Of a DNA stretch of 64,000 nt, positions 1-64,000 are shown one piece after another (positions within the stretch are counted from its first letter, which is position 1; each line of letters opens with the position of its first letter). Both the position numbers and the translations under genes were made by a program. Under the pieces are notes generated by a model that was not told the origin of the DNA, ran no database searches, and was given only the letters and a program-made list of their open reading frames with translations. Source of the stretch: Candidatus Acetothermia bacterium (GTDB taxonomy: Bacteria; Bipolaricaulota; Bipolaricaulia; Bipolaricaulales; Bipolaricaulaceae); contig JANLFW010000006.1 in the NCBI GenBank assembly GCA_024653305.1, positions 1-64,000 of the forward strand, in the 5' to 3' direction.

Positions 1-840
1 GTGCTGGTCCAGGGGATCACCGGGAGCGAGGGGGCGTTCCACACCCGGCAGATGGTGGCCTACGGGACGAAGGTGGTGGCTGGGGTCACCCCGGGCAAGG
101 GCGGGCAAACACTTGATGGGATCCCGGTTTATGGTTCCGCGGCCGAAGCGGTGGAGCGGCATCGGGTGGACGCCTCGGTCCTGTTCGTCCCCGCCGCGTT
201 CGCCCCCGATGCCATGCTCGAGGCCGCAGCGGCCGGGATCCCCCTCATCGTGGCCATCACGGAGGGGATCCCCCTCCACGCCATGCTCCGCGCCTACCAC
301 CTCCTCAAGGGGTATCCGGTACGGCTGATCGGTCCCAATTGCCCCGGGATCATCTCCCCGGGCAAGGCGAAGGTCGGGGTCATCCCCAGCGCCGTGTTCC
401 GGCCCGGCCCGGTGGGGATCGTGTCCCGCTCCGGCACCCTGACCTATGAGATCGCCCACCACCTCAGCTCCAGCGGGTTTGGCCAGTCCACGGTGGTGGG
501 GATCGGCGGCGACCCCATCATCGGGAGCTCCTTTACCGACCTCCTCCCCCTGTTCGAGGAGGATCCTCAGACGGAGCTCGTCGTGCTGGTGGGGGAGATC
601 GGGGGAAACGCCGAGGAGGAGGCAGCGGAGTACGTGGCCGAGCACATGGAAAAGCCGGTGGTCGCGTACATCGCGGGGTTCTCCGCCCCGCCGGGGAAGC
701 GGATGGGTCATGCCGGGGCGATCATCACCGGGAGCGAGGGCACGGCCCAGGCCAAGGCGGAGCGGCTGGAGAAGAAGGGCATCCCCGTGGCCCGTACCCC
801 GGCCCAAGTGGCGACCTTGGTAAAGGAGGCTCTCCGGTGA
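1..840 (+). CDS. sucD: Succinyl-CoA synthetase alpha subunit, 5' end cut off by the window
   Basis: This is the CoA-binding, phosphohistidine-carrying subunit that interconverts succinyl-CoA and succinate with nucleotide phosphorylation. The Rossmann motif GVTPGKGG (residues 28-35 of the visible part), [17 protein letters not shown] and GIGGDP are all present, and the phosphorylated histidine lies in [10 protein letters not shown] (codon at 709-711, residue 237). Against the E. coli protein about 11-12 N-terminal residues are missing, so the GTG at base 1 is most likely an internal valine and not the start. The beta subunit sucC is expected just upstream, outside the window. The stop overlaps the next start by 4 bp, implying translational coupling to ychF. 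Confidence 0.93.
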
Positions 841-1925
841 GCCGAAGCTTCGGGCTGGTGGGCCTGCCCAACGCCGGCAAGTCCACGATCTTCAACGCCC
901 TGACCGCGGCCGGGGCGAAGGTCGAGGCCTATCCGTTCTGCACCATCGACCCCAACCACGGGGTGGCCGCGGTGCCCGACGAGCGCCTGGACCGACTCCA
1001 CGCCCTGTTCCCGGTGAAGAGGAAGGTCCCCACCACGATCGAGGTGGTGGACATTGCCGGGCTCGTGCAGGGGGCGGCCCATGGCGAGGGCCTGGGGAAC
1101 CAGTTCCTGGCGGAGATCCGCGGGGTGGATGCCATCCTCCACGTGGTGCGGTGCTTCGAGGACCCGGAGGTGGCGCACCCCACCGGAACCGTGGACGTCC
1201 GCCGCGACATCGAGATCGTGGAGGCCGAGCTTCTGCTCAAGGACCTGGAGACCCTGGACCGACGGCGGGAGCGGCTGAGCAAGGTGGCGAGGGTCGGGGA
1301 CAAGACGGCCCGGGCCCAGCTCGCGCTCCTGGAGCGGCTGATCGCCGCAGTGGGGGCCGGGACCCCGATCCGCAACCTCGACCTCTCCACGGACGAGCTG
1401 GCCCTGGTGAGGGACCTCGCCCCCCTCACGGCGAAACCCGTCTTGTACGTGGCCAACGTCGGCGACGCCGGCGAAAACGAGCACTCCCAGGAGGTGGCCG
1501 CGGTCGCCCGGGAGACGGGGGCGGGATGGGTGGTCGTCCGCGGCCGCCTCGAGGCCGAGGTGGCCGAGGCGTGTTCGGACGAGGGGGAGCGGCGGGCGTT
1601 CCTCGCCGAGTACGGCCTGACCGAATCGGCCCTGGTGCGCCTGGTGCGGGCTGCGTACACGCTCCTTTCCGTGATCACGTTCTACACCGTGGAGGGGCCG
1701 GAGGTGCGGGCGTGGACGGTCCCCCAGGGGGCGAAGGCCCCGGACGCCGGTGCCGCCATCCATACCGACTTCCGTGACCGGTTCGTGCTTGCCGAGGTGA
1801 TGCGGCTCGACGACCTTCTCGCCCTCGGATCGGAACGTGCCCTTAGGGAGAGGGGCAAGGTCCAGCGGGCGGGGCGGGACTACATCGTCCAGGATGGGGA
1901 CGTGATCCACTTCATCTGCGCCTGA
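837..1925 (+). CDS. ychF: YchF/OLA1-type P-loop ATPase
   Basis: Ribosome-associated Obg-family P-loop protein; family members prefer ATP to GTP and take part in translation and stress responses. Walker A is GLPNAGKS (residues 9-16), the G3 motif is DIAG, and the altered specificity loop NVGD replaces the usual G4 NKxD, as expected for YchF. The C-terminal third ([15 protein letters not shown] onwards) is the TGS domain ending in the typical GDVIHF. Length 362 residues is normal. The GTG start overlaps the sucD stop by 4 bp, and the stop shares one base with the start of the next gene, so the three genes read as one operon. Confidence 0.95.
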
Positions 1926-2755
1926 TGGCCACCCTCGCCCTTCTCCTCGCCACCGTGGTCTGGGGGTGGACGTTCGCCTTGGTCAAGGATGCCCTCCGCG
2001 AGGTCGGTCCGTTTTGGTTTCTCACACTGCGGTTCCTGTTCGCCACCTTGCTCGCCGCGCCCTTGCTTCGGCGCGGGGAGGCGTGGTCGCGGCGGAACTG
2101 GACCGGGGGTGGAGTGCTCGGGATGGCGCTGTTCGCCGGGTACTTCTTCCAAACGTGGGGGCTCACGTACACCACGGCCCAAAAGTCGGGGCTCATCTCG
2201 GGGATGGCGGTGGTGCTGGTGCCACCGGTGGCGTGGCTGTTCGGAAGTCGGCCCGCCGCGCGGACCTGGCTCGGGGTGGGGTTGGCCGGGGCCGGGGTCG
2301 CCCTCCTCACCCTGGGCGGGGGAGATCCCCTCGGGGCCACCGGGTTCGGGGATTTCCTGACCTTCCTGTGCGCGGTGTCGTTCGCCCTGTACATGGTGCT
2401 CCTGGAGCGGTATGTCCGGGCTGGGGATTGGCAGGCCCTCCTCCCTCCCCAGCTCGGGGTGGTGGCGCTGCTCTCGCTCGTCGGGGCCTGGACGTGGCGC
2501 GAGCCGACGTTCGCGTTCTCCCGCGGTGTGTGGGGCGCGCTCGCCGTCACCGGGGCCCTGGCCACCACCGGGGCCTACTACGTCCTCGCGTGGGCGGAGC
2601 GGCGGATCCCGGCGGCGCGGGCGGCGATCGTGCTGGCGATGGAGCCGGTGTTCGCCGGTATCTTCGGGTGGTGGCTCCTCGGGGAGGTGCTCGCGCCATG
2701 GCAGCTCGTGGGGGCAGGCCTCGTCTTTCTCGGCATCCTCTCCCAGCGTTCCTGA
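1925..2755 (+). CDS. EamA-family (drug/metabolite transporter) permease
   Basis: A 276-residue integral membrane protein with about ten hydrophobic segments arranged as two EamA repeats, starting with TVVWGWTFALVKDAL and closing with the characteristic PVFAGIFGWWLLGE and LVGAGLVFLGIL. Members export amino acids, metabolites or drugs across the inner membrane, but the substrate cannot be told from sequence. The start codon overlaps the ychF stop by one base (TGATG), supporting cotranscription. It is followed closely by a tRNA pair on the same strand. Confidence 0.88.
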   Translation: MATLALLLATVVWGWTFALVKDALREVGPFWFLTLRFLFATLLAAPLLRRGEAWSRRNWTGGGVLGMALFAGYFFQTWGLTYTTAQKSGLISGMAVVLVPPVAWLFGSRPAARTWLGVGLAGAGVALLTLGGGDPLGATGFGDFLTFLCAVSFALYMVLLERYVRAGDWQALLPPQLGVVALLSLVGAWTWREPTFAFSRGVWGALAVTGALATTGAYYVLAWAERRIPAARAAIVLAMEPVFAGIFGWWLLGEVLAPWQLVGAGLVFLGILSQRS

Positions 2756-2803
2756 ACGCGTGTTCGCGTTGACGCCCCCCTTGCGACGGGCGATAATCGC
2801 CGG

Positions 2804-2887
2804 GGAGGGATGTCCGAACGGTAAGGAGCCGGTCTCGAAAACCGGTACGGCCTCACGGCCTTCGGGGTTCGAATCCCCGTCCCTCCG
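2804..2887 (+). tRNA. tRNA-Ser (anticodon CGA)
   Basis: The acceptor stem GGAGGGA pairs perfectly with TCCCTCC. The anticodon stem CCGGT/ACCGG carries loop CTCGAAA, giving anticodon CGA for codon UCG. A long variable arm containing the inverted pair GGCC/GGCC lies between the anticodon and T arms, as required for class II tRNA-Ser, and the T loop is TTCGAAT on a CGGGG/CCCCG stem. The 3' CCA is not encoded. It is followed after 3 bases by tRNA-Arg. Confidence 0.95.
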
Positions 2888-2890
2888 CCC

Positions 2891-2963
2891 GCGCCCGTAG
2901 CTCAGAGGATAGAGCGCTGGCCTGCGGAGCCAGAGGTCGCAGGTTCAAATCCTGCCGGGCGTA
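2891..2963 (+). tRNA. tRNA-Arg (anticodon GCG)
   Basis: The acceptor GCGCCCG pairs with CGGGCGT (one G-U at the end), the D arm is GCTC/GAGC, the anticodon stem CTGGC/GCCAG encloses CTGCGGA and the T arm is GCAGG/CCTGC. Positions 34-36 are therefore GCG, reading CGC and CGU. CCA is not encoded. Most bacteria read these codons with an ACG tRNA deaminated by TadA, so a GCG anticodon is notable. A T-rich stretch follows, possibly the end of the transcript. Confidence 0.93.
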
Positions 2964-2970
2964 TTTTCTT

Positions 2971-3627
2971 TTACGAAACCGGGGTTTCGCTTATCGTGGG
3001 TTCTGGTGACTTCTTCACCTGGTGGTAGTGGCGGCGGGCCTTGGCGCGGTTGCCGCAGTCCTTCATGTCGCACCAGCGGCGGCTGCGGTTCCGGCTCCTG
3101 TCCAGGAACAACCACCCACAGTCCTGATCGGCACACCTCCTCACCCGGCCGAGCTCGGCGGAGGTCAGGAGTTCCCCCGCCGACCGGGCCACCGGCCACA
3201 ACACCCGCGCGAGGGCGGCCTCGGCCTCGGCCCAAGCCCAGGCGAAGCCGTCCGGGGCGGGCTCGATCTGCATGTGGGTCAGCGCTTCCCTGAGGGCGGC
3301 GTTCAGGATGTCCAGGTCGGAGGCCGCCGGGGGGGTTCCCGCCGCCACCGCGGAGAAGATCCGGTAGATCGCTTCCCGCAGGGCGATCGCCCGCTCGAGG
3401 ACGGCCGCGGCCTCGGCCGGCCGCCGGGATGCCTCACGGAGGAGGGCCTCCGCCTCTTGGGCGGTCAGGATCCCCACGTGCTGGCCCCACGCCACGAGGT
3501 CGGCATAGGAGGTGAGGAACTCCCGCGGGTGGTCGCTTGCGTGCCAGTCCACCGTGTTCGCGAAGTCCAGGCACAGCTCGCCCCCGATCAGCTTCAGCCT
3601 GCCGGCAGAACGTTCGGTGATGGCCAT
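2971..3627 (-). CDS. ABATE-domain / CGNR zinc-finger protein, probable transcriptional regulator
   Basis: The N-terminal two thirds match the ABATE (putative stress-induced regulator) domain, with GGELCLDFANTVDW near residues 15-28. The C-terminal 45 residues form a CGNR zinc finger: C-x4-C in RCADQDC, then WCDMKDCGNRAKARRHY. These two-domain proteins are common predicted regulators in soil and deep-branching bacteria, with few targets known. The start at 3627 lies about 30 bases below a good sigma-70-type promoter, and the gene converges on the tRNA pair, so it is probably monocistronic. Length (218 aa) is slightly longer than the usual 180-200. Confidence 0.85.
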   Translation of the reverse strand: MAITERSAGRLKLIGGELCLDFANTVDWHASDHPREFLTSYADLVAWGQHVGILTAQEAEALLREASRRPAEAAAVLERAIALREAIYRIFSAVAAGTPPAASDLDILNAALREALTHMQIEPAPDGFAWAWAEAEAALARVLWPVARSAGELLTSAELGRVRRCADQDCGWLFLDRSRNRSRRWCDMKDCGNRAKARRHYHQVKKSPEPTISETPVS

Positions 3628-3666
3628 CGCCGTCTCCTCTAACTTGCGAAAGCGGCTTGATAGGTT

Positions 3667-3695
3667 ATAATAGGCGGTTAGAAAGGCACCGTCAA
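3667..3695 (-). promoter_or_regulatory. Sigma-70-type promoter of the CGNR gene
   Basis: On the minus strand TTGACG (3695-3690), a 17-base spacer and TATTAT (3672-3667) form a near-consensus promoter. Its predicted start near 3660 leaves a leader of about 30 bases before the CGNR start codon. The plus strand also has TTGCGA-16-TATAAT (3644-3671) but no gene follows it. Confidence 0.6.
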
Positions 3696-3826
3696 GCCGA
3701 TCAGGTTGGCGGTCGGGCGGCCCCCAACCGGGCGGGTGAGAGGAGGGTGGAGAGATCCACCCCAGCTCCTTTGAGGCCCCTCCCAGCGGGGGACGGGGTG
3801 CCCTTCTTGCGTGGCCGCGTCGGCCA

Positions 3827-3919
3827 CTACTTCTTTCGGTGAGGCCGGCGCCGCCGTGTCAGTACCGCACGAAGACGGCGCCAGAGGCTCGTCGGCTTTT
3901 GCTTCGCTTTCTTGGCCAT
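3827..3919 (-). CDS. Possible 30-residue highly basic microprotein
   Basis: This is the only protein-like frame seen in the roughly 380-base gap between the CGNR gene and clpP. It starts MAKKAKQKPTS and ends in an arginine/lysine-rich tail; more than half of the residues are K or R. It could be a ribosome-associated or nucleic-acid-binding microprotein, or chance. There is no good Shine-Dalgarno sequence. A perfect small inverted repeat (ATGCCC-AA-GGGCAT, 3932-3945) lies just upstream of it and could instead end the clpP transcript. No homology is claimed. Confidence 0.25.
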   Translation of the reverse strand: MAKKAKQKPTSLWRRLRAVLTRRRRPHRKK

Positions 3920-4006
3920 GACCCGATTGTAATGCCCAAGGGCATGGGTGTATCGGTTGACCCTGGACGCGGTGACGCCGAGGTCCAGGATGCCCTCCCC
4001 TTCCCA

Positions 4007-4597
4007 CTACCGGCGGACGGTGATGATCTCGTCCACGAGGCCGTAGGCCTTGGCCTCTTCGGCGGACATGAAGTAGTCCCGGTCCGTGTCCCGCTCGATC
4101 TTCTCCATCGGCTGCCCGGTGTGGCGAGCGAGGATGGCGTTGATCTGATCCCGGGTGCGCATGATCTCCTCGGCGCGGATTTTGAGGTCGATGGCCTGCC
4201 CCTGGACTCCGCCCCAAGGCTGATGGATGAGGATCTTGGCGTTGGGCAGGGCATAACGCTTGCCCCTCGTCCCGGCTGCCAGCAGCACCGCCCCCATCGA
4301 CGCGGCCATGCCCACGCAGATCGTACGCACCGAACACTTCAGGTACTGTATCGTGTCGTAGATGGCTAGCCCTGCCGTAACTTCGCCCCCAGGGGTGTTG
4401 ATGTACAGGCTCACGTCCTTCTCCGGGTCCTCCGACTCCAAGAACAGGAGCTGGGCGATCACCGTGTTCGCCACATGGTCGTCAATGGGGGCGCCCAGGA
4501 ACACGATGCGGTCCTTGAGGAGCCGGGAGTAGATGTCGTGGGCGTACATGATCCCGTGCTCCTGCACGATCACCGTGGGTATAAGCTGCATCTTCAT
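4007..4597 (-). CDS. clpP: ATP-dependent Clp protease proteolytic subunit
   Basis: Serine peptidase that forms the tetradecameric chamber of ClpAP/ClpXP. The catalytic triad is visible: Ser100 in GMAASMGA, His125 in ILIHQPWGG and Asp170 in IERDTDRD. The length of 196 residues is typical. The start [10 protein letters not shown] is chosen because its ATG overlaps the tig stop by 4 bp (ATGA) behind a GGAGG-like ribosome site in the end of tig. A much longer upstream in-frame extension exists but is antisense-like and runs through tig. No clpX or clpA follows in the window, so the ATPase partner must be elsewhere. Last gene of the rqcH-S2P-tig-clpP operon. Confidence 0.96.
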
Positions 4598-5718
4598 CGT
4601 GACCTCCTTGCACGCTCGATGATCCAATCCGCTGCCCGCTCGAACAACAGCCGTCCCCGCACCGCGGCTTCCTCCTCCCCGCCCTCGCGCGCGCGTGTTT
4701 TTACCTCCTCCTCGCTCGGGAGAAGCCCCTTTTGCTCGGCCAACCGACGGGCCAGGATCTCCCGGCGGAGTCTCCGGCGCACCGCCGCCTCCACCTCCGG
4801 CCGCAGGGCCGCGTTTCCCCGGAGTCGTCCGATCTCCTCGGCCAATACCTCCTGGAGGAGACCGGGTGGGACATCCACGTTCACTGCGTCGGCGAGGGCG
4901 TCCAGGGCGTTCACCCGCTGCTCGTGGCGACGCCGCGCCTCCGCTTGGCGCAGGAGTTCCGCGCGGACCTCCTCCCGGAACGCGTCCCACGAAGCGAACC
5001 CGTAGTGGCTGGCCGCTTCTTCCGGAGAGGGAAGGAGCACTCGGTACACCGCGGTCACCTCGAACTCCTCGCTCTGGCCGCCTTCATCGGTCAGGATCAC
5101 CCGCGCGCCCGGAGTGGCGCCCAGAAGCTGTTTGCCGATGGGGCGGGCAGCGGAGGCCTCTCCTTCCCAGACACGATCGCCGCGCCGGATGTGGACCACG
5201 TCGCCTTCCTCGGCCGGGCCGGTCTTCGGCTCGAGCACCGCTGCCTCCCGCCGGAGGTCGGCGAGGACCGCGGCCAGCTCCTCCTCGTTCACCTCGGCCG
5301 GTGGGGGCTCGGCGACCTCGATCGGGAGCTCGTCCGGGACCACCACCTCCGGCAACACCTCGAACTTGGCGCGAAATGCCAAATGCCCTCCGCGCGTGAA
5401 CGCCACCGTCTCCACTCGCGGTGTGGTCACGGGATGGAGGGCCATCGCCTCCAGCGTTCGGGCGAGCCACTCCCGGATCAGGGCTTCCTTGAGCTCCGCC
5501 CGGAACGTGTCCTCTCCGTAGTGGCGCAGGAGAAGATCCGTGGGGGCCTTCCCCGGGCGGAAGCCGGGGACTTTCACCTCCCGGGCGAGGGCACGGAGGA
5601 GCTCTTGCTCCTTCGTTTGTACGGCCTCTTTAGGGACGTCGATGGAAAGGGTGATCTCGTGCCCATTCCGTTCGAGTTGCACGTTTTGGTCGCCCACGGC
5701 GCAAGGAGTATACCCCAT
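4594..5718 (-). CDS. tig: Trigger factor, ribosome-bound chaperone / peptidyl-prolyl isomerase
   Basis: Binds at the ribosomal exit tunnel and shields nascent chains. The N-terminal ribosome-docking signature is [10 protein letters not shown] (about residues 50-59), followed by an abbreviated PPIase domain (EEGDVVHI ... GAT) and a long, charged, helical C-terminal chaperone domain. At 374 residues it is shorter than the E. coli protein (432), mainly through a compact PPIase domain. The ATG shares one base with the stop of the upstream protease gene (TGATG), which decides the start. Sits between a site-2 protease and clpP in an all-overlapping operon. Confidence 0.93.
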
Positions 5719-6383
5719 CACCGCCACAATCCGGAGAGGAGAGCCCAGCCCACCCCGATCAGGTGCAGCGCCACCGTCTCCGCGCCCAGAAACACGTATT
5801 CGAGCACCCCCAGGAACAGGAGGACGACCACGATGAGGATCCCCACCTGTTCCAGCCGGAGGAGGTTGAACCTCCACCGCGGGGGGAGGAAGTAGGCGAG
5901 AATGCGGGAGCCATCGAGGGGCGGCACCGGCACCAGGTTGAACAGGGCCAGGACCAGGGACAGGAGCACGATCAGGGCGAGGAACGCCAGCAGCCACGGT
6001 ACCCGCACCCCGGCCGCCACGAGAGCTCGGCCGATCCCGGCGGCGACCAGGGCCATGGCCACGTTGGTGGCCGGGCCGGCCAGCCCCACCCACAACATGT
6101 CCCGCCACGTGTTCCGGAAGTAGTACGGATTGATGGGCACCGGCTTGGCCCAGCCGAACACGATCGGGAACCCGCTGAGCCGGCGCAAGAGCAGCAAGGC
6201 CAGCGGGAGGAGCACGGACCCGATGGGGTCGAGGTGGCGGAGGGGGTTCAGGGAGAGGCGCCCAGCGGCCTTGGCCGTGGGGTCCCCGAGCCTCCACGCC
6301 ACGTAGCCGTGGGCCACCTCGTGGGGGATCACGCACACCAGGAGAGCCGCCACGGACATGATCCCGTGGATGAGTTCGGTCAT
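5718..6383 (-). CDS. M50-family (site-2-protease-like) membrane metallopeptidase
   Basis: A 221-residue integral membrane zinc peptidase. The zinc-binding HEVAH motif lies in the first transmembrane segment (about residues 21-25) and the second ligand motif is NLVPVPPLDGSRIL. It belongs to the short group of M50 peptidases that lack a PDZ domain and the N-terminal RseP-type extension. Substrates of this group are largely unknown. Its ATG overlaps the end of the RqcH-like gene (ATGA) and its stop overlaps tig, so the protein is made in step with ribosome-quality-control factors. Confidence 0.9.
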   Translation of the reverse strand: MTELIHGIMSVAALLVCVIPHEVAHGYVAWRLGDPTAKAAGRLSLNPLRHLDPIGSVLLPLALLLLRRLSGFPIVFGWAKPVPINPYYFRNTWRDMLWVGLAGPATNVAMALVAAGIGRALVAAGVRVPWLLAFLALIVLLSLVLALFNLVPVPPLDGSRILAYFLPPRWRFNLLRLEQVGILIVVVLLFLGVLEYVFLGAETVALHLIGVGWALLSGLWR

Positions 6384-7846
6384 GGGCCCTTCTCTCCGGG
6401 TACCACGACGACGTTCTCCTTCCGCACCGCCACCGCCCCCGCTGGGGCGCCCTTGGGCTTTCGCAGGTACCGGGCCTCAGTGTAGCTCACCTCCACCTTG
6501 CGCTCACCCCGGGCCCGGGAATGCCAGGCTGCCAATTCCGCGGCCCGCCTGAGCACCGCCTCCGGCACAGGACGCCCGCCTGAGCGGACGAGGACGTGGG
6601 CTCCGGGCACCCCGCGGGCGTGGAGCCAGATGTCGTCAGGCTGGGCGGTCCGCACGAGGCGATCGTTCTCCCCCGCCGACCGGCCCACGATCACGGTGAA
6701 CCCGCCGATCAGGAATTCCCTGGGCTGAGTTGGCGCCTCCGCCTTGTTCGGCGTGGGTTCCACGCGTGTATCGCCGAGGGCGGCCAGGTCTCCTTCGAGG
6801 TACGGGGCGAGCTCGGGGCGGGTGGTGAGGAGGGACGCCAGGTCCTCCAAGCGCGCCAGTTCCTCCTCGAGCGCGCACCGTCGGTTCGGGATGTGCTCGA
6901 GCCGGCGGCGGAGCTTCCCTGCCTTGCGGTACTGGGCCTGGGCGTAGGCGAGCGGGGGCAGCGTCGGATCGAGGGCCAGACGCACCGGCTGCCCATCGAA
7001 CCCGTCCACCTCCACCTCGGGGATGCCCGGAGGGATTTCGGAGAGGCGGGTCAAGATGAGGTCGGCCTTGGCCTTGAGCTCCGGCCACCGGATCGCCTCC
7101 CGTTCGGCCTTGGCCAGGGCGGCCAGGGCCCGTTTGCGGCGGCGGATGGCCCGCTCCACCAGGTCCCGTCGCTCCTCGGCCACGGCGGTGGCGAGGCGGT
7201 CCTCGAGGGCGCGGTCCAGAGCCTGCCAGAACGTGGGAAAGCTGAATCGGGCTTCACCCAGGTCGGGCCTGGGGAAGAAGCTTACCAGGATCCCGCGCTC
7301 GGCTTGGTACAGGTATCCGGCTGGCGGCCTGGCGAGGAGGCCGCCCGCGAACACGGCCAGTTCCGCGTCGGATTGGGCATGGCCCAGGGCAACCGCGGCC
7401 CGGCGGAGCTCCGGACCCAGCCCCTGCAGGGGGTCGCCCTCGGACACGAATTCCACCGGTTGGAGGTCGCCATCCCGGAAGGAGGCGACCCGGCCGGCTC
7501 GGCCGAGGTAGAACAGGTTCCCCAGGCGGGGGCGGAGGTCCAGGACGAGGTCGGCTTCGGGGAACCGGAGGCGCACCACGCGGTCTAACCCGGCCTGATC
7601 GATGGCGATCAAGGGCTGGCCGGCGAGCTTGCGCAGGAACTGACAGAACGGGGGCGGTGTAGGTGGCGCGGGCGGGCGGAGGGCGGTGCGGTGGAACGCC
7701 TTGCCCCCGAGGTCGAGGGCGAGGGCCCCGCTCGGGCGGAAGACGCGCAGGAAGAACGCGTTCCCCACCTGGTGGACCTTGGCAAGCCGCGCCCCCACCA
7801 ACTCCCGCGCTTCCTCCATGGCCTTGCGGAGCTCGATCCCCTCCAT
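6380..7846 (-). CDS. rqcH: NFACT-domain protein, RqcH-like ribosome quality control factor
   Basis: RqcH binds stalled 50S-peptidyl-tRNA complexes and adds C-terminal alanine tails that mark the chain for proteolysis. The N-terminal NFACT-N domain includes the diagnostic Asp-Arg pair (GLDRVVRLRF, about residues 85-94) needed for Ala-tailing in Bacillus subtilis, a central coiled-coil stretch rich in E/R/A, and a C-terminal NFACT-R domain beginning REFLIGGFTVIVGRSAGEND and containing DDIWLHARGVPGAHV. It is 488 residues against about 570 in B. subtilis, mostly a shorter coiled coil. First gene of the operon with an M50 protease, trigger factor and ClpP; older annotations call it a fibronectin-binding protein. 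Confidence 0.88.
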   Translation of the reverse strand: MEGIELRKAMEEARELVGARLAKVHQVGNAFFLRVFRPSGALALDLGGKAFHRTALRPPAPPTPPPFCQFLRKLAGQPLIAIDQAGLDRVVRLRFPEADLVLDLRPRLGNLFYLGRAGRVASFRDGDLQPVEFVSEGDPLQGLGPELRRAAVALGHAQSDAELAVFAGGLLARPPAGYLYQAERGILVSFFPRPDLGEARFSFPTFWQALDRALEDRLATAVAEERRDLVERAIRRRKRALAALAKAEREAIRWPELKAKADLILTRLSEIPPGIPEVEVDGFDGQPVRLALDPTLPPLAYAQAQYRKAGKLRRRLEHIPNRRCALEEELARLEDLASLLTTRPELAPYLEGDLAALGDTRVEPTPNKAEAPTQPREFLIGGFTVIVGRSAGENDRLVRTAQPDDIWLHARGVPGAHVLVRSGGRPVPEAVLRRAAELAAWHSRARGERKVEVSYTEARYLRKPKGAPAGAVAVRKENVVVVPGEKGP

Positions 7847-7864
7847 AGTTCTTTGCGGGTGCGT

Positions 7865-9277
7865 TTAAGAAGTCCGCTTCTGTTTGTCCTCGTACATCCG
7901 GGCGTCGGCGGCCTCCAAGAGCTCGCGGATCGATTGGCGGCTCTCCAGGGACCACGTCACCCAGCCCACGTCGATGGTCAAGGGTATGTCCGGCAGGTGC
8001 TCGCGGTTCCACTCCTCGACCGCGGTCCGCAGGCGCTGGACGACGGCGTCCACCGGGGACGGGGTCTCCGGGAGGACGATCAGGAACTCATCGCCTCCAT
8101 AGCGGATCACCCAGTCGCTTTCCCGCAGTGTCTTGCGGATCACGTGGGCGATCTCCCGGAGCACCTCGTCCCCCTTGGCATGGCCGAGGCGGTCGTTGAC
8201 CCGTTTGAACCCGCGCAGGTCGGCCATCAGCAGCGTGAACGAGCGGCCGTAGCGCTGGGAGCGCTTCAGCTCGCCGTGGATGCTCTCGTCGAAGTAGTGG
8301 CGGTTAAAGAGGCCGGTGAGCGGGTCGCGCATCGCCTTCTGCTTGAGCATCCCCTCGGTTTGCACCTGGTCGGTGATGTCCCACAGGTCCACCAGGTGCG
8401 CCTGACGGCGCTGGTACTCCATGGGGTAGGTGCGCACGAGGAGCCAGACCGTGCTCGTATCCTTGCGCACGGCGCGGGCTCGGACCCCCGCCCGCCGCAC
8501 GCCGGCGTCGCCCCCCACCACGGAGGCGCGCTCGTCGGGATGGAGGATCTGCCACCACGGGCGCATGGCGAGGAGTTCATCGCGGGAGTAGCCGAACAGC
8601 TCCACCGCCCGCTCGTTGGCGTAGCAGAGGCGGTCCCCTTGGGTCACGAGGAATCCGGCCATGCAGTTCTCCGCCAGGATGCGGAACAACTCGTGCTGCT
8701 CAGCCATTTCCTGAAGGAGCTGCGCATGTTGAAGGGCGGTCACGCCCATCCGCGCCAAATCCTGGAGAACTTGCAAACAAGGGCGGTCGGGCTTGGCCCC
8801 ATCCCGGGGGTCGTCCACCGAGATCACCCCGAGGATCCCATCTTCCGATTCCATCGGGGTAAGAAGCAGATCGTTTGGATGCCAACCGTCGGGGCACAGG
8901 AACCGGCGCCGGCTGGTCACACGGGGCTGAATGTCGTCGGAACCGGCACGGATGTCGTACGAGCCCCCAACCCGGAACTCGGGGGCGAACCGGGCACCGC
9001 TGACGGTGCCGCCTTCGGCCACAAACCGCTGGAGCACGGCCGCATCAGCGGTGGTGAGGCCCTGTGCTGCATAGGCGCGGACACGCGATTGGGAGGACGC
9101 GGAGGCGGTGATCGGCTGCTCGTAGAGGCTGACCACAACCCGCCGGAACGGCGTTTGCCGGAGCACCGCATCGGCAAGGGCCTCCACCACCGCCTGGACA
9201 GGCCGCTCCACCGGGTCTGTGCCAGATCTCGTGTCGGGGCTCGCCTCGCCTTGTTGTCTATACAATCCAATGTTCAT
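7865..9277 (-). CDS. GAF-PAS-GGDEF diguanylate cyclase
   Basis: Predicted soluble sensor that makes cyclic di-GMP. An N-terminal GAF-like region (about residues 20-180) is followed by a PAS domain (MAEQHELFRILAENCMAGFL onwards) and a C-terminal GGDEF domain. The active-site loop is an intact RYGGDEF and an allosteric inhibitory site RESD lies five residues before it, so the enzyme should be active and product-inhibited. No transmembrane segment is visible. I chose the ATG at 9277 (MNIGLYRQQ) because it has AGGGGCGG just upstream; an in-frame GTG at 9298 would add seven residues. It ends 18 bases before rqcH and may be cotranscribed. Confidence 0.9.
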   Translation of the reverse strand: MNIGLYRQQGEASPDTRSGTDPVERPVQAVVEALADAVLRQTPFRRVVVSLYEQPITASASSQSRVRAYAAQGLTTADAAVLQRFVAEGGTVSGARFAPEFRVGGSYDIRAGSDDIQPRVTSRRRFLCPDGWHPNDLLLTPMESEDGILGVISVDDPRDGAKPDRPCLQVLQDLARMGVTALQHAQLLQEMAEQHELFRILAENCMAGFLVTQGDRLCYANERAVELFGYSRDELLAMRPWWQILHPDERASVVGGDAGVRRAGVRARAVRKDTSTVWLLVRTYPMEYQRRQAHLVDLWDITDQVQTEGMLKQKAMRDPLTGLFNRHYFDESIHGELKRSQRYGRSFTLLMADLRGFKRVNDRLGHAKGDEVLREIAHVIRKTLRESDWVIRYGGDEFLIVLPETPSPVDAVVQRLRTAVEEWNREHLPDIPLTIDVGWVTWSLESRQSIRELLEAADARMYEDKQKRTS

Positions 9278-9312
9278 GGCCGCCCCTAAAAGCCCCACCC
9301 GCCTCTATTCCA

Positions 9313-9342
9313 ATTCTAGGGCGGCGTCACCCCTGACGCCAA
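9313..9342 (-). promoter_or_regulatory. Promoter of the GGDEF gene with an embedded perfect dyad
   Basis: On the minus strand TTGGCG (9342-9337), an 18-base spacer and TAGAAT (9318-9313) make a plausible promoter. The spacer and half of the -35 box are a perfect inverted repeat, GGCGTCA-N4-TGACGCC (9323-9340), well placed to be an operator. The regulator is unknown. Confidence 0.5.
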
Positions 9343-9466
9343 CCACCGCCCGAGGGGCAGCGGCATGCCAAGGTGCAGGTTTCAAGACGAATGTCCTCGG
9401 TTTCGTTGAACCGGTTCCTTGGGCATCGAGATCTTCTCTTCTACGATTTATTGACCTTTTCTCGAG

Positions 9467-9985
9467 GTGGGGGTGGAGTTGGAGCTGCAGGAGTGGTTGG
9501 CCGTGTGCCAAGCGGTGAGTCTGACGGCGGCGAGCAAAGAGCGCGTCTATTGGGGCGTGGGTGGGGCATGCCTGATCGCCAACACCATCCTGCTTGCTTT
9601 GGCTGCGTACGTGAGCCGCGCGGCGTGGCTGGAGGAGTGGCGGTACCTCACCACAGCGCTGGCGGTGATCGGCGTTGGGGTGGGTGCATACTGGCTGGCC
9701 ATCCAGCACCGCCTCGGACGCGAGGCCGCCCACTGGCAAGGGCTCCTGCGCCAGTTGGAGGGGGAGTTTGCCGGGGCTGAGTTCCACCGCAGCGCGCTGC
9801 GGCTTCTCAAAGGGCAGCCGGTGCGTACGCCCACGACCACGCTCCATTTCGACGAGTGGTGCCCCGAGGTGGCGCGCCTGGGCTGGTTTGCCCGCGGCGC
9901 AGCCCGGCTGATGGTACCCCTCGTTCCCACGCTGTTCCTGATCGCCTGGATCCTGGTGGGCCTCACCCCGTGGCTCGCTGGATAG
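9467..9985 (+). CDS. Hypothetical membrane protein
   Basis: A 172-residue protein with a short N-terminal soluble stretch, two adjacent hydrophobic segments (about residues 28-50 and 58-80), a 60-residue soluble part, and a C-terminal hydrophobic segment (about 148-168). The GTG start is preceded by a purine-rich CGAGG. I do not recognise the family. It is divergent from the diguanylate cyclase gene and converges on tatD, so it stands alone. Frame, composition and membrane pattern make it likely to be real. Confidence 0.6.
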   Translation: MGVELELQEWLAVCQAVSLTAASKERVYWGVGGACLIANTILLALAAYVSRAAWLEEWRYLTTALAVIGVGVGAYWLAIQHRLGREAAHWQGLLRQLEGEFAGAEFHRSALRLLKGQPVRTPTTTLHFDEWCPEVARLGWFARGAARLMVPLVPTLFLIAWILVGLTPWLAG

Positions 9986-10062
9986 ACGCGCATCTCTCGC
10001 GCCTCGCCAGGCGAAGACCTGTTCCCTTGGGCTCACGTCCTCGATGGCGGCTGGGGAGGGAT

Positions 10063-10830
10063 TCAGAACGGTGGGAACACCGCAAACAGATCGCACGCAT
10101 TGGCCCAGGTGACGGCGGCGATCACCTCCAGCGGCTGCCGGTGGAGCTCGGCCAGGCGCACCGCGACCAGCCGCACCTTGAGCGGGTCGTTGCGCTGGCC
10201 GCGCAACGGCTCTGGCGGGAGGTACGGGGCGTCGGTCTCCAGAAGCACCCGATCGAGCGGCACCCGGGCCATCGCCCGGCGCAGCCCCTCGTTCTTGGCA
10301 TAGGTGAGCGGGCCCCCGATCCCGATGTAGAGGCCGAGCCGGACCACCTGTACCGCCATCGCCTCGTCCCCGGAGAAGGCGTGGACCACCCCCCGTACCG
10401 GCCCCTCCTCAGAAAGCACCTCCCGGAACGCGTCCCACGCTGCCCGCTGGTGGAGGATCACCGGGAGGTCGAGCTTCCTGGCCAGGCGGAGCTGGGACCG
10501 GAAGGCCCGCACCTGGACGTCCCGGGGCGAGAGGTCGCGGTAGAAGTCCAGCCCGCACTCCCCCACGGCCACGGCCCCCGCCCGCAGGAGCCCCTCCAGG
10601 CGCCGCTCGGTCTCCGCTCCAAAGGTCTTGGCATCGTGAGGATGGACCCCGCAGGAGGCGAAGACGAACGAGTGTTTTCGCGCCAAGTCCAGGGATGCTG
10701 CCGAGGATCGGAGGTCTGTCCCGACGTTGAGGACGGCCACGCTCTCCTGGCGGAGCGTGCGCAGGACCTGGTCGCGGTCCTCCCCGAACTGGGAGAAGTC
10801 GAGGTGGGCGTGGGTGTCGAACAGTCTCAA
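10063..10830 (-). CDS. tatD: TatD-family metal-dependent hydrolase
   Basis: TIM-barrel amidohydrolase-fold nuclease; the E. coli homologue is a 3'-5' exonuclease and D-aminoacyl-tRNA hydrolase activity is reported for relatives. Visible motifs are the metal-binding DTHAHLDF at the N terminus, GECGLDFYRD, HVHAFSG-type VVHAFSGDE and LLETDAPYL near the end. The start is uncertain: the TTG at 10830 overlaps the upstream stop by 4 bp and places DTHAHLD at residue 5, as in homologues; an in-frame GTG at 10860 would give a 34 bp overlap. Last gene of the long pdxS-to-tatD run. Confidence 0.9.
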   Translation of the reverse strand: MRLFDTHAHLDFSQFGEDRDQVLRTLRQESVAVLNVGTDLRSSAASLDLARKHSFVFASCGVHPHDAKTFGAETERRLEGLLRAGAVAVGECGLDFYRDLSPRDVQVRAFRSQLRLARKLDLPVILHQRAAWDAFREVLSEEGPVRGVVHAFSGDEAMAVQVVRLGLYIGIGGPLTYAKNEGLRRAMARVPLDRVLLETDAPYLPPEPLRGQRNDPLKVRLVAVRLAELHRQPLEVIAAVTWANACDLFAVFPPF

Positions 10831-11252
10831 TGGTCCCGTCCCATGAGATCGCGAAACCACTTGCTCTGCAGGGGGCGCTCAAAGCGGATCCAGCTCTGCC
10901 AGCGCAGGTACCACGCGAAGAGAACGCCAGCTGCGGGGAGGCCGAGGGCAACCAACACGGTCAGCCACCTTGGTGCCTGGACGGCGTTCCAGAATCGGGC
11001 GAACACCCAGGACATCGCGCCGAGGTAGAGGCCGACGACCAGAGTGGCCAGGCGAAGCCGTGCGTCACTGTGGTTGAGGGGCAGGCGCGGATACCACTGG
11101 AACCAAAGGCGCTTGTGTAGCTCCGCGTAGCAGTCATGGCAGTAGGGCGCGAGGCGTACGCAATAGAAGACGACGACCATGAGTTCGTGCGGGTTGAGGA
11201 TCTCCTTTCGGCAACTGGCGCACCTGATCTCGGCTGTAGGATGGCTCCCCAT
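10827..11252 (-). CDS. Hypothetical zinc-ribbon membrane protein
   Basis: A 141-residue protein with a probable N-terminal zinc ribbon, CASC (about residues 11-14) and CHDC (about 38-41), followed by two hydrophobic segments (about 68-90 and 97-115) and a basic C-terminal tail. Not recognised as a named family. It lies 10 bases after nnrDE and overlaps tatD, so it is probably expressed as part of the same operon. The cytoplasmic ribbon tethered to two membrane helices suggests a small scaffold or regulator, which is inference only. Confidence 0.65.
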   Translation of the reverse strand: MGSHPTAEIRCASCRKEILNPHELMVVVFYCVRLAPYCHDCYAELHKRLWFQWYPRLPLNHSDARLRLATLVVGLYLGAMSWVFARFWNAVQAPRWLTVLVALGLPAAGVLFAWYLRWQSWIRFERPLQSKWFRDLMGRDH

Positions 11253-11262
11253 GTCCGTTCAC

Positions 11263-12834
11263 TCAGGGTTTCCGTTCAACGGTGTGGAAGGCTTGGCCGA
11301 GGGCACGGAGGAGGTCGGTGGGGAGAACGGCGCGGGGGGAGCGGCCGTGGGTGAGGAGCTCCGCGGCCCGGCCGTGCACGTAGGTTCCGACCACGGCCGC
11401 GCCGAGCGGGCTCGCCCCGCCCGCCCACAGGCCGCCGATCGCCCCGGCCAACACGTCCCCGGAGCCTCCGTGGGCGAGGGCGGTATTCCCGGTGATGTTG
11501 AGATACACGTCTCCGTCTGGGGAAGCGATGGCGGTGGGTGGCCCTTTCAGGGCCACCACCGCCTGGAAGTTGCGGGCAGCTTCCCGCGCCCACCGGATCT
11601 TGTCGGCCACCACTTGGTCCGCGTCCTTCCCCACCAGGCGGGCGAACTCGCCCGGGTGGGGCGTAAGCACGAGCTCCCCATGTTTCTTGGCGAGGAGCTT
11701 GGGCGCCTGGGCCAGGGCGTAGAGGCCATCGGCATCCACTACCAGCCGTGATGCCTGGGCGGTGATGAGGGCCCGCACCACCTCCGCCGGCCCCGGTCCC
11801 CGGCCGAGGCCCGGCCCCACCACGATCACGTCCATCCCCTCCGCCCATCGCAGGGCCTCCTCGGCCGCTTCCGGGGCGAACATCCCGTCCGCCCCCGCCG
11901 GGGCGAAGTGGACCAGGGCCTCGGGGACGAGCCCGGCCACGATCGGATAGATCGGTTCCGGGCACAGGACGTGCACCAGCCCCGCCCCAGCCCGCAACGC
12001 CCCTTGCGCGGCCAGGGCCGCCGCCCCGGACATCCCCACCGCTCCCCCGACGATCAGGACCCGGCCGAACGTGCCCTTGTGGCCGTGGCGAGGCCGCGGC
12101 GGGAGGAACGAGGTACAGAGCGCGGCAGAGATGACCTCCGCCACCGGCGCGATCCCCTCCCACGCCGCCGGGGGATAGGCCACCTCCACCACGCGCACCT
12201 CCCCGCACCGCTCCGCCGCTGGCGGCAGGAGATGGCAGGCCTTCAGCGCCCCCATGGCCAAGGTCAGGTCGGCCCGTACCGCCGGCCCCGGGATCGCCCC
12301 GCTGTCCGCGAGGAGGCCAGACGGAACATCCATCGCTACCACGGGCGCCTTGACCTCGCGGAGGAGCTCGATCGCCGTCCGGGGAAGCCCCCGCGCCGGC
12401 CCCGCCAACCCCACCCCTAGGATCCCATCGAGAACCAAATCGGCCCGCTCTAACTGCGGCATTGCAGAACCCAAGTCCTGGGCAGTGTTCACCACGGTTA
12501 GCCCCTCAGGAAACGAGGCGGCGAATGCCCGCATCTCCTCCGCCGCCGACCCGGTGGGCTCACCGAGGACGAGCGCATGCGGTTCCGCCCCCCACAGCCC
12601 GAGCCAGCGGAGGGCGCACAGGGCGTCCCCGCCGTTGCCCCCCCGGCCGCACACGGCCACAACCCGCTTCCCATGGAGCTCCGGCCACCACCGCCGCATC
12701 TCCTCCGCCGCCCCCCGCCCGGCGGACTCCATGAGGAGCAGGGACGACACCCCCAGCTCCTCCGCCCGGCGGTCCACCGCGCGGATAACCTCACCAGAAA
12801 ACACCTTCAGCACGGGCTCATTGTAGATGGCCAT
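11263..12834 (-). CDS. nnr: Bifunctional NAD(P)HX epimerase / ADP- or ATP-dependent NAD(P)HX dehydratase
   Basis: Repairs hydrated, damaged NADH and NADPH. The N-terminal epimerase domain (about residues 10-215) contains MESAGRGAAEEM and the nucleotide motif GRGGNGGDALCA. The C-terminal ribokinase-like dehydratase domain holds GKDADQVVADKI and the catalytic GGSGDVLAGAIGGL. Length 523 is normal for the fused form. The start is soft: ATG at 12834 gives a 17 bp overlap with miaA, and a later start around VLKVFSGEVIRAVDRRA would match most homologues' N termini. Confidence 0.92.
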   Translation of the reverse strand: MAIYNEPVLKVFSGEVIRAVDRRAEELGVSSLLLMESAGRGAAEEMRRWWPELHGKRVVAVCGRGGNGGDALCALRWLGLWGAEPHALVLGEPTGSAAEEMRAFAASFPEGLTVVNTAQDLGSAMPQLERADLVLDGILGVGLAGPARGLPRTAIELLREVKAPVVAMDVPSGLLADSGAIPGPAVRADLTLAMGALKACHLLPPAAERCGEVRVVEVAYPPAAWEGIAPVAEVISAALCTSFLPPRPRHGHKGTFGRVLIVGGAVGMSGAAALAAQGALRAGAGLVHVLCPEPIYPIVAGLVPEALVHFAPAGADGMFAPEAAEEALRWAEGMDVIVVGPGLGRGPGPAEVVRALITAQASRLVVDADGLYALAQAPKLLAKKHGELVLTPHPGEFARLVGKDADQVVADKIRWAREAARNFQAVVALKGPPTAIASPDGDVYLNITGNTALAHGGSGDVLAGAIGGLWAGGASPLGAAVVGTYVHGRAAELLTHGRSPRAVLPTDLLRALGQAFHTVERKP

Positions 12835-13771
12835 CTCGGTCGCGCCAAAGGCGCACCACCTCCCCGCCCACGTCGGCGACGGTTCGTCCGGTGACGTCGA
12901 TCCAGTGCACGCCCTCCTCGGCCCGGAACCATGTCAGCTGCCGTCGGGCGTAGGCCCGGGTAGACCGGACGATGCGGCGCTTGGCCTCCGCGAGGTCGAA
13001 CTCCCCTGCAAAGTGCTGGAACAGCTCCCGGTACCCGATGGTGCGGGCGACCTGGGATTCCGGAGGGGCCCCGCGCTCCCACAGCCGTCGCGCCTCGCCC
13101 ACCAGCCCCTGGGCGAACATCCGTTCTACCCGGGCCTCGATCCGCTGATGCACCTCCCGCCGGTCGAGCACCAGCCCCACCTTGACCAGGGGCCATGGAA
13201 ACGGGGCCTCCTGGCCCCAGAACGAGGAAATGGGGCGACCGGTCTTGCGGTACACCTCCAGGGCCCGCACCAGGCGCACCCGGTCCCCAGGGTGGATGCG
13301 CCGCGCCGCCTCCGGGTCCGCCCGCACGAGCTCAGCCCGCAGCTCCTCGATCGGCCGCTGCGCCAGCTCCCTCCGCAGGGCGGGGTCGCCCGGGGGCCCG
13401 GGGAACAGGCCCCGGGTCAGGGCCCGCACGTAGAGGGTGCTCCCCCCGACGACGATCGCCCGCCGCCCCCGGGCGTGGATCTCGGACACGATCCGCTCGC
13501 AATCCCGGCGGAACATGGCCGCGTCGTAGCGGGCACTCGGGTCGAGCATGCCCACCAGATGGTGTGGCACGCGGGCCAGGACCTCCGGGGGCGGCCGGTC
13601 CGTGCCCACGGCGAGATCGCGGAAGATGGTCCGGGCGTCGGCGGAGATGACCTCGGCCCCGGCCCGCTCCGCCACCCACGCCGCCACCGCGGACTTCCCG
13701 ACCGCGGTCGGGCCCACGAGCAACAGCACCGTCCTCCTGGCCTCAAGAGCCGACGGCGTCTCGGTGAACAT
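12818..13771 (-). CDS. miaA: tRNA dimethylallyltransferase
   Basis: Adds the dimethylallyl group to A37 of tRNAs reading UNN codons, the precursor of ms2i6A. The P-loop GPTAVGKS (residues 19-26), the catalytic region SADARTIFRDLAVGTDRP, VGGSTLYVRALTRGL and the C-terminal RTIGYRELFQHFAGE ... STRAYARRQLTWFR are all present. Length 317 is typical. It starts 24 bases below rpoD and overlaps nnr, continuing the housekeeping operon. Confidence 0.95.
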   Translation of the reverse strand: MFTETPSALEARRTVLLLVGPTAVGKSAVAAWVAERAGAEVISADARTIFRDLAVGTDRPPPEVLARVPHHLVGMLDPSARYDAAMFRRDCERIVSEIHARGRRAIVVGGSTLYVRALTRGLFPGPPGDPALRRELAQRPIEELRAELVRADPEAARRIHPGDRVRLVRALEVYRKTGRPISSFWGQEAPFPWPLVKVGLVLDRREVHQRIEARVERMFAQGLVGEARRLWERGAPPESQVARTIGYRELFQHFAGEFDLAEAKRRIVRSTRAYARRQLTWFRAEEGVHWIDVTGRTVADVGGEVVRLWRDRDGHLQ

Positions 13772-13795
13772 GCGGCGACTTTGCCGGGGTGGCGT

Positions 13796-14863
13796 TCACT
13801 CCTCCGAGAGAAGGAGCCCCCGCAGGTAGCGCAGGGACCGTTGGCGGGCCGGGTACTTCAGCTTCTCCAGAGCCTTGAGCTCGAGCTGGCGGACCCGTTC
13901 CCGGGTGATCTCGAACTGGGTGGCCACCTCCTTCAGCGTGCGGGGGTGGCCGTCGAGGAGCCCGTACCTGAGCTCCAGGATCTCCCGCTCTCGGGGATCG
14001 AGATCGACCAGGGCCTTCTTGAGCTCCTCGCGGAGCTTGGCCCGCAGCGCCTCTCGGGCCGGGGAAGGAGCGGAATCGTCGGCGATGAAGTCCCCGAGCG
14101 TTTCGTCGTCCTCGTCCGAAAGCGGCCGCTCCAGCGAGGTCGTATGGGCGGCGACCTGCTCGATCTTCTTCACCCGGTCCACGCTCGTGCCGAGGAGCTC
14201 GGCCAGCTCCTCGTAGGTGGGGGGAGAGCCGTGTTGGCGGATGTACTCCCGCCGCAGCCGATGCAGTTCCTGCACGGCTTCGATGGTGTGCACCGGGATG
14301 CGGATCGTCCGGGCCTGGTCGGCGATGGCCCGGGTGATGGCCTGGCGGATCCACCACGTGGCGTAGGTGGAGAACTTGTACCCTTTCCGCCAGTCGAACT
14401 TCTCCACCGCCCGCATCAGGCCCATGTTTCCCTCTTGGATGAGGTCGAGGAACGAGAGCCCCCGGTGCATGTAGCGCTTGGCGATGGACACCACCAGGCG
14501 TAGGTTGGACACGGCCAGTCGCTCCCGGGCCGCCTCCCCGTCCTGGGCCTGCCGCTCCAGCTCCGCCCGTCGCGCCGGGGGGATGTTCTTCTCCCGCGCC
14601 AGCTCCGCCGCCGCCTCCCGGCCGGCCTCGATCCGTTGGGCCAGCTCCACCTCCTCCTCCTTGGTGAGGAGGGGGACCCGGCCGATCTCCCGGAGGTAGG
14701 TCCGCACCGGATCGCGGCCCCGCTCCTCCGGTTCCTCCTCCGGTTCTGCCTCAGCCAGCTCGACGAGGAACGGCAACACCTCGGCCAGTTCCTCGTCCGC
14801 CGGTTCGGCCATCGCCCCTTCCCGCTGCTCGGGGGGGCCGACCTCGAGATCGTCGGGCATCAT
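13796..14863 (-). CDS. rpoD: Primary RNA polymerase sigma factor (RpoD/SigA)
   Basis: The housekeeping sigma-70. Region 1.2 is [20 protein letters not shown], region 2 is [20 protein letters not shown] through [17 protein letters not shown], region 3 follows, and region 4 has the -35-reading helix-turn-helix [20 protein letters not shown]. It is short (355 residues) because region 1.1 and the nonconserved region are reduced, as in Thermotogae and many Gram-positives. I chose the ATG at 14863, whose first base is shared with the dnaG stop (TGATGATG); an upstream in-frame start at 14899 lies inside dnaG. The pair dnaG-rpoD is the core of the classical macromolecular-synthesis operon. Confidence 0.96.
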
Positions 14864-16566
14864 CACCGCCTCCGCAGGAGCCGAAGCCGCTCCTGGCAAA
14901 GCGTCTGGAACTGCATGTTGAGCCGGCGGACTTCCTCCCCATCCCCGGCCGCCTCGGCGGCCTTGAGACGAGCCCGCACCTCGTCCATCCGTCGGCTCAA
15001 GCGGGGGAGGTACACGAACCGGACCAGGGCGTCCTCCATCGCTCGGTCCTCGTCGGAAAAGGACAGCTCCAGAAGGGCCAGCCGCGTCAGGTGGCCCACA
15101 TGCTCGGGGTCGAGCTCACCGGCCAGCCCTGCCGCCGTCGGCGTCCCCCCCACCCGCCGGAGCTCCCACCACTTCTCCACGATGGGACGATATTCCGGGC
15201 GGAAATCTTGGATTTCAAGGTCGACGATGGCCTTGTCAGGAAGCTTTCCCGCGATGAGAAAATGTAACACCAATTCCTCCGGGCCCAGCCCCGCGCCGCG
15301 CTCCGTCGTCCGCGGGGTTGGCCGGCCCCGGCCGCGCAGGAACGCCCGCACCTCCTCCTCGGGGAGGGAGAGGAGATCGGCCAACCCGTACGTTAGCTCG
15401 TGCTCGAGCGGGAGGCTCTTTTTAACCTCCGACCACAACCCCTTGGCCTCGGCCAACGCTGCCTCCTTGCCCTCGATGGTGGCCAGGTCATGCCGCTCGG
15501 CCAGGGATTCCAGGAAGAACCGATGGAACGGGCGGGCCTCGGCCATCACCGCGTGGGCGGCATCCACTCCGTGCCTCCGCACGAGAGTGTCCGGGTCCTC
15601 TCCCGGGGGGAGGGTGGCCACCTCCACCTGCAGCCCGGCCCCGCGCAGGATGGCCAGGCCCCGCAACGTGGAGCTCTCCCCGGCCGCGTCCCGGTCGTAG
15701 GCGATCACCACCCGGTCCGTGTACCGGGCCATGAGCCGGGCCTGGGCCTCGGTGAGCGCGGTGCCCATGGAGCCCACCGTCTCCTCGATCCCCGCCGTCT
15801 GGAAGCTGATGACGTCGGTGTAGCCCTCGACGAGCACCACCCGTGCCCGGCGGCGGATGGCGTCCTTGGCCGAGTCGAGCCCGTAGAGGAGCGTGCCCTT
15901 GGTGAAGAGCGGGGTATTCGGGACGTTCAGGTACTTGGGCTCCCCGGAGAAGCTGCGCCCGGCGAACGCCACCGGCCGGCCTTGGTCGTCGTGGATGGTG
16001 AACATCACCCGATCGCGAAACCGGTCGTAGTAGCCCCGCTCCCCGGCCACCACCAGGCCCAGGTCCCGCAGCACCTCGAGGCCCATCCGCCCCAGGGCCC
16101 GGATGAGGTTGTCCCACCCGTCCGGGGCGTACCCCAACCGGTACCTCTGCCACAGGTCCTTCCCGATCCCCCGTCCGACCAAGTGGTCGCGGGCTTTTGC
16201 CCCTCGCGGGCCGAGGAGCTCCCGGGCGAAGTAGCCAGCCACCTCTTCGCTCGCCCGGTAGAGCTTGGCCTTCCCCTCCCCTCCCCGCAGCTCCACCCCC
16301 GCTTCCTGGGCGAGACGGGCGAGGGCCTCGGGGAAGGACAAGCGCTCGATGCGCATCAGGAACCCGATCGCATCCCCGCCCACGTTGCAGCCAAAGCAGT
16401 GCCAGAGGCCCTTGTCCGGGGACACCATGAGGGATGGGGTGTCGTCGGGATGGAACGGACATCGTCCCTTGAACCGCTGGCCGGCCGGCTTCAGGGTGAT
16501 GTAACGGCCGATCAGGTCCACGATGTTCACCCGCGCCTTGACCTCGTCCACCTCAGGGCTTGCCAT
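14863..16566 (-). CDS. dnaG: DNA primase
   Basis: Makes RNA primers at the replication fork. The CHC2 zinc finger (CPFH ... WHCFGC, about residues 35-60) is followed by the catalytic core with [18 protein letters not shown] and [20 protein letters not shown], and the TOPRIM domain with [13 protein letters not shown] and IAYDRDAAG. The C-terminal helicase-binding domain is present but short. Length 567. The ATG start ([19 protein letters not shown]) lies within the end of the MBL gene (14 bp overlap); a 64-residue upstream extension would be antisense-like and is rejected. Confidence 0.95.
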
Positions 16567-17155
16567 CGTTCGGCTCCTGAAGGTACGGGTTCCGCTCCCG
16601 TTCCGTGGCGAGGTCGGTCTCCGGACCGTGGCCGGGGAGGATTCGCCACCCGTCCCCAAGCCCAAGCAGGCGGGCCAGGGACCGACCGAGGGCCTCCCAT
16701 GACCCGCCGGGGAGGTCGGACCGGCCCACCGAACCGGCGAACAGGACGTCCCCCACAAGCGCCACCCGCCCCCGTTCCCAGAGATAGGCCACCGAGCCCG
16801 GGGAGTGCCCGGGCAGGTGCCACACCACGAGCTCCTCCCGGCCGAGGGGCAGGCGATCCCCGTCCTGGAGTGGCCGGGCTAGAGGCGGAGGTTTTCGGCC
16901 CATCGCCCAGAACGTGGCCTGCTCGTCGGGGTGGTAGAGGATGGGGGCCCCGGTGCGGGCCTGGACGAGCTCGGCGGCGTCGGCGTGGTCGAAGTGGCCA
17001 TGGGTGAGGAGCACGTAGCGGAGCGTGCACCCCGCCAGGGCTTGCCGGAGTTGGGGATGGTCATCCCCGGGGTCCACCAGCGCCGCCTCCCCGTCCGCCA
17101 GGATCAGGTAAGCGTTGGTGTACAGGGGACCGACCACGAACCGGCGGAACTCCAT
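16553..17155 (-). CDS. MBL-fold metallo-hydrolase (glyoxalase II-like)
   Basis: A 200-residue single-domain metallo-beta-lactamase-fold hydrolase. The binuclear metal motif THGHFDHADAA, the downstream GHSPGSVAYL, GDVLF and the final LPGHGPETDLATERERNPYL match the group of small glyoxalase II-like thioesterases. The exact substrate is not known. Its ATG directly follows the comF stop and its end overlaps dnaG, so it belongs to the same transcript. Confidence 0.9.
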   Translation of the reverse strand: MEFRRFVVGPLYTNAYLILADGEAALVDPGDDHPQLRQALAGCTLRYVLLTHGHFDHADAAELVQARTGAPILYHPDEQATFWAMGRKPPPLARPLQDGDRLPLGREELVVWHLPGHSPGSVAYLWERGRVALVGDVLFAGSVGRSDLPGGSWEALGRSLARLLGLGDGWRILPGHGPETDLATERERNPYLQEPNDGKP

Positions 17156-17911
17156 TCAGCCCTCCCACCCGGACAAGGCTTGGGCACAGGCCAGGACCCC
17201 CACATCGCCGAACCCTGCGATCTGGAGGGCACGCACGGCCTCGGCGACGGTGGCCCCGGTGGTGATCACGTCGTCCACGAGAAGGACGCCTTCCCCGTGC
17301 CCCAAGCGGCGGGCCCGGAAGAGATCGTGCATGGTCCGTTCACGTTCCTCCCGCGGCCGACCCACCTGGGGCGGGGTGGAGCGGACCTTGACGAGGAGGC
17401 TGCGGAACGGGAGGCTGAGGGCCCGAGCTATCTCCCGAGCGATGAGTTCCGCCGCGTGGTACCCCCGGGCCCGCAGCCGCGCCGGGTCCGGGGGAACACA
17501 CGTCACTGCTTTCACCGCGGAGGACGCCGACAAACCCTGGTCTTCACGGTCCGCAACCAGACCGGCTACGAGCTGTCCCAATGGACGGGCCAGCGCCCGC
17601 TCGCCCTCGTACTTCAGGGCCCGTACCAGCACCCGCAGGCCTCCCTCATACGGCCCCAGCGACCGCGCCCACGCATACAACCGCCCTTCCACCGCGCACG
17701 CGCGGCACAGGTCAACCCCCTCCGCGATCCCCACCCCGCACACGGCGCACACCGCGCCCCCCCAGCGGGGGAGGTCGGCCAGGCACGCCCCACACAGGGG
17801 AGACAACCCTGTCACCGGTCCGTCGCACAGGAAGCACCGGGGCCGGAACAGGAGCCCCACCAGTCCCGCCGCGATCGGCGAAGCCTTAGGAGACGATGAA
17901 CTTGGCGACAT
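17156..17911 (-). CDS. comF: ComF family phosphoribosyltransferase-like protein
   Basis: Has the N-terminal zinc-binding region CFLCDG ... CGAC ... CAVCGVG ... CRAC (four cysteine pairs) and the C-terminal type I phosphoribosyltransferase core with the PRPP loop [13 protein letters not shown]. ComF proteins are linked to DNA uptake and single-strand DNA handling in competence, though the biochemical reaction is not settled. Start uncertain: the ATG at 17911 overlaps the end of gap by 26 bp, while a GTG at 17860 would start closer to [10 protein letters not shown], the usual N terminus. Confidence 0.88.
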
Positions 17912-18968
17912 CCAAGAGCCTCGCCGCGTAGCCCCACTCGTTGTCGTAGAAGGCGACAACCTTCACCACGTCGAGGGCCTTGGACAGGACCATGTTGTAG
18001 GCGACGGCCACGACGCAAGAACGGTCGCGGGCGATGACGTCGCTCGAGACGATCGGGTCTTCGTCCACCTCCATGACCTCGCCCAGCGGGCCCTTGGCCT
18101 TCTCGCGGAACGTGTCGTTGAGGGCCCTCAGGGCTTCCTTCATCGCCTCTTTGGGGTTGGAGCTGGAGCTGGGGAGCGGCCGCTTGAGCTTGGCCACGAA
18201 GTCCGACACCGAACCGCACGGCACCGGGACGCGCATCGCGATCCCGTCCAACTTGCCGGCGAGGTCGGGGAAGATGGCGGGGATGGACCGGGCGGCCCCG
18301 GTGGAGGTGGGGATGATGTTCGCCGCCGCCGCCCGCGCCCGGGCGAGGTCGGAGTGGGCCGCGTCCACCAGCCGCTGGTCGGCGGTGTACCCGTGCACCG
18401 TGGTCAGGAACCCGTATTCAATTCCGAACGACTCGTGAAGGACCTTCACCACCGGGCCGAGGGAGTTGGTGGTACAGGACGCGGCAGACACGATGTCCGG
18501 CTTCCCCCGGTCCAGGTATTGACCCTCATTCACGCGCCACAGGATCTGGAGGACCTCCGCGCTCTCCTCGCCGCGGGGCGGGGCGGTGATGAGCACCTTC
18601 TTCGCCCCGGCCTTGAGGTGGGCCCCGGCCTTCTCCGGGTCACGGAACACGCCGGTGGCCTCGACCACCACGTCCACCCCGAGCACCTTCCACGGGAGCT
18701 TCGCCGGGTCGGCCTCGGCCAGGAGCTGGACCGACTTGCCCCCGATCTTAAGGGCGTTCCCCGCCAAGCCCACCGGGAGGTCATACCGGCCGTACACCGT
18801 ATCCCAGCGCAGGAGGTACGCTGCCCATGTGCCGTCCACTCCGCCCTTTTTCTTGTCGAAGAACGCGAGATCGTTCACGGCCACGATCTCCACCGCTGGG
18901 TCTTTCGCCGCGATGCGGGTGAAGACTCGCCCGATCCGCCCAAACCCGTTAATGGCTACCTTGACCAC
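17886..18968 (-). CDS. gap: Type I glyceraldehyde-3-phosphate dehydrogenase
   Basis: Glycolytic/gluconeogenic enzyme oxidising glyceraldehyde-3-phosphate with NAD. NAD fold INGFGRIGR at residues 6-14, NDL after the second strand (Asp favouring NAD), catalytic cysteine in [10 protein letters not shown], phosphate-binding TSTGAARS, and the C-terminal [14 protein letters not shown]. At 360 residues it is about 25-30 longer than usual; the extra residues sit around [11 protein letters not shown] near residue 40 and before the catalytic cysteine ([17 protein letters not shown]). The GTG start follows a strong AGGAGG at 8 bases and overlaps the broken pdxT by 20 bp. Confidence 0.95.
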
Positions 18969-19507
18969 AATTCCTCCTTCCTACCGGCACGTCGCCGGTC
19001 AGCTCCGGACGGAAGCTTGGGGCGAGCAAGCTCCCTTGCCGGACCATCACCGGCTGGTCGCCCAGCCGCGCCAGCACCTCCACGCCGCTGCCCACCCGGC
19101 GCACGAGCGGGGCGCGGATGAACACGGCCGGGACGTCACCAAGCCCATCGGCGGACACCACCGTCGCGAACGAGTCCACTTGGCGGCCAGTGGCATTGCG
19201 TTCCACGGCGATGTCGATGACCCCGAAGAACCGTTCAGGCCAGTTCGTGATCTCGCGGGCCAGGAGCACCATCCCCGCGCAGGTCCCGAACGCCGGGAGC
19301 CCCTCTCGCAGAGCCTGTCCCAGTGGCTCGGCGAGCCCGTCCCGGGCCATGATCCGCCACATCGCCGTGGGCTCCCCGCCCGGGAGGACGATGCCGGCAA
19401 GGCCGTGCAGATGCTCCGGGCGCAGGACGGGCCGTCCTGTGGCGCCAAGGCGATCGAGCACGCGGAGGTGCTCCCGGACGTGCCCTGAACCGCAAGGACC
19501 CCGATCG

Positions 19508-19511
<4 letters not shown>
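18949..19511 (-). pseudogene. pdxT: Pyridoxal 5'-phosphate synthase glutaminase subunit, frameshifted and active-site altered
   Basis: PdxT hydrolyses glutamine and passes ammonia to PdxS. The first codons read [10 protein letters not shown], then the frame is wrong; the next frame continues VREHLRVLDRLGA ... LPGGEPTAM ... AFGTCAGMVLLA ... VERNATGRQVDSF ... FIRAP. Restoring one C near 19483 would give the expected VQGHVREHL. Independently, the catalytic histidine of the SFHPELT motif is arginine here (SFRPELT, codon 19009-19011), so the glutaminase triad Cys-His-Glu would be broken even in frame, and LPGGEST is LPGGEPT. It overlaps pdxS by 4 bp and gap by 20 bp. The frameshift alone could be a sequencing error, but not easily both lesions. 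Confidence 0.85.
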
Positions 19512-20392
<881 letters not shown>

Positions 20393-20449
20393 CTCGCGCG
20401 AAAAAAGCTTGCGCAGATCATTATAGCGAGTGGTAACCTCCCCGCACCC

Positions 20450-20525
20450 TGGAGCCGGCGGGAGGGATCGAACCTCCGGCCTGCGGTTTACGAAACCGCT
20501 GCTCTGCCTGCTGAGCTACGCCGGC
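20450..20525 (-). tRNA. tRNA-Thr (anticodon CGT)
   Basis: Minus-strand acceptor GCCGGCG pairs with CGCCGGC, the anticodon stem GCGGT/ACCGC carries loop TTCGTAA (anticodon CGT, codon ACG), and the T arm is GGAGG/CCTCC around TTCGATC. Discriminator T is followed by an encoded CCA, unlike the other three tRNAs in the window. Confidence 0.95.
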
Positions 20526-20671
20526 TTGAGAAGCCGACCAAACTTGGTTCCGGCGGGAATCTTAGTCCTAGACGGCTCCATCCGCAAGGCCACGTCCCGT
20601 CCAGGGGACGATGGCCGGCGGCAAGGGATGGGGACACGGCCGACCCTCGGTTGCTCCTCCCCCGGCGTGGT

Positions 20672-20697
20672 TATAATGGAAGGCTATAATGGAAGGC
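20672..20697 (+). promoter_or_regulatory. Tandemly duplicated -10/ribosome-site segment before the activase gene
   Basis: The 13-base unit TATAATGGAAGGC occurs twice in direct succession, ending one base before the ATG. Each copy joins a perfect -10 hexamer to a GGAAGG ribosome site. TTGCTC at 20651-20656 lies 15 bases before the first copy. Transcription from the first -10 would leave a roughly 15-base leader carrying the second copy's GGAAGG; from the second it would be nearly leaderless. Confidence 0.5.
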
Positions 20698-20698
20698 C

Positions 20699-22423
20699 AT
20701 GACGGGAGATCTGGTTGGCATCGATATTGGGTCGCTCACCGTGAAGGTAGCGCTGGTGGACGAGGGGGGCACGGTGAGGTGGGAGGCCTACCAACCCGCC
20801 CATGGCGACCCCCTCCACACCACCCTCTCCATCCTGGAGCGGCTCTTCCGTGAGCACGACCCGTCCCAGCTGCGCGGGGTGGGGGTCACCGGATCCGGGG
20901 GCCGGCTTCTGGGGGAGATCCTGTCCGTCCAATATGTGAACGAACTTGTGGCCCAAACGCGCGCCGTGCAGGTGTACCATCCCGAGGTCCGCACCGTGAT
21001 CGAGATCGGGGGGCAGGACTCCAAGCTCCTCATCCTCGATCATCAGGATGGCCGTCCGGTCTTGGTGGACTTCTCCCTCAACACCCAATGCGCCGCGGGG
21101 ACGGGATCGTTCTTGGAGCAGCAAGCCGCGCGGCTCGGCCTCGCCATCGAAGAGTTCGCCGCGCTCGCCGTCCAGGCCCAAGACCCCCCGTACATCGCCG
21201 GCCGGTGTGCGGTGTTTGCCAAATCCGACATCGTCCACCTCCAGCAGGTGGGGACCCCGCTCCCTGAGGTCCTGGGGGGGCTGTGTCTCGCGCTCGCCCG
21301 CAACTTCCTGTCCGACGTGGGGCGGGGGCGGGAGTTCCGGCGGCCGATCCTGTTCCAGGGGGGGCTGTCCAAGAACCAGGGCATGGTGCGCGCGTTCGAG
21401 GCGGTGCTCGGCCTCCGGGCCGGGGAGCTCATCGTCCCCCGCCACCAGGTGCTGATGGCCGCCATCGGCGCCGCCTTGATGGCCGGAGAGCGGGACGGGC
21501 AGCCATTTCGGTGGGAGGAGGAACGGAGCAGGCTCGTGCGGGCCATGGAGGAGCAGCGCCGCGGCGGGCCCGGGGGCCATGTCCGGCTCACCGGCGCCAC
21601 CCTGACCGCCCCCACTGGGCCGTGCACCGCTGGCGCCACCGCCGGGTACCTCGGGATCGATGTGGGATCGGTGAGCACAAAGGCGGTGGCCATCGACGAG
21701 GAGGGACAGCTCGTGGCCAAGGTGTACCTGCGCACCCGGGCCGATCCGCTGGGCGCGGCCCGGGACTGCCTCCGCCAGCTCAGGGGGGACCTCAGCGGCG
21801 CGTTCCGGGTGCGTGGGGTAGGGGTGACCGGGTCGGGCCGGGAGCTCGTGGGCCGGTACGTCCGGGCGGACGTGGTCAAGAACGAGATCACCGCCCAGGC
21901 CCGGGCGGCGGCGTTCATCGACCCGGAGGTGGACACGATCTTCGAGATCGGCGGCCAGGACTCCAAGTTCATCCGCCTGGAGGATGGAGTGGTGGTGGAC
22001 TTTTCCCTGAACAAGGCGTGCGCCGCCGGGACGGGGTCGTTTTTGGAGGAGCAGGCGGCCCGGCTGGGCCTTTCGATCGCGGACCTGATCGAGCTCGCCC
22101 TTGCTGCCCCTGAGCCCACCCGCCTGGGGGAGCGGTGCACGGTGTTCATGGAATCGGATCTCATCCACCACCAGCAGCGGGGGCGGACGAAGATGGACCT
22201 CGCCGCCGGGCTCGCCTATTCCGTGGCCATCAACTACCTCAACCGGGTGGTGGGGGATCGCCCGATTGGGAAGAGGATCCTGTTCCAGGGCGGTGTGGCC
22301 GGGAACCGGGCGGTGGTGGCCGCCTTGGAGAACCTGGTGGGCCGGCCCGTGCGGGTGCCGCCGCACTTCGAGGTCACCGGGGCCCTCGGGGCGGCCCTCA
22401 TCGCCAAGGAGGCCTTGACATGA
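20699..22423 (+). CDS. Fused double-domain activase of the 2-hydroxyacyl-CoA dehydratase / BadF-BcrA ATPase family
   Basis: These ASKHA-fold ATPases use ATP hydrolysis to push an electron at very low potential from a [4Fe-4S] cluster into a partner enzyme. Two complete copies are joined: residues 1-270 (DIGSLTVKVALVDEGG, EIGGQDSKLL, CAAGTGSFLEQQ) and about 315-574 (DVGSVSTKAVAIDEEG, EIGGQDSKFI, CAAGTGSFLEEQ). In HgdC each monomer of a homodimer gives two cysteines 39 apart to one cluster; here both halves keep them with the same spacing (Cys131/Cys170 and Cys441/Cys480), so one chain can hold the whole cluster. Stop overlaps the next gene (ATGA). Confidence 0.9.
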   Translation: MTGDLVGIDIGSLTVKVALVDEGGTVRWEAYQPAHGDPLHTTLSILERLFREHDPSQLRGVGVTGSGGRLLGEILSVQYVNELVAQTRAVQVYHPEVRTVIEIGGQDSKLLILDHQDGRPVLVDFSLNTQCAAGTGSFLEQQAARLGLAIEEFAALAVQAQDPPYIAGRCAVFAKSDIVHLQQVGTPLPEVLGGLCLALARNFLSDVGRGREFRRPILFQGGLSKNQGMVRAFEAVLGLRAGELIVPRHQVLMAAIGAALMAGERDGQPFRWEEERSRLVRAMEEQRRGGPGGHVRLTGATLTAPTGPCTAGATAGYLGIDVGSVSTKAVAIDEEGQLVAKVYLRTRADPLGAARDCLRQLRGDLSGAFRVRGVGVTGSGRELVGRYVRADVVKNEITAQARAAAFIDPEVDTIFEIGGQDSKFIRLEDGVVVDFSLNKACAAGTGSFLEEQAARLGLSIADLIELALAAPEPTRLGERCTVFMESDLIHHQQRGRTKMDLAAGLAYSVAINYLNRVVGDRPIGKRILFQGGVAGNRAVVAALENLVGRPVRVPPHFEVTGALGAALIAKEALT

Positions 22424-24900
22424 CCAGGTTCCCCGGGTTCGACCTCGCTGACCGCACCTACCGTACCCGCCAGTTCACGTGCCGCGGCTGCCCCAACGTG
22501 TGCCGCATCACCGAGGTACGGTTCGGGGAGGAACGCCCGTTCTACTACGGCGCCCGCTGCGACCGGTACGAGGTGCGGCCCGAGGCAAAGCGCCTCGAGC
22601 CCGACCTCTTCCGAAGGCGGGAGGCGATCCTGTTCAACCCGGAGGGGGAGCACAAGGACCTGGAGGGCGTGCTCCGCTTCCCTCCGGACGGGGAGGTGCG
22701 GGGCCGGGTGGGGGTCCCCCGGGCCCTGCTCACCTGGGACCTGTTTCCGTTCTTCCGGGAGTTCTTCCGGGCCCTGGGGTACGAGGTCGTCCTGTCCCCC
22801 CTCACCCACCAGGGGCTGGTCCGGTCGTCCCTGACGGCGGCCCCGGCCACCGCCTGCCTCCCGGTGAAGGTTGTGCACGGCCACGTGGAGGAGCTGGTCG
22901 AGGCGGGCATCGACCGCCTGTTCCTCCCGGCCCTCATCGATGCCGACCACCCCACCACCCGCACCAAGACCAACTACAACTGCCCCCTCGTGCAGGCCCA
23001 GCCGTACATCCTCAGTGCGCAGTTCGACTTCCGGACGCTTGGGGTGGAGGCGATCACCGACCCCATCCACTTCTACCCGTGGTTCTACGGGAAGGCCCGG
23101 CTCATCCAGGAGCTGGGGGGGCTGGCCCGCCGGCTGGGGGCGGGGTCGCGGGAGGCGGAGCGGGCGATCGCTCAGGCCATGGCCACCCAACGGGAGGCGC
23201 AGGCCGGGCTCCGGGCCCTCGGGGAGGAGGCGCTGGCCCGGGTGGCCGGCGGGGCCCTGGGGGTGGTGGTGCTCTCCCGGAGCTACAACGGCTGTGACCG
23301 GGGGCTGAACCTCACCGTGCCGGAGAAACTGGCCGCGCTTGGGGCTTTGCCCATCCCCGTGGACGCGCTCCCGTGGGAGGAGGTGGATGTCGACCCCCTG
23401 TACCCGTTCATGCAATGGCACGGGGGCAAGCGGATCCTCGCCGCGGCGGAGATCGTCCGCCGTACGGAGGGCCTATGGGCGGTGCACCTATCCCACTTTA
23501 ACTGCGGACCGGACTCGTTCATCGCCCACTACCTCCGGGAGGCCCTGCGGGGGAAGCCGTTCCTCACCCTGGAGCTGGATGAGCATTCCGCCGATGCCGG
23601 GGTCATCACCCGGCTGGAGGCGTACCTGGACTCGGTGGCCGCCCTCACGCACAAGCCCAGGCCGGCGGCGGCCCGGCCCCTGGCCCGGCCGCGGGCGGCG
23701 TTCGACCGCACCAAGACCATTTACCTCCCGTACATGTGCGACCACAACCATGCGTTCACCGGGGCCCTCCGCCGCTTCGGGTTCCACGCGGAGACGCTTC
23801 CCCCACCGGACGAGGAGAGCCTGACCCTCGGGCGCAAACACTCCACCGGCGGGGAGTGCCTCCCGTTCATCCTCACCACCGGGGACTTCCTGAAGCTCGT
23901 GCGCCGGAAGGATTTCAACCCGGCCAGGTCGGCCCTGTTCATGCCCACGAGCAGCGGCCCGTGCCGGTTCTGCCACTACTTCGCCGCCCAGCGGCTGATC
24001 CTGGAACGCCTCGGATGCGCGGTGGACTTCATCTCCCTCGAAGCGTACGGCGGTTACACCATCGAGGACCTGGGCACCGCGTTTCGCCGCACCGCCTGGT
24101 ACGGGATCGTCGCCGTGGACTTCCTGCAGAAGCTCCTGTGGCGGACGCGCCCCTACGAGGCGGTGCGGGGGACCGCGAGCGCCGTGTACCGGGAGGCGTT
24201 GCGCACGGTGGAGGAAGCCCTCGCCCAACGGGGGATCAAGGGGTTGCTGGCGGTTCTCCCCGGGGTGGTGGCCCGGTTTTCCGGGATTGAGCTTCGCCCG
24301 GAGGAGCGGCCGCTCGTGGGCATCGTGGGCGAGATCTACGTGCGGGCCAACCCGTTCAGCAACGCCGGCCTCGTCGACCTCGTGGAGGAGCTGGGCGGAG
24401 AGGTGCGCATCGCCCCGGTGGCGGAATGGCTGAACTACAGCATGTACAAAAAACAAGGGGACAGCCGGGTTCGCCGGGACTGGCCGGCCTACTTCAAGGC
24501 CCGTCTGGAACGGTATGTTCTCCGGCACGATGAGCACCGGGTGGCCGAGCTCTGCCGGGGCGCGGTCGCCCCCTGGGAGGCTGAGGAACCCACCACCCCC
24601 GAGGTGGTACGCCACGCCGAACCGTACATCTCCGAGGCGTACCGTGGCGAGCCGGTGCTCACGGTGGGGAAGGCCATCGACTACGCCCTCACGGGGTTCG
24701 ACGGGATCATCAACGTGATGCCGTTCAGCTGCATGCCGGGGACGATGGTGGCCGCGGTGTCCACCCGGGCCAAGCGTGACCATGGGATCCCCTGGCTCAA
24801 CCTCACGTTCGACGGCCAGGAGCAGGCCCACCTGCGCACCCGGCTGGAGGCGTTCCTCCATCAGGCGGACCTCCACCGGCGCGTCGGGAAGGGGGGCTAG
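22420..24900 (+). CDS. Large partner protein of the activase (DUF2229 / HgdB-like, CoA-substrate-type reductase component)
   Basis: An 826-residue protein translationally coupled to the activase. Near the N terminus is a cysteine cluster C21-x2-C24-x3-C28 (RGCPNVCRITE) and another cysteine in YGARCDRY. The rest resembles the DUF2229/HgdB-like part of the large fused activase proteins of anaerobes, with further conserved cysteines in NYNCPLVQ, GGECLPF, GPCRFCHYF and SCMPGTM. The ATG at 22420 overlaps the previous stop and gives MTRFPGFDLADRTYRTRQF. The activated substrate is unknown; relatives include hydroxyacyl-CoA dehydratases, benzoyl-CoA reductases and double-cubane cluster proteins. Ends before a 346-base gap. 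Confidence 0.82.
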   Translation: MTRFPGFDLADRTYRTRQFTCRGCPNVCRITEVRFGEERPFYYGARCDRYEVRPEAKRLEPDLFRRREAILFNPEGEHKDLEGVLRFPPDGEVRGRVGVPRALLTWDLFPFFREFFRALGYEVVLSPLTHQGLVRSSLTAAPATACLPVKVVHGHVEELVEAGIDRLFLPALIDADHPTTRTKTNYNCPLVQAQPYILSAQFDFRTLGVEAITDPIHFYPWFYGKARLIQELGGLARRLGAGSREAERAIAQAMATQREAQAGLRALGEEALARVAGGALGVVVLSRSYNGCDRGLNLTVPEKLAALGALPIPVDALPWEEVDVDPLYPFMQWHGGKRILAAAEIVRRTEGLWAVHLSHFNCGPDSFIAHYLREALRGKPFLTLELDEHSADAGVITRLEAYLDSVAALTHKPRPAAARPLARPRAAFDRTKTIYLPYMCDHNHAFTGALRRFGFHAETLPPPDEESLTLGRKHSTGGECLPFILTTGDFLKLVRRKDFNPARSALFMPTSSGPCRFCHYFAAQRLILERLGCAVDFISLEAYGGYTIEDLGTAFRRTAWYGIVAVDFLQKLLWRTRPYEAVRGTASAVYREALRTVEEALAQRGIKGLLAVLPGVVARFSGIELRPEERPLVGIVGEIYVRANPFSNAGLVDLVEELGGEVRIAPVAEWLNYSMYKKQGDSRVRRDWPAYFKARLERYVLRHDEHRVAELCRGAVAPWEAEEPTTPEVVRHAEPYISEAYRGEPVLTVGKAIDYALTGFDGIINVMPFSCMPGTMVAAVSTRAKRDHGIPWLNLTFDGQEQAHLRTRLEAFLHQADLHRRVGKGG

Positions 24901-25078
24901 GCTGTTCTGTTTCAACGCAATGTTACAGTGGGGAACGATCCGCGCTACCTTAGAGAAGGGACGAGGGTAACCGCGGCAAACTCACCGGGAATCCGACAGA
25001 GACCTGCCAGGCGTGCCGTTCGCAATGGAAGAGGGACCGCTGGCCATCAAACATCAAGGTCTGAGCCCACAGCCTTCC

Positions 25079-25171
25079 TTACACAAACGACGCCACAAAG
25101 TAGTACAGTCCAACAAAGAAGATTGGGGCGTAGACGAGAAGCAGCTTCGTGACGAGGCCGGTGATCGCCAT
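25079..25171 (-). CDS. Possible single-transmembrane microprotein after the AOR gene
   Basis: In the 346-base gap between the activase partner and the AOR gene, the minus strand encodes a 30-residue hydrophobic peptide starting MAITGLVTKLLLVYAPIFF and ending at TAA. The frame is the same as that of the upstream AOR and is open right after the AOR stop, so a longer 53-residue form starting at TTG 25240 (LPASLWICRLVFG) is possible. No convincing ribosome site is seen. Length and charge pattern fit one membrane helix. Not a recognised family; the remaining plus-strand sequence in the gap (24901-25078) shows nothing convincing. Confidence 0.35.
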   Translation of the reverse strand: MAITGLVTKLLLVYAPIFFVGLYYFVASFV

Positions 25172-25246
25172 GCCCCGGGCCGACGAGCGGAGGCCAAGGC
25201 TCCCAAACACGAGCCGGCAAATCCAAAGGCTGGCAGGCAAAGGAGA

Positions 25247-27136
25247 TCAACCCGCCCCCTTGGCCCCCACCGCCTCCGCCACGTCCGGGAGGTCGAGGGA
25301 GGCCAGGCGGGCCTTGAGCGGCACCCCGTCGCGGCTCCAGCCGCGGGCCTCGTAGTAGTCGTCGAGGAGGAGCTGGAGCTCCTCGTAGGAGACGCGGTCC
25401 CCGGCCGACGGGCCCTCGGGGATCGGGTCCTCCATCACCCGCACCGGCAGGTGGTCTTCCTTCCGCGTGAACCCCTCCCGGACGTTGAACGCCCGGGCCA
25501 GGTTGTAGGTCCGCTCCCCCACGGTGAGGAGCTCGGCCGCGGTGAAGGAGAGGCCGGTCTGGGCGGCCACGAGGTCGGGGAGGCCCTCGAGGAAGAACAT
25601 GTGCCGGGAGAACTTGCAGATCCCGAGGGTGTCGTACACGGCCATCAGGTCCTCGTGGAACTTGACCTCAAACCCCTTGCCCCGCAAGCTCCGGCGGTCC
25701 ACGGCCTCGAACCGCCACCACGAGCCGCCGAACTCCGTGCCGTACACGCCGGCCGTCAGGTGGTCCCCGCCCCGAAACGCCACCGCGAACGCGAGGGCCA
25801 CCCCCTTGGAGCCGCGGATGTCGTAGGCCGGAAGCTCCATCCCTTTGATGTGGATCGCGAACGCCTCTCCCTTGCCCAGACGCTCGCAAGCGGCCTTGGT
25901 CCCATCGGAAAGGAGCTTTCCTACCCTCCCTTCGCGCCTGCCCATCCGCTCAAGCACCGCCAGGAACGCGTCCTCGTCGCCGAACTTGAGGTCGATCCCG
26001 TCCAGGTCCTTCTTCGTGAGGAGGCCCCGCTCCACGGCCTCCATCGCCCACGCCACGGTGACGCCAGCGGAGATGGTGTCTAGCCCCAGGACGTCGCAGA
26101 TCTCGTTGGCCTTGGCCACCGCCTCGATGGACGCGATCTCCGGGGCCCCGCCCAGGGAGTACAGGGTCTCGTACTCCGGCCCGTCCACCTCGGTGCCCGC
26201 GTACTTGCCCTGCTTGATCTGGAACAGTTTCCCGCAGGGTTTGGTACAGAACGGGCAGGCCACGTTCCTTTCCACGTACTTGGGAGCCCAGTGGTACGGG
26301 TCGAGCTCGATCTTGCCGCCCTTGGCCCGCGTGTAGGCGCTCTGGAAGTAGCCCCACTGCCAATTGCGGGACGGGAACGTGCCGGACACCTGGTTCATCC
26401 AGTCCAGGAACTCGCCGGATCCGTAGGCCATGTCCGCCTTGGTCGCCGGGTGATCGCGGAACACCTCGTTCCAGTACTTCCCGAGCGCCTTGACCCGCTC
26501 CGGTTCGGCCATCGGCACCGGGGCGTTGCCTTTCACCAGAATCGCCTTGAGCTTCTTGGCCCCCAGCACCGCCCCGCCCCCGCCCCGGCCGGCCTGGCGG
26601 CCGTCGCACTCGATGGTGGCGATGCGGGAGACTTTTTCCCCGGCCGGGCCGATCACCGCGGAGCGGTACCCCTCCCCGAACCTCTCCGCCAGCGCCTTCC
26701 GCGTGGCCCGGGTGTCCAGACCCCACAGGTCGGGAACCTCCTCCAGGCGGGCCATGCCGTCCTCCACCACCAGGGCCAGCGGGGCCTTGCTCGCCCCCGT
26801 GATGAGGAGGGCGTCAAAGCCGGCCTTGCGCAGGGTTACCCCGAGCCACGCCCCGGCTACCGACCGGGCCAGGGTCCCGGTGAGTGGGGAGCGGAACACG
26901 AACGTGGTCTTGGACGCGGTAGGGATGCCCGTCCCGGTGAGGAGCCCCGGTACCATGGCCACCGCGTTCTCCGGCCCGAGGGGCTCGGCCCCTTTCGGGA
27001 TGTGGGTCCACGCCAAATGCACCCCCAGGCCGAACCCGCTCAGGTACAGGCGATAGGCCCGCTCCGGGATCTCCTCCACGTTCGTCCTTCGCTGCGACAG
27101 GTCCACCACCAGCATCTTGCCCGCCACGCCGTTCAT
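25247..27136 (-). CDS. aor: Tungsten-dependent aldehyde:ferredoxin oxidoreductase (AOR family)
   Basis: Oxidises aldehydes to acids with ferredoxin as acceptor, or the reverse at low potential, using a tungsto-bispterin cofactor and one [4Fe-4S] cluster. The cluster ligands Cys294-x2-Cys297-x3-Cys301 (ACPFCTKPCGK) and the distant Cys507 (LGICKF) match the Pyrococcus enzyme pattern, and pterin-binding segments GRGGGGAVLGAKKLKA and GAPEIASIEA are clear. 629 residues from the ATG at 27136, which follows GGGAGG by 6 bases; a longer upstream frame is ignored. It lies 85 bases below mtnP on the same strand with a strong hairpin between them. The aldehyde substrate is not determinable from sequence. 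Confidence 0.92.
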   Translation of the reverse strand: MNGVAGKMLVVDLSQRRTNVEEIPERAYRLYLSGFGLGVHLAWTHIPKGAEPLGPENAVAMVPGLLTGTGIPTASKTTFVFRSPLTGTLARSVAGAWLGVTLRKAGFDALLITGASKAPLALVVEDGMARLEEVPDLWGLDTRATRKALAERFGEGYRSAVIGPAGEKVSRIATIECDGRQAGRGGGGAVLGAKKLKAILVKGNAPVPMAEPERVKALGKYWNEVFRDHPATKADMAYGSGEFLDWMNQVSGTFPSRNWQWGYFQSAYTRAKGGKIELDPYHWAPKYVERNVACPFCTKPCGKLFQIKQGKYAGTEVDGPEYETLYSLGGAPEIASIEAVAKANEICDVLGLDTISAGVTVAWAMEAVERGLLTKKDLDGIDLKFGDEDAFLAVLERMGRREGRVGKLLSDGTKAACERLGKGEAFAIHIKGMELPAYDIRGSKGVALAFAVAFRGGDHLTAGVYGTEFGGSWWRFEAVDRRSLRGKGFEVKFHEDLMAVYDTLGICKFSRHMFFLEGLPDLVAAQTGLSFTAAELLTVGERTYNLARAFNVREGFTRKEDHLPVRVMEDPIPEGPSAGDRVSYEELQLLLDDYYEARGWSRDGVPLKARLASLDLPDVAEAVGAKGAG

Positions 27137-27157
27137 CGAGCCTCCCTTCTCATTCCA

Positions 27158-27184
27158 CCCCGGAAAGCGTCGGACTTTCCGGGG
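27158..27184 (-). promoter_or_regulatory. Intercistronic hairpin between mtnP and the AOR gene
   Basis: A perfect inverted repeat with 10-base arms, CCCCGGAAAG-N7-CTTTCCGGGG, ends about 20 bases before the AOR ribosome site. There is no U-tract, so it is more likely an RNA-processing, attenuating or stabilising hairpin than a simple terminator. Confidence 0.5.
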
Positions 27185-27221
27185 ACCCCGAGATCCACAC
27201 CTGTCTTTTCGTCCATGGCGA

Positions 27222-28013
27222 TCAGCGCGCTTCCGCACGCCCTCCCTGGGCGCAGGCACAGCCCCGCCCCGCGGGGATGCGGGGGATGGCCAGCGTCAAA
27301 AGCTGGGCCAGCCGGGGCCGGCACGACTCCATCACCCGGGTCACCTCGTCCGCTTTTACCGGTTCCTGCCCCCACACGTCGAGGTCGGTGATCACCGCGC
27401 ACGTGGCATAGCACATCCCCAGCTCCCGCGCCAGCACGACCTCCGGCACCAGGGTCATGCTGAGGAGGTCCGCCCCGAGCACCTCCCGGTACACCCGGGA
27501 CTCGGCGCGGGTGGAGAACCGCGGGCCCTCGAAGGTGAGGCAGGTGCCCCCGCGATGCACCCGGAACCCCGCCGCCTCCCCGGCCGTGGCGAGCACGTCC
27601 CGCAGCTCCGGGCAGAACGGGTCGGCGATGGAGGTGTGGACCACCACCGGGCCGTCGAAGAACGTGGTCGGCCGCCCACGGGTCCAGTCGATGAACTGGT
27701 CAGGCAAGACGAGGTCCCCTACCGTGTGCTCCGGACGCAACCCGCCCATGGCCGATACGGCCACCACCCGCTCCACCCCAAGCTCCCGCAGCGCCCACAG
27801 GTTGGCCCGGTACGGGATGCGATGAGGTGGCAGACGATGGCCCGCACCGTGCCGGGGGAGGAACGCCACCGTCCGGCCGCCGATGGTCCCTACCACGAGG
27901 CCGTCGGCATGGGGGCCATACGGGGTAGACACCGCCTGTGGCTCGGCGTCGCCGAGGGTGCCGAGCCGCCAAAGCCCTGATCCGCCGATGACCCCGATCG
28001 CTCGAGACCCCAA
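27222..28013 (-). CDS. mtnP: S-methyl-5'-thioadenosine phosphorylase family enzyme
   Basis: Cleaves 5'-methylthioadenosine (and often 5'-deoxyadenosine or, in MTIP variants, methylthioinosine) to a base and a 5-substituted ribose 1-phosphate. The phosphate loop GVIGGSGLW, RHGAGHRLPPHRIPYRAN, VSAMGGLR, the purine/ribose-binding TFEGPRFSTRAESR, SMTLVPEVVLARE and ITDLDVW are all present. 263 residues, slightly short at the C terminus. It supplies substrate for MtnA (59.3 kb) and the class II aldolase (60.3 kb), and shares a strand and probably a transcript with the AOR gene. Confidence 0.9.
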   Translation of the reverse strand: MGSRAIGVIGGSGLWRLGTLGDAEPQAVSTPYGPHADGLVVGTIGGRTVAFLPRHGAGHRLPPHRIPYRANLWALRELGVERVVAVSAMGGLRPEHTVGDLVLPDQFIDWTRGRPTTFFDGPVVVHTSIADPFCPELRDVLATAGEAAGFRVHRGGTCLTFEGPRFSTRAESRVYREVLGADLLSMTLVPEVVLARELGMCYATCAVITDLDVWGQEPVKADEVTRVMESCRPRLAQLLTLAIPRIPAGRGCACAQGGRAEAR

Positions 28014-28082
28014 TGGATCGCTCCTCGTTTAGTATACCGGGCCCCTGCCGAGCGGGACAACTCCGGCCCGGGATCAGGACGC

Positions 28083-28292
28083 TCACCCCTTCACCAGCTG
28101 TTCCAGGTAGCGGCGGATTTCGTCCAGGCCGTAGATCGTGCGCCGCGCTTCGAGGTCGTCGAGCCACGCCTCGGCCACGGTGTCATCCCGCACCACCTCG
28201 ACGTCCTCGATCCCCAGCACCTCGAGGAGGAGCCGTGCCTCCCGCTCGATGTCGGCGTCCTTGGCCCGCAGCATGAACCGAGGTAGCCGCAA
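28083..28292 (-). CDS. Small hypothetical protein, thioredoxin-fold-like
   Basis: A 69-residue acidic protein starting MRLPRFMLRAKDADIEREAR. The pattern DVEVVRDDTVAEAWLDD followed by YGLDEIRRYLEQL resembles the second half of a thioredoxin/glutaredoxin fold, but there is no CxxC motif, so redox activity is not suggested. It lies between mtnP and the ABC exporter on the mtnP strand. Coding bias and lack of strong competing frames support it. Confidence 0.55.
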   Translation of the reverse strand: MRLPRFMLRAKDADIEREARLLLEVLGIEDVEVVRDDTVAEAWLDDLEARRTIYGLDEIRRYLEQLVKG

Positions 28293-28371
28293 CGCCTCTC
28301 ACCCCTCGGGTTCCGAGTTTAGTCGGGAGCAGGTGTGCTTCCACCCCGGCCATGGATGGCCCCTTGGATCC

Positions 28372-28399
28372 TTGTCGAGGTCGTTCCCCACGGTATAAT
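28372..28399 (+). promoter_or_regulatory. Promoter of the ABC-2 exporter operon
   Basis: TTGTCG (28372-28377), 16-base spacer, perfect TATAAT (28394-28399). The predicted start near 28406 gives a leader of about 70 bases to the ATG at 28478. No inverted repeat large enough to suggest an operator was seen in the leader. Confidence 0.6.
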
Positions 28400-28477
28400 G
28401 GGGTCTGCCTTCGGGGGCTTCTTCACGGGATGTCCTGGGTTCCCAGGATGGTTTTTGCTGCACACCTAAGGATAGCC

Positions 28478-29491
28478 ATGAGCGGGGGAGAACTTTCCAT
28501 CCGCACGGAGGGGCTGACGCGCGTGTTCCGCCCCAAGCGCCGCGAGGCGCGGGGGGAGAAGCGGGAGATCACTGCCCTCGACCGGGTGGACGTTGAGGTC
28601 CACCGGGGAGAGCTGTTCGGCGTGCTTGGGCCGAACGGGGCGGGCAAGACGACCCTCATCAAGATCCTGGCCACCCTGCTCGCCCCCACGTCCGGCCGGG
28701 CGTGGGTGGCCGGGGTGGACGTATCCGAAAACCCGTGGGAGGTACGGCGGCACATCAACATGGTGTCCGGGGGCGAGTCTTCCGGGTACGGCCTCCTCAC
28801 CGTGGAGGAGAACCTGTGGATGTTCTCCCAGTTCTACGGGATCCCGAGCCGCGTCGCTCGGGCCCGCATCCGCGAGCTCCTTTCCGTGGTGGGCCTCGCC
28901 GACCGGGCGCGGACCAAGGTCTACCACCTCTCGACCGGGATGCGCCAGAAGATGAACTTCGCCCGGGGGTTCCTCACCGACCCGGAGATCCTGTTCCTGG
29001 ATGAGCCGACCCTGGGCCTGGATGTCCAGACGGCCCGCACCCTGCGCGCCTACATCCGGGACTGGATGGACCGACACCCCGACCGCACGATCCTCCTCAC
29101 CACCCACTACATGCACGAGGCGGACGAGCTGTGCGACCGGGTCGCGATCATCGACGGGGGGAAGGTGCTGGCGTGCGATACGCCGGCGGCTCTCAAGCGG
29201 ACCCTCCAGCGGGAGGCGATCTTCCGCCTGCGCGTGGCCGCGCTCGCCGATCCCGAGGTCCTGTTCCAGGGGGTGGCGGGCGTGCACCGGTTCACCCACG
29301 CCGCCCGCGACGGATACGTTGAGCTCGACGTGATCCTCGGCGACGAGAACGCCCTCCTCGCGGTGCTCGGGGGGATCCAGCGCGCAGGGGGCCAGCTCCT
29401 GTCGCTCGAGAAGCGGGAGCCGACCCTGGAGGACGTGTTCATCCGCCTCGTCGGCCGGGGGCTTGGAAGCGGAGAAGGGGCTGGGGCATGA
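28478..29491 (+). CDS. ABC transporter ATP-binding protein (ABC-2 exporter type)
   Basis: Energises a two-permease ABC-2 exporter encoded next to it. Walker A is GPNGAGKT, the signature is LSTGMRQK, Walker B FLDEPTLGLD and the H-loop is LLTTHYMHEADEL; a C-terminal extension of about 85 residues after the ATPase core is typical of exporter ATPases with unpaired permeases. The start MSGGELSIRTEGLTRVF is chosen for its AAGGA site; an in-frame ATG at 28448 is the alternative. The stop overlaps the first permease (ATGA). The exported substrate is unknown. Confidence 0.93.
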   Translation: MSGGELSIRTEGLTRVFRPKRREARGEKREITALDRVDVEVHRGELFGVLGPNGAGKTTLIKILATLLAPTSGRAWVAGVDVSENPWEVRRHINMVSGGESSGYGLLTVEENLWMFSQFYGIPSRVARARIRELLSVVGLADRARTKVYHLSTGMRQKMNFARGFLTDPEILFLDEPTLGLDVQTARTLRAYIRDWMDRHPDRTILLTTHYMHEADELCDRVAIIDGGKVLACDTPAALKRTLQREAIFRLRVAALADPEVLFQGVAGVHRFTHAARDGYVELDVILGDENALLAVLGGIQRAGGQLLSLEKREPTLEDVFIRLVGRGLGSGEGAGA

Positions 29492-30315
29492 GGCGGCGCA
29501 CCGAGTGGCGGATCTTCTGGCGCACGGTGGTCGGGCGGGCCTACCCCCGGGTGATCGGGCTCCAGCGGGAGAAGAGCTGGATGCTGTTCGAGGTTCTGCT
29601 CCCCCTCCTCCAGGTGGCGGCGTACGTGTACATCTACCGGGCCATCCAGGCCCCGCCGGAGTTCACCGGGTTCGTGGTTCTCGGTGGGGCGATGACCGCG
29701 TACTGGATGAACATCCTGTGGAGCATGGCGAGCCAGCTCTACTGGGAGAAGGAGACGGGGAACCTCGAGCTCTACATCATCGCCCCCACGTCGCGGATGG
29801 CGATCCTGCTGGGGATGGCCGCGGGAGGGATCGCCTCCACCACGATCCGGGCGCTGGGGGTGCTCACCGTGGGCGTCTTGATCTTCCGCGTGCCGATGGA
29901 GGTGACGAGCGTGCCCGCCCTCGTGGGCGTGTTCCTCCTCACGTTGGTCGCCCTGTACGGGATGGGGATGCTCATGGCGTCGCTGTTTCTCCTCTGGGGG
30001 CGGCAGGCGTGGCACCTGGCGAACCTCCTCCAGGAGCCGGTGTTCCTCCTCTCCGGGTTTTACTTTCCGGTGCGGGCCCTCGGGTTCCTGGTGGCGCTGG
30101 GAGCCTCGATCGTCCCGATCACGTTGGGCTTGGACGCGATGCGCCAGCTCCTCTACCCGCAGATGATGGAGGGGTTCAGGTTTCTGCCTGTGGGGGCCGA
30201 GCTCGGGGCGCTCGCTGTGCTGGGGATTGCGTTTCTGTTCTTTGCGCACCGGGCGCTGCGGTTCTTTGAGAACCTCGCCCGGCGGGAAGGGCGCCTCACC
30301 CTGAGGGGCCAGTGA
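29488..30315 (+). CDS. ABC-2 type transporter permease (first subunit)
   Basis: 275 residues with six predicted membrane helices after a short cytoplasmic N terminus (MRRRTEWRIFWRTVVGRAYP). The central ABC-2 motif region with GxxYWMN and LEPVFLLSGFYFPVRAL (the usual LxGxxxP helix) is present. Translationally coupled to the ATPase. It pairs with a second, related permease 193 bases downstream to form an asymmetric exporter. Confidence 0.87.
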   Translation: MRRRTEWRIFWRTVVGRAYPRVIGLQREKSWMLFEVLLPLLQVAAYVYIYRAIQAPPEFTGFVVLGGAMTAYWMNILWSMASQLYWEKETGNLELYIIAPTSRMAILLGMAAGGIASTTIRALGVLTVGVLIFRVPMEVTSVPALVGVFLLTLVALYGMGMLMASLFLLWGRQAWHLANLLQEPVFLLSGFYFPVRALGFLVALGASIVPITLGLDAMRQLLYPQMMEGFRFLPVGAELGALAVLGIAFLFFAHRALRFFENLARREGRLTLRGQ

Positions 30316-30328
30316 TGACGATGGAACG

Positions 30329-30496
30329 TTTTCACCGCAGAGACCCAGAGGTCGCAGAGAAAACCAGTTCCGGAAATGAATCAAAGTTTCCAAGGGTTCG
30401 TAGCTTCGCAGCTTGTCTGCGACGAACAGCCGTCGGGGATGAACCCCGACGCTACGACCTCTTCTCTCTGCGAACTCCGCGGCTCTGCGGTGAGAA
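30329..30496. repeat. Nested palindromic repeat element between the two permease genes
   Basis: Fills nearly all of the intergenic space. Outer arms: TTTTCACCGCAGAGACCCAG onwards (30329-30364) and its approximate reverse complement ending CTCTGCGGTGAGAAT (30461-30496). Inside are TCGTAGC (30399-30405) with GCTACGA (30451-30457), TCGCAG-N5-CTGCGA (30406-30422) and the hairpin CGTCGGGG-ATGAA-CCCCGACG (30431-30451). The innermost hairpin is the same type as those at 61.0 and 61.5 kb. Looks like a non-coding mobile or multi-copy element without a transposase. Confidence 0.8.
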
Positions 30497-30508
30497 TGCT
30501 CCGCGGGG

Positions 30509-31375
30509 GTGGTCATGACGGCGCGGGTGAGAGGTGGAGAGTCGTGGCGGAGCCTGCGGGTGGCAGCGTGGTTGGGTTGGCAGATCGAGTCCAACTGGAC
30601 GGACCCGTTCCTGTTCGCCGTCTACTCGGTCGTCAAGCCCGTGGCCGGGGCGCTGATCCTCGTGTTCATGTACCTCGTCGTGGCCCGCGGGGGCCTGGAC
30701 AACCCTCTCTTCCCGTACGTCTTCGTGGGAAACGCGTTCTACATCTACGTGGGGGCGGTGCTGATGGGGATCAGTTGGGTCGTCATCGACGACCGCGAGC
30801 ACTACGGGATGCTCAAGTACCTGTACACCGCCCCCCTGAACATCTACACCTACCTCATCGGCCGCGGGGCGGCCCAGACGGCGATCGCCACGGTGGCGAC
30901 GACGATCACCCTCCTGTTCGGGGTGGGGGCGCTGGGGATCTCGATCCCGCCGGGGGAGGTGGACTGGGGGCTGCTGGCCGTGGCCCTCGTCCTCGGGCTC
31001 TGTGCCCTGGCGTTCATGGGGATCCTCCTCGCTGGTGTGACCCTGATCACCGCGCGGCACAACTACTTCGTCGGCCAGGGGGTGGCCGGGGCCCTGTACC
31101 TGTTGTGCGGGGCCGTGTTCCCTCTGGACGTGCTCCCCCGGGGGCTCGCGGCGGTGGGGCGGGCCCTCCCGGTGACGTACTGGTTGGAGGCCCTGCGCCG
31201 GGCCCTCCTCGGGGGCGGGGGGAGCCAAGCCATCGCCGCGCTCTCGAACGGGGCTCTCTTCGGGATCCTGGCCGGGTCCACCGCTACCCTGGCCGTGTTG
31301 TCGGTCCTGTTCTACCGGTGGGCGGAGCGCCTCGCGCACCGGAAGGGCCTCCTCGACATGCAGACCATGTACTGA
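30509..31375 (+). CDS. ABC-2 type transporter permease (second subunit)
   Basis: 288 residues, six predicted membrane helices, with the ABC-2 core running from WTDPFLFAVYSVVKPVAGAL to GALYLLCGAVFPLDVLPRGL. Starts at GTG 30509 or, two codons later, ATG 30515. It is distinct from the first permease and probably forms the other half of the membrane channel. Separated from it by the palindromic repeat, which may have inserted into an originally continuous operon. Confidence 0.87.
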   Translation: MVMTARVRGGESWRSLRVAAWLGWQIESNWTDPFLFAVYSVVKPVAGALILVFMYLVVARGGLDNPLFPYVFVGNAFYIYVGAVLMGISWVVIDDREHYGMLKYLYTAPLNIYTYLIGRGAAQTAIATVATTITLLFGVGALGISIPPGEVDWGLLAVALVLGLCALAFMGILLAGVTLITARHNYFVGQGVAGALYLLCGAVFPLDVLPRGLAAVGRALPVTYWLEALRRALLGGGGSQAIAALSNGALFGILAGSTATLAVLSVLFYRWAERLAHRKGLLDMQTMY

Positions 31376-31451
31376 GGCCCTGCGGCCCCCTGCGTTGGCC
31401 CTTGCCCCAACCCTGGAGAGCCGCTACCATGGCGTGAGGAAACGAAGGGAG

Positions 31452-32579
31452 ATGGAGTTCCGGTGGCTGGGCGGGTCAGAGCTCTGGGTGTCCGCGATCG
31501 GCCTGGGGACGCTCGCGTTCGGCGGGGCGTACGGCCCGGTGGACGAGGGGGAGGCGGTCGCCGTGGTGCACCGCGCCCTCGACTGCGGCATCAACTTCTT
31601 CGACACCTCCGACAACTACGGCCACGGCCGGGCTGAGGAGCTCCTGGGCCGGGCCCTGCGCGGCCGGCGGAAGGAGGCCATCGTGGCCACCAAGGGCGGC
31701 ACGGCCGTGGACGCCCGGGGCCGGCCGAGCAACGACGCCCGCCCGGAGACGATCCTGCGGGCCGCCGAGGGGAGCCTCAGGCGCTTGAGGACGGACTGGA
31801 TCGACCTCTACCAGCTCCACCTCCCCGACCCGGCGACCCCGTTTGCGGACACGGCCCGGGCCTTGGAGCGGCTGGTTAAGGCGGGCAAAGTCCGCTACGT
31901 CGGGGTGTCCAACTTCTGGGAGGAGGACCTCCTGGGCTGGCTTGAGGTCGGCCCGGCGGTCGCGAACCAGATGCCCTACAACTTCCTCCACCGGGACATC
32001 GAGGACGGGCTCCTCCCGTTGTGCCGGAAGCGGGGGATCGGACTGATCGCGTACCAGCCGCTCCTCTTCGGCCTCTTTTCCGGCCGGATCGGGCCCGACA
32101 CGACGTTCGCCCTCCATGACCATCGCCGTGCATACCCGCACTTTGTGGAACTCATCCGCGCGGCCGCGGACCTGAGGGAGAGCTTGGGCGCGCTCGCCCG
32201 GGAGTGGGGCCTTGTGCCCGCCCAGCTCGCCCTGCGGTGGGCCATCTCCCGCCCCGGGGTGACCTGCGCCATCCCCGGGGCGAAGCGCCCGAAGCAGGTG
32301 GAGGAGAACGCCCGCGCCGGGGAGCGACCGTTCACCCCTGACGAGCTCGGTGAAATCGATCGGATCTTGACGGGGTCTCAGGTGTCCGTGCTCCGGACGA
32401 TCGACCTTCCGGTGGAAGAGGTGCGGGACGGCCCGCGGGGGCGGTACGCGGTGCTGGCGATGGGGATCAGGGTGAGGGTCCCGGACGGGGTCGAGGCCGG
32501 GGACATGGTGACGATGGACATCGTCACCGGACAGCTGGAGGCGGTTCATGGCGGTAGAGGTCCGCGGGGCGCGGCCTGA
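31452..32579 (+). CDS. Aldo/keto reductase with C-terminal extension
   Basis: NADPH-dependent carbonyl reductase of the AKR superfamily. Catalytic tetrad contexts are visible: Asp and Tyr in FFDTSDNYGHGRAEE, Lys in IVATKGG and His in LYQLHLPD; nucleotide binding ends with AIPGAKRPKQVEENA. The start MEFRWLGGSELWVSAIGLGT matches the family N terminus. After the usual end (about residue 320) there is an extra tail of roughly 55 residues beginning VLRTIDLPVEEVRDG that I do not recognise. Overlaps the GNAT gene by 32 bp. Substrate unknown. Confidence 0.9.
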   Translation: MEFRWLGGSELWVSAIGLGTLAFGGAYGPVDEGEAVAVVHRALDCGINFFDTSDNYGHGRAEELLGRALRGRRKEAIVATKGGTAVDARGRPSNDARPETILRAAEGSLRRLRTDWIDLYQLHLPDPATPFADTARALERLVKAGKVRYVGVSNFWEEDLLGWLEVGPAVANQMPYNFLHRDIEDGLLPLCRKRGIGLIAYQPLLFGLFSGRIGPDTTFALHDHRRAYPHFVELIRAAADLRESLGALAREWGLVPAQLALRWAISRPGVTCAIPGAKRPKQVEENARAGERPFTPDELGEIDRILTGSQVSVLRTIDLPVEEVRDGPRGRYAVLAMGIRVRVPDGVEAGDMVTMDIVTGQLEAVHGGRGPRGAA

Positions 32580-33402
32580 GGACAAGGCGGCGATCCTCGC
32601 CATCTCCGCCCAGGTGTGGGGGGGAGAGGACTACGTCCCGAACGTCCTCGATGGCTGGCTTTCTGAGGGCGGCCTCGCCGTGGCCGAGCTGGACTCGCAT
32701 GTGGTGGGGTTCGCCAAGCTGACCCTCCTCGGGCCGGGGGAAGTGTGGCTTGAGGGGCTGCGGGTGGACCCGGCCCACCGGGGGAAAGGCGTGGCCAAGG
32801 CGCTTGCCCAGCACCAGTTCGAGTCCGCGCTGGCCTTGAAGCCGCGCTCGATCCGGTTCGCCACCGCCGAGGTGAACGCCGAGAGCCTCCACATCGCCGC
32901 AAAGCAGGGGTTTCGGGAGGTGGCGCGGTTCACCTACGTCGAGGGCCCGGTGAGGGAGGAGGCCGCGCCCTCCGGGGTCTCCCCTGTTCGCGACGTTGAG
33001 CCGGCCTGGGCCTTCATCCGCGCCTCGTCCGCGTACCGCGATGCGCGCGGGTTGCTCGGGCTGGGCTGGCGGTTTCCGGAGCTCACCCGGGAGCGGCTCG
33101 CGCACCTCCTCGCCCAGGGGGCCGTCTTCGCCTGCGGGGACCCCCCCGCGGGGATCCTCGTCCAGGCCCCCGATCCCTACGCCCCCCAGGCGTTCTCGTC
33201 CCTGGCCTTCCTCGACGGAGATCGGGGGGCGGTGGAGGCCCTCCTTCGGTCGGCCCACGCCCACGCCCGGGACCGCGGCCAGGAGCATCTGTCAGCAATG
33301 GCCACCGACGACCGGATCGAGGTCCTCGCCCGCCACGGGCTCGTTCCCCTCCCGGACTTCCGCTACGTCCTCGCCCTGGAGTACCCCATCCCCCCGCGGT
33401 GA
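32548..33402 (+). CDS. GNAT-family N-acetyltransferase
   Basis: 284 residues. The N-terminal half is a normal GNAT fold with the acetyl-CoA motif A, GLRVDPAHRGKGVAKALAQ, and motif B NAESLHIAAKQGFREV. The C-terminal half (after residue 150) reads like a second, weaker GNAT repeat without a clear pyrophosphate loop. The substrate is unknown. The ATG lies inside the end of the aldo/keto reductase gene, implying coupled expression. Confidence 0.82.
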   Translation: MAVEVRGARPEDKAAILAISAQVWGGEDYVPNVLDGWLSEGGLAVAELDSHVVGFAKLTLLGPGEVWLEGLRVDPAHRGKGVAKALAQHQFESALALKPRSIRFATAEVNAESLHIAAKQGFREVARFTYVEGPVREEAAPSGVSPVRDVEPAWAFIRASSAYRDARGLLGLGWRFPELTRERLAHLLAQGAVFACGDPPAGILVQAPDPYAPQAFSSLAFLDGDRGAVEALLRSAHAHARDRGQEHLSAMATDDRIEVLARHGLVPLPDFRYVLALEYPIPPR

Positions 33403-33415
33403 CGGCACCGAGCGC

Positions 33416-34126
33416 TCAGATCCCCTCGACGGTGTCCAGGGCGTCCCCGGGCGGGCAGGGGGCGCGGCAGCCGGAGTCGGGGCTGGACAGGTAACTGCAC
33501 GTCCCGGGGTTCGTGCGGCAGGCCTTGATCCGGTACCAGTACTTGAGACCGACGAAAGCGGTCGCGTCGGAGAACGAGGTCTCCGTCACGTTGTCAGCGA
33601 GGAGGGGAAACCCCACATCGGGATTGCGGTCCCGGAACACCTTGTAGTAGTCGGCCCCCGGCACGGGGTCCCACGTGACCACCACCCGGTCGGCGTAGGT
33701 CCCGTCGCTGGCCTGGACGTTTGTCGGGGCGGGCGGCCAGCCCGCGTACCCCACGACGGCTGCCGACTCGGGCCCGCACCCCGCTGCATTGCAGGCCTGA
33801 ACTTTGTACCAGTACAGTCGGCCGTGGTTCTCCGCGCCCACCGGGTCCGTGAACGCCACAGCGGCGGTGGTCTCCAGGACCTGGAACGGCCCGCTGTGGG
33901 CCTCACCCCGGAGGACCCGGTACGCCGTGGCCCGTTCCACCGGCATCCAGGTGATCCGGATCTCGCCCTCGAACTCGGCGAGCGAGGCCCGGAGCCCGGT
34001 CGGTGCCTGGTCCGGCGGGAGCGGTACCTCGTTCAGGAGGTCGCACCCGGCGAGGACGATCCCCAAGGCGAGGAATACCCCCGCCCACCCCATCGCCCGG
34101 AGTCTCTTCCTCAGCTTGGCCCTCAT
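33416..34126 (-). CDS. Secreted lipoprotein with two fibronectin type III domains
   Basis: N-terminal signal peptide with lipobox LAGC (cysteine about residue 27), so a lipid-anchored exported protein. Residues about 40-125 and 128-215 are two FN3-like repeats, recognisable by ITWMPVERATAYRVLRG ... YWYKVQACN and VTWDPVPGADYYKVFRD ... YWYRIKACR. Cysteine pairs close to each repeat end may form disulfides. Role is likely adhesion or surface scaffolding. The start overlaps the end of the HAD-HD gene by 4 bp. Confidence 0.85.
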   Translation of the reverse strand: MRAKLRKRLRAMGWAGVFLALGIVLAGCDLLNEVPLPPDQAPTGLRASLAEFEGEIRITWMPVERATAYRVLRGEAHSGPFQVLETTAAVAFTDPVGAENHGRLYWYKVQACNAAGCGPESAAVVGYAGWPPAPTNVQASDGTYADRVVVTWDPVPGADYYKVFRDRNPDVGFPLLADNVTETSFSDATAFVGLKYWYRIKACRTNPGTCSYLSSPDSGCRAPCPPGDALDTVEGI

Positions 34127-35172
34127 GTCCCCTCCTCCCCGCGATCATAGGGCGTCTCCCCCCAGCCGGACAAGGGGGGGAGCGCCGGGTCCAGCTGCCC
34201 GAGTTCGTCCAGGAGGTCTCCTGGGGCCACCCCGGCCGCGGCCGCGATCTCCTCTTCCAGGGCCAGGAGCCCAGGAAGCGCCTGGGCAATCTCCGCCCCT
34301 TGGGCGGTGTAGCGGCAGGACAGGGCCGTCACCCGGGCCACGAGCCCCACCACCTCGTCCCCCTCCACGACCTTGTCCGCGTAGTGGACGAGCTTCTCCT
34401 CCCAGGTCACTGGGGTCGCGCCCAGGACGTGGCGCTCGGCGATCGCGGCGAGCCTGGCCGCTCCCAGGTCCCGCAGGATCTGGCCTGCTCTCACCCCGTG
34501 GTCGGCGGGCACCGCGGAGGAGGCCTTGTCCAGGTCGTGGAGGAGGGCCCCCCGGTGGGCGAGCAGGGGGTCCACGGCCACCCCCCGCTCCCGGAGGCGC
34601 CGCGCCAGGTGGTGGGCGGCTGCGGCCACAGCCAGGGAGTGGCGGACGATGTTCTCCGGGACCGCGTGTTCCCGGAGGAGGCCCAGCGCTTCCGCAACGT
34701 CGGGCAGAAACGACCGCCCCAGGACGTCCGGGAGGTCCCCGAGGGTCTGGACCTCCCCATCGTGAATGGGGTGCGCGAACGGACAGGGCATCCCCGCGGG
34801 GTTGTACCAGATGGCGCGCAGCCCGGCCCCCTTGGCGCCGACCACGTCGGACCCGTAGCTATCGCCGACCATGGCGGCCTCCTGGGGTTCGACGCCGAGG
34901 GCAGCGAGGGCCATGTGGAAGAACCGTGGCTCGGGCTTGGCCGCTCCCAGGTCGCCGGCGGCGAAGGTGGCGTCCACGTACCGGTCGAGGCCGGCCCGCT
35001 CCAGGGCCTCCCGGAGGGAGGCGGCGTTCGTGGCGAGGGCGAGCGTGTAACGGCCGTGGAGCGCCCGCAGGGCCTCCTCCGCCCCGCCCTCCCCGGACGG
35101 GGGGAGCTCCCGCGCCAGGGTCCCTCCCCAATCCAGCAGCACCGCCCGCACCGGGGAGCCCAACGCGCCCAC
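34123..35172 (-). CDS. HAD-family phosphatase fused to an HD-domain phosphohydrolase
   Basis: Residues 1-155 form a HAD domain: motif I LLDWGGTLARE (the second Asp is replaced by Gly), motif II LATNAAS, AKPEPRFFHMAL and motif IV AAMVGDSYGSDVVGAK. Residues about 170-330 form an HD domain with VRHSLAVAAAAHHLA, HRGALLHDLDK and HYADKVVEGDE, like the YqeK-type hydrolases of nucleotides. The combination suggests a nucleotide-clearing enzyme, but no substrate is established. A second, badly decayed copy lies at 49.9-50.4 kb. Confidence 0.85.
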   Translation of the reverse strand: MGALGSPVRAVLLDWGGTLARELPPSGEGGAEEALRALHGRYTLALATNAASLREALERAGLDRYVDATFAAGDLGAAKPEPRFFHMALAALGVEPQEAAMVGDSYGSDVVGAKGAGLRAIWYNPAGMPCPFAHPIHDGEVQTLGDLPDVLGRSFLPDVAEALGLLREHAVPENIVRHSLAVAAAAHHLARRLRERGVAVDPLLAHRGALLHDLDKASSAVPADHGVRAGQILRDLGAARLAAIAERHVLGATPVTWEEKLVHYADKVVEGDEVVGLVARVTALSCRYTAQGAEIAQALPGLLALEEEIAAAAGVAPGDLLDELGQLDPALPPLSGWGETPYDRGEEGT

Positions 35173-35220
35173 GGGGCGGATGATAGCGCGCCGGGGGGGC
35201 CTTTGGGTAAGATCGCGGCC

Positions 35221-35775
35221 ATGCGGGCTTGGTGTTGTGTCGCGCTCAGCGTGGTCCTGGGCCTGGCTGGCCTCGGCCAGGGGTGCGTGCTCACCATCGC
35301 GGGAGGGGGGTTGGAGGGCCGGTACCTTGCTGGCGTGCCGGACGTGTCCCAGCCGCCTCCCAACCCGCTGGGGTTTCTGTCCGTGGACAACTGGAGCGGT
35401 CCCCTGGCCGCCGCGAGCGCGATCGCCTCTCTCGGGGCGACCGTCGGCGGCTGGCCCCGCGGGGTCAGCGGAAACACGGCCCCGGACGCCCTGAGCGCGT
35501 ACCTGGGGTACTTCATGGCCACAAACGGCCAGGGCAGTCCCGACCGGGCCAACGCTGCCCTCGGCCTGCCCGGGACGATCGTGGACGACCTCGCCTCCGG
35601 GATCCGCGAGTTCGCATGGTCAGCCCCTCCGCGCGGATTGTACTGGACCGGACGTCTCCTTAGTCCCTGTCCACCCCAATGGGTCAGCCCTCGGGGCGAA
35701 CTCATCCCCGAGGGCCGAAACCGTCGCCGTTGCATCCGCAGGCGCACGGTCCTGCGTTGTCTTCTAGGGCTTTAG
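35221..35775 (+). CDS. Truncated secreted protein of unknown function
   Basis: Starts with a signal peptide ([20 protein letters not shown]) and continues [31 protein letters not shown] and [18 protein letters not shown], which is protein-like and distantly recalls C39-type peptidases with the cysteine position replaced by serine; this is a guess. After about residue 130 the frame becomes arginine-rich and low quality, and the stop falls within the end of the aquaporin remnant, so the 3' part is probably lost or frameshifted. It marks the start of a decayed patch. Confidence 0.5.
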
Positions 35776-36410
35776 AGCCACAGCTGGACAAGCGCCCATC
35801 CGCCGGCGAACACGGCCACGCCCGTGCTTCGGGCTGGTTCACCGATGTGTTCGTGATCGGGATGCTGATCAGGCCGATGAGCATCAGGCACAACCCAATC
35901 GCAATCGGCGCGAATCCCTGAGGGGCCCGCTTGTCCGTAGCCCCGAGGATGACCACGAGGAACAGCATTGTCAAAACCACTTCGGCGATCAGAGCTGCCA
36001 CGAAGCTGTACCCGCCGGGCGAGTGTTCACCAAAGCCGTTGGAGGCGACGCCCGCCGATACGTTGAAACCAGGCTGGCCGCTGGCGATCAGGTACAAAAT
36101 GCCTCCCGCTGCGACCGCGCCCACGACCTGGGCCACGATGTAGGGCGGCACATCCTTTCCTGGAAGCGGCGGGCAGCCCATAGGCCAATGGAGACGGCCG
36201 GATTGAGGTGGCGTAGGCCATCGTGAGGACGGTCAGGCCGAACGCCAGCGAAACGCCGAGCAGGCCGATGCCTACGTTTGGAAACGCGGCCGCGAGCACG
36301 GCACTGCCATAGCCTCCCAAGACCAACCAGAACGTCCCAACGAGCTCCGCCCCGTACTTCCTCACATCTCTCGCATCTCCTCCTGTACTGCCGAAAGTTT
36401 GCTCCAACAT
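35772..36410 (-). pseudogene. aqpZ: Aquaporin Z-like channel, decayed (three frame breaks)
   Basis: Pieces in three frames reconstruct an Aqp[21 protein letters not shown] and [13 protein letters not shown]; then [14 protein letters not shown]; then [20 protein letters not shown] through [15 protein letters not shown] and [11 protein letters not shown]; then [20 protein letters not shown] and a stop. Breaks: near 36206-36215 a deletion removes the loop before the first NPA motif (the join GCCACCTCAAT suggests slippage at GCCAC); near 36160 one C is missing; near 35835 one C is missing inside the second NPA motif. The last two membrane helices are also absent. Water or glycerol channelling is therefore lost unless the sequence is wrong. 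Confidence 0.85.
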
Positions 36411-36562
36411 AGAATCCTGGGTGTTCTTGGTCAAATGGGCAGGTGCTGGGATACGAAGGATTCCTGGCCCTGCTGGGGTTACTCTGGTCCCGAGCCGCGG
36501 CCGATTGTGCGGAGGCGACCAGGGCAAGCTTTGGACCTGCGCCCTCGGGTGGCCCACAACGC

Positions 36563-36592
36563 CCCAGGGCCGACCCTTGGGTCGGCCCTGGG
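36563..36592. other. Strong perfect hairpin downstream of the malic enzyme remnant
   Basis: CCCAGGGCCGACC-CTTG-GGTCGGCCCTGGG, 13-base perfect arms with a 4-base loop, about 20 bases below the malic enzyme stop. No U-tract on either strand. It lies in the 200-base gap 36411-36610, where no gene is seen. It may be a transcript end or an RNA-stabilising structure. Confidence 0.5.
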
Positions 36593-36610
36593 AACGCCGC
36601 GCTTCCTCGG

Positions 36611-37795
36611 CTACACCTTCGGCGGGGGCGGGATGTGGCCGGCCTTCTGGAGGATCTCCACCTCGGCCCGCGCCCGCTTGATCATCGTCTCCGCCTGCCG
36701 CTCCAGCTCCGCCTTGGTGAGGACCCGCCGCGCCACCCCCTGCTCGATCGCCTTGAGCCCCACCGCCACCGCCTCGTTCACGAACACGTCGAGGTCCATC
36801 ATCGAGGGGACGATGTGGTCATCGCGCAGGCCCTTGTCCTCGGCGGCGGCAATCGCCATCTCGTCGGTGATCGTCTTCGCGAACACGTCCAAGGTCCCGC
36901 GGAAGATCGCGGGGAACCCGATGGAGTTGTTGATCTGGTTCGGGAAGTCGCTGCGGCCGGTGCCGATGATGGGCGCGCCCGCCTCCTTGGCCTCCCACGG
37001 CCAGATCTCCGGGACGGGGTTGGCGCACGCCAGGACGATCGCGTCCTTGGCCATGCGCTTGACCCACTCCGGCTTGATCGTCCCCGGCCCGGGCTTGGAG
37101 GCGGCCACGCACACGTCCGTCCCGACGAGCGCCTCCGCGATCCCGCCCGTGCGGCGCTCCGCGTTCGTCCGGTGGGCGTAGTCCCACTTGTAGGGGTTCT
37201 CGTCCCTCCCTCGCTCCAGGTCCTCCCGCCCCGGGTGGAGGATCCCCTTGGAGTCCACCATCAGGATGTTCCCGGCGGGGATCCCGTACGTGAGGGCCAC
37301 GCGCACGAACGCGATGTTCGCCGCGCCCGAGCCGATCACGGCGTAGGTGGCCTTCCTCGGGTCCTTGCCCACCACCTTGAGGGCGTTGAGGACGCCAGCC
37401 AGGGTGATCGCCGCCGTTCCCTGCTGGTCGTCGTGCCACACCGGGATATCGAGCTCCTCCCGCAGCCGATCGAGGACGTAGAAGCACTTCGGGCTTGCGA
37501 TGTCCTCGAGGTTGATCCCCCCGAAGGCCGGGGCGATCCACTTCACGGCCTGGATGATCTCCTCGGGGTCCTTCGTGGCGAGGGTGACCGGGAACGCGTC
37601 CACGCCCCGAGGTACTTGAAGAGGAGCCCCTTCCCCTCCATCACGGGCAGGGCGGCCTCGGGGCCGATGTCGCCGAGGCCCAGCACCCGTGTGCCGTCGG
37701 ACACCACGGCGACCATGTTCCCCTTGTTCGTGTACTGGAACACCTTCTCCGGCGCCTCGGCGATCTCCCGGCACGGCTGGGCCACGCCCGGCGCA
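36611..37795 (-). pseudogene. NAD-type malic enzyme, 5'-truncated and frameshifted
   Basis: Malic enzyme decarboxylates malate to pyruvate. The 3' two thirds are intact in one frame: [55 protein letters not shown], the nucleotide fold VIGSGAANIAFVRVAL and ACANPVPEIWP. Upstream, [20 protein letters not shown] and [22 protein letters not shown] lie in another frame; adding one G near 37605 (run of four to five) would join LLFKYLG to GVDAFPV. The first 40-50 residues are missing because the sequence runs directly into an OsmC gene piece. A functional protein is unlikely. Confidence 0.82.
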
Positions 37796-38103
37796 GGTTC
37801 TCCTCCGGGACCCCCTCCGCGCGAAAGAGGACCCTGGCCTTGCGAATCGCCTTGGGGTGCTGCGGGGGCCCGCTCCGCGGAGATCACCACCTCCAGGCTC
37901 CGCGCCGGGGTGCGCATCTTCTCCAGGATCGACACCACGTCCATCCCCGTGCACCCCCCGAGGGCCACGAGGAGGAGCTCCGTGGGCCGGGGGGCGGTGT
38001 CCCCTCCCCCCACCTCCGGCCCCGCGTCCATGGCCACGGGGTGGCCCGACGGGCCCACCCCGACAAACCGCATCCCCTTGTCCCACGTCACCTTGGCTTC
38101 CAT
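37790..38103 (-). pseudogene. OsmC/Ohr-family peroxidase, 3'-truncated and frameshifted
   Basis: Starts as an OsmC-like thiol peroxidase ([41 protein letters not shown] with the first catalytic cysteine), then after SAERA the frame breaks near 37860 and resumes [20 protein letters not shown] before fusing to malic enzyme sequence near 37795. The C-terminal half with the second catalytic cysteine is gone. Its promoter region still looks intact and is shared with the divergent HTH regulator gene. Confidence 0.78.
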
Positions 38104-38109
38104 GCCCCG

Positions 38110-38180
38110 AGGGTACAGGGGCGGTCGTTACTGTTCAACGTTTCAAAGACAGTTGAACTTTGATCGCGCCCTGGTACAAT
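38110..38180. promoter_or_regulatory. Divergent overlapping promoters with a shared inverted-repeat operator
   Basis: The inverted repeat GTTCAAC-N12-GTTGAAC (38133-38158) gives each strand its -35 box. Plus strand: TTGAAC (38153-38158), 16-base spacer, TACAAT (38175-38180), GTG start at 38187. Minus strand: TTGAAC (38138-38133), 17-base spacer, TACCCT (38115-38110), ATG at 38103. Both starts fall about 7 bases after the -10 box, so both transcripts look leaderless. A regulator bound to the dyad would block both promoters. Confidence 0.65.
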
Positions 38181-38186
38181 CCCGGC

Positions 38187-38498
38187 GTGGACCGGGAACT
38201 TGGGGAGCTGGCAGAGGCGTTCGCCGCCCTGGGAAGCGAGGAGCGGCTCCGGATCGTGAGCTACCTCCTCGCCCACCGGGGGCCCCACTGCCGGGAGATC
38301 GCCCGTTCGCTGGGGATGTCCAGCTCCGCGTTCTCGTACCACCTGCGGACCCTGGAGGAAGCGGGGCTTGTTCTGCGGCGCCGGGAGGGAAGGTGGCACT
38401 GCCTGAGCCTGGCCCCAGTGCTGCGGGAGCTCCTTGGGCCCCAGGTCCGCACGAAACTCACGAAGGAGGGAGAACAATGGACAAAGAGCGCGAAGTGA
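38187..38498 (+). CDS. ArsR-like winged helix-turn-helix regulator
   Basis: 103 residues from a GTG that coincides with the predicted transcript start (leaderless). The fold is a small winged HTH: LGSEERLRIVSYLLAHRGPH, recognition part CREIARSLGMSSSAFSYHLR, wing EAGLVLRRREGRWHCLSL. Two cysteines (in HCRE and WHCLS) could sense thiol stress or metals. The divergent partner was an OsmC peroxidase gene and the next gene is a glutaredoxin, so a redox-stress role is inferred. It overlaps grx by 22 bp. An in-frame ATG at 38160 lies before the promoter and is rejected. Confidence 0.82.
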   Translation: MDRELGELAEAFAALGSEERLRIVSYLLAHRGPHCREIARSLGMSSSAFSYHLRTLEEAGLVLRRREGRWHCLSLAPVLRELLGPQVRTKLTKEGEQWTKSAK

Positions 38499-38722
38499 TC
38501 GTGTACACCACCCCCACCTGCCCGTGGTGCCAGGTGACCAAGCGGTACCTGGAGGGCAAGGGCATCGCCTACACGGAGGTGGACGTATCCGCGGACTACC
38601 AGGCGGCGATGGAGCTGGTGCGCAAGACCGGGCAGCAGGGCGTGCCGGTGATCGAGATCGACGGCGAGTTCGTGATCGGGTTCGACAAGGCCCGCCTGGA
38701 CGCGCTCCTCGCCCAGGGCTAG
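38477..38722 (+). CDS. Glutaredoxin-like protein
   Basis: 81-residue dithiol glutaredoxin with active site CPWC (Cys15/Cys18), the cis-proline motif GVPVIEI and the typical C-terminal EFVIGFDKARLDALL. It belongs to the NrdH/Grx-like group with a short tail. The ATG follows GGAGGG closely inside the regulator gene. Its stop overlaps the end of the converging small gene by 4 bases. Confidence 0.9.
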   Translation: MDKEREVIVYTTPTCPWCQVTKRYLEGKGIAYTEVDVSADYQAAMELVRKTGQQGVPVIEIDGEFVIGFDKARLDALLAQG

Positions 38723-38898
38723 AGGAGCCGATCGAGGAGGTCCGCGAGGTCCTCCGCCTCCGGTGGGGGCGGCGCCCACGCCACGTGGAGCACGGTCGCT
38801 CCTTGGGCGCCAATGGCCTCGGCAAAGGGTTCCAGGCCCAGGTTGATCGCGCGGGGACCGTCCCGCAGGAGAGCGACGAGGTTCGGGTGAAGGTTCAT
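38719..38898 (-). CDS. Short FdrA-cluster protein (59 residues)
   Basis: Starts MNLHPNLVALLRDGPRAINL and continues GLEPFAEAIGAQG and VLHVAWAPPP. Similar short pieces occur next to FdrA in other bacteria, where they look like a detached N-terminal domain of the DUF1116 (YlbE/AllG) partner. The ATG overlaps the fdrA stop (ATGA). Probably a small subunit of the FdrA-DUF1116-DUF2877 complex; the link is inferred from neighbourhood and the recurring NLGLExFAEA pattern. Confidence 0.65.
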   Translation of the reverse strand: MNLHPNLVALLRDGPRAINLGLEPFAEAIGAQGATVLHVAWAPPPPEAEDLADLLDRLL

Positions 38899-40439
38899 TT
38901 CAGCTCCTTGAGCAAGGTGAGCGCGTACCGGGCCGCCTGGGCCTGGGTCGGGAACACCCTCGCCCCGGCCTCCGTCAGGCGCTCCACCTGCTCCCGGTAG
39001 TTCTGGGGATCGGCCTCCGCTCCGCACACCGAGGCCACGACGACGAGGTCGCCACCCTCCCGCCGCTTGTGCTCCCGAGCGGCAACGAGCGCAGGGATGA
39101 GGTCCCCCACCGGGTCGGGGGACGCGTTGTAGCCCAGCACGAAGTCGAGGAGGAGGGCCGCCACTTCGGGGTCCTCCGCCTCCTGCCGGATCCGCTCTTG
39201 GCGGAGGGTGGGGTCGATCATCGGGTGCAGGCGGCCCTCGGTGAAGAACTCGTCCCCCATGTCGAGGAGGGTGTGGCCCTCGCTGCGCCAAGGGGTGGCG
39301 AGGGCGTGGTCCGCGGTGAGGGGGGCATTGGACCGGAAGGGGACGCGGGCCACGTGGAAGAGGAGCTGGGCTTGGTAGCAGAAGGTGCCGCCCGCGAAGA
39401 TCCCCCGGGCGTAGCGCTGTCGGGGGAGAAGGCGGGAGAGGTCGTCCTTGAGCTCAGGCCCGTTCCGGGGCACGGAGAGGAAGGGCGGGACGGGAACCCC
39501 GGTGCGACGGAGGGCCGCGGCCACCGCGTCGTCGATCACCGCCACGAGCGGCCCCGGCCAGCCGTTGCGCATTTGCTCCGCCGCAAGCCCCAGAAAGCAG
39601 GCGATCACAGGCTTGGTGGCCCTGCGGACCCGCTGGGCGAGCCGGGCCACCGTCCCCACCCCTGGGGGCTTGGACAAGATCACGATGACCTCTGTTGCCG
39701 GATCCTCCGCGAGGGCGTCCAGGGCCGTGAGGGTCGTGGTGCCGCCCACGGCGTCGGAGAGGTCCCGTCCCCCTGTGCCCAGGGCGTGGGAGATCCCCGA
39801 GCCGGCGCGGTGGACGAGGGTTGTGAACTCCTGGGCCCCCGTGCCCGAGGCGGCGATGAGCCCGATCGGGCCCTGACGGACGGCGTTGGCAAACCCCAGC
39901 CCGACCCCGGCCACGATCGCCGTCCCGCAGTCCGGCCCCATCACGAGAAGACCCTTCTCCGCGGCGAGGCGTTTCAGGGCCACCTCCTCCTCCACAGGGA
40001 CGTTGCTGGAGAAGAGGAACACGCTCAAGCCCTGCTCGAGGGCCGCGCGGGCCTCGGGGACCGCGTGCCGGCCAGGCAGGGAGATGACCGCTAGGTTGGC
40101 CTGGGGCAGCTGGGCTACCGCCTCGGCGAGGGTGCGGGGAAGCCCCGCCCCCGCCTCCCCTCCCGCCAGAAGCTCCTCCAGTTTCTCCAGCGCCGCCCGC
40201 AGGGGCAGCTCCTCCGCTCCGGCCAGGGCGACGACGAGGTCATCCGGGCCCGCCTCGGCAAGTTCCCCTGCCGGGAACCCCAAGCGCAGGAGGATCTGGA
40301 TGTTGGCCGGGGTCCCCATCACTGCGGCCGCCTCGGCAACCCCCGGCTCGGCGCGCAGCCTCTGGGTGACCCGCATCAGAAACATCGAGTCGAAGTACCG
40401 CCGCTTCTGAACCTGGCAGATCCGGAACACGCCCCTCAC
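38895..40439 (-). CDS. fdrA: FdrA family protein (acyl-CoA synthetase-like)
   Basis: 514 residues made of two succinyl-CoA-synthetase-alpha-like CoA/nucleotide folds. Recognised by FDSMFLMRVTQRL, AAVMGTPANIQIL, LLVMGPDCGTAIVAGVGLGF, IGLIAASGTGAQEFTTL and YARGIFAGGTFCYQ. In E. coli FdrA (AllF), with DUF1116 and DUF2877 proteins, has been linked to oxamate carbamoyltransferase in anaerobic allantoin degradation. The GTG start overlaps the DUF1116 stop (GTGA); a second GTG nine bases later is possible. A carbamate kinase, the expected next step, is not in the window. Confidence 0.88.
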   Translation of the reverse strand: MRGVFRICQVQKRRYFDSMFLMRVTQRLRAEPGVAEAAAVMGTPANIQILLRLGFPAGELAEAGPDDLVVALAGAEELPLRAALEKLEELLAGGEAGAGLPRTLAEAVAQLPQANLAVISLPGRHAVPEARAALEQGLSVFLFSSNVPVEEEVALKRLAAEKGLLVMGPDCGTAIVAGVGLGFANAVRQGPIGLIAASGTGAQEFTTLVHRAGSGISHALGTGGRDLSDAVGGTTTLTALDALAEDPATEVIVILSKPPGVGTVARLAQRVRRATKPVIACFLGLAAEQMRNGWPGPLVAVIDDAVAAALRRTGVPVPPFLSVPRNGPELKDDLSRLLPRQRYARGIFAGGTFCYQAQLLFHVARVPFRSNAPLTADHALATPWRSEGHTLLDMGDEFFTEGRLHPMIDPTLRQERIRQEAEDPEVAALLLDFVLGYNASPDPVGDLIPALVAAREHKRREGGDLVVVASVCGAEADPQNYREQVERLTEAGARVFPTQAQAARYALTLLKELK

Positions 40440-41701
40440 CCCACCCGTGCCAGCTCGTGCTTCTCCGCAAACCGCACCAGGGCCTTGCGGAAGCACTCCA
40501 GGGGCGCCCGGACCAGCCCCGCCCCGATCTTGGGGTGCCCGGGGTCGCGGTGGGCGATCGCCGTGTCGATGATCGGCGCCGACCCCGACCGCAGCACCTT
40601 GCGCACGTCGATCCCCACCGCGATCCCTTGGAAGTCGAGGGCGGGCAGCCGCAGGTCGGGGTGCACGCCCACCGTGATCTCCCGCATCTCGCGGGTGTAG
40701 GCCAGCGCCTGGGCCACCGTGCCCCCAACAAGGGACAGGATCCCCGGGGCCCCCCCGAGGACGAACGCGCCCCACCCCACGGTCTCCGTGATCGCCGAGT
40801 CCCCCATGTCCAGGCCCGCGTCCTCGGCCTTGTAGCCGGGAAAGAGGAGCCCCTCCACCCGCGGTGCCGGCGCGGTAAACCACTCCCCCTCCAGGGAGCT
40901 CACCTGGATCCCAAACTCGAACCCATTGCGCGCCATCGCCGTGACCACGGTGGAGTACGGGATCCCGCGGGCAGGGTCGGCGATCGACTTCGCCGCCGCC
41001 ATCGCCGGCCCCAGGAAGAACACGGGGTGGTGGACGAGGAGGCGCAACGTGGCGAGGAGCTGCTCCTGGGGGAGCCCGGCCTCGACGAGCGGGACCGCCA
41101 GGGCGTTGGCGAGGAGGGCGGAGGCCGCCACCTGGCGGTTGTGGAGCTCGTCGCCCATCTCCAGGGCCCGGGCGATGAGGGGTTTCAGGCTCAGCCCACC
41201 GGAGGCCCTCAGCGCCGCCCCCAGCGCGGGGCCAAACAGGTCCCGCCAGCGGCAGAGGATCCCCACCGCCTCGGGGCCGAAGTCCCCGAACTGCTGCCGG
41301 TCCTCCACCGGGCGGCAGAAGGCCCGGTTCCCGAACGCCCGGTTCTCGACCACGAACACCGGCAGCGACGGAGAGATCGTCCCCGCCATCGGCCCCACCG
41401 CCCGGTGGGGGTGGTTGGGCTCCACTTCCACCTCCCCCGAGGCGAGGAGCTCCTGTGCCTCCTCCGGGGTGCGGGCCCAGCCCTCAAAGAGGGCGACCCC
41501 AACGGCCGATCCGCGCTGAGCCCCGCACATCTGGTCCCACCTCACCGGGGGCCCGGAATGCAGGATGCGCTTCTTGCCATCCGCAAACGCCGGGATGACC
41601 TCGCCCGCCGGGGCCACGTCCACGAGCACCGGATCGCCGGCGACCATGCGCCGTACCGCCTGTTGGTTGGCCTCCTCAATCCGCCCCTTGATGTCGGTCA
41701 C
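40436..41701 (-). CDS. DUF1116 protein (YlbE/AllG-like)
   Basis: 421 residues. Recognisable stretches include PVLVDVAPAGEVIPAFADG, HSGPPVRWDQMCGAQRGS, VENRAFGNRAFCRP, NGFEFGIQVSSLEGEW and AGLDMGDSAITETVGWG, characteristic of DUF1116 partners of FdrA. It is the likely catalytic partner in carbamoyl transfer to or from oxamate; that role is taken from the E. coli system. The GTG start overlaps the DUF2877 stop (GTGA). Confidence 0.85.
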   Translation of the reverse strand: MTDIKGRIEEANQQAVRRMVAGDPVLVDVAPAGEVIPAFADGKKRILHSGPPVRWDQMCGAQRGSAVGVALFEGWARTPEEAQELLASGEVEVEPNHPHRAVGPMAGTISPSLPVFVVENRAFGNRAFCRPVEDRQQFGDFGPEAVGILCRWRDLFGPALGAALRASGGLSLKPLIARALEMGDELHNRQVAASALLANALAVPLVEAGLPQEQLLATLRLLVHHPVFFLGPAMAAAKSIADPARGIPYSTVVTAMARNGFEFGIQVSSLEGEWFTAPAPRVEGLLFPGYKAEDAGLDMGDSAITETVGWGAFVLGGAPGILSLVGGTVAQALAYTREMREITVGVHPDLRLPALDFQGIAVGIDVRKVLRSGSAPIIDTAIAHRDPGHPKIGAGLVRAPLECFRKALVRFAEKHELARVG

Positions 41702-42474
41702 GCTCTCCCCTTTCTCACGGACCACACCACCAACGCCGCCCCCAGGAGGGCCCGCCCCGTGCTGTGGCCCACACCCACCAGCTCCTGGGCGGCCCGCCGC
41801 GCCGCCGCCCCCTGCCCTGTGGAAAGCGCCCCCGCCAGCCGGTGCAGGGGGGCCGGTCCATGGCCTTGGCTTAGGTCTGCCAGCAAACACCCGCTCAACC
41901 GCGTGGTGCGGCCCCGGGCCCACCCCACGAGCTCCTCCCCCTGCCCCGCACCCTCCCCCAGGACCCACAGCGCAAACAAGGCCCCCCCCACGAGGTCGTC
42001 CCCCAGCGGGGTGAGCCCGGGTCCGCTCCCGATCCACGTTCGGCCCCACTCCGCAATCCCCGCCCCTTCCCTGGCCGCATCCGCCAGCCCCTCCGCCCAC
42101 CCCCCATCCCCCGCCTCCCGGAGCGGCTCCAGATCCCGTTGGAGCTCCACGAGAAGGCCGTGGGCCCTCCGCCCAAGGTCCACCGGCGGCGATGGGGGAG
42201 GCGGGCTTCTCCAGATCCAGGCCGGATCCAGACGGAGCTCCGGCCGGCGCCCCACCCTGCCCGCGGAGACGGTCACGATCCCCCCGGCCTCCCACGCCGG
42301 AACGGCCTCCGCCACCACCCCCCGGCGGTGTAGCGGCCCCGCCGGGCCCTCGACCCACAGGACCTCGCCCCCCACCTCGAGAAACAGGGCACGCGAGGTG
42401 CGCCCCAGAACGGACGCCTCCGCTCCTTCGCCGAGGAGCGCCCAGGCCAGCTCGCCCATCACCTGAACCCTCAT
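41698..42474 (-). CDS. DUF2877 protein (YlbF/AllH-like)
   Basis: About 258 residues, third partner of the FdrA set. The hallmark is GSGPGLTPLGDDLVGGAL in the centre, followed by LLADLSQGHGPAPLHRL and GHSTGRALLGAALV. Start is uncertain between ATG 42474 (MRVQVMGEL) and ATG 42459 (MGELAWALL), which has AGGTG just before it. It follows a strong terminator after the binding-protein gene, so its expression may depend on read-through. Confidence 0.8.
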   Translation of the reverse strand: MRVQVMGELAWALLGEGAEASVLGRTSRALFLEVGGEVLWVEGPAGPLHRRGVVAEAVPAWEAGGIVTVSAGRVGRRPELRLDPAWIWRSPPPPSPPVDLGRRAHGLLVELQRDLEPLREAGDGGWAEGLADAAREGAGIAEWGRTWIGSGPGLTPLGDDLVGGALFALWVLGEGAGQGEELVGWARGRTTRLSGCLLADLSQGHGPAPLHRLAGALSTGQGAAARRAAQELVGVGHSTGRALLGAALVVWSVRKGRA

Positions 42475-42477
42475 CCA

Positions 42478-42510
42478 AGAAAAGGGGGTGCCCCCGGGGG
42501 GGCACCCCCG
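42478..42510 (-). terminator. Rho-independent terminator after the BMP binding-protein gene
   Basis: On the minus strand a GC hairpin with 12-base arms (GGGGGTGCCCCC / GGGGGCACCCCC) is followed by CTTTTCTT. It sits right below the binding-protein stop and just before the DUF2877 start, so it should set the transporter to fdrA-cluster ratio. Confidence 0.8.
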
Positions 42511-42516
42511 CACCCA

Positions 42517-43578
42517 CTACTTCGGCGAGCCGACGATGCCCTCCGCCAGCCAGTCGAACTTCCCCATGTCCAGGGGACCCCACGCCGTTCCCTCCGGGAT
42601 CTTGATCTCTCCCGTCTGGTCCTTGATCGGACCGGCAAACGGCTGGAGCTCGCCCGAGACGAGGTTCTCCTTGTACTGGAGGACGGTCTGCTTCACGTCT
42701 TCCGGCACCCGCGGCCCGAATTCGCCCAGGGTGAGGAACCCTGCCTCCAACCCCCGGCGGATGTGTCCGCTCACGAACTCGCCCGCCAGAACCTGCTGGG
42801 CCACCTCGACGAAGAAGTCCCCCCAGGTCAGGCCAAGGCCGGTGATCCACGCGGTGGGCGCGAACTGCTGCACCGCCAGGGACGGGTAGCCCACGAAGAA
42901 CTTCCCGGCTGCCTCCACCGTTTGGGCGACCGCGATCGGGGAGTCGAGGTGGGAGCCGATCACGTCGCAACCCTGCTGGAGGAGGGCCTGCGTGGCGGCC
43001 ACTTCCTTCGCCCGATCGAGCCACGCCCCGGTGACCACGAACACGGTGGTGACGCCTGGGTTCACCGCCCGGGCGCCGAGGTGGAACGCGTTGCAGTTCC
43101 CAAGCACGTAGGCGTTGGGCATCCCGCCGATGAACCCGAGCTTGTTCGTCTGGGTCATGAGCCCGGCCGCGACCCCAAGCACGTAGTACGCGAACTGAAC
43201 GTTGCTGAAGTAGGTTCCAAAGTTGGGGGCGAGCATGTAGCCGCCAGGGTGCATGAACTGCACGTCCGGGTACCGCTTGGCCAGGTTGAGCGCCGGGAAC
43301 ATGTAGCCGAACCCCGCCGGGAACAGGAGCTTGGCCCCCTGGAGGATCATGTTCTCCAGCACCGCCTCCGCCTCCCCTTCGGGAACGTTTTCCGCAAACA
43401 GGATCTGGACGCAGGGCATCTCTTCCTTGAGGGCCATCAGGGCGTCGTACTGCGACTGGTTGTACCCTGCGTCGTCCTTCGTCCCGCCGATGATCATCCC
43501 CACCGTGAGGCAGGGCTCTGCCAGGGCCCCCAGGCCCACCACCGCCACCGCCAGCATTGCCACCAGTGCACGTTTCAT
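42517..43578 (-). CDS. BMP-family ABC transporter substrate-binding protein (first system)
   Basis: 353 residues with a cleavable signal peptide ending ALA before EPCLTVG. The fold is that of Bmp/PnrA purine-nucleoside-binding proteins: GMIIGGTKDDAGYNQSQYDAL, FPAGFGYMFPALNLAKRYPD, KLGFIGGMPNAYVLGNCNAF and GCDVIGSHLDSPIAV. PnrA-type proteins bind nucleosides; related ones bind other small ligands. Lying with a PucR regulator and the FdrA set, this one may serve purine-derived compounds such as ureides, which is inference. The typical LD/FND nucleoside contacts differ from those of the second system, so the ligand probably differs too. Confidence 0.9.
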   Translation of the reverse strand: MKRALVAMLAVAVVGLGALAEPCLTVGMIIGGTKDDAGYNQSQYDALMALKEEMPCVQILFAENVPEGEAEAVLENMILQGAKLLFPAGFGYMFPALNLAKRYPDVQFMHPGGYMLAPNFGTYFSNVQFAYYVLGVAAGLMTQTNKLGFIGGMPNAYVLGNCNAFHLGARAVNPGVTTVFVVTGAWLDRAKEVAATQALLQQGCDVIGSHLDSPIAVAQTVEAAGKFFVGYPSLAVQQFAPTAWITGLGLTWGDFFVEVAQQVLAGEFVSGHIRRGLEAGFLTLGEFGPRVPEDVKQTVLQYKENLVSGELQPFAGPIKDQTGEIKIPEGTAWGPLDMGKFDWLAEGIVGSPK

Positions 43579-43658
43579 CTCCGATCCCCTCCTCAAGTTC
43601 GCTTTCAGAGTTCCCTCTCCTTCCTCAGTCCCGCTGGGTTTTGCCCGGCTCTCACCCC

Positions 43659-44552
43659 CTATTCGCTTCCGAAGTACACCCGGCCCAAGCTCGCCGGGGC
43701 CACGTGGCGCACCCCCCGGCCCCAGACGAGGAGCACAAGGAGGGTCAAGGCGTACGGGATCATGTCCAAGATGAACGCCGAGATCCCGATCCCCTGGGCC
43801 TGGAGCTGGAGCTGGAGCACCACTGCTCCCCCGAAGATGAGGGCGCCCACCACCGCCCGGAGGGGATTCCACCGGGAGAAGATCACGAGCGCAATGGCGA
43901 TGAACCCGCGCCCGGCCGTCATCCCCTCGCTCCAGGTGCCCGTGATCCCCACCGCGAGGTGGGCCCCGCCCACCGCCGCCAGAAGCCCCGCCAGGGCGGC
44001 GGCCGCGTACCGCACGCGGGATGGCGAAACGCCAGCCGCGTAGGCCGACGCCGGGCTCTCCCCCACCGCCCGCACCCGCAGCCCCCAGCGGGTTCGGTAC
44101 AAGGTGAACCACATGAGCGGTGCCAAGAGGAACGCCAGGTACACGAGAAGGTCGTAGCGGAACGTGAGGGACTGGGGGCCGAGGAGCGGGTACTTCGGGA
44201 GGGACGGGGCCATCTGCCCCACGTAGGGCTTCCCGATGAGGGCCGACAGCCCGATCCCGAAGAACATGAGGGCCAGCCCTGCCGCGAGCTGGTGGGCGCT
44301 CCGGTGCACGACGAGCCACGCGTACACGAGGTTCGCCGCCAGCCCGGTGGCCCCCGCGGCCAGGACCCCCACCCAGGCGTCCCCCGCCAGGCGCGACACG
44401 GCAAAGCTCACCGCCCCCCCCAGAAGCATCAGCCCCTCCAGACCCAGGTTGACCATGCCCGTGCGCTGCTCCACCACCTCACCCACCGTGGGATAGAGGA
44501 TGGGAGCGGCATAGAGCAAGGTCCCGGACAGCCACGACAGGAGCCAGCTCAT
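43659..44552 (-). CDS. BMP-system ABC transporter permease, YufQ-like (first system)
   Basis: 297 residues, eight or more membrane helices. Typical family stretches are GMVNLGLEGLMLLGG, RTRWGLRVRAVGESPASAYA and TAGRGFIAIALVIFSRWNP. Forms the translocation pore with the next permease upstream in the operon. The ATG overlaps the neighbouring stop (ATGA). An 80-base gap separates it from the binding-protein gene. Confidence 0.92.
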   Translation of the reverse strand: MSWLLSWLSGTLLYAAPILYPTVGEVVEQRTGMVNLGLEGLMLLGGAVSFAVSRLAGDAWVGVLAAGATGLAANLVYAWLVVHRSAHQLAAGLALMFFGIGLSALIGKPYVGQMAPSLPKYPLLGPQSLTFRYDLLVYLAFLLAPLMWFTLYRTRWGLRVRAVGESPASAYAAGVSPSRVRYAAAALAGLLAAVGGAHLAVGITGTWSEGMTAGRGFIAIALVIFSRWNPLRAVVGALIFGGAVVLQLQLQAQGIGISAFILDMIPYALTLLVLLVWGRGVRHVAPASLGRVYFGSE

Positions 44553-45583
44553 CGCCTCACCCCCTTCCCCAGGGGCTTGGCTAGGACGGTGAACAGGATG
44601 AGGGCCATGAGCACGTTGACCGCCGCGAAGGGGAGCTGTTGCGTGATCTGGAGCGTGAACCCGCTCGCGGCGATCAGGGCCATCAAGAATGCCATGAGGA
44701 GAATGCCCACGGGGTTGGCAAAGGCGAGCCAGTTCACGAGGAACCCCATGAACCCGTAGCCGGGGGAGATGGCCAACTTCAGTCGGCTGTGGATCGCGGC
44801 GACCTCGGCAATCCCCGCCAGCCCCGCCAATGCCCCCCCCAGCGCCATGGCGGCGACCATCCATCCCCCCACGGACAGGCCCAGGCGCCGGGCTGCCTCC
44901 GGGTTCCCCCCCACGGTCTTCAGTTCCAGGCCCCACCGGGTCCGGGCCACGCCGTACCCGTACAGGAGGAGGGCCGCCAGCCCCAAGGCGAACCCCAGGT
45001 GCAGCCGGGTCCCCCCCACGAGGATCGGGAACCGCGCGGCGGGGGGAATCTCCGCGGTCTGGGGGTAGATGGCGAACTCCGCTGCCCGCCACGGCCCGAA
45101 CACGAAGTACCCCACGATGAGGGGGGCAACGTAGTTCAGGAGGAGGGTGGTGATCGTCTCGTTCATCCAGCCCCGGGCGCGCAGCACCCCCGGCACGAGC
45201 CCCCACGCCGCCCCACCGGCCATTCCCGCCAGGATCACCACGGGCAGGAGGACGGGCCGGGGGAGTCCGCCCAGGTTCAGGGCGGCCCAGGTGCCGACGA
45301 GGGCCCCAACCATGAACTGCCCCTCCGCCCCCACGTTGATCAGCCCAGCCCGGAACGGGATCGCCACCCCCAGCGCGGTGAGGAGAAGGGGGCTCATCCG
45401 CACCAGGACCTCCGCGAGGCCCCGCGGGTTCTGGAGGTTGATGCGCACGATGTCTTGGTAGGCGCGGACGGGGTCCTTTCCCTGGAGCAGGAGGAACAGG
45501 CTGAACACCCCAACGATCACCCCCACCATGACGAGGAGCCTCAGAACAGACCAGCTCAGCCGGGCGTTGAGCCAGCTAGGCAT
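44549..45583 (-). CDS. BMP-system ABC transporter permease, YufP-like (first system)
   Basis: 344 residues with about nine membrane helices. Family markers: PFRAGLINVGAEGQFMVGAL, GALRARG-type LVPGVLRARGWMNETITTLLL (split by charged loop) and RTRWGLELKTVGGNPEAARR. Pairs with the YufQ-like subunit. Its start overlaps the ATPase gene by 8 bases. Confidence 0.92.
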   Translation of the reverse strand: MPSWLNARLSWSVLRLLVMVGVIVGVFSLFLLLQGKDPVRAYQDIVRINLQNPRGLAEVLVRMSPLLLTALGVAIPFRAGLINVGAEGQFMVGALVGTWAALNLGGLPRPVLLPVVILAGMAGGAAWGLVPGVLRARGWMNETITTLLLNYVAPLIVGYFVFGPWRAAEFAIYPQTAEIPPAARFPILVGGTRLHLGFALGLAALLLYGYGVARTRWGLELKTVGGNPEAARRLGLSVGGWMVAAMALGGALAGLAGIAEVAAIHSRLKLAISPGYGFMGFLVNWLAFANPVGILLMAFLMALIAASGFTLQITQQLPFAAVNVLMALILFTVLAKPLGKGVRR

Positions 45584-47102
45584 GGGCCACCCCCGCCCCG
45601 GTCATCGCCCGGCCCACCTCGACCAGGCTCGCCTCCTCCGGGGAGAACTCGCCCACGATGCGCCCCCGGAACATCACCACCACGCGATCGCACACGGTGA
45701 ACAGCTCACTCAGGTCCTCGGAAATGAGGAGCACCCCCTTGCCTTGGTCCTTCGCCGCCAGAAACGCCTGACGGACGGCGTTGGCGCTTCGCACGTCCAA
45801 CCCCCGGGTGGGGTACAGCCCCACCACCAGGTGGAAGGAGCGCCCCAGCTCCCGGGCCAGGACCAGCCGCTGGAGGTTCCCTCCGGAGAGGTTCGCGGCG
45901 CGGGCCCTGTCCGGGAGGGGGTCAATCCCCAAGCGGGAAAAGCCCTCCTGGAGGAACCCCCGGGCCCTCGACCAATCCAGGCTCAACCCTCCCCAGCGGC
46001 TGAACTGCCTCGGGTCCATGAGGACGAGGTTCTCCAGGGTCGAGAACCACGGGACGACCGCCATGGCCAGCGGGTCCTCGGGGATGAACGCCAACCCCCG
46101 GCGCACAAGCCTCCCGGTGGGCCACCCGGTGACGTCCCGGCCCAGGAACAGCTTCCGCCCGTGGGTGATGCGGACCAGACCGAGGATCGCGTCCCCCAGC
46201 TCCCGCTGCCCGTTCCCCGACACCCCGGCCACGCCCACGATCTCCCCCGCCCGCACGGAAAGGTTCACCCCGTCCAGGGCGGGGGCCATGCCCACCGGCC
46301 ACGTGCTCACACCCCGCAGCTCGAGGATCGCCTCCCCAGGGGGCGGCCCGCCCCCGCGACGCGTCACGTCGGCAAGGCGCTCCCCAAACATCAGGTTCAC
46401 CAGGCCCTCCTCGGTGACGTCGGCCGCGGGAACCGTGTCCACCACCCGCCCCCGCCGCATCACGGTGATCCGGTCCGCGCACGCCCGGGCCTCGCGGAGC
46501 TTGTGGGTGATGAAGATCAGCGCATACCCCCCCTCGCGCAGGCTGGCGAACGTCCTGAACAGGGCCTCGACCTCATGGGGCACGAGGACCTTCGTGGGTT
46601 CATCGAACACCAGGACCCGTGCCTGGGAGAGGAGGAGCTTGAGGAGCTCGACCCGCTGCTGCTGGCCCACGGACAGCTGCCAGACCGGGACATCGGGGTC
46701 GAGCTCAAGGTGGTAGCGGCGGCTCGCCTCGACGACCGCCCGGCGCAGCCGGCGGGGGGGGAGCACCGCCGGGACCCTGGTCATGAACAGGGCCACGTTC
46801 TCGGCCACGGTGAGGGCCGGAAGAAGCGTGAACCCCTGGAACACCATGCCGATCCCCAGCCGCCGGGCATCGCGGGGCGAACGGATGGACACGGGCTGCT
46901 CGTCCAGGAACACCGACCCGGAGTCCGCCCGGTAGAAACCGTACAGGATCTTGACCAGGGTGCTCTTGCCCGCCCCGTTCTCCCCCAGAAGCCCGTGGAC
47001 CTCCCCTGGGTAGACCTCGAGGCTCACCCCGTCGTTGGCTACCACGCCGGGAAACCTCTTCGTGATCTGGGACAGCCGCACAACCGGCCGCCGGTCGGTC
47101 AT
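45576..47102 (-). CDS. BMP-system double-ATPase subunit (first system)
   Basis: 508 residues with two ABC domains in one chain. First domain: Walker A GENGAGKS, signature LSVGQQQR, Walker B VLVFDEPTKVL. Second domain: degenerate Walker A GVSGNGQRE and signature LSGGNLQR, as usual for the sugar/nucleoside importer ATPases. ATG 47102 with a G-rich site upstream; a longer upstream extension is rejected. First gene of the transporter operon, 87 bases below the pucR stop. Confidence 0.94.
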   Translation of the reverse strand: MTDRRPVVRLSQITKRFPGVVANDGVSLEVYPGEVHGLLGENGAGKSTLVKILYGFYRADSGSVFLDEQPVSIRSPRDARRLGIGMVFQGFTLLPALTVAENVALFMTRVPAVLPPRRLRRAVVEASRRYHLELDPDVPVWQLSVGQQQRVELLKLLLSQARVLVFDEPTKVLVPHEVEALFRTFASLREGGYALIFITHKLREARACADRITVMRRGRVVDTVPAADVTEEGLVNLMFGERLADVTRRGGGPPPGEAILELRGVSTWPVGMAPALDGVNLSVRAGEIVGVAGVSGNGQRELGDAILGLVRITHGRKLFLGRDVTGWPTGRLVRRGLAFIPEDPLAMAVVPWFSTLENLVLMDPRQFSRWGGLSLDWSRARGFLQEGFSRLGIDPLPDRARAANLSGGNLQRLVLARELGRSFHLVVGLYPTRGLDVRSANAVRQAFLAAKDQGKGVLLISEDLSELFTVCDRVVVMFRGRIVGEFSPEEASLVEVGRAMTGAGVAHA

Positions 47103-47187
47103 CGCCCCCCCTTGGGACACGGCGATTCTCCTGGCACGAACACCCCTGCCCCAGGGCACAGGGGCGACAAGCCTCCCCAAACCACCT

Positions 47188-47204
47188 TGTCACTTAGTGA
47201 CAAC
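47188..47204. promoter_or_regulatory. Perfect 17-base palindrome at the pucR stop, upstream of the transporter
   Basis: TTGTCAC-TTA-GTGACAA overlaps the pucR stop codon and lies about 90 bases before the ABC ATPase start. The symmetry and place make it a candidate operator controlling the transporter and fdrA genes. A second imperfect repeat (CCCCTG ... CAGGGG, 47146-47167) lies between it and the ATPase. Confidence 0.4.
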
Positions 47205-48869
47205 CTCGGGGAAGGCCAGGGGGAGCAGGTGGAGGGAGATCTCGAGGGCGAGGCGGGTGGAAGGATCTTCAAGGGCGGGGCCGAGGAGCTCCTGGAGGCG
47301 GCGCAGCCGGTACCGGGCGGTGTTGTAGTGGATGCCCAGGGCGTGGGCGGTCTGGCGGAGGTTCTGCCCATGTTCGAGGTACGCGCGCAGAGTGCCCAAA
47401 AGGGCAGCGGACCGCTTCGCGCGCAGAACCGGCCCCAGGGACTCCCGACAGAAGCTGGCCAGGTCCTCCCGGGACTGCACCCCGGACAGGAGGCGGAACA
47501 GGCCCAGCTCCTCGTAGCAAGTCACCGTCCCCTTCCCCTTCGGCTGGACGAGCCTCCCCAGCTCGAGGCTTTGCATCGCAGCCCGGTAGCCTTCGGCGAA
47601 CCCCTCCACCGTCGTGGTCAACGGTCCTACCCCCATGGACACGGAGTGGGGAGGGTTCTCGGTCCCCACGCGCTGGCATACCTCCCGCAGGGCCTGCGCG
47701 ATCGCCGCCCGGTCGGTGCGGAGCCCGCCCACCGGGAACAAGGCCACCAGCCGCGTCCCCAGGCGCCAGAACACGGCCCTGGGGTTCAGGGTGCGGACGT
47801 ACCGGCGCGCCAGGTGCAGACTCGTGTCAATCGCGCTCCGGCTGCGGTCCTCCCCGTGCGCGAGCACCTCTCCCAGGGGAAGGTCCGGGGCGGCCACCAC
47901 CACGTAGAACGGCGGGTCCAGGGAGAGGCCCATCTGGCGCGCCAGGTTCACGGCCCGGGCCCCGGCCCCCGGGGCAAGCAGCGCCTCGAGGACCTCGTGT
48001 TGGAACTGCTGCTCCACCTGGCTCAGGGCCCGCAGCTCCATCATCTTGAGGGCCGCCACGGTGGCCCCATGGTCCAGGGCCACCCGCACGGCGTAGGGGA
48101 CCGAGGGGGAAAGGGCCCCTCCCACCAGGATGTAGCCAAGGGCCATCGTGCTGGCGTGGATCGGATGGGCCACGATGGTCTGCCTCCCCCGGGGCCCAGC
48201 GACCTCCCACACCTCCGCCCCCTCCCACCCCAGCTCCGCCGGTGCCGCAGGGGGGAGATCCTCCCGCAAGTACAGGTCCCCCGACGGGTCGCGCACGAGG
48301 ATCTCCCCCTCCCCAAACGGGGCGCTCTGCCCAAGCACGCGCCGAAACCGGTCGATCACCGCCACGGGGTGACCCACGGCCTCCGCGATGAGGCGGGCGA
48401 TCTCCGCGAAGCTCCCCCCACGCAGCACGAGGTCCAGGAACCGGCGCAGAAGGGACTCCGACTGCCGCAGCTCACTCGCCTGGATGTGGAGGATGCGGCT
48501 CGTGAGGGGCTGGATGATGTCGATGAACGAGACCTTGGGGGGCAGCTCGATGAGGGGGAAGTCAAGGCGGTCCGCAACCTCGATCATCTCGGGGGGAATG
48601 CGATCCACGTAGCTTCCGGGGGTGATGGCAAGGCCCACCAGGCCCTTGGCGGCCAGCTGGGGGACGAGCTCCGCCAGCGCTTCGGGGTTGTCCCGCAGGG
48701 GGTACAGCGTGGTGACGAGGAGCTCGCCGGGACGGACCCACTCCAGGATGTCCGGCACCTCCATCACGTTCACCGACTCCACGACCCGGTCCAGACCCCC
48801 CTCGCCGGCGAGGACCCTCGCCCGGCGCAGGGGTTCGGCGAGTTGGAGACCTTCGCGGAGCGTGAGCAT
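47190..48869 (-). CDS. PucR-family transcriptional regulator
   Basis: 559 residues. N-terminal PucR ligand domain: MLTLREGLQLAEPLRRARVL and ELLVTTLYPLRDNPEALAEL; middle GAF/GGDEF-like CdaR domain; C-terminal helix-turn-helix with LEHGQNLRQTAHALGIHYNT and ARYRLRRLQELLG. PucR controls purine catabolism in Bacillus, and PucR-family proteins regulate many amino-acid and nucleobase pathways. The next genes on the strand are the BMP importer and FdrA set, probably its targets. The ATG is 12 bases below the 3' end of tRNA-Ala with no visible Shine-Dalgarno sequence. Confidence 0.92.
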   Translation of the reverse strand: MLTLREGLQLAEPLRRARVLAGEGGLDRVVESVNVMEVPDILEWVRPGELLVTTLYPLRDNPEALAELVPQLAAKGLVGLAITPGSYVDRIPPEMIEVADRLDFPLIELPPKVSFIDIIQPLTSRILHIQASELRQSESLLRRFLDLVLRGGSFAEIARLIAEAVGHPVAVIDRFRRVLGQSAPFGEGEILVRDPSGDLYLREDLPPAAPAELGWEGAEVWEVAGPRGRQTIVAHPIHASTMALGYILVGGALSPSVPYAVRVALDHGATVAALKMMELRALSQVEQQFQHEVLEALLAPGAGARAVNLARQMGLSLDPPFYVVVAAPDLPLGEVLAHGEDRSRSAIDTSLHLARRYVRTLNPRAVFWRLGTRLVALFPVGGLRTDRAAIAQALREVCQRVGTENPPHSVSMGVGPLTTTVEGFAEGYRAAMQSLELGRLVQPKGKGTVTCYEELGLFRLLSGVQSREDLASFCRESLGPVLRAKRSAALLGTLRAYLEHGQNLRQTAHALGIHYNTARYRLRRLQELLGPALEDPSTRLALEISLHLLPLAFPEVVTK

Positions 48870-48881
48870 CGGTGAAGGGGG

Positions 48882-48955
48882 TAGAGGCGAGCGGGATCGA
48901 ACCGCCGACCTTCGGCTTGCAAAGCCGACGCTCTCCCAAGCTGAGCTACGCCCCC
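48882..48955 (-). tRNA. tRNA-Ala (anticodon TGC)
   Basis: Minus-strand acceptor GGGGGCG pairs with CGCCTCT (two G-U pairs), the anticodon stem TCGGC/GCCGA encloses TTTGCAA (anticodon TGC), and the T arm GGCGG/CCGCT carries TTCGATC. No CCA encoded. It directly precedes pucR. Confidence 0.94.
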
Positions 48956-49035
48956 AGTCCGTTTCGGACGGGAACCCGAAACGGCGCTGGGTTATACAGA
49001 GGCGCGGGGGGGGTGTCAAGGCCCGACAAGGGGCT

Positions 49036-49064
49036 TTGCGCTCCGCTTGCCCCATGGCTATAGT
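49036..49064 (+). promoter_or_regulatory. Promoter of the glmU remnant
   Basis: TTGCGC (49036-49041), 17-base spacer, TATAGT (49059-49064). The ATG at 49076 is only 11 bases further, giving a near-leaderless transcript. It is divergent from tRNA-Ala. Confidence 0.5.
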
Positions 49065-49075
49065 CGAAACGGCCG

Positions 49076-49893
49076 ATGGACGACTCGCTCGATGTCGTGG
49101 TCCTGGCGGCGGGGAAGGGGACGCGGATGCGCTCCCGCCGCCCCAAGGTCCTCCACCCCCTGGCCGGGCTCCCCCTCCTGGAACACGTCCTGCGCGCGGC
49201 GTTCTCCCTCTGCCCCCGGCGCGTGGTGGTCGTCGTCGGCCACGGGGCAGACGAGGTGCGGGAGGCGTTCTCCGCGCGGGGAGTGAGGTTCGTGGACCAG
49301 GGAGAGCCCCGCGGCACCGGCCACGCAGTCCTCTCCGCCCAGGCGGAGGTGAGCGCCCAGAGGTTCCTCGTCCTCCCGGGGGACGTCCCCCTTGTCCCCC
49401 CGGAGGCCCTGCGGGCGCTCCTCCGCTGCCACCGGGAGCGGCGAGCCACGGTCTCGCTCCTCACGGCGAGTCCCCCTGACCCGGGCCCGTACGGCCGAGT
49501 GGTCCGCACGGAGGACGGAAGGCCCGTGCGGGTCGTCGAGGCCGCGGATGCAAGCCCGGCGGAGCTTTCGGTCGGGGAGGTGAACTCCGGGATCTGGTGC
49601 CTGGAGAACGTCCCGGACCTGTGGCGGGCGCTGGCCGCCCTGTCCACCGCCAACGCCAAGGGCGAGCTCTACCTCACCGACCTCGTGGCCCACTTCGCCC
49701 CGGCCGGGAGGGCCGCGGCCCTCCGTTGGCCCTGCCCCGACGACCTGCGGGCGAGGACACGGTCCTCCTCCCCGGGACCCACCTCCTGGGCCGGACCGCG
49801 CTCGGGCGGGAGTGCACGGTCGGCCCGGGGGCGTTCATCGGGACCAACGCTTCCCTCGTCGCCCCGATCCACATCGGGGAGGGCGAGGTGGTG
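49076..49893 (+). pseudogene. glmU: Bifunctional GlmU (UDP-GlcNAc synthesis), remnant with internal deletions
   Basis: The N-terminal uridylyltransferase domain is well kept for about 227 residues: VVVLAAGKGTRMRSRRPKVL, GTGHAVLSAQAEV, LPGDVPLVPPEAL, EVNSGIWCLENVP and NAKGELYLTDLVAHF. Then sequence is lost and the frame shifts; another frame gives GEDTVLLPGTHLLGRTALGR and ECTVGP, which jumps directly to GAFIGTNASLVAPIHIGEGE, a part that normally lies about 100 residues later in the left-handed beta-helix. It stops where an inverted HAD-HD remnant begins near 49890. The acetyltransferase half is therefore destroyed; the first domain could still be made with a junk tail. Confidence 0.8.
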
Positions 49894-50412
49894 GGCAGCC
49901 ACGGCCAGGGAATGCCGGACCACGCTCGCGGGCACACCGTGTTCGGCCAGAAGCTCCAAGCATGTGTGGAGATCCGGCAGGCGCAGATCCGAAAGCGCGG
50001 CGGGCAGGGTGGCCATGTCCCGGATCTCGGCGTCGTGCAGCGGATGAACGCACGGGCACGGATCGCCGGAGGGGTTGAACCAAATCGCCCAGAGTCCGGC
50101 CTGCTTGGCCCCGGCGACGTCGGTGGCCTACCCGTCACCGACCATTGCCGCCTCGGCCGGAGGGCAGTTGAGCCGCGCGAGCACGGCGTGGAAGAACGCG
50201 GGGTCGGGCTTCGCTGCCCCGAGGTCGCGGGCGGTGACCACAACGTCGAGGTAGCGGTCCAGATGAACGCGGGCCAGGGCCTGGCGAACCATCCCTGGGA
50301 GTTCCCGCATCACCGTGCCCCCCCAGTCGAAGCACACCGCGTGGACGACGTTTGTTCGCGATCCGTTCAACGTTGGTCCTCCGGGCGGCGAGTGTATCCC
50401 CCGCTCGCCCAA
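49882..50412 (-). pseudogene. HAD-HD phosphatase remnant (paralogue of the 34.1 kb gene)
   Basis: One frame carries VHAVCFDWGGTVMRELPG, then with about 25-30 residues missing VRQALARVHLDRYLDVV and ARDLGAAKPDPAFFHAVL, AAMVGDG, a TAG stop, then ATDVAGAKQAGLWAIWFNPS, DPCPCVHPLHDAEIRD and the start of the HD domain VVRHSLAVAAHHLA, where it breaks off into antisense glmU sequence. The stop sits where the intact paralogue has tyrosine (GDSYGSDV). Clear decay: internal deletion, nonsense codon and loss of the HD core. Confidence 0.8.
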
Positions 50413-50469
50413 CCATGGGTTTGCGCAAAGGAGAACTCCGGCGACGGAACCGGGCCTTGGCCTCCGGGC

Positions 50470-50664
50470 TCATCTTCTCCGTGGCGTAATCGCCACCGGC
50501 ACCGCCCGCCTATACTTGGCCGGCGACGTGCGCCAGTCGCCCATCACCCCGTACGGGTCGTGCCCTTCCTTGAAGTAGCGGGCGGCGACCTGCGGGTCGG
50601 CGTGGGCAGCGCAGAACGCGTGGATCTCGGCGAGGAGCTCCTCCAATGCTGCACGGTTGGTCAC
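50470..50664 (-). pseudogene. Fragment resembling the N terminus of an AlkD-like DNA alkylation repair protein
   Basis: A 64-residue frame from GTG 50664 (overlapping the GNAT stop, GTGA) reads RAALEELLAEIHAFCAAHAD and VAARYFKEGHDPYGV, like the first helices of AlkD-type HEAT-repeat glycosylases, which are about 230 residues. After DPYGV it becomes PAKYRRAVPVAITPRRR and stops. The body of the protein is absent. Identification rests on short similarity only. Confidence 0.45.
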
Positions 50665-51130
50665 GTCTTTTCCCCGATGTAGTACCGCATGATGGGCCGG
50701 ATCGGCGACCATCGGTGGACCTCGACGAACCCGGCCCCCTGGAACGTGGCCGCCGGGCTGGTGAACACAAACGCCCCGGGCAGCCCAGCCTTGTCCATCG
50801 GGTATCCCTCCACGATCCGCGCCCCGCGGGACGCGGCCAACGCCACTGCCGCCTTGAGGAGAGGCACCGTGATCCCCGGCGCCGGAACTGCTTGGCCACA
50901 AAGAAGCACACCACCGACCACACCGGCTGATCGTCCACCCGCTTCAGGGTCCGGGCCCGGTCCAGGGCCGGGTACCGCTCCCGTGGTCCCACCGCGCACC
51001 ACGCCGCGGGCTTTCCGCCGGCGTAGGCGAGGATCCCCGGGACCTCGCCCGAGTCCACGATCCGCTTTAGAGCGGCCTTGTTTCCCGCGCCCTTTTGCTG
51101 CACGAACTCCGACCGGGGTCGTGCGGCAGG
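50661..51130 (-). pseudogene. GNAT-family acetyltransferase, 5'-truncated and frameshifted
   Basis: First frame: EFVQQKGAGNKAALKRIVDS, GEVPGILAYAGGKPAAWCAV and DDQPVWSVVCFFVAKQFRRR. Second frame: ITVPLLKAAVALAASRGARI, VEGYPMDKAGLPGAF and PIRPIMRYYIGEKT. They join if one G is added to the run of four near 50875 (FRRRG-ITVPLL). The N-terminal 50 or so residues of the family (with the usual CWCMWWR-type motif) are missing. The truncated 5' end meets the promoter region of the nucleoside phosphorylase gene. Confidence 0.75.
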
Positions 51131-51210
51131 CCGGGGGTCAATCCCGCGGGGAGCATCGGCTTCCGAAGAACGATGGGACCGAAGCAGGCGCACATCGGAC
51201 TGCGTTTCGG

Positions 51211-51216
51211 TATACT
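51211..51216 (+). promoter_or_regulatory. Probable -10 element of the nucleoside-salvage operon
   Basis: TATACT ends 9 bases before the phosphorylase ATG, so transcription would start about 3 bases upstream of the start codon. No good -35 hexamer is visible, which may point to an activator or an extended -10. Confidence 0.35.
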
Positions 51217-51225
51217 CAGGGCGCC

Positions 51226-52035
51226 ATGGTGCAGCCGCGACTCCCAACCCTCGGCATCGCCCCCGGCGACCTTCCCCCGTACGCGCTCCTGCCCGGCGAT
51301 CCGGCCCGCGCCGCGCGCATCGCGGCGCGGCTGGATGGGGCGGAAGAAGTGGCCAAGAACCGCGAGTTCCACGCCTACCGCGGCACCTGGCGGGGCCTGC
51401 CGGTGGGTGTGGTCTCCACCGGGGTCGGCGCCCCCGGGGCGGCGATCTGCGTCGAGGAGGCGATCCGCGCCGGGGCCAAGGTCCTGATCCGGGTGGGGAC
51501 CGCGGGGTCGCTCCAGGATCGCGTGCGGGATGGTGACCTGGTCGTAGCCCTCGGCGCGGTGCGGGCGGAGGGGACCACGCCGCGGCTCCTGCCCGTGGAG
51601 TTCCCGGCCTTGAGCGATCCGGACGTGGCCGCCGCCCTTTGGGAGTTGTCTGGGGAACGCGGCCTTCCTGTCCATCGCGGCGTGGTCGTCACCCTCGACG
51701 CGTTCTACCGCGGGGTCCTGGACCTTGGGCTGGACACGTTCTCCCGGAGTGGGGCCCTGGCGGTGGAGATGGAGTGCGCGGCCGTGTTCTGCGTGGCTGC
51801 CCTGCGCGGGGTCCGGGCCGGGGCCATTCTCGCCATCGATGGGGACGCCCGCCGGGCCACACTCGGCGACTATAATCCCCATCGGGACACCGTCCGGCAG
51901 GCCATCGATCGGGAGATCGGGGTGGCCCTGGAGGCGCTCCTCAAGATCGGTGGGGGGAAGGAGGTGGGAAAGGGGCGTAGGCGATCTTCCCTAGCTCACA
52001 CCTTGAAAGGAGGACCAACAAGGAGGAAGGAATGA
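51226..52035 (+). CDS. Uridine/purine nucleoside phosphorylase family protein
   Basis: Splits nucleosides with phosphate into base and (deoxy)ribose 1-phosphate. Family motifs: LPGDPARAARIAARLDG, the phosphate/ribose contacts VSTGVGAPGAAICVEEAI and IRVGTAGSLQDRVRDGDLV, and the nucleoside-binding SGALAVEMECAAVFCVA. It is closest to uridine phosphorylases (NP-I, hexameric), though base preference cannot be fixed by eye. 269 residues with a roughly 20-residue basic C-terminal tail. Its stop overlaps the nucleotidase start by 4 bp, placing it first in a salvage operon. Confidence 0.88.
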   Translation: MVQPRLPTLGIAPGDLPPYALLPGDPARAARIAARLDGAEEVAKNREFHAYRGTWRGLPVGVVSTGVGAPGAAICVEEAIRAGAKVLIRVGTAGSLQDRVRDGDLVVALGAVRAEGTTPRLLPVEFPALSDPDVAAALWELSGERGLPVHRGVVVTLDAFYRGVLDLGLDTFSRSGALAVEMECAAVFCVAALRGVRAGAILAIDGDARRATLGDYNPHRDTVRQAIDREIGVALEALLKIGGGKEVGKGRRRSSLAHTLKGGPTRRKE

Positions 52036-53729
52036 GGAAGTGGTTGTTAGCGATGTTGGTGGTGGTCGCTCTTCCGACCCAGGTCACCTGGGCCGAAGCC
52101 GATTGGACGATAACCATCCTTCATACGAACGATACCCATTCGCGGCTGGAGAACATGGCCCGGCAGGCCACACTGATCCAGGAGATTCGGGCGCAGGTCC
52201 CGGAGGTGATCCTCCTCCACGCCGGGGACGCGTTCCTGGGGACCCTCTACTTCACCGTGCACAAGGGGGCGGCGGACGCATGGGTCATGGACCACATGGA
52301 CTTCACCGCCATGGCCCTCGGGAACCACGAGTTCGACGAGGGCTCGGCGACCCTGGCCAAGTTCGCCGAGGCGGTGGGCTTCCCCCTTCTCTCGGCCAAC
52401 TTCGACTTCTCTCAGGACCCCCTCCTCGCCGGGGAGATCCTGCCCTACGTACTCGTGGACGTGGCCGGGAACCGGGTGGGGATCATCGGGCTCACCACCG
52501 AGGACACGGCGTGGAGCTCGAACCCTGGGCCGAACATCGCCATCGGCGACGCGTTCGCCGCCGCCCGGCGGGCGGTGGACGAGCTCACCGCCCAGGGCGT
52601 CACCGTGATCATCGCCCTGACCCACCTCGGTTGGGATCGTGACCTGGAGCTCGCCACGTCCGTGACCGGGATCGACATCGTCGTGGGCGGACACTCCCAT
52701 ACACTCCCTGCCGGGTACCCGGCGGTGGTGGAGCGCAAGCTCGTGAACATCAACACCGCCAGCGTGGACGAGCTTGTGGCCCTCCCCCGGATTGGCCCCA
52801 CGTTGGCCCAGCGGATCGTGGATTGGCGTACGTCCCGCGGGCCGTTCCAGAAGATCGAGGAGATCATGAACGTGTCCGGGATCGGTCCCGCCACGTTCGC
52901 CGCCATTCGGGATCGGATCGCGGTCGCGGACGTCCGCATCCCCACCCTGGTCGTCCAGGCCGGGGAGCACGCCCAGCACCTCGGTCGGTTGGAGGTGACG
53001 TTCGACGGGCAAGGGGTCCTGACCGGTTGGAACGGGGAGCTCATCCCGGTGGCCGAGGTACCCATGGACCCGGCGATCGAGGCCCAGCTCGCCGTGTTTG
53101 GCGCCCCCATCGCCGCCCTCAAGGCACAGGCCGTGGGGGAGACGCGGGTCGACCTGGACGGAGATAAGACCCGGGTGCGCACCCGGGAGACGAACCTCGG
53201 GAACCTCATTGCCGACGCGATGTTGTGGAAGGCGAAGGCTGCCGGGGCCCAGATCGCCATCCAGAACGGGGGTGGGATCCGGGCCTCCATCCCCGCCGGC
53301 GAGGTCACCCTGGGCCAGGTCATGGAGGTCCTCCCATTCGGGAACTACCTTGTGGTCCTCGACGTCACCGGGGCCCAGCTCCTCGCCGCCCTGGAGAACG
53401 GGGTGAGCCTGGTGGAGCAGGCCAAGGGGCGGTTCCCCCAGGTGGCCGGGATCCGGTTCACCTGGGATCCGGCCAAGGCCGCCGGGGAGCGCGTCGTGTC
53501 CGTGGAGGTGTGGACGGAAGAGGGCTGGCGGCCGATCAACCCCAAGGGCACCTACCGCGTGGCCACCAACAACTTCCTCGCCGGGGGCGGGGACGGCTAC
53601 GAGGTCTTCCTCGAGGCGCGGCAGGTCATCAACCTCGGGTTCGTGGACTACGAGGTCCTCGCCGACTACCTCCGCGCCCACTCTCCGGTGGCTCCGGAGG
53701 TGGAGGGGCGGATCGTGGAGCGGAGGTGA
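52032..53729 (+). CDS. Secreted 5'-nucleotidase with an inserted ComEA-like helix-hairpin-helix domain
   Basis: Signal peptide (residues 1-22). Metallophosphatase domain with ILHTNDTHS (D34, H36), HAGDAF, ALGNHEFDEG, LTHLGWD and GGHSHT. Between this domain and the C-terminal substrate-binding domain (TLVVQAGEHAQHLGRLEV, TNLGNLIADAML, IQNGGGIRASIPAGEVTLGQ, NNFLAGGGDGY) lies an extra block at about residues 236-298: KLVNINTASVDELVAL, PRIGPTLAQRIVDWR and GIGPATFAAI, a double helix-hairpin-helix as in the DNA receptor ComEA. It replaces the short loop after GGHSHT. Outside the cell it should strip phosphate from (deoxy)nucleotides; DNA binding by the insert is inferred. Followed by a BMP nucleoside importer. 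Confidence 0.92.
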   Translation: MRKWLLAMLVVVALPTQVTWAEADWTITILHTNDTHSRLENMARQATLIQEIRAQVPEVILLHAGDAFLGTLYFTVHKGAADAWVMDHMDFTAMALGNHEFDEGSATLAKFAEAVGFPLLSANFDFSQDPLLAGEILPYVLVDVAGNRVGIIGLTTEDTAWSSNPGPNIAIGDAFAAARRAVDELTAQGVTVIIALTHLGWDRDLELATSVTGIDIVVGGHSHTLPAGYPAVVERKLVNINTASVDELVALPRIGPTLAQRIVDWRTSRGPFQKIEEIMNVSGIGPATFAAIRDRIAVADVRIPTLVVQAGEHAQHLGRLEVTFDGQGVLTGWNGELIPVAEVPMDPAIEAQLAVFGAPIAALKAQAVGETRVDLDGDKTRVRTRETNLGNLIADAMLWKAKAAGAQIAIQNGGGIRASIPAGEVTLGQVMEVLPFGNYLVVLDVTGAQLLAALENGVSLVEQAKGRFPQVAGIRFTWDPAKAAGERVVSVEVWTEEGWRPINPKGTYRVATNNFLAGGGDGYEVFLEARQVINLGFVDYEVLADYLRAHSPVAPEVEGRIVERR

Positions 53730-53826
53730 ACCTTGATGGAGCCGTTCGGGAGGGGGTGAGAAGGAGCACAGCGGTGGATCGAACGCGGAGTGAGCTCGTG
53801 TAGACTGTGGATAGAGGAGGTGTTTC

Positions 53827-54876
53827 ATGCGCAAGGGTTTGCTGTGGGCGTTGTTGATGGTCCTAGGTGTGGCGGTGGCCTTCGGTAGCATCCCCAAGAT
53901 CGGGCTGATCCTGGCCACGGGTGGTCTGGGAGACCGGTCGTTCAACGACCAGTCCTACTGGGGCGCCGAGCGGGCGGCCAAGGAGCTGGCGGCCAAGTAC
54001 GGGGTCCCGGTGGAACAGGTGTTCAGCTACGTGGAACCGCGGTCCATCGCCGACTACGAGGCGTTCCAGCGGGAGTTCGCCCGCTCCGGCGAGTACACGA
54101 TCATCGTGTGCATCGGGTTTGACCAGGCCCCGGTGCTGGAAGAAGTGGCGCCGGACTATCCGAACCAGTGGTTCGTGGTCATCGATGCCGTGGCCGCGGT
54201 CGGCAACGTGGCCTCCATCGTGTTCAACGACTGGGAGGAGGCGTTCCTGTGCGGGGTGGTGGCCGGGCTCTGGACCAAGACCGGCAAGGTCGGGGTGGAG
54301 GGCGGGATGGACATCCCCCTCATCCGCCGGTTCGTGCAGGGCTTCACCCAGGGCGCGATGTGGGCCAACCCCGCGATCACGGAGGGAGACGTCCTCGTGC
54401 GCTACGTAGGCGCCTGGAACAACCCCACCCTGGGGAAGGAGCTTGCACTTGAGATGTACCAGGCTGGGGCGGACGTGGTCTACGGGGCGGCCGGCAAGTC
54501 CCACCTTGGGGTGTTCGCCGCCGCCGAGGAGAAGCCCGGGGTATGGTGGGCCATCGGCACCGACGTGGACCAGGCCTGGTCCACCCCTGAGCACGCCGAC
54601 GTGATCATCGCCTCGGGCCTGAAGCGGGTGGACCTCGCCGTGTACACGGAGATCATGAAGGCGGTGGAGGGAACCTGGGCCCCCGGCGTCATCAGCTACG
54701 GCATGGCCGCGGAGGCCAAACTCGGCACCGGGATCGCCGTGGGCAGCGAGGATGCGCTCCCGCCCTACGTGGTCGCCAGCGCAAGCCAGGTCGCCATCCC
54801 CGCTGAGGTCGTGGCCAAGGCGGTCGAGGCCGCTCAGGGGATCCTCAACGGGACGATCGTGATCGAGCACGAGTAG
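53827..54876 (+). CDS. BMP-family ABC transporter substrate-binding protein (second system)
   Basis: 349 residues with an N-terminal signal sequence (MRKGLLWALLMVLGVAVAFG) lacking a lipobox cysteine. Strong PnrA/Bmp features: LILATGGLGDRSFNDQSYWG, GFDQAPVLEEVAPDYPNQWF, IDAVAAVGNVASIVFNDWEE and GVEGGMDIPLIRRFVQGF, including the aspartates and the FN motif that hold nucleosides in PnrA. A good GGAGG ribosome site precedes the ATG. The neighbouring phosphorylase and nucleotidase support nucleosides as ligand. Confidence 0.93.
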   Translation: MRKGLLWALLMVLGVAVAFGSIPKIGLILATGGLGDRSFNDQSYWGAERAAKELAAKYGVPVEQVFSYVEPRSIADYEAFQREFARSGEYTIIVCIGFDQAPVLEEVAPDYPNQWFVVIDAVAAVGNVASIVFNDWEEAFLCGVVAGLWTKTGKVGVEGGMDIPLIRRFVQGFTQGAMWANPAITEGDVLVRYVGAWNNPTLGKELALEMYQAGADVVYGAAGKSHLGVFAAAEEKPGVWWAIGTDVDQAWSTPEHADVIIASGLKRVDLAVYTEIMKAVEGTWAPGVISYGMAAEAKLGTGIAVGSEDALPPYVVASASQVAIPAEVVAKAVEAAQGILNGTIVIEHE

Positions 54877-54910
54877 TGCTCCTTTCTGATCAGGGATAAG
54901 GGGAAGGTCG

Positions 54911-56473
54911 ATGCCCGGCGTAGAAGAGACGCCAGGCGGAGCCCGGCGCATCTCTCAGGCCGTGCGCATGGAGGGGATCGTGAAGCGGTTCCCCGGCGTT
55001 CTGGCCAACGCCGGCATCGACTTTTCCCTGGACTTCGGCGAGGCCCACGGCCTCCTTGGGGAGAACGGGGCCGGCAAAACGGTGCTCATGAGCATCCTGT
55101 ACGGCCTCTACCAGCCCGATGCGGGGAGGATCTTCGTCCGGGGAACCCCCACCCGCATCGGAAGCCCCGCCGTGGCCATCCGCATCGGCATCGGCATGGT
55201 GCACCAGCACTTCATGCTCGTCCCCCGACTCACGGTGGCGGAGAACATCGCCGTGGGCTGGGAGCCCACCCGCGGGCCCCTGCTCGATCGCCGGGCTATG
55301 GTCCGCCGGATCGAGGCCTTGGTGGAGCAGTACGGGCTCGGGGTCGACCCCGAGGCCCGGGTGGAGGAGCTTGCGGTAGGGGAGCAACAGCGGGTGGAGA
55401 TCCTCAAGGCCCTGTACCGCGGAGCAGAGGTGCTGATCCTGGACGAGCCTACCGCCGTGCTCGCCGAGCAGGAGGCAGAGGCGTTGTTCGCCGCCGTGCG
55501 TGCGCTCAAGGAGCAGGGGAAGGCGGTGGTGTTCATCACCCACAAGCTCGACGAGGCGCTCGCCGTGTGCGACCGGATCACCGTGCTCAGAAAAGGCAAG
55601 AACGTGGGCACCCTTCCGGCGAGCGAGGCCACCGAAACCCAGCTTGCCGAGCTCATGGTCGGCCGGGAGGTGGTGTTCCAGGTACGGCCGGAACCGGTGG
55701 TGAGCGAGGGGCAGCCCCTGGTTGCGGTGGAGGGCCTCGTGGCCACGGACGACCGGGGGGTGGAGGCGGTACGGGGGGTGAGCGTTGTCGTCCACGACCA
55801 CGAGATCCTGGGGATCGCCGGCGTCCAAGGGAACGGCCAGAAGGAGCTGGTGGAGGCGATCTGCGGCCTCCGGCAGCCCCAAGCCGGCCACGTTTCCGTG
55901 GGCGGGCGCGACCTCACCGGGGCCAGCCCCCGGAAGCTCACCCGGGCCGGGTTGGTCCACGTCCCGGAGGACCGGCAGCAGCGGGGCCTCATCCTCCCGT
56001 TCACCGTGGCCGAGAACGCCATCCTCGGCCAGGAGTACGACCCCCGCTTCGCTATCGGCCCGTGGGCCCAGGCCCGCCGGAACATCGCCCGCTACGCCCA
56101 GGAGCTGGTGGAGCGGTTCTCCATCGCCGCCCCGTCGGTGCGCACCTCGGTGCAAGCCCTGTCCGGGGGGAACCAACAGCGGCTGATCCTGGCCCGGGAG
56201 CTCGGGCGCGGGCCACGGGTGGTGGTAGCCGTGCAGCCGACGCGGGGGCTCGATGTCGCGGGGATGGAGTTCGTGTGGAACCAACTTCTCGCCATGCGTC
56301 GCCAGGGGTGCGCGGTGCTTTTGGTGTCCATGGACCTGGACGAGGTGATGATGCTCTCGGACCGGATCGCGGTGATGTACCAAGGGGAGGTCGTGGCCGT
56401 GGTGCGACGGGGGGAGGCTACCAAGCGCGAGCTGGGGCTGTGGATGCTCAGGGGGAAGGGTGAAGTGGCTTAG
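54911..56473 (+). CDS. BMP-system double-ATPase subunit (second system)
   Basis: 520 residues, two ABC domains. First: Walker A GENGAGKT, LAVGEQQR signature, Walker B LILDEPTAVL and HKLDEAL. Second: GVQGNGQKE in place of Walker A, signature LSGGNQQR. The coding start at MPGVEETPGGARRI has GGGGAAGG upstream; the conserved part begins VRMEGIVKRFPGVLANAG. Stop overlaps the next permease by 14 bp. Confidence 0.94.
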   Translation: MPGVEETPGGARRISQAVRMEGIVKRFPGVLANAGIDFSLDFGEAHGLLGENGAGKTVLMSILYGLYQPDAGRIFVRGTPTRIGSPAVAIRIGIGMVHQHFMLVPRLTVAENIAVGWEPTRGPLLDRRAMVRRIEALVEQYGLGVDPEARVEELAVGEQQRVEILKALYRGAEVLILDEPTAVLAEQEAEALFAAVRALKEQGKAVVFITHKLDEALAVCDRITVLRKGKNVGTLPASEATETQLAELMVGREVVFQVRPEPVVSEGQPLVAVEGLVATDDRGVEAVRGVSVVVHDHEILGIAGVQGNGQKELVEAICGLRQPQAGHVSVGGRDLTGASPRKLTRAGLVHVPEDRQQRGLILPFTVAENAILGQEYDPRFAIGPWAQARRNIARYAQELVERFSIAAPSVRTSVQALSGGNQQRLILARELGRGPRVVVAVQPTRGLDVAGMEFVWNQLLAMRRQGCAVLLVSMDLDEVMMLSDRIAVMYQGEVVAVVRRGEATKRELGLWMLRGKGEVA

Positions 56474-57512
56474 GGAAATGGCCCCGGTGGCCGGGGCGAT
56501 CGCCCTCGCCCTGGGGGTAGGAGCTATCGTCACCGCTCTCACCGGCTACTCCGTGCCCGCGGTGTACCGGGAGCTCGTCCGGGGCGCGTTCGGGGGCAAG
56601 TACCAGCTGTTCCAGACGTTGACCCAAGCGACCCCGATCGTCTTCACCTCGCTTTCGTTCGTGATCGCGTTTCGTTGTGGCCTGTTCAACATCGGAGCGG
56701 AGGGGCAGCTCTACGTGGGCGCGTTCGCCGCGGCGTGGGCTGGGTTCACGTTGGAGCTTCCCCCGGTGCTGCATACCGTGGTGTGCCTGCTGTGTGGCGC
56801 CGTGGCCGGAGGATTGTGGGGCCTCGTTCCCGGGTGGCTGCGGGCCCGGCGCGGGGCGAACGAGTTCGTGACCACGATGATGCTCTCCTACGTGGCCATC
56901 TACCTCACGAGCTGGCTCGTCTCGCCCCGGGGGCCGTACCACGGCACCCAGTGGGCGAACCAGACGGTGCGCATCCTCCGCAGCGCGGAGCTGCCGCGGT
57001 TCATGGCCGGGGCCCAGCTGTCGTGGGGGATCGCGGTGGGGGCCATGGTGGCCGTGCTCGTGTGGTACTTCATCTTTCGTACCCCGCGTGGGTACCAAAT
57101 CCGGGCGGTGGGGCAGAACCCCCAGGCTGCCGAGTACGGGGGGATCGACGTATCGAGGAGCATGATCCTCGCCCTGACCTTGGCCGGGGCGCTCGCGGGT
57201 TTGGGCGGGGCGGCGGAGATCTTGGGCACCCACCGCCGGTTCATCGAGTTCTTCTCGCCGGGATATGGCTGGGACGGGATCGCCGGCGGGCTCATTGCCC
57301 GAGCTCACCCCATCGCCGCGATCTTCGCCGCGATCCTGATGGGGGCGCTCAGGGCGGGGGGGATGGCCATTGACCGGGCCGGGGTGGCGCCGGCGGACCT
57401 GGCGGCGGTGTTCCAGGGGCTGGTGATCCTGTTCGTGGTGGCCCCGGAGCTCATCCGCCACCTCAAACGGTTGGGTGCGCTAAGGAGGAGCCGTGTCCGT
57501 TCTGAGCCTTGA
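56460..57512 (+). CDS. BMP-system ABC transporter permease, YufP-like (second system)
   Basis: 350 residues, about nine membrane helices. Markers: AFRCGLFNIGAEGQLYVGAF, VPGWLRARRGANEFVTTMML, FRTPRGYQIRAVGQNPQAAE and FSPGYGWDGIAGGLIARAHP. GTG start inside the ATPase gene; overlaps the next permease by 20 bp. With its partner it forms the nucleoside channel. Confidence 0.93.
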   Translation: MKWLREMAPVAGAIALALGVGAIVTALTGYSVPAVYRELVRGAFGGKYQLFQTLTQATPIVFTSLSFVIAFRCGLFNIGAEGQLYVGAFAAAWAGFTLELPPVLHTVVCLLCGAVAGGLWGLVPGWLRARRGANEFVTTMMLSYVAIYLTSWLVSPRGPYHGTQWANQTVRILRSAELPRFMAGAQLSWGIAVGAMVAVLVWYFIFRTPRGYQIRAVGQNPQAAEYGGIDVSRSMILALTLAGALAGLGGAAEILGTHRRFIEFFSPGYGWDGIAGGLIARAHPIAAIFAAILMGALRAGGMAIDRAGVAPADLAAVFQGLVILFVVAPELIRHLKRLGALRRSRVRSEP

Positions 57513-58350
57513 ACTCCTCGTCTCCGCGCTGCGGCTGGCCACCCCCATTGCCCTGGTGGCCCTGGGGGAGACCTACTCCGAGCGGGCCGGGGTGATCAAC
57601 GTTGGGGTGGAGGGGATGGCCCTGGCCGGGGCGTTGACCACGGCCATCGTGGCCTACTTCAGTGGGAGCCCTACCTTGGCCCTGGTGGCGGCGATCGGGG
57701 TGGGGGCCCTCCTGGGGGCGCTCCACGCCGTCTGGAGCGTGTACCTCAGGGCGGACCACGTGGTGTCCGGCGCGGCCATCAACCTGTTGGTGGTGGGGTT
57801 CGCCCTGTTCCTCACCCGGGTCATCTGGGGCTGGCGCGGCACTTCCCCCTCCGCCCCCACCTTGAACGCCTGGATCCTGGTGGGCGCGGGCCTGTTCCTC
57901 ATCGCCCTTTCTCAGGTCTACATCTTCCGCACCCCGTGGGGCTTGAGGCTGCGGGTGGTGGGTGAGCACCCCCGGGCCGCGGACACCGCGGGGATCAACG
58001 TGTACCGGACCCAGCTAATCTACACCGTGCTAAACGGCGCCCTGTGTGGCCTGGCCGGGGCGTTCCTGTTCAACAATCTAGGGAGGTTTACCGACGGCAT
58101 GGTGGGGGGCCGCGGCTTCATCGGCATCGCGGCGATGGTCGTCGGCAACTACCGGCCCCTTCCCGCCCTTCTCGCCGCGTACCTGTTTGGGTTCGTGGAC
58201 GCCCTGCAGATGAGGCTTCAGGCGTACATCCCCTCCCAGTTCTCGCTGATGCTCCCTTACATCCTCACTGTGGTGGTGCTGGCCGGGTTCCTGGGCCGAA
58301 CCAAGGTCCCCAAGGCCCTGGGGAAGCCGTACGTGAAGGAGCGCGGGTGA
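57493..58350 (+). CDS. BMP-system ABC transporter permease, YufQ-like (second system)
   Basis: 285 residues, about eight membrane helices. Markers: YSERAGVINVGVEGMALAGA, FRTPWGLRLRVVGEHPRAAD, NNLGRFTDGMVGGRGFIGIA and AYLFGFVDALQMRLQAY. Starts at GTG. Last subunit of the importer; 253 bases without a recognised gene separate it from the nucleotidyltransferase gene. Confidence 0.93.
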   Translation: MSVLSLELLVSALRLATPIALVALGETYSERAGVINVGVEGMALAGALTTAIVAYFSGSPTLALVAAIGVGALLGALHAVWSVYLRADHVVSGAAINLLVVGFALFLTRVIWGWRGTSPSAPTLNAWILVGAGLFLIALSQVYIFRTPWGLRLRVVGEHPRAADTAGINVYRTQLIYTVLNGALCGLAGAFLFNNLGRFTDGMVGGRGFIGIAAMVVGNYRPLPALLAAYLFGFVDALQMRLQAYIPSQFSLMLPYILTVVVLAGFLGRTKVPKALGKPYVKERG

Positions 58351-58603
58351 TTCGTGAGTGGGCAGGGGGAGGGGAAAATGTGGGTTGAGCTAACATTAGT
58401 GGTGGGAATACCCTCGCTTTTGGGTGCTGTAGCGCTGGGGGAGGAGGCGCCAAGGGCGGTGCCCTCTTGGGCTTGGGTGGGCAGCACCGGGTTCTCCGGG
58501 GGGTACGGCGAGGCCCTTGTCCCAAAGGCAAGCGGCTTTTTGATCTTCCGCCAATATCAAGCCAACCAGAAACCCGAGCTTGAGCTGTACGAGATAGGCG
58601 AGG

Positions 58604-59287
58604 ATGGGGTCCCGTGCTCGCGCGGAGGAAATCGTGGCCCGCGGGACGTACGGAGCCGCCCGACTTCGAATCGGGAGTGGCGGCCGCTTCTTTCTTACCG
58701 GTGGCACCGCCCTGGCCGAGTTCTATTTGGGGCACCGACGTTCCTTCGCCTTGGATCTCTTCACCGCAGAGGAGGGGCTTGTCCTGCCTTTCTCGCGCCT
58801 TTTCGAAAACCAGCTTGGGGATGCCGGGTTCGAAGTCCGGACGGTACGTCGGCGGGCAAGCTTTGCCGAGTTCACGGTGAAGATAGGGGCTGAGGAGGTG
58901 CGCGTACAGCTTGCTTACGATTCACCGTTTCGGTTCCATCCCCCGGAGGAGGCGGCGTTCGTCAGGGTGAACGATTTCGTGGATCTGGCGGTCGACAAGT
59001 TCTTGGCCTTTTTCGGCCGCGCCGAGCCCAGGGATGCGGTGGACCTTTTCTTCCTCCTTCGAGAGCCCGAACTCAAAGGGCTGATGGAGTTGGCCCGTCG
59101 GAAGGACCCCGGCTTTGATCCCTACTGGCTTGCCCAAGCGTTCCAGCGGGTGGAGGAATTCCCGGATGAGCCCGAGCGATGGCCGGTAGAGATGGTAGCC
59201 TCCTGGGATCCCCAGGAAATCAAGGCCCGATTCACTTGCCTTGCCCGTTCCATCCTTGAGGGCATCCAGAAAGGAGAACAAGGGTGA
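58604..59287 (+). CDS. AbiEii/AbiGii-like nucleotidyltransferase
   Basis: 227 residues with the DNA polymerase beta-like nucleotidyltransferase core of the AbiEii toxin/MenT family: [30 protein letters not shown] (the family's D-x-D appears as A-L-D), a downstream lysine in [11 protein letters not shown] and the partner [10 protein letters not shown]. The family includes tRNA-modifying toxins of type IV systems, but stand-alone members exist. No AbiEi-like antitoxin is visible upstream. The first 25 residues match the family poorly, so the start may be wrong or the N terminus lost. The stop overlaps mtnA by 4 bp, which is unusual for a mobile toxin gene. Confidence 0.75.
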
Positions 59288-60312
59288 TCAGGCCGGTTTA
59301 CTGGGAGGACGGGGCGATAAAGCTCTTGGATCAGATGAGGCTTCCGCAGGAGGAGGTGTGGCTTTCCCTCACCCGCTGGGGGGAGGTGGCGGAGGCGATA
59401 AAGAGCATGCGGGTGCGCGGGGCACCGGCGATCGGGATCGCCGCCGCCTACGGCCTCGCCCTGGCGGTCTGGAACCCCTCTCCGGGCAAGGCCCCCCGGG
59501 CCGCGTTCGAGGAGGCCGCGGAGGGCCTTTCCCGGACGCGCCCTACCGCCGTGAACCTGTTCTGGGCCATCCGCCGGATGGAAGGCGCATTCCGCCGACT
59601 TGCGGGTTCGGACCCAGGGGAGCTGCGCCGGGGGGTCCTCGCGGAGGCGGTACGGATCCACGAGGAGGACATCGCCGCCAATCGGCGGATCGGGGAGTAC
59701 GGGGCGGCCCTCCTTCCACAAGGGGCGCGGGTGCTGACCATCTGCAACACCGGGGCCCTCGCCACCGGCGGATATGGCACCGCCCTCGGGGTGGTGCGGG
59801 CGGCTTGGGAACAAGGGAAGCTCCGCGAGGTGTACGCGTGCGAGACACGCCCCCTCCTCCAGGGGGCGCGGCTCACGGCGTGGGAGCTCCTCACAGAACG
59901 GATCCCGTTTCGGCTGATCGTGGACGGGGCGGCAGGATGGCTCATGGCCCGGGGCGGGGTGGACGCGGTCCTGGTGGGGGCGGACCGCATCGCCAGGAGC
60001 GGCGACGTGGTCAACAAGATCGGCACCTATACCCTGGCCTGTCTTGCCCATCGTCATGGCATCCCGTTCTACAGCGCTGCCCCCACCTCAACGATCGACC
60101 TCGCCGTGGCCACGGGGGCGGAGATCCCGATCGAGGAGCGGGCGGAGGAGGAGGTGGTTGCGCCGCGCGGGGTCACGTTCGCCCCGCCCGGGGCACGGGC
60201 GTGGAACCCGGCGTTCGACGTGACCCCGGCGGAGCTCGTCACGGCCATCGTCACCGAGCGGGGGGTGATCCGGCCACCTTACCATGACACGGTCCCTGCG
60301 GCTCTGGCGTGA
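59284..60312 (+). CDS. mtnA: 5-methylthioribose-1-phosphate isomerase (also 5-deoxyribose-1-phosphate)
   Basis: Converts the ring-closed 5-substituted ribose 1-phosphate made by MtnP into the ribulose 1-phosphate. MtnA markers: [19 protein letters not shown], the catalytic cysteine in [20 protein letters not shown] and the aspartate in [20 protein letters not shown], then [13 protein letters not shown] and NPAFDVTP. 342 residues. GTG start overlaps the nucleotidyltransferase stop; the end overlaps the aldolase gene by 29 bp. Confidence 0.95.
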
Positions 60313-60856
60313 GCGGGTGACGGAGACCGCCCGGGAAATGGCTGCCCGTGGTCTGGTTCGGGGGAGCTCGGGGAACGTCTCGGTGCGGGTAGGGGACACC
60401 GTCCTCATCACCCCGACCCGCATCCCCTACGCGTACCTGCGGGCTCGTCAGGTGGTGGCCATTGACCTTGCGGGAAAAGCCCTGTCCGGGAGCGGCGGGC
60501 CGTCGTCGGAGTGGCGGTTGCACGTGGCCATCTACCGGGCCCGGGCGGACGTGCGGGCCATTGTGCATACCCACTCCCCGTACGCCACCGCTGTGGCCGT
60601 GCCCCTTCCCGAGCTTCCGGTGGCCCACGACGAGGGGGAGCTTCTGTTCGGCCGGGCGATTCCCGTAGCCCGACATGCCCCGCCGGGGACGTGGGATCTG
60701 GCCCACGCCGCGGTGGCCGCCTTGGGCGGCGGGAACGCCGTGCTCCTCGCCCGGCATGGCGCGGTGGCGGTGGGGTCGACCCTGCGGCAGGCCCTCGACC
60801 TCGCCGAGAAGCTGGAAGAAACCGCCCAGCTCTTCTCCTTCCGTTTTCCGGACTAG
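60284..60856 (+). CDS. Class II aldolase (adducin/fuculose-1-phosphate aldolase family), probable 5-substituted ribulose-1-phosphate aldolase
   Basis: 190 residues. Zinc ligands HTHSPYATA and RHGAVAVG, the SSEWRLH segment with the catalytic-type glutamate, and the phosphate-binding [13 protein letters not shown] are intact. Next to mtnA, this is the signature of the DHAP shunt, in which 5-methylthioribulose or 5-deoxyribulose 1-phosphate is cut to dihydroxyacetone phosphate and an aldehyde. No mtnB/mtnC/mtnD genes of the oxygen-requiring methionine salvage are seen, which fits an anaerobe. Confidence 0.9.
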
Positions 60857-60859
60857 AGG

Positions 60860-60988
60860 TCAGGGCTGAGGGGGCATCCTGAACGCACCGAAGTCGTAGC
60901 CCTGGGCGTTGAGTCGCGCCACGATCCCTGTGAGCACATCCGCCGGAAGTTCCGGGGTTCGGCTCAGGATCCACCCGAAAGGGCGGCG
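60860..60988 (-). pseudogene. C-terminal fragment of a bacterial lipocalin (Blc-like)
   Basis: A stop-bounded minus-strand frame reads FGWILSRTPELPADVLTGIV then ARLNAQGYDFGAFRMPPQP, closely matching the conserved C terminus of Blc lipocalins (WILSRTP ... QGYD ... PQ). There is no start codon; a TAG stop lies just upstream at 60989-60991 and the rest of the gene is absent, replaced by palindromic repeat sequence. The 229-base gap 60857-61085 holds only this remnant and a hairpin. Confidence 0.65.
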
Positions 60989-61002
60989 CTACGCCTCGGA
61001 CC

Positions 61003-61028
61003 GTAGCATCGGGCTTCATGCCCGACGT
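61003..61028. repeat. Single palindromic hairpin copy
   Basis: GTAGCATCGGGC-TTCAT-GCCCGACG: same 5-base-loop design as the cluster at 61.46-61.56 kb and the hairpin at 30.43 kb, with a different stem sequence. It lies at the truncated edge of the lipocalin remnant. Confidence 0.65.
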
Positions 61029-61085
61029 TCGGAGCCATCGGCCCCGGACCGGCCGAGCCCCAGTCCAGGCGTTCGGGCCGGGGGG

Positions 61086-61196
61086 CTACTTGTCCTTCTC
61101 GAACTTCTCCTTCGAGGCGCCGCAGCTCGGGCACTTCTTGGGGCGAGAACTCCCGTTTACCACTTCACCGCACAACGAGCAAACCCACTTCGGCAT
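61086..61196 (-). CDS. Rubredoxin-like single-iron protein
   Basis: 36 residues starting MPKWVCSLCGEVV and ending with a CPSCGASKEKF segment. Cysteines 6, 9, 22 and 25 form the Fe(Cys)4 site; the domain equals the rubredoxin module at the end of rubrerythrins, here stand-alone. Such proteins carry electrons to peroxide or superoxide reductases in anaerobes. The ATG is chosen by homology; an upstream in-frame extension is not protein-like. TATAAT (rc of 61225-61230) lies about 30 bases upstream without a clear -35 box. Confidence 0.85.
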   Translation of the reverse strand: MPKWVCSLCGEVVNGSSRPKKCPSCGASKEKFEKDK

Positions 61197-61230
61197 CTCC
61201 GTTCCCTCACCCTTTGCCGGCCCCATTATA

Positions 61231-61461
61231 CGGGGCGGCTGGCGGTGGGGTGGCACGGGTAGGGGTAGGTGGCGCTGGCCTGTGGACGAGGTCCCCGGGG
61301 ATACGGCCATCTACTGGCCGGGATCAACCTCGAGGGTCCGGAGCTGCTTCTGGCCAAGGATCGCGGGTTCGACCTCGCCTGACCCACCATCCGCGGGTGG
61401 GGCGGTGGTTCGGTTCCACGAGGCGCTCCACCGCCACGTGGCCGCGCACGGCCTTACGAAA
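61231..61461. other. Intergenic stretch without a recognised gene
   Basis: Lies between the rubredoxin promoter and the hairpin cluster. On the plus strand two short protein-like runs occur in different frames, HLLAGINLEGPELLLAKDRG followed by a stop, and AVVRFHEALHRHVAAHG; neither has a start codon or a family I can name. They may be worn gene pieces like the nearby lipocalin fragment. Confidence 0.4.
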
Positions 61462-61562
61462 CGTCGTCCATAAAGGACGACGCTACACCTGTAGCGTCGG
61501 GGTTTATCCCCGACGTTCAGGTTGGGCCTTGTGCCCGACGCTCGCGGGGTTCATCCCCGACG
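61462..61562. repeat. Tandem array of four palindromic hairpins
   Basis: Four units of about 21 bases, each with 7-8-base arms and a 5-base loop: CGTCGTCC-ATAAA-GGACGACG (61462-61482), CGTCGGGG-TTTAT-CCCCGACG (61495-61515), GTTGGGC-CTTGT-GCCCGAC (about 61521-61539) and CGCGGGG-TTCAT-CCCCGACG (61543-61562). The arms vary while pairing is kept, suggesting selection for structure. CTACACCTGTAG joins units one and two. The last units run into the 3' end of hisS. Confidence 0.8.
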
Positions 61563-62872
61563 CCAAACCCGACGTCCCCTCGGGCTGGGGCATCACTCGA
61601 AAACCTCCTCCGGAGCACTTCGGGGGCAGCGGAAAACTCCTGGAGCTCCAGCAGGCGCTGTTCGCCGGTAGTAAGGTCCTTTACCTTGGCCTGACCCTGT
61701 TCAAGCTCCTCCGGGCCCACGATCAGGGCGTAGCGGGCGCGGCGTCCCGCCACCTGCATCGCCTTCCGGAGCGAACGCCCCATGTACTCCATGTCCGCAG
61801 AAACCCCGGCCCGCCTGAGCTGGGCAAGGAGCTCGATCGCCTTCCTCTGCGCCTCGTCCCCGATCGGGACCACGCAGCACGCAAGCTCGGGCGTCGCGTC
61901 CTTTTCCTCCCCCCGTTGGGCCTGGAGCACAAGCACCAACCGTTCCATCCCCCCGGCAAACCCGACCCCGGGCGTGGCCGGTCCCCCGAGAAGCTCCACC
62001 AGGTCGTCGTACCGCCCCCCGCCCAGAAGCGCATCCTGGGCCCCAAGCTCCCGGGAACACAGCTCGAACACGGTCCGGGTGTAGTAGTCGAACCCCCGGA
62101 CCAGGGTGTGGTCGAGCTCATACCTGAGCGCGAGCGCGTCGAGATGCTCCCTGACTTGTTGGAAGTGGTGCCGGCAGGCGTCACACAGGTGGTCTACGCT
62201 CTTCGGCGCGCTTCGGATCGCGGGCTGGCATTGGGGTTGCTTGCAATCGAGGATGCGCATCGGATTTTCGGCAAGGCGGCGCTGGCAGTCGGCACACAGC
62301 TCGGACGCCCGGGGGAGGAAGTGCTGGCGGAGAGCCTCCCGGTAGCCGACCCGATCCCGAGCGCAGCCAATGGAGTTGAGCCGCAAAAACAGCCCTTCCC
62401 GGCGGAGGCCCAACCGCTCCATGAGGAAGCTCGCCAGGTCGATGACCTCAGCATCCAGCGCCGGATCGAGCGACCCCAGGGCCTCCACCCCATACTGGTG
62501 GAACTGGCGCTGGCGGCCCTTCTGGGGCTTCTCGTAACGGAACATGGGCCCAATGTAGTAGAGCTTGGCCAAATCCCCTTTGGCGTAGAGGCCGTGCTCC
62601 ACGTACGCCCGCACCACCGACGCCGTCGCCTCCGGGCGCAGGGCAAGCTCAAGGCCCTTTTTGTCGGGGAACACGTACATCTCCTTGTGCACGACGTCGG
62701 TGGTCTCCCCCACCCCCCGGCTGAACAGGGCCGCGAGCTCCACCAGCGGCGGGCGGATCTCCCGGTACCCGTACAGGGCGAAGGCAGCACGGATCTCCGC
62801 CTCCACCCGCTGCCAAAAGGGGGTTTCCTCGGGCAGGATGTCCCGCATCCCCCGTACGCTCTCGACCTTCAT
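61517..62872 (-). CDS. hisS: Histidyl-tRNA synthetase
   Basis: Class II synthetase. Motif 2 is YYIGPMFRYEKPQKGRQRQF, the histidine-specific LVRGFDYYTRTVFEL, motif 3 GVGFAGGMERLVLVL, and a cysteine set (LCADCQRR, LDCKQPQC, LCDACRHHF) usual for this bacterial subgroup. The anticodon-binding domain follows. The conserved protein ends around LELQEFSAAPEVLRRRF; the last 25 or so residues (DAPARGDVGFGVGDEPRERR and on) are encoded by the palindromic repeat cluster, as if the repeat had displaced the original stop. 451 residues in all. The start overlaps ribH by 4 bp. Confidence 0.95.
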   Translation of the reverse strand: MKVESVRGMRDILPEETPFWQRVEAEIRAAFALYGYREIRPPLVELAALFSRGVGETTDVVHKEMYVFPDKKGLELALRPEATASVVRAYVEHGLYAKGDLAKLYYIGPMFRYEKPQKGRQRQFHQYGVEALGSLDPALDAEVIDLASFLMERLGLRREGLFLRLNSIGCARDRVGYREALRQHFLPRASELCADCQRRLAENPMRILDCKQPQCQPAIRSAPKSVDHLCDACRHHFQQVREHLDALALRYELDHTLVRGFDYYTRTVFELCSRELGAQDALLGGGRYDDLVELLGGPATPGVGFAGGMERLVLVLQAQRGEEKDATPELACCVVPIGDEAQRKAIELLAQLRRAGVSADMEYMGRSLRKAMQVAGRRARYALIVGPEELEQGQAKVKDLTTGEQRLLELQEFSAAPEVLRRRFSSDAPARGDVGFGVGDEPRERRAQGPT

Positions 62873-63336
62873 CCGCCGATCGCCCGCTCCAGGTTCACCA
62901 TCTCCACCAGGGCCTCCGCGGCCTGGGCGCCCTTGTTGCCGACCTTGCCCCCGGCCCGCTCCAGGGCCTGATCTTGCGTGTCAGCGGTGATCACCCCGAA
63001 CGCCACCGGCACCGGGAGCTCCAGATTAAGCTTCGCAAGGCCTTTCGCGACCTCGGCGGCCACGTACTCGAAGTGGGGCGTGGCCCCGCGCACCACCGCC
63101 GCCAGGGCGAGGACCCCGTGGACCTTGCCCGACGAGCCGAGGGTCCGCACCGCCCGCGGGAGCTCGAACGCCCCCGGCACCCATGCCACCGCGATGTCCT
63201 TTTCCTCTACCCCGAGCCGCCGCAGGCGGTCCACCGCCCCGGCCAGGAGCTCCTTGGTCACGAGCTCGTTGAACCGGGACACGGCGATCCCGACCTTTAG
63301 CCCCTTTCCGTCCAGCTTTCCCTCGTAGGCGGCCAT
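62869..63336 (-). CDS. ribH: 6,7-dimethyl-8-ribityllumazine synthase
   Basis: Penultimate riboflavin step: condenses the pyrimidinedione with 3,4-dihydroxy-2-butanone 4-phosphate. SRFNELVTKELLAGA, VPGAFELPRAV, the catalytic-histidine region AVVRGATPHFEYVAAE, and FGVITADTQDQALERAGGK are all present; 155 residues, normal. It lies 10 bases below ribBA and is translationally coupled to hisS. Confidence 0.96.
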   Translation of the reverse strand: MAAYEGKLDGKGLKVGIAVSRFNELVTKELLAGAVDRLRRLGVEEKDIAVAWVPGAFELPRAVRTLGSSGKVHGVLALAAVVRGATPHFEYVAAEVAKGLAKLNLELPVPVAFGVITADTQDQALERAGGKVGNKGAQAAEALVEMVNLERAIGG

Positions 63337-63346
63337 CCCTCCTCCT

Positions 63347-64000
63347 TCATACCTTCCTGAGCTCGTGGCCGAGCTTCTCCTTCTTCGCCTTGAGGTAGCG
63401 CACGTTGTACGGGTTCGGCTCGACCTCGATCGGCACCTGCTCCACGATCTCCAGGCCGTAGCCTGCGAGCCCGGCCACCTTGCGCGGGTTGTTCGTGAGG
63501 AGTCGGATCTTCTTCACCCCGAGGTCGACCAGGATCTGGGCCCCGATCCCGTACTCCCGTAGGTCGGCCGGGTACCCGAGGCGCAGGTTGGCCTCCACCG
63601 TGTCCAGGCCCTGATCCTGAAGGTGGTAGGCGCACACCTTGTTGGCGAGCCCGATCCCCCGCCCCTCCTGGCGCATGTAGAGCACCACCCCCCGCCCCTC
63701 CCGATCGACCATGTCGAGCGCGGCGTGGAGCTGGCCGCCGCAGTCGCACCGCAGCGACCCCAGGGCGTCCCCGGTCAGGCACTCCGAGTGCACCCGCACC
63801 AGCACCGGCGCCTCCCCAGCGAGGTCGCCCTTCACCAGGGCCACGTGCTCCTGCCCGGCGATCCGGTCGCGGAAGGTGACGATGCGGAACTCCCCCCACC
63901 GCGTGGGCAGGTCCGCCTCGCAGATCCGGTCCACCAGCTTCTCCCGCCTCTTGCGGTACGCGATGAGGTCGGCGATGGTCAGAATCGGAAGCCCATGACG
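63347..64000 (-). CDS. ribBA: RibBA: 3,4-dihydroxybutanone-4-phosphate synthase / GTP cyclohydrolase II, 5' end outside the window
   Basis: The frame is open to the window edge. The first visible residues, [20 protein letters not shown], are the end of the RibB domain; the RibA domain begins around [13 protein letters not shown] and has the zinc site [18 protein letters not shown], the GTP-binding [13 protein letters not shown] and LTNNPRKV. So the gene is the bifunctional form and not a stand-alone ribA starting at 63934. Together with ribH it supplies the riboflavin pathway. Confidence 0.93.

Follow-up and report, generated by a model that had tools for sequence, protein, structure and literature searches.

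The window, by which we mean the whole 64,000-nucleotide stretch of DNA analyzed here, carries at 52032-53729 on the forward strand an open reading frame of 565 residues, assigned with Pfam to a predicted 5′-nucleotidase of the UshA/CD73 family with an inserted helix-hairpin-helix (HhH) domain. A putative signal peptide (residues ~1-21; 52032-52094), with a basic start, a hydrophobic stretch, and WAEA and unstructured in the model at residues 11-21, is followed on the same strand by a metallophosphatase domain (residues 28-224; 52113-52703; PF00149, E 1.2e-12), a ComEA-type double HhH domain (residues ~236-301; 52737-52934; PF12836, TIGR00426, AlphaFold2, and Foldseek), and a 5′-nucleotidase C-terminal (substrate) domain (residues 368-526; 53133-53609; PF02872, E 9.4e-50). 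Metallophos and 5_nucleotid_C both score over the Pfam gathering score. HHH_3 spans residues 234-296 with an E value of 1.2e-20, and TIGR00426 (ComEA HhH repeat region, NCBIfam) exceeds its curated cut-off (54.8 versus 53.1 bits). With these domains and the metal-site residues below, an earlier sequence-only reading was right to propose a full secreted-type 5′-nucleotidase with a two-HhH, ComEA-like insert after GGHSHT.

The metal-site motifs are D34/H36, D66, N98-H99, H198, and H221/H223, which we take to be the metal ligands from what is known of UshA and CD73. All of these residues are invariant in the 16 inserted proteins aligned, and adding plain relatives leaves them invariant or close to it, H223 being absent from the invariant list for the 28 diverse rows. 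The C-terminal nucleotide-binding domain shows the same residue conservation as its counterpart in plain relatives, and conservation at the residue level supports the predicted 5′-nucleotidase activity. The NCBIfam UshA equivalog NF007109 scores 239 bits against a cut-off of 600, which would place the enzyme in the UshA superfamily outside that equivalog. TIGR01259 (comE) scores 65 bits over the whole protein against a cut-off of 152, as expected for a protein that carries a ComEA-type domain without being a ComEA. Gene content of the source genome was judged from family searches, which found the inserted nucleotidase as its sole 5_nucleotid_C protein.

Gene neighborhood

All genes of the cluster lie on the forward strand. 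The stop codon of a uridine-phosphorylase-like nucleoside phosphorylase gene (51226-52035; PF01048, 7e-43; TIGR01718 below cut-off) overlaps the nucleotidase start (ATGA). Downstream are genes for an ABC importer: a BMP/PnrA-type substrate-binding protein (53827-54876; PF02608, 1.5e-52), the double ATPase of this importer (54911-56473), and two importer permeases (56460-57512 and 57493-58350), the last three assigned by family profile searches. These are followed by genes for an MtnA-type sugar-1-phosphate isomerase (59284-60312; TIGR00512, 434 bits, cut-off 279) and a class II aldolase nearest to ribulose-1-phosphate and fuculose-1-phosphate aldolases (60284-60856; matched by NF053831, PRK08087, and further models, each under its cut-off). 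The MtnA assignment is firm; the phosphorylase and aldolase can be placed to superfamily level.

The order phosphorylase-nucleotidase-importer-MtnA-aldolase recurs in three genera (g1, g8, and g12), and several g12 genomes have a divergent importer (34-55% identity) at the same place in the cluster. The proposed connection of the nucleotidase, through its phosphorylase and importer neighbors, to nucleotide salvage and nucleoside import is well supported by this recurrence. In a genome of genus g5 (L180), a different phosphorylase-family gene lies immediately 5′ of the nucleotidase gene, genes for a KaiC/RadA-like ATPase and a DisA-like protein lie upstream, an MFS gene lies downstream, and no BMP importer was found among the genes scanned nearby.

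Three other features of the window were observed. Between permease 2 and mtnA, a forward-strand open reading frame of 227 residues (58604-59287) has a motif recalling AbiEii-type nucleotidyltransferases. On the reverse strand, about 5 kb from the cluster (42517-48900), open reading frame translations point to another putative BMP-type importer, made up of a binding protein, two permeases, and an ATPase and adjoined by a PucR-like regulator. A GlmU-like gene on the forward strand (49076-50047 and 49597-50000) has its N-terminal and C-terminal repeat parts in different frames near 49700; the frame change may be a frameshift, a sequencing error, or a sign of a decayed gene.

Structure and selection

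A whole-protein AlphaFold2 model built from a 28-sequence alignment has a mean pLDDT of 92.4. Block means within the insert are 84-96, and the insert folds as HhH with high confidence, which answers the structure-prediction check suggested with the earlier reading. Its helices (245-249, 256-269, 275-280, and 286-295) are flanked by strands 231-236 and 302-308, and the insert lies about a dozen residues past the metal-binding GGHSHT in both sequence and model. The helix linking the catalytic domains (347-365) lies well C-terminal of the insert. The insert is therefore not between the two catalytic domains, where it had been placed, and instead occupies the tip of a β-hairpin within the N-terminal domain. 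With Foldseek, the top match of the whole model is the Thermus 5′-nucleotidase 2z1a (E 1.2e-66, TM 0.73/0.81). Folded alone and without an alignment, the insert has a pLDDT of 72.9, and in Foldseek the insert alone matches the ComEA structures 8dss and 2duy (Geobacillus and Thermus). Like ComEA-type HhH domains (PMC9747964), it consists in the model of two motifs joined by a loop without a connector helix.

HhH1 (VNINTASVDELVALPRIGPTLAQRIVDWR; residues 238-266; 52743-52829) was delimited from the alignment of inserted proteins, the AlphaFold2 model, and PDB sequence matches, and HhH2 (residues ~275-296; 52854-52919) from the alignment and the model. Both hairpins that had been proposed are present, and the second reads GIG (283-285), which is invariant in the 16 inserts; the first, however, reads RIG (R253) rather than the usual GIG. 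Arg replaces this first Gly in 4 of 16 inserts, the source protein included.

The closest insert-less relative found (L033) reads GGHSHTLPKSYPTIITDDNIPTLIVQ where the inserted protein reads GGHSHTLPAGYPAVVERK, the HhH domain, and then RIPTLVVQ. L033 has YPTIITDDNIPTLIVQ over the stretch in which the inserted protein runs from YPAVVERK through the HhH domain to RIPTLVVQ. The insertion is clean, since L033 reads straight across the junction at which the nucleotidase carries HhH.

The insert is under purifying selection, with dN/dS values of 0.07-0.34 in ten pairs (Nei-Gojobori), which lie within the range of the enzyme parts (0.07-0.39); in most pairs the value for the insert is higher than that for the N-domain. 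The full HhH pattern and a near-constant length are kept across 60-96% identity. Positions without variation among the 16 inserts are N239, N241, A243, E247, L248, R266, and R293, together with the IG of hairpin 1 and the complete GIG of hairpin 2.

Distribution and origin

A query spanning the junction matched at full length in 22 of 100 Bipolaricaulota genomes, all of the source's family (genus g1, 2; g5, 12; g12, 6; g8, 1; g10, 1); several family members without the inserted nucleotidase are incomplete genomes. A 96%-identical copy is present in a metagenome-assembled genome named Bipolaricaulota, which places the host in that phylum. The check on spread proposed earlier thus points to one family: the HhH insert was found in 0 of the 78 best insert-less relatives in named genomes, and the architecture in 0 of 400 Chloroflexota and 0 of 399 Bacillota genomes, Bacillota matches being limited to the HhH part in open reading frames of ~140-380 residues. 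These two phyla and Bipolaricaulota were the ones searched by genome set, with searches that target one junction and could miss an insertion gained separately at a different site. Viral contigs yielded 35 relatives, which lie outside these counts. Among the papers covered by a literature search, none was found on the combination of 5′-nucleotidase and HhH.

In a tree of the catalytic parts, the inserted nucleotidases form one clade (support 100/96) with no insert-less member, and L033 neighbors that clade (95/88). This topology fits a single gain of the HhH domain, probably in a common ancestor of some, but not all, members of one Bipolaricaulota family. In a tree of HhH domains, which rests on few columns and leaves the donor unclear, the inserts form one clade separate from stand-alone ComEA-type domains (90/96). 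An HHH_3 survey of 11 inserted genomes found exactly two matches in each, the nucleotidase accounting for one and a site outside it for the other. The architecture is a real, conserved, lineage-restricted insertion in an otherwise ordinary 5′-nucleotidase.

Other sequences were noted during these searches. Four long HhH-bearing open reading frames (L192-L195) branch apart from the others in the insert tree as a clade of their own and probably represent Tex; Tex is also among the PDB matches of the insert. A record labeled Thermotoga sp. (DYGJ01000017.1, L032) contains an inserted nucleotidase at 68% identity, and the record name looks wrong. The junction segment occurs twice in one genome (G060:C1:13557-13964 and 15429-15836), the copies scoring equally, facing opposite ways, and lying within 2 kb of each other; either a duplication or an assembly artefact would account for this.

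Nucleic acid binding and location

HhH folds can have other roles besides binding nucleic acid. In tested ComEA proteins, a lysine after hairpin 1 is essential: Geobacillus ComEA K166A shows no DNA binding, B. subtilis K164A lowers transformation by more than 2 logs (PMC9747964), and Vibrio K63A is severely impaired (PMC3879209). This lysine aligns with L258 of the insert, and the position is Leu, Ile, or Tyr in 16/16 inserts, which tells against the earlier claim of DNA holding in the form first put forward, though every one of the 29 ComEA-type domains compared from the phylum has Leu there as well. The missing lysine is indecisive, a lineage-wide trait, because the phylum's own domains share it. 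Three residues on, R261 is Arg in 15 of 16 inserts and in 29/29 of the phylum's ComEA-type domains. R293 aligns with K199 of B. subtilis ComEA, the loss of which cuts transformation more than 100-fold (PMC9747964). The HhH2 lysine is retained in 1 of 16 inserts versus 17 of 29 phylum domains, and the net charge of the insert is about 0 (range, −3 to +2). Given the indecisive Leu, the retention of R261 and R293 set against the loss of the HhH2 lysine, the RIG hairpin, and the near-neutral charge, we hold the chance that the insert binds nucleic acid to be slightly short of even; this is the weakest step of the explanation below.

An outer membrane has been reported for Bipolaricaulota (PMC10665443). 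Given this membrane, the putative signal peptide, and the lack of a visible surface anchor on the protein, the nucleotidase is most likely periplasmic, a likelier place than the extracellular one previously proposed. Family searches of the source genome also found a separate ComEA of 128 residues, a ComEC gene, and one SNase-type gene with a signal-like start. Nucleases of the SNase type in general leave 3′-phosphates. Endonuclease_NS was found in 0 of 20 genomes, the source genome included.

Interpretation

The results above on domains and fold, the conserved metal site, the insertion and its clade, purifying selection, and gene neighborhood come from computation. The explanation we favor, at a probability of roughly 45%, is that a periplasmic 5′-nucleotidase is tethered on nucleic acid by its HhH insert and feeds the importer. 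The HhH domain would have been gained once, at the tip of a surface β-hairpin just past GGHSHT. The nucleotidase would remove phosphate from nucleoside monophosphates, and the HhH domain would most likely keep the enzyme on periplasmic nucleic acid, either incoming DNA or breakdown fragments, raising the local supply of substrate. The BMP-type importer would bring in nucleosides, its presumed substrates; the phosphorylase would free sugar-1-phosphate from them; and MtnA and the aldolase may pass this to central metabolism. Weighing against this explanation, besides the residue and charge features of the insert, are the g5 neighborhood that lacks the importer and a nuclease supply of which one putatively secreted SNase-type gene was seen. 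A more specific proposal, drawn from the ComEA and ComEC genes of the source genome, is that the enzyme couples natural transformation to feeding by riding incoming periplasmic DNA and dephosphorylating nucleotides from its degradation; we consider this improbable.

The insert could instead be a module for protein docking or self-association, positioning the nucleotidase by an envelope partner, such as the importer, a pilus, or the competence apparatus, and binding no nucleic acid. The near-neutral charge and the lack of lysines needed for DNA in tested ComEA suit such a module, and a T2SS protein K domain matches the same stretch weakly, below cut-off; yet the second GIG and the IG of the first hairpin are kept in every insert, as expected for contact with a phosphate backbone, and the phylum's ComEA-type domains likewise have Leu at the lysine position. 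We regard docking as rather unlikely. Less likely still, the insert would bind no ligand and be tolerated at the surface as decoration, with an effect on stability or folding only. A hairpin tip is the sort of place where an added domain does little harm, and the dN/dS of the insert mostly exceeds that of the N-domain, but the ratio is well below 1, the HhH pattern and length are maintained, and the inserted clade has no member that lacks the insert.

Very unlikely, in our judgment, is that the insert brings the end of a polynucleotide to the active site, with terminal phosphates of DNA or oligonucleotides being removed in addition to those of mononucleotides. The insert does lie about a dozen residues past the metal-binding motif, and its best PDB sequence match is EEPD1 (PDB 9yi2), a nuclease-fold protein with HhH domains; against this, the C-terminal nucleotide-binding residues are conserved as in plain relatives. 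Chimeric assembly or a gene-prediction artefact has a negligible probability and was rejected, since the same continuous reading frame is shared by 22 genomes in five genera and no point in its favor was found; homologues with the same insertion, sought as a check on misassembly, exist. With an insert that folds as HhH, neither of the two outcomes named beforehand as refuting the earlier reading came about.

Tethering on nucleic acid is a reasonable hypothesis, and a single insertion followed by retention suggests an enzyme held on DNA while feeding an importer. A module of nucleic-acid-binding type, fixed in a mononucleotidase beside nucleoside-import genes, offers a concrete way into the question of whether DNA taken up by bacteria also serves them as food. 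The nucleotidase further provides a clear-cut example of one domain inserted at the tip of a hairpin, and close relatives without the insert are available for comparison.

Comparison with known systems

In a resemblance to the DHAP shunt (PMC10986504) and the haloarchaeal nucleoside pathway (PMC9700705), a phosphorylase, an MtnA-type isomerase, and a sugar-1-phosphate aldolase are encoded together in one neighborhood. The source cluster differs in adding a nucleotidase and a BMP importer and in having no kinase gene noted.

EEPD1 resembles the nucleotidase in joining ComEA-like HhH domains to a phosphoesterase-type enzyme, here an endonuclease/exonuclease/phosphatase domain. It differs in being a eukaryotic repair protein with two HhH domains near the chain N terminus rather than inserted, and its catalytic fold is not that of 5′-nucleotidases. 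The insert is like the HhH domain of ComEA (8dss, 8dfk, 2duy; HHH_3, TIGR00426) in profile, length, fold, and its two loop-joined motifs. Unlike ComEA, it lacks the membrane anchor, the oligomerization domain, and the lysine essential in tested proteins, and it is embedded in an enzyme. Both catalytic domains, the metal-site residues, and the overall fold are shared with UshA, CD73, and Thermus 5′-nucleotidase (2z1a), whereas none of the 78 plain relatives of the UshA/CD73 type has the HhH insert. The 5′-nucleotidase family is already known; what is new is its HhH-inserted form.
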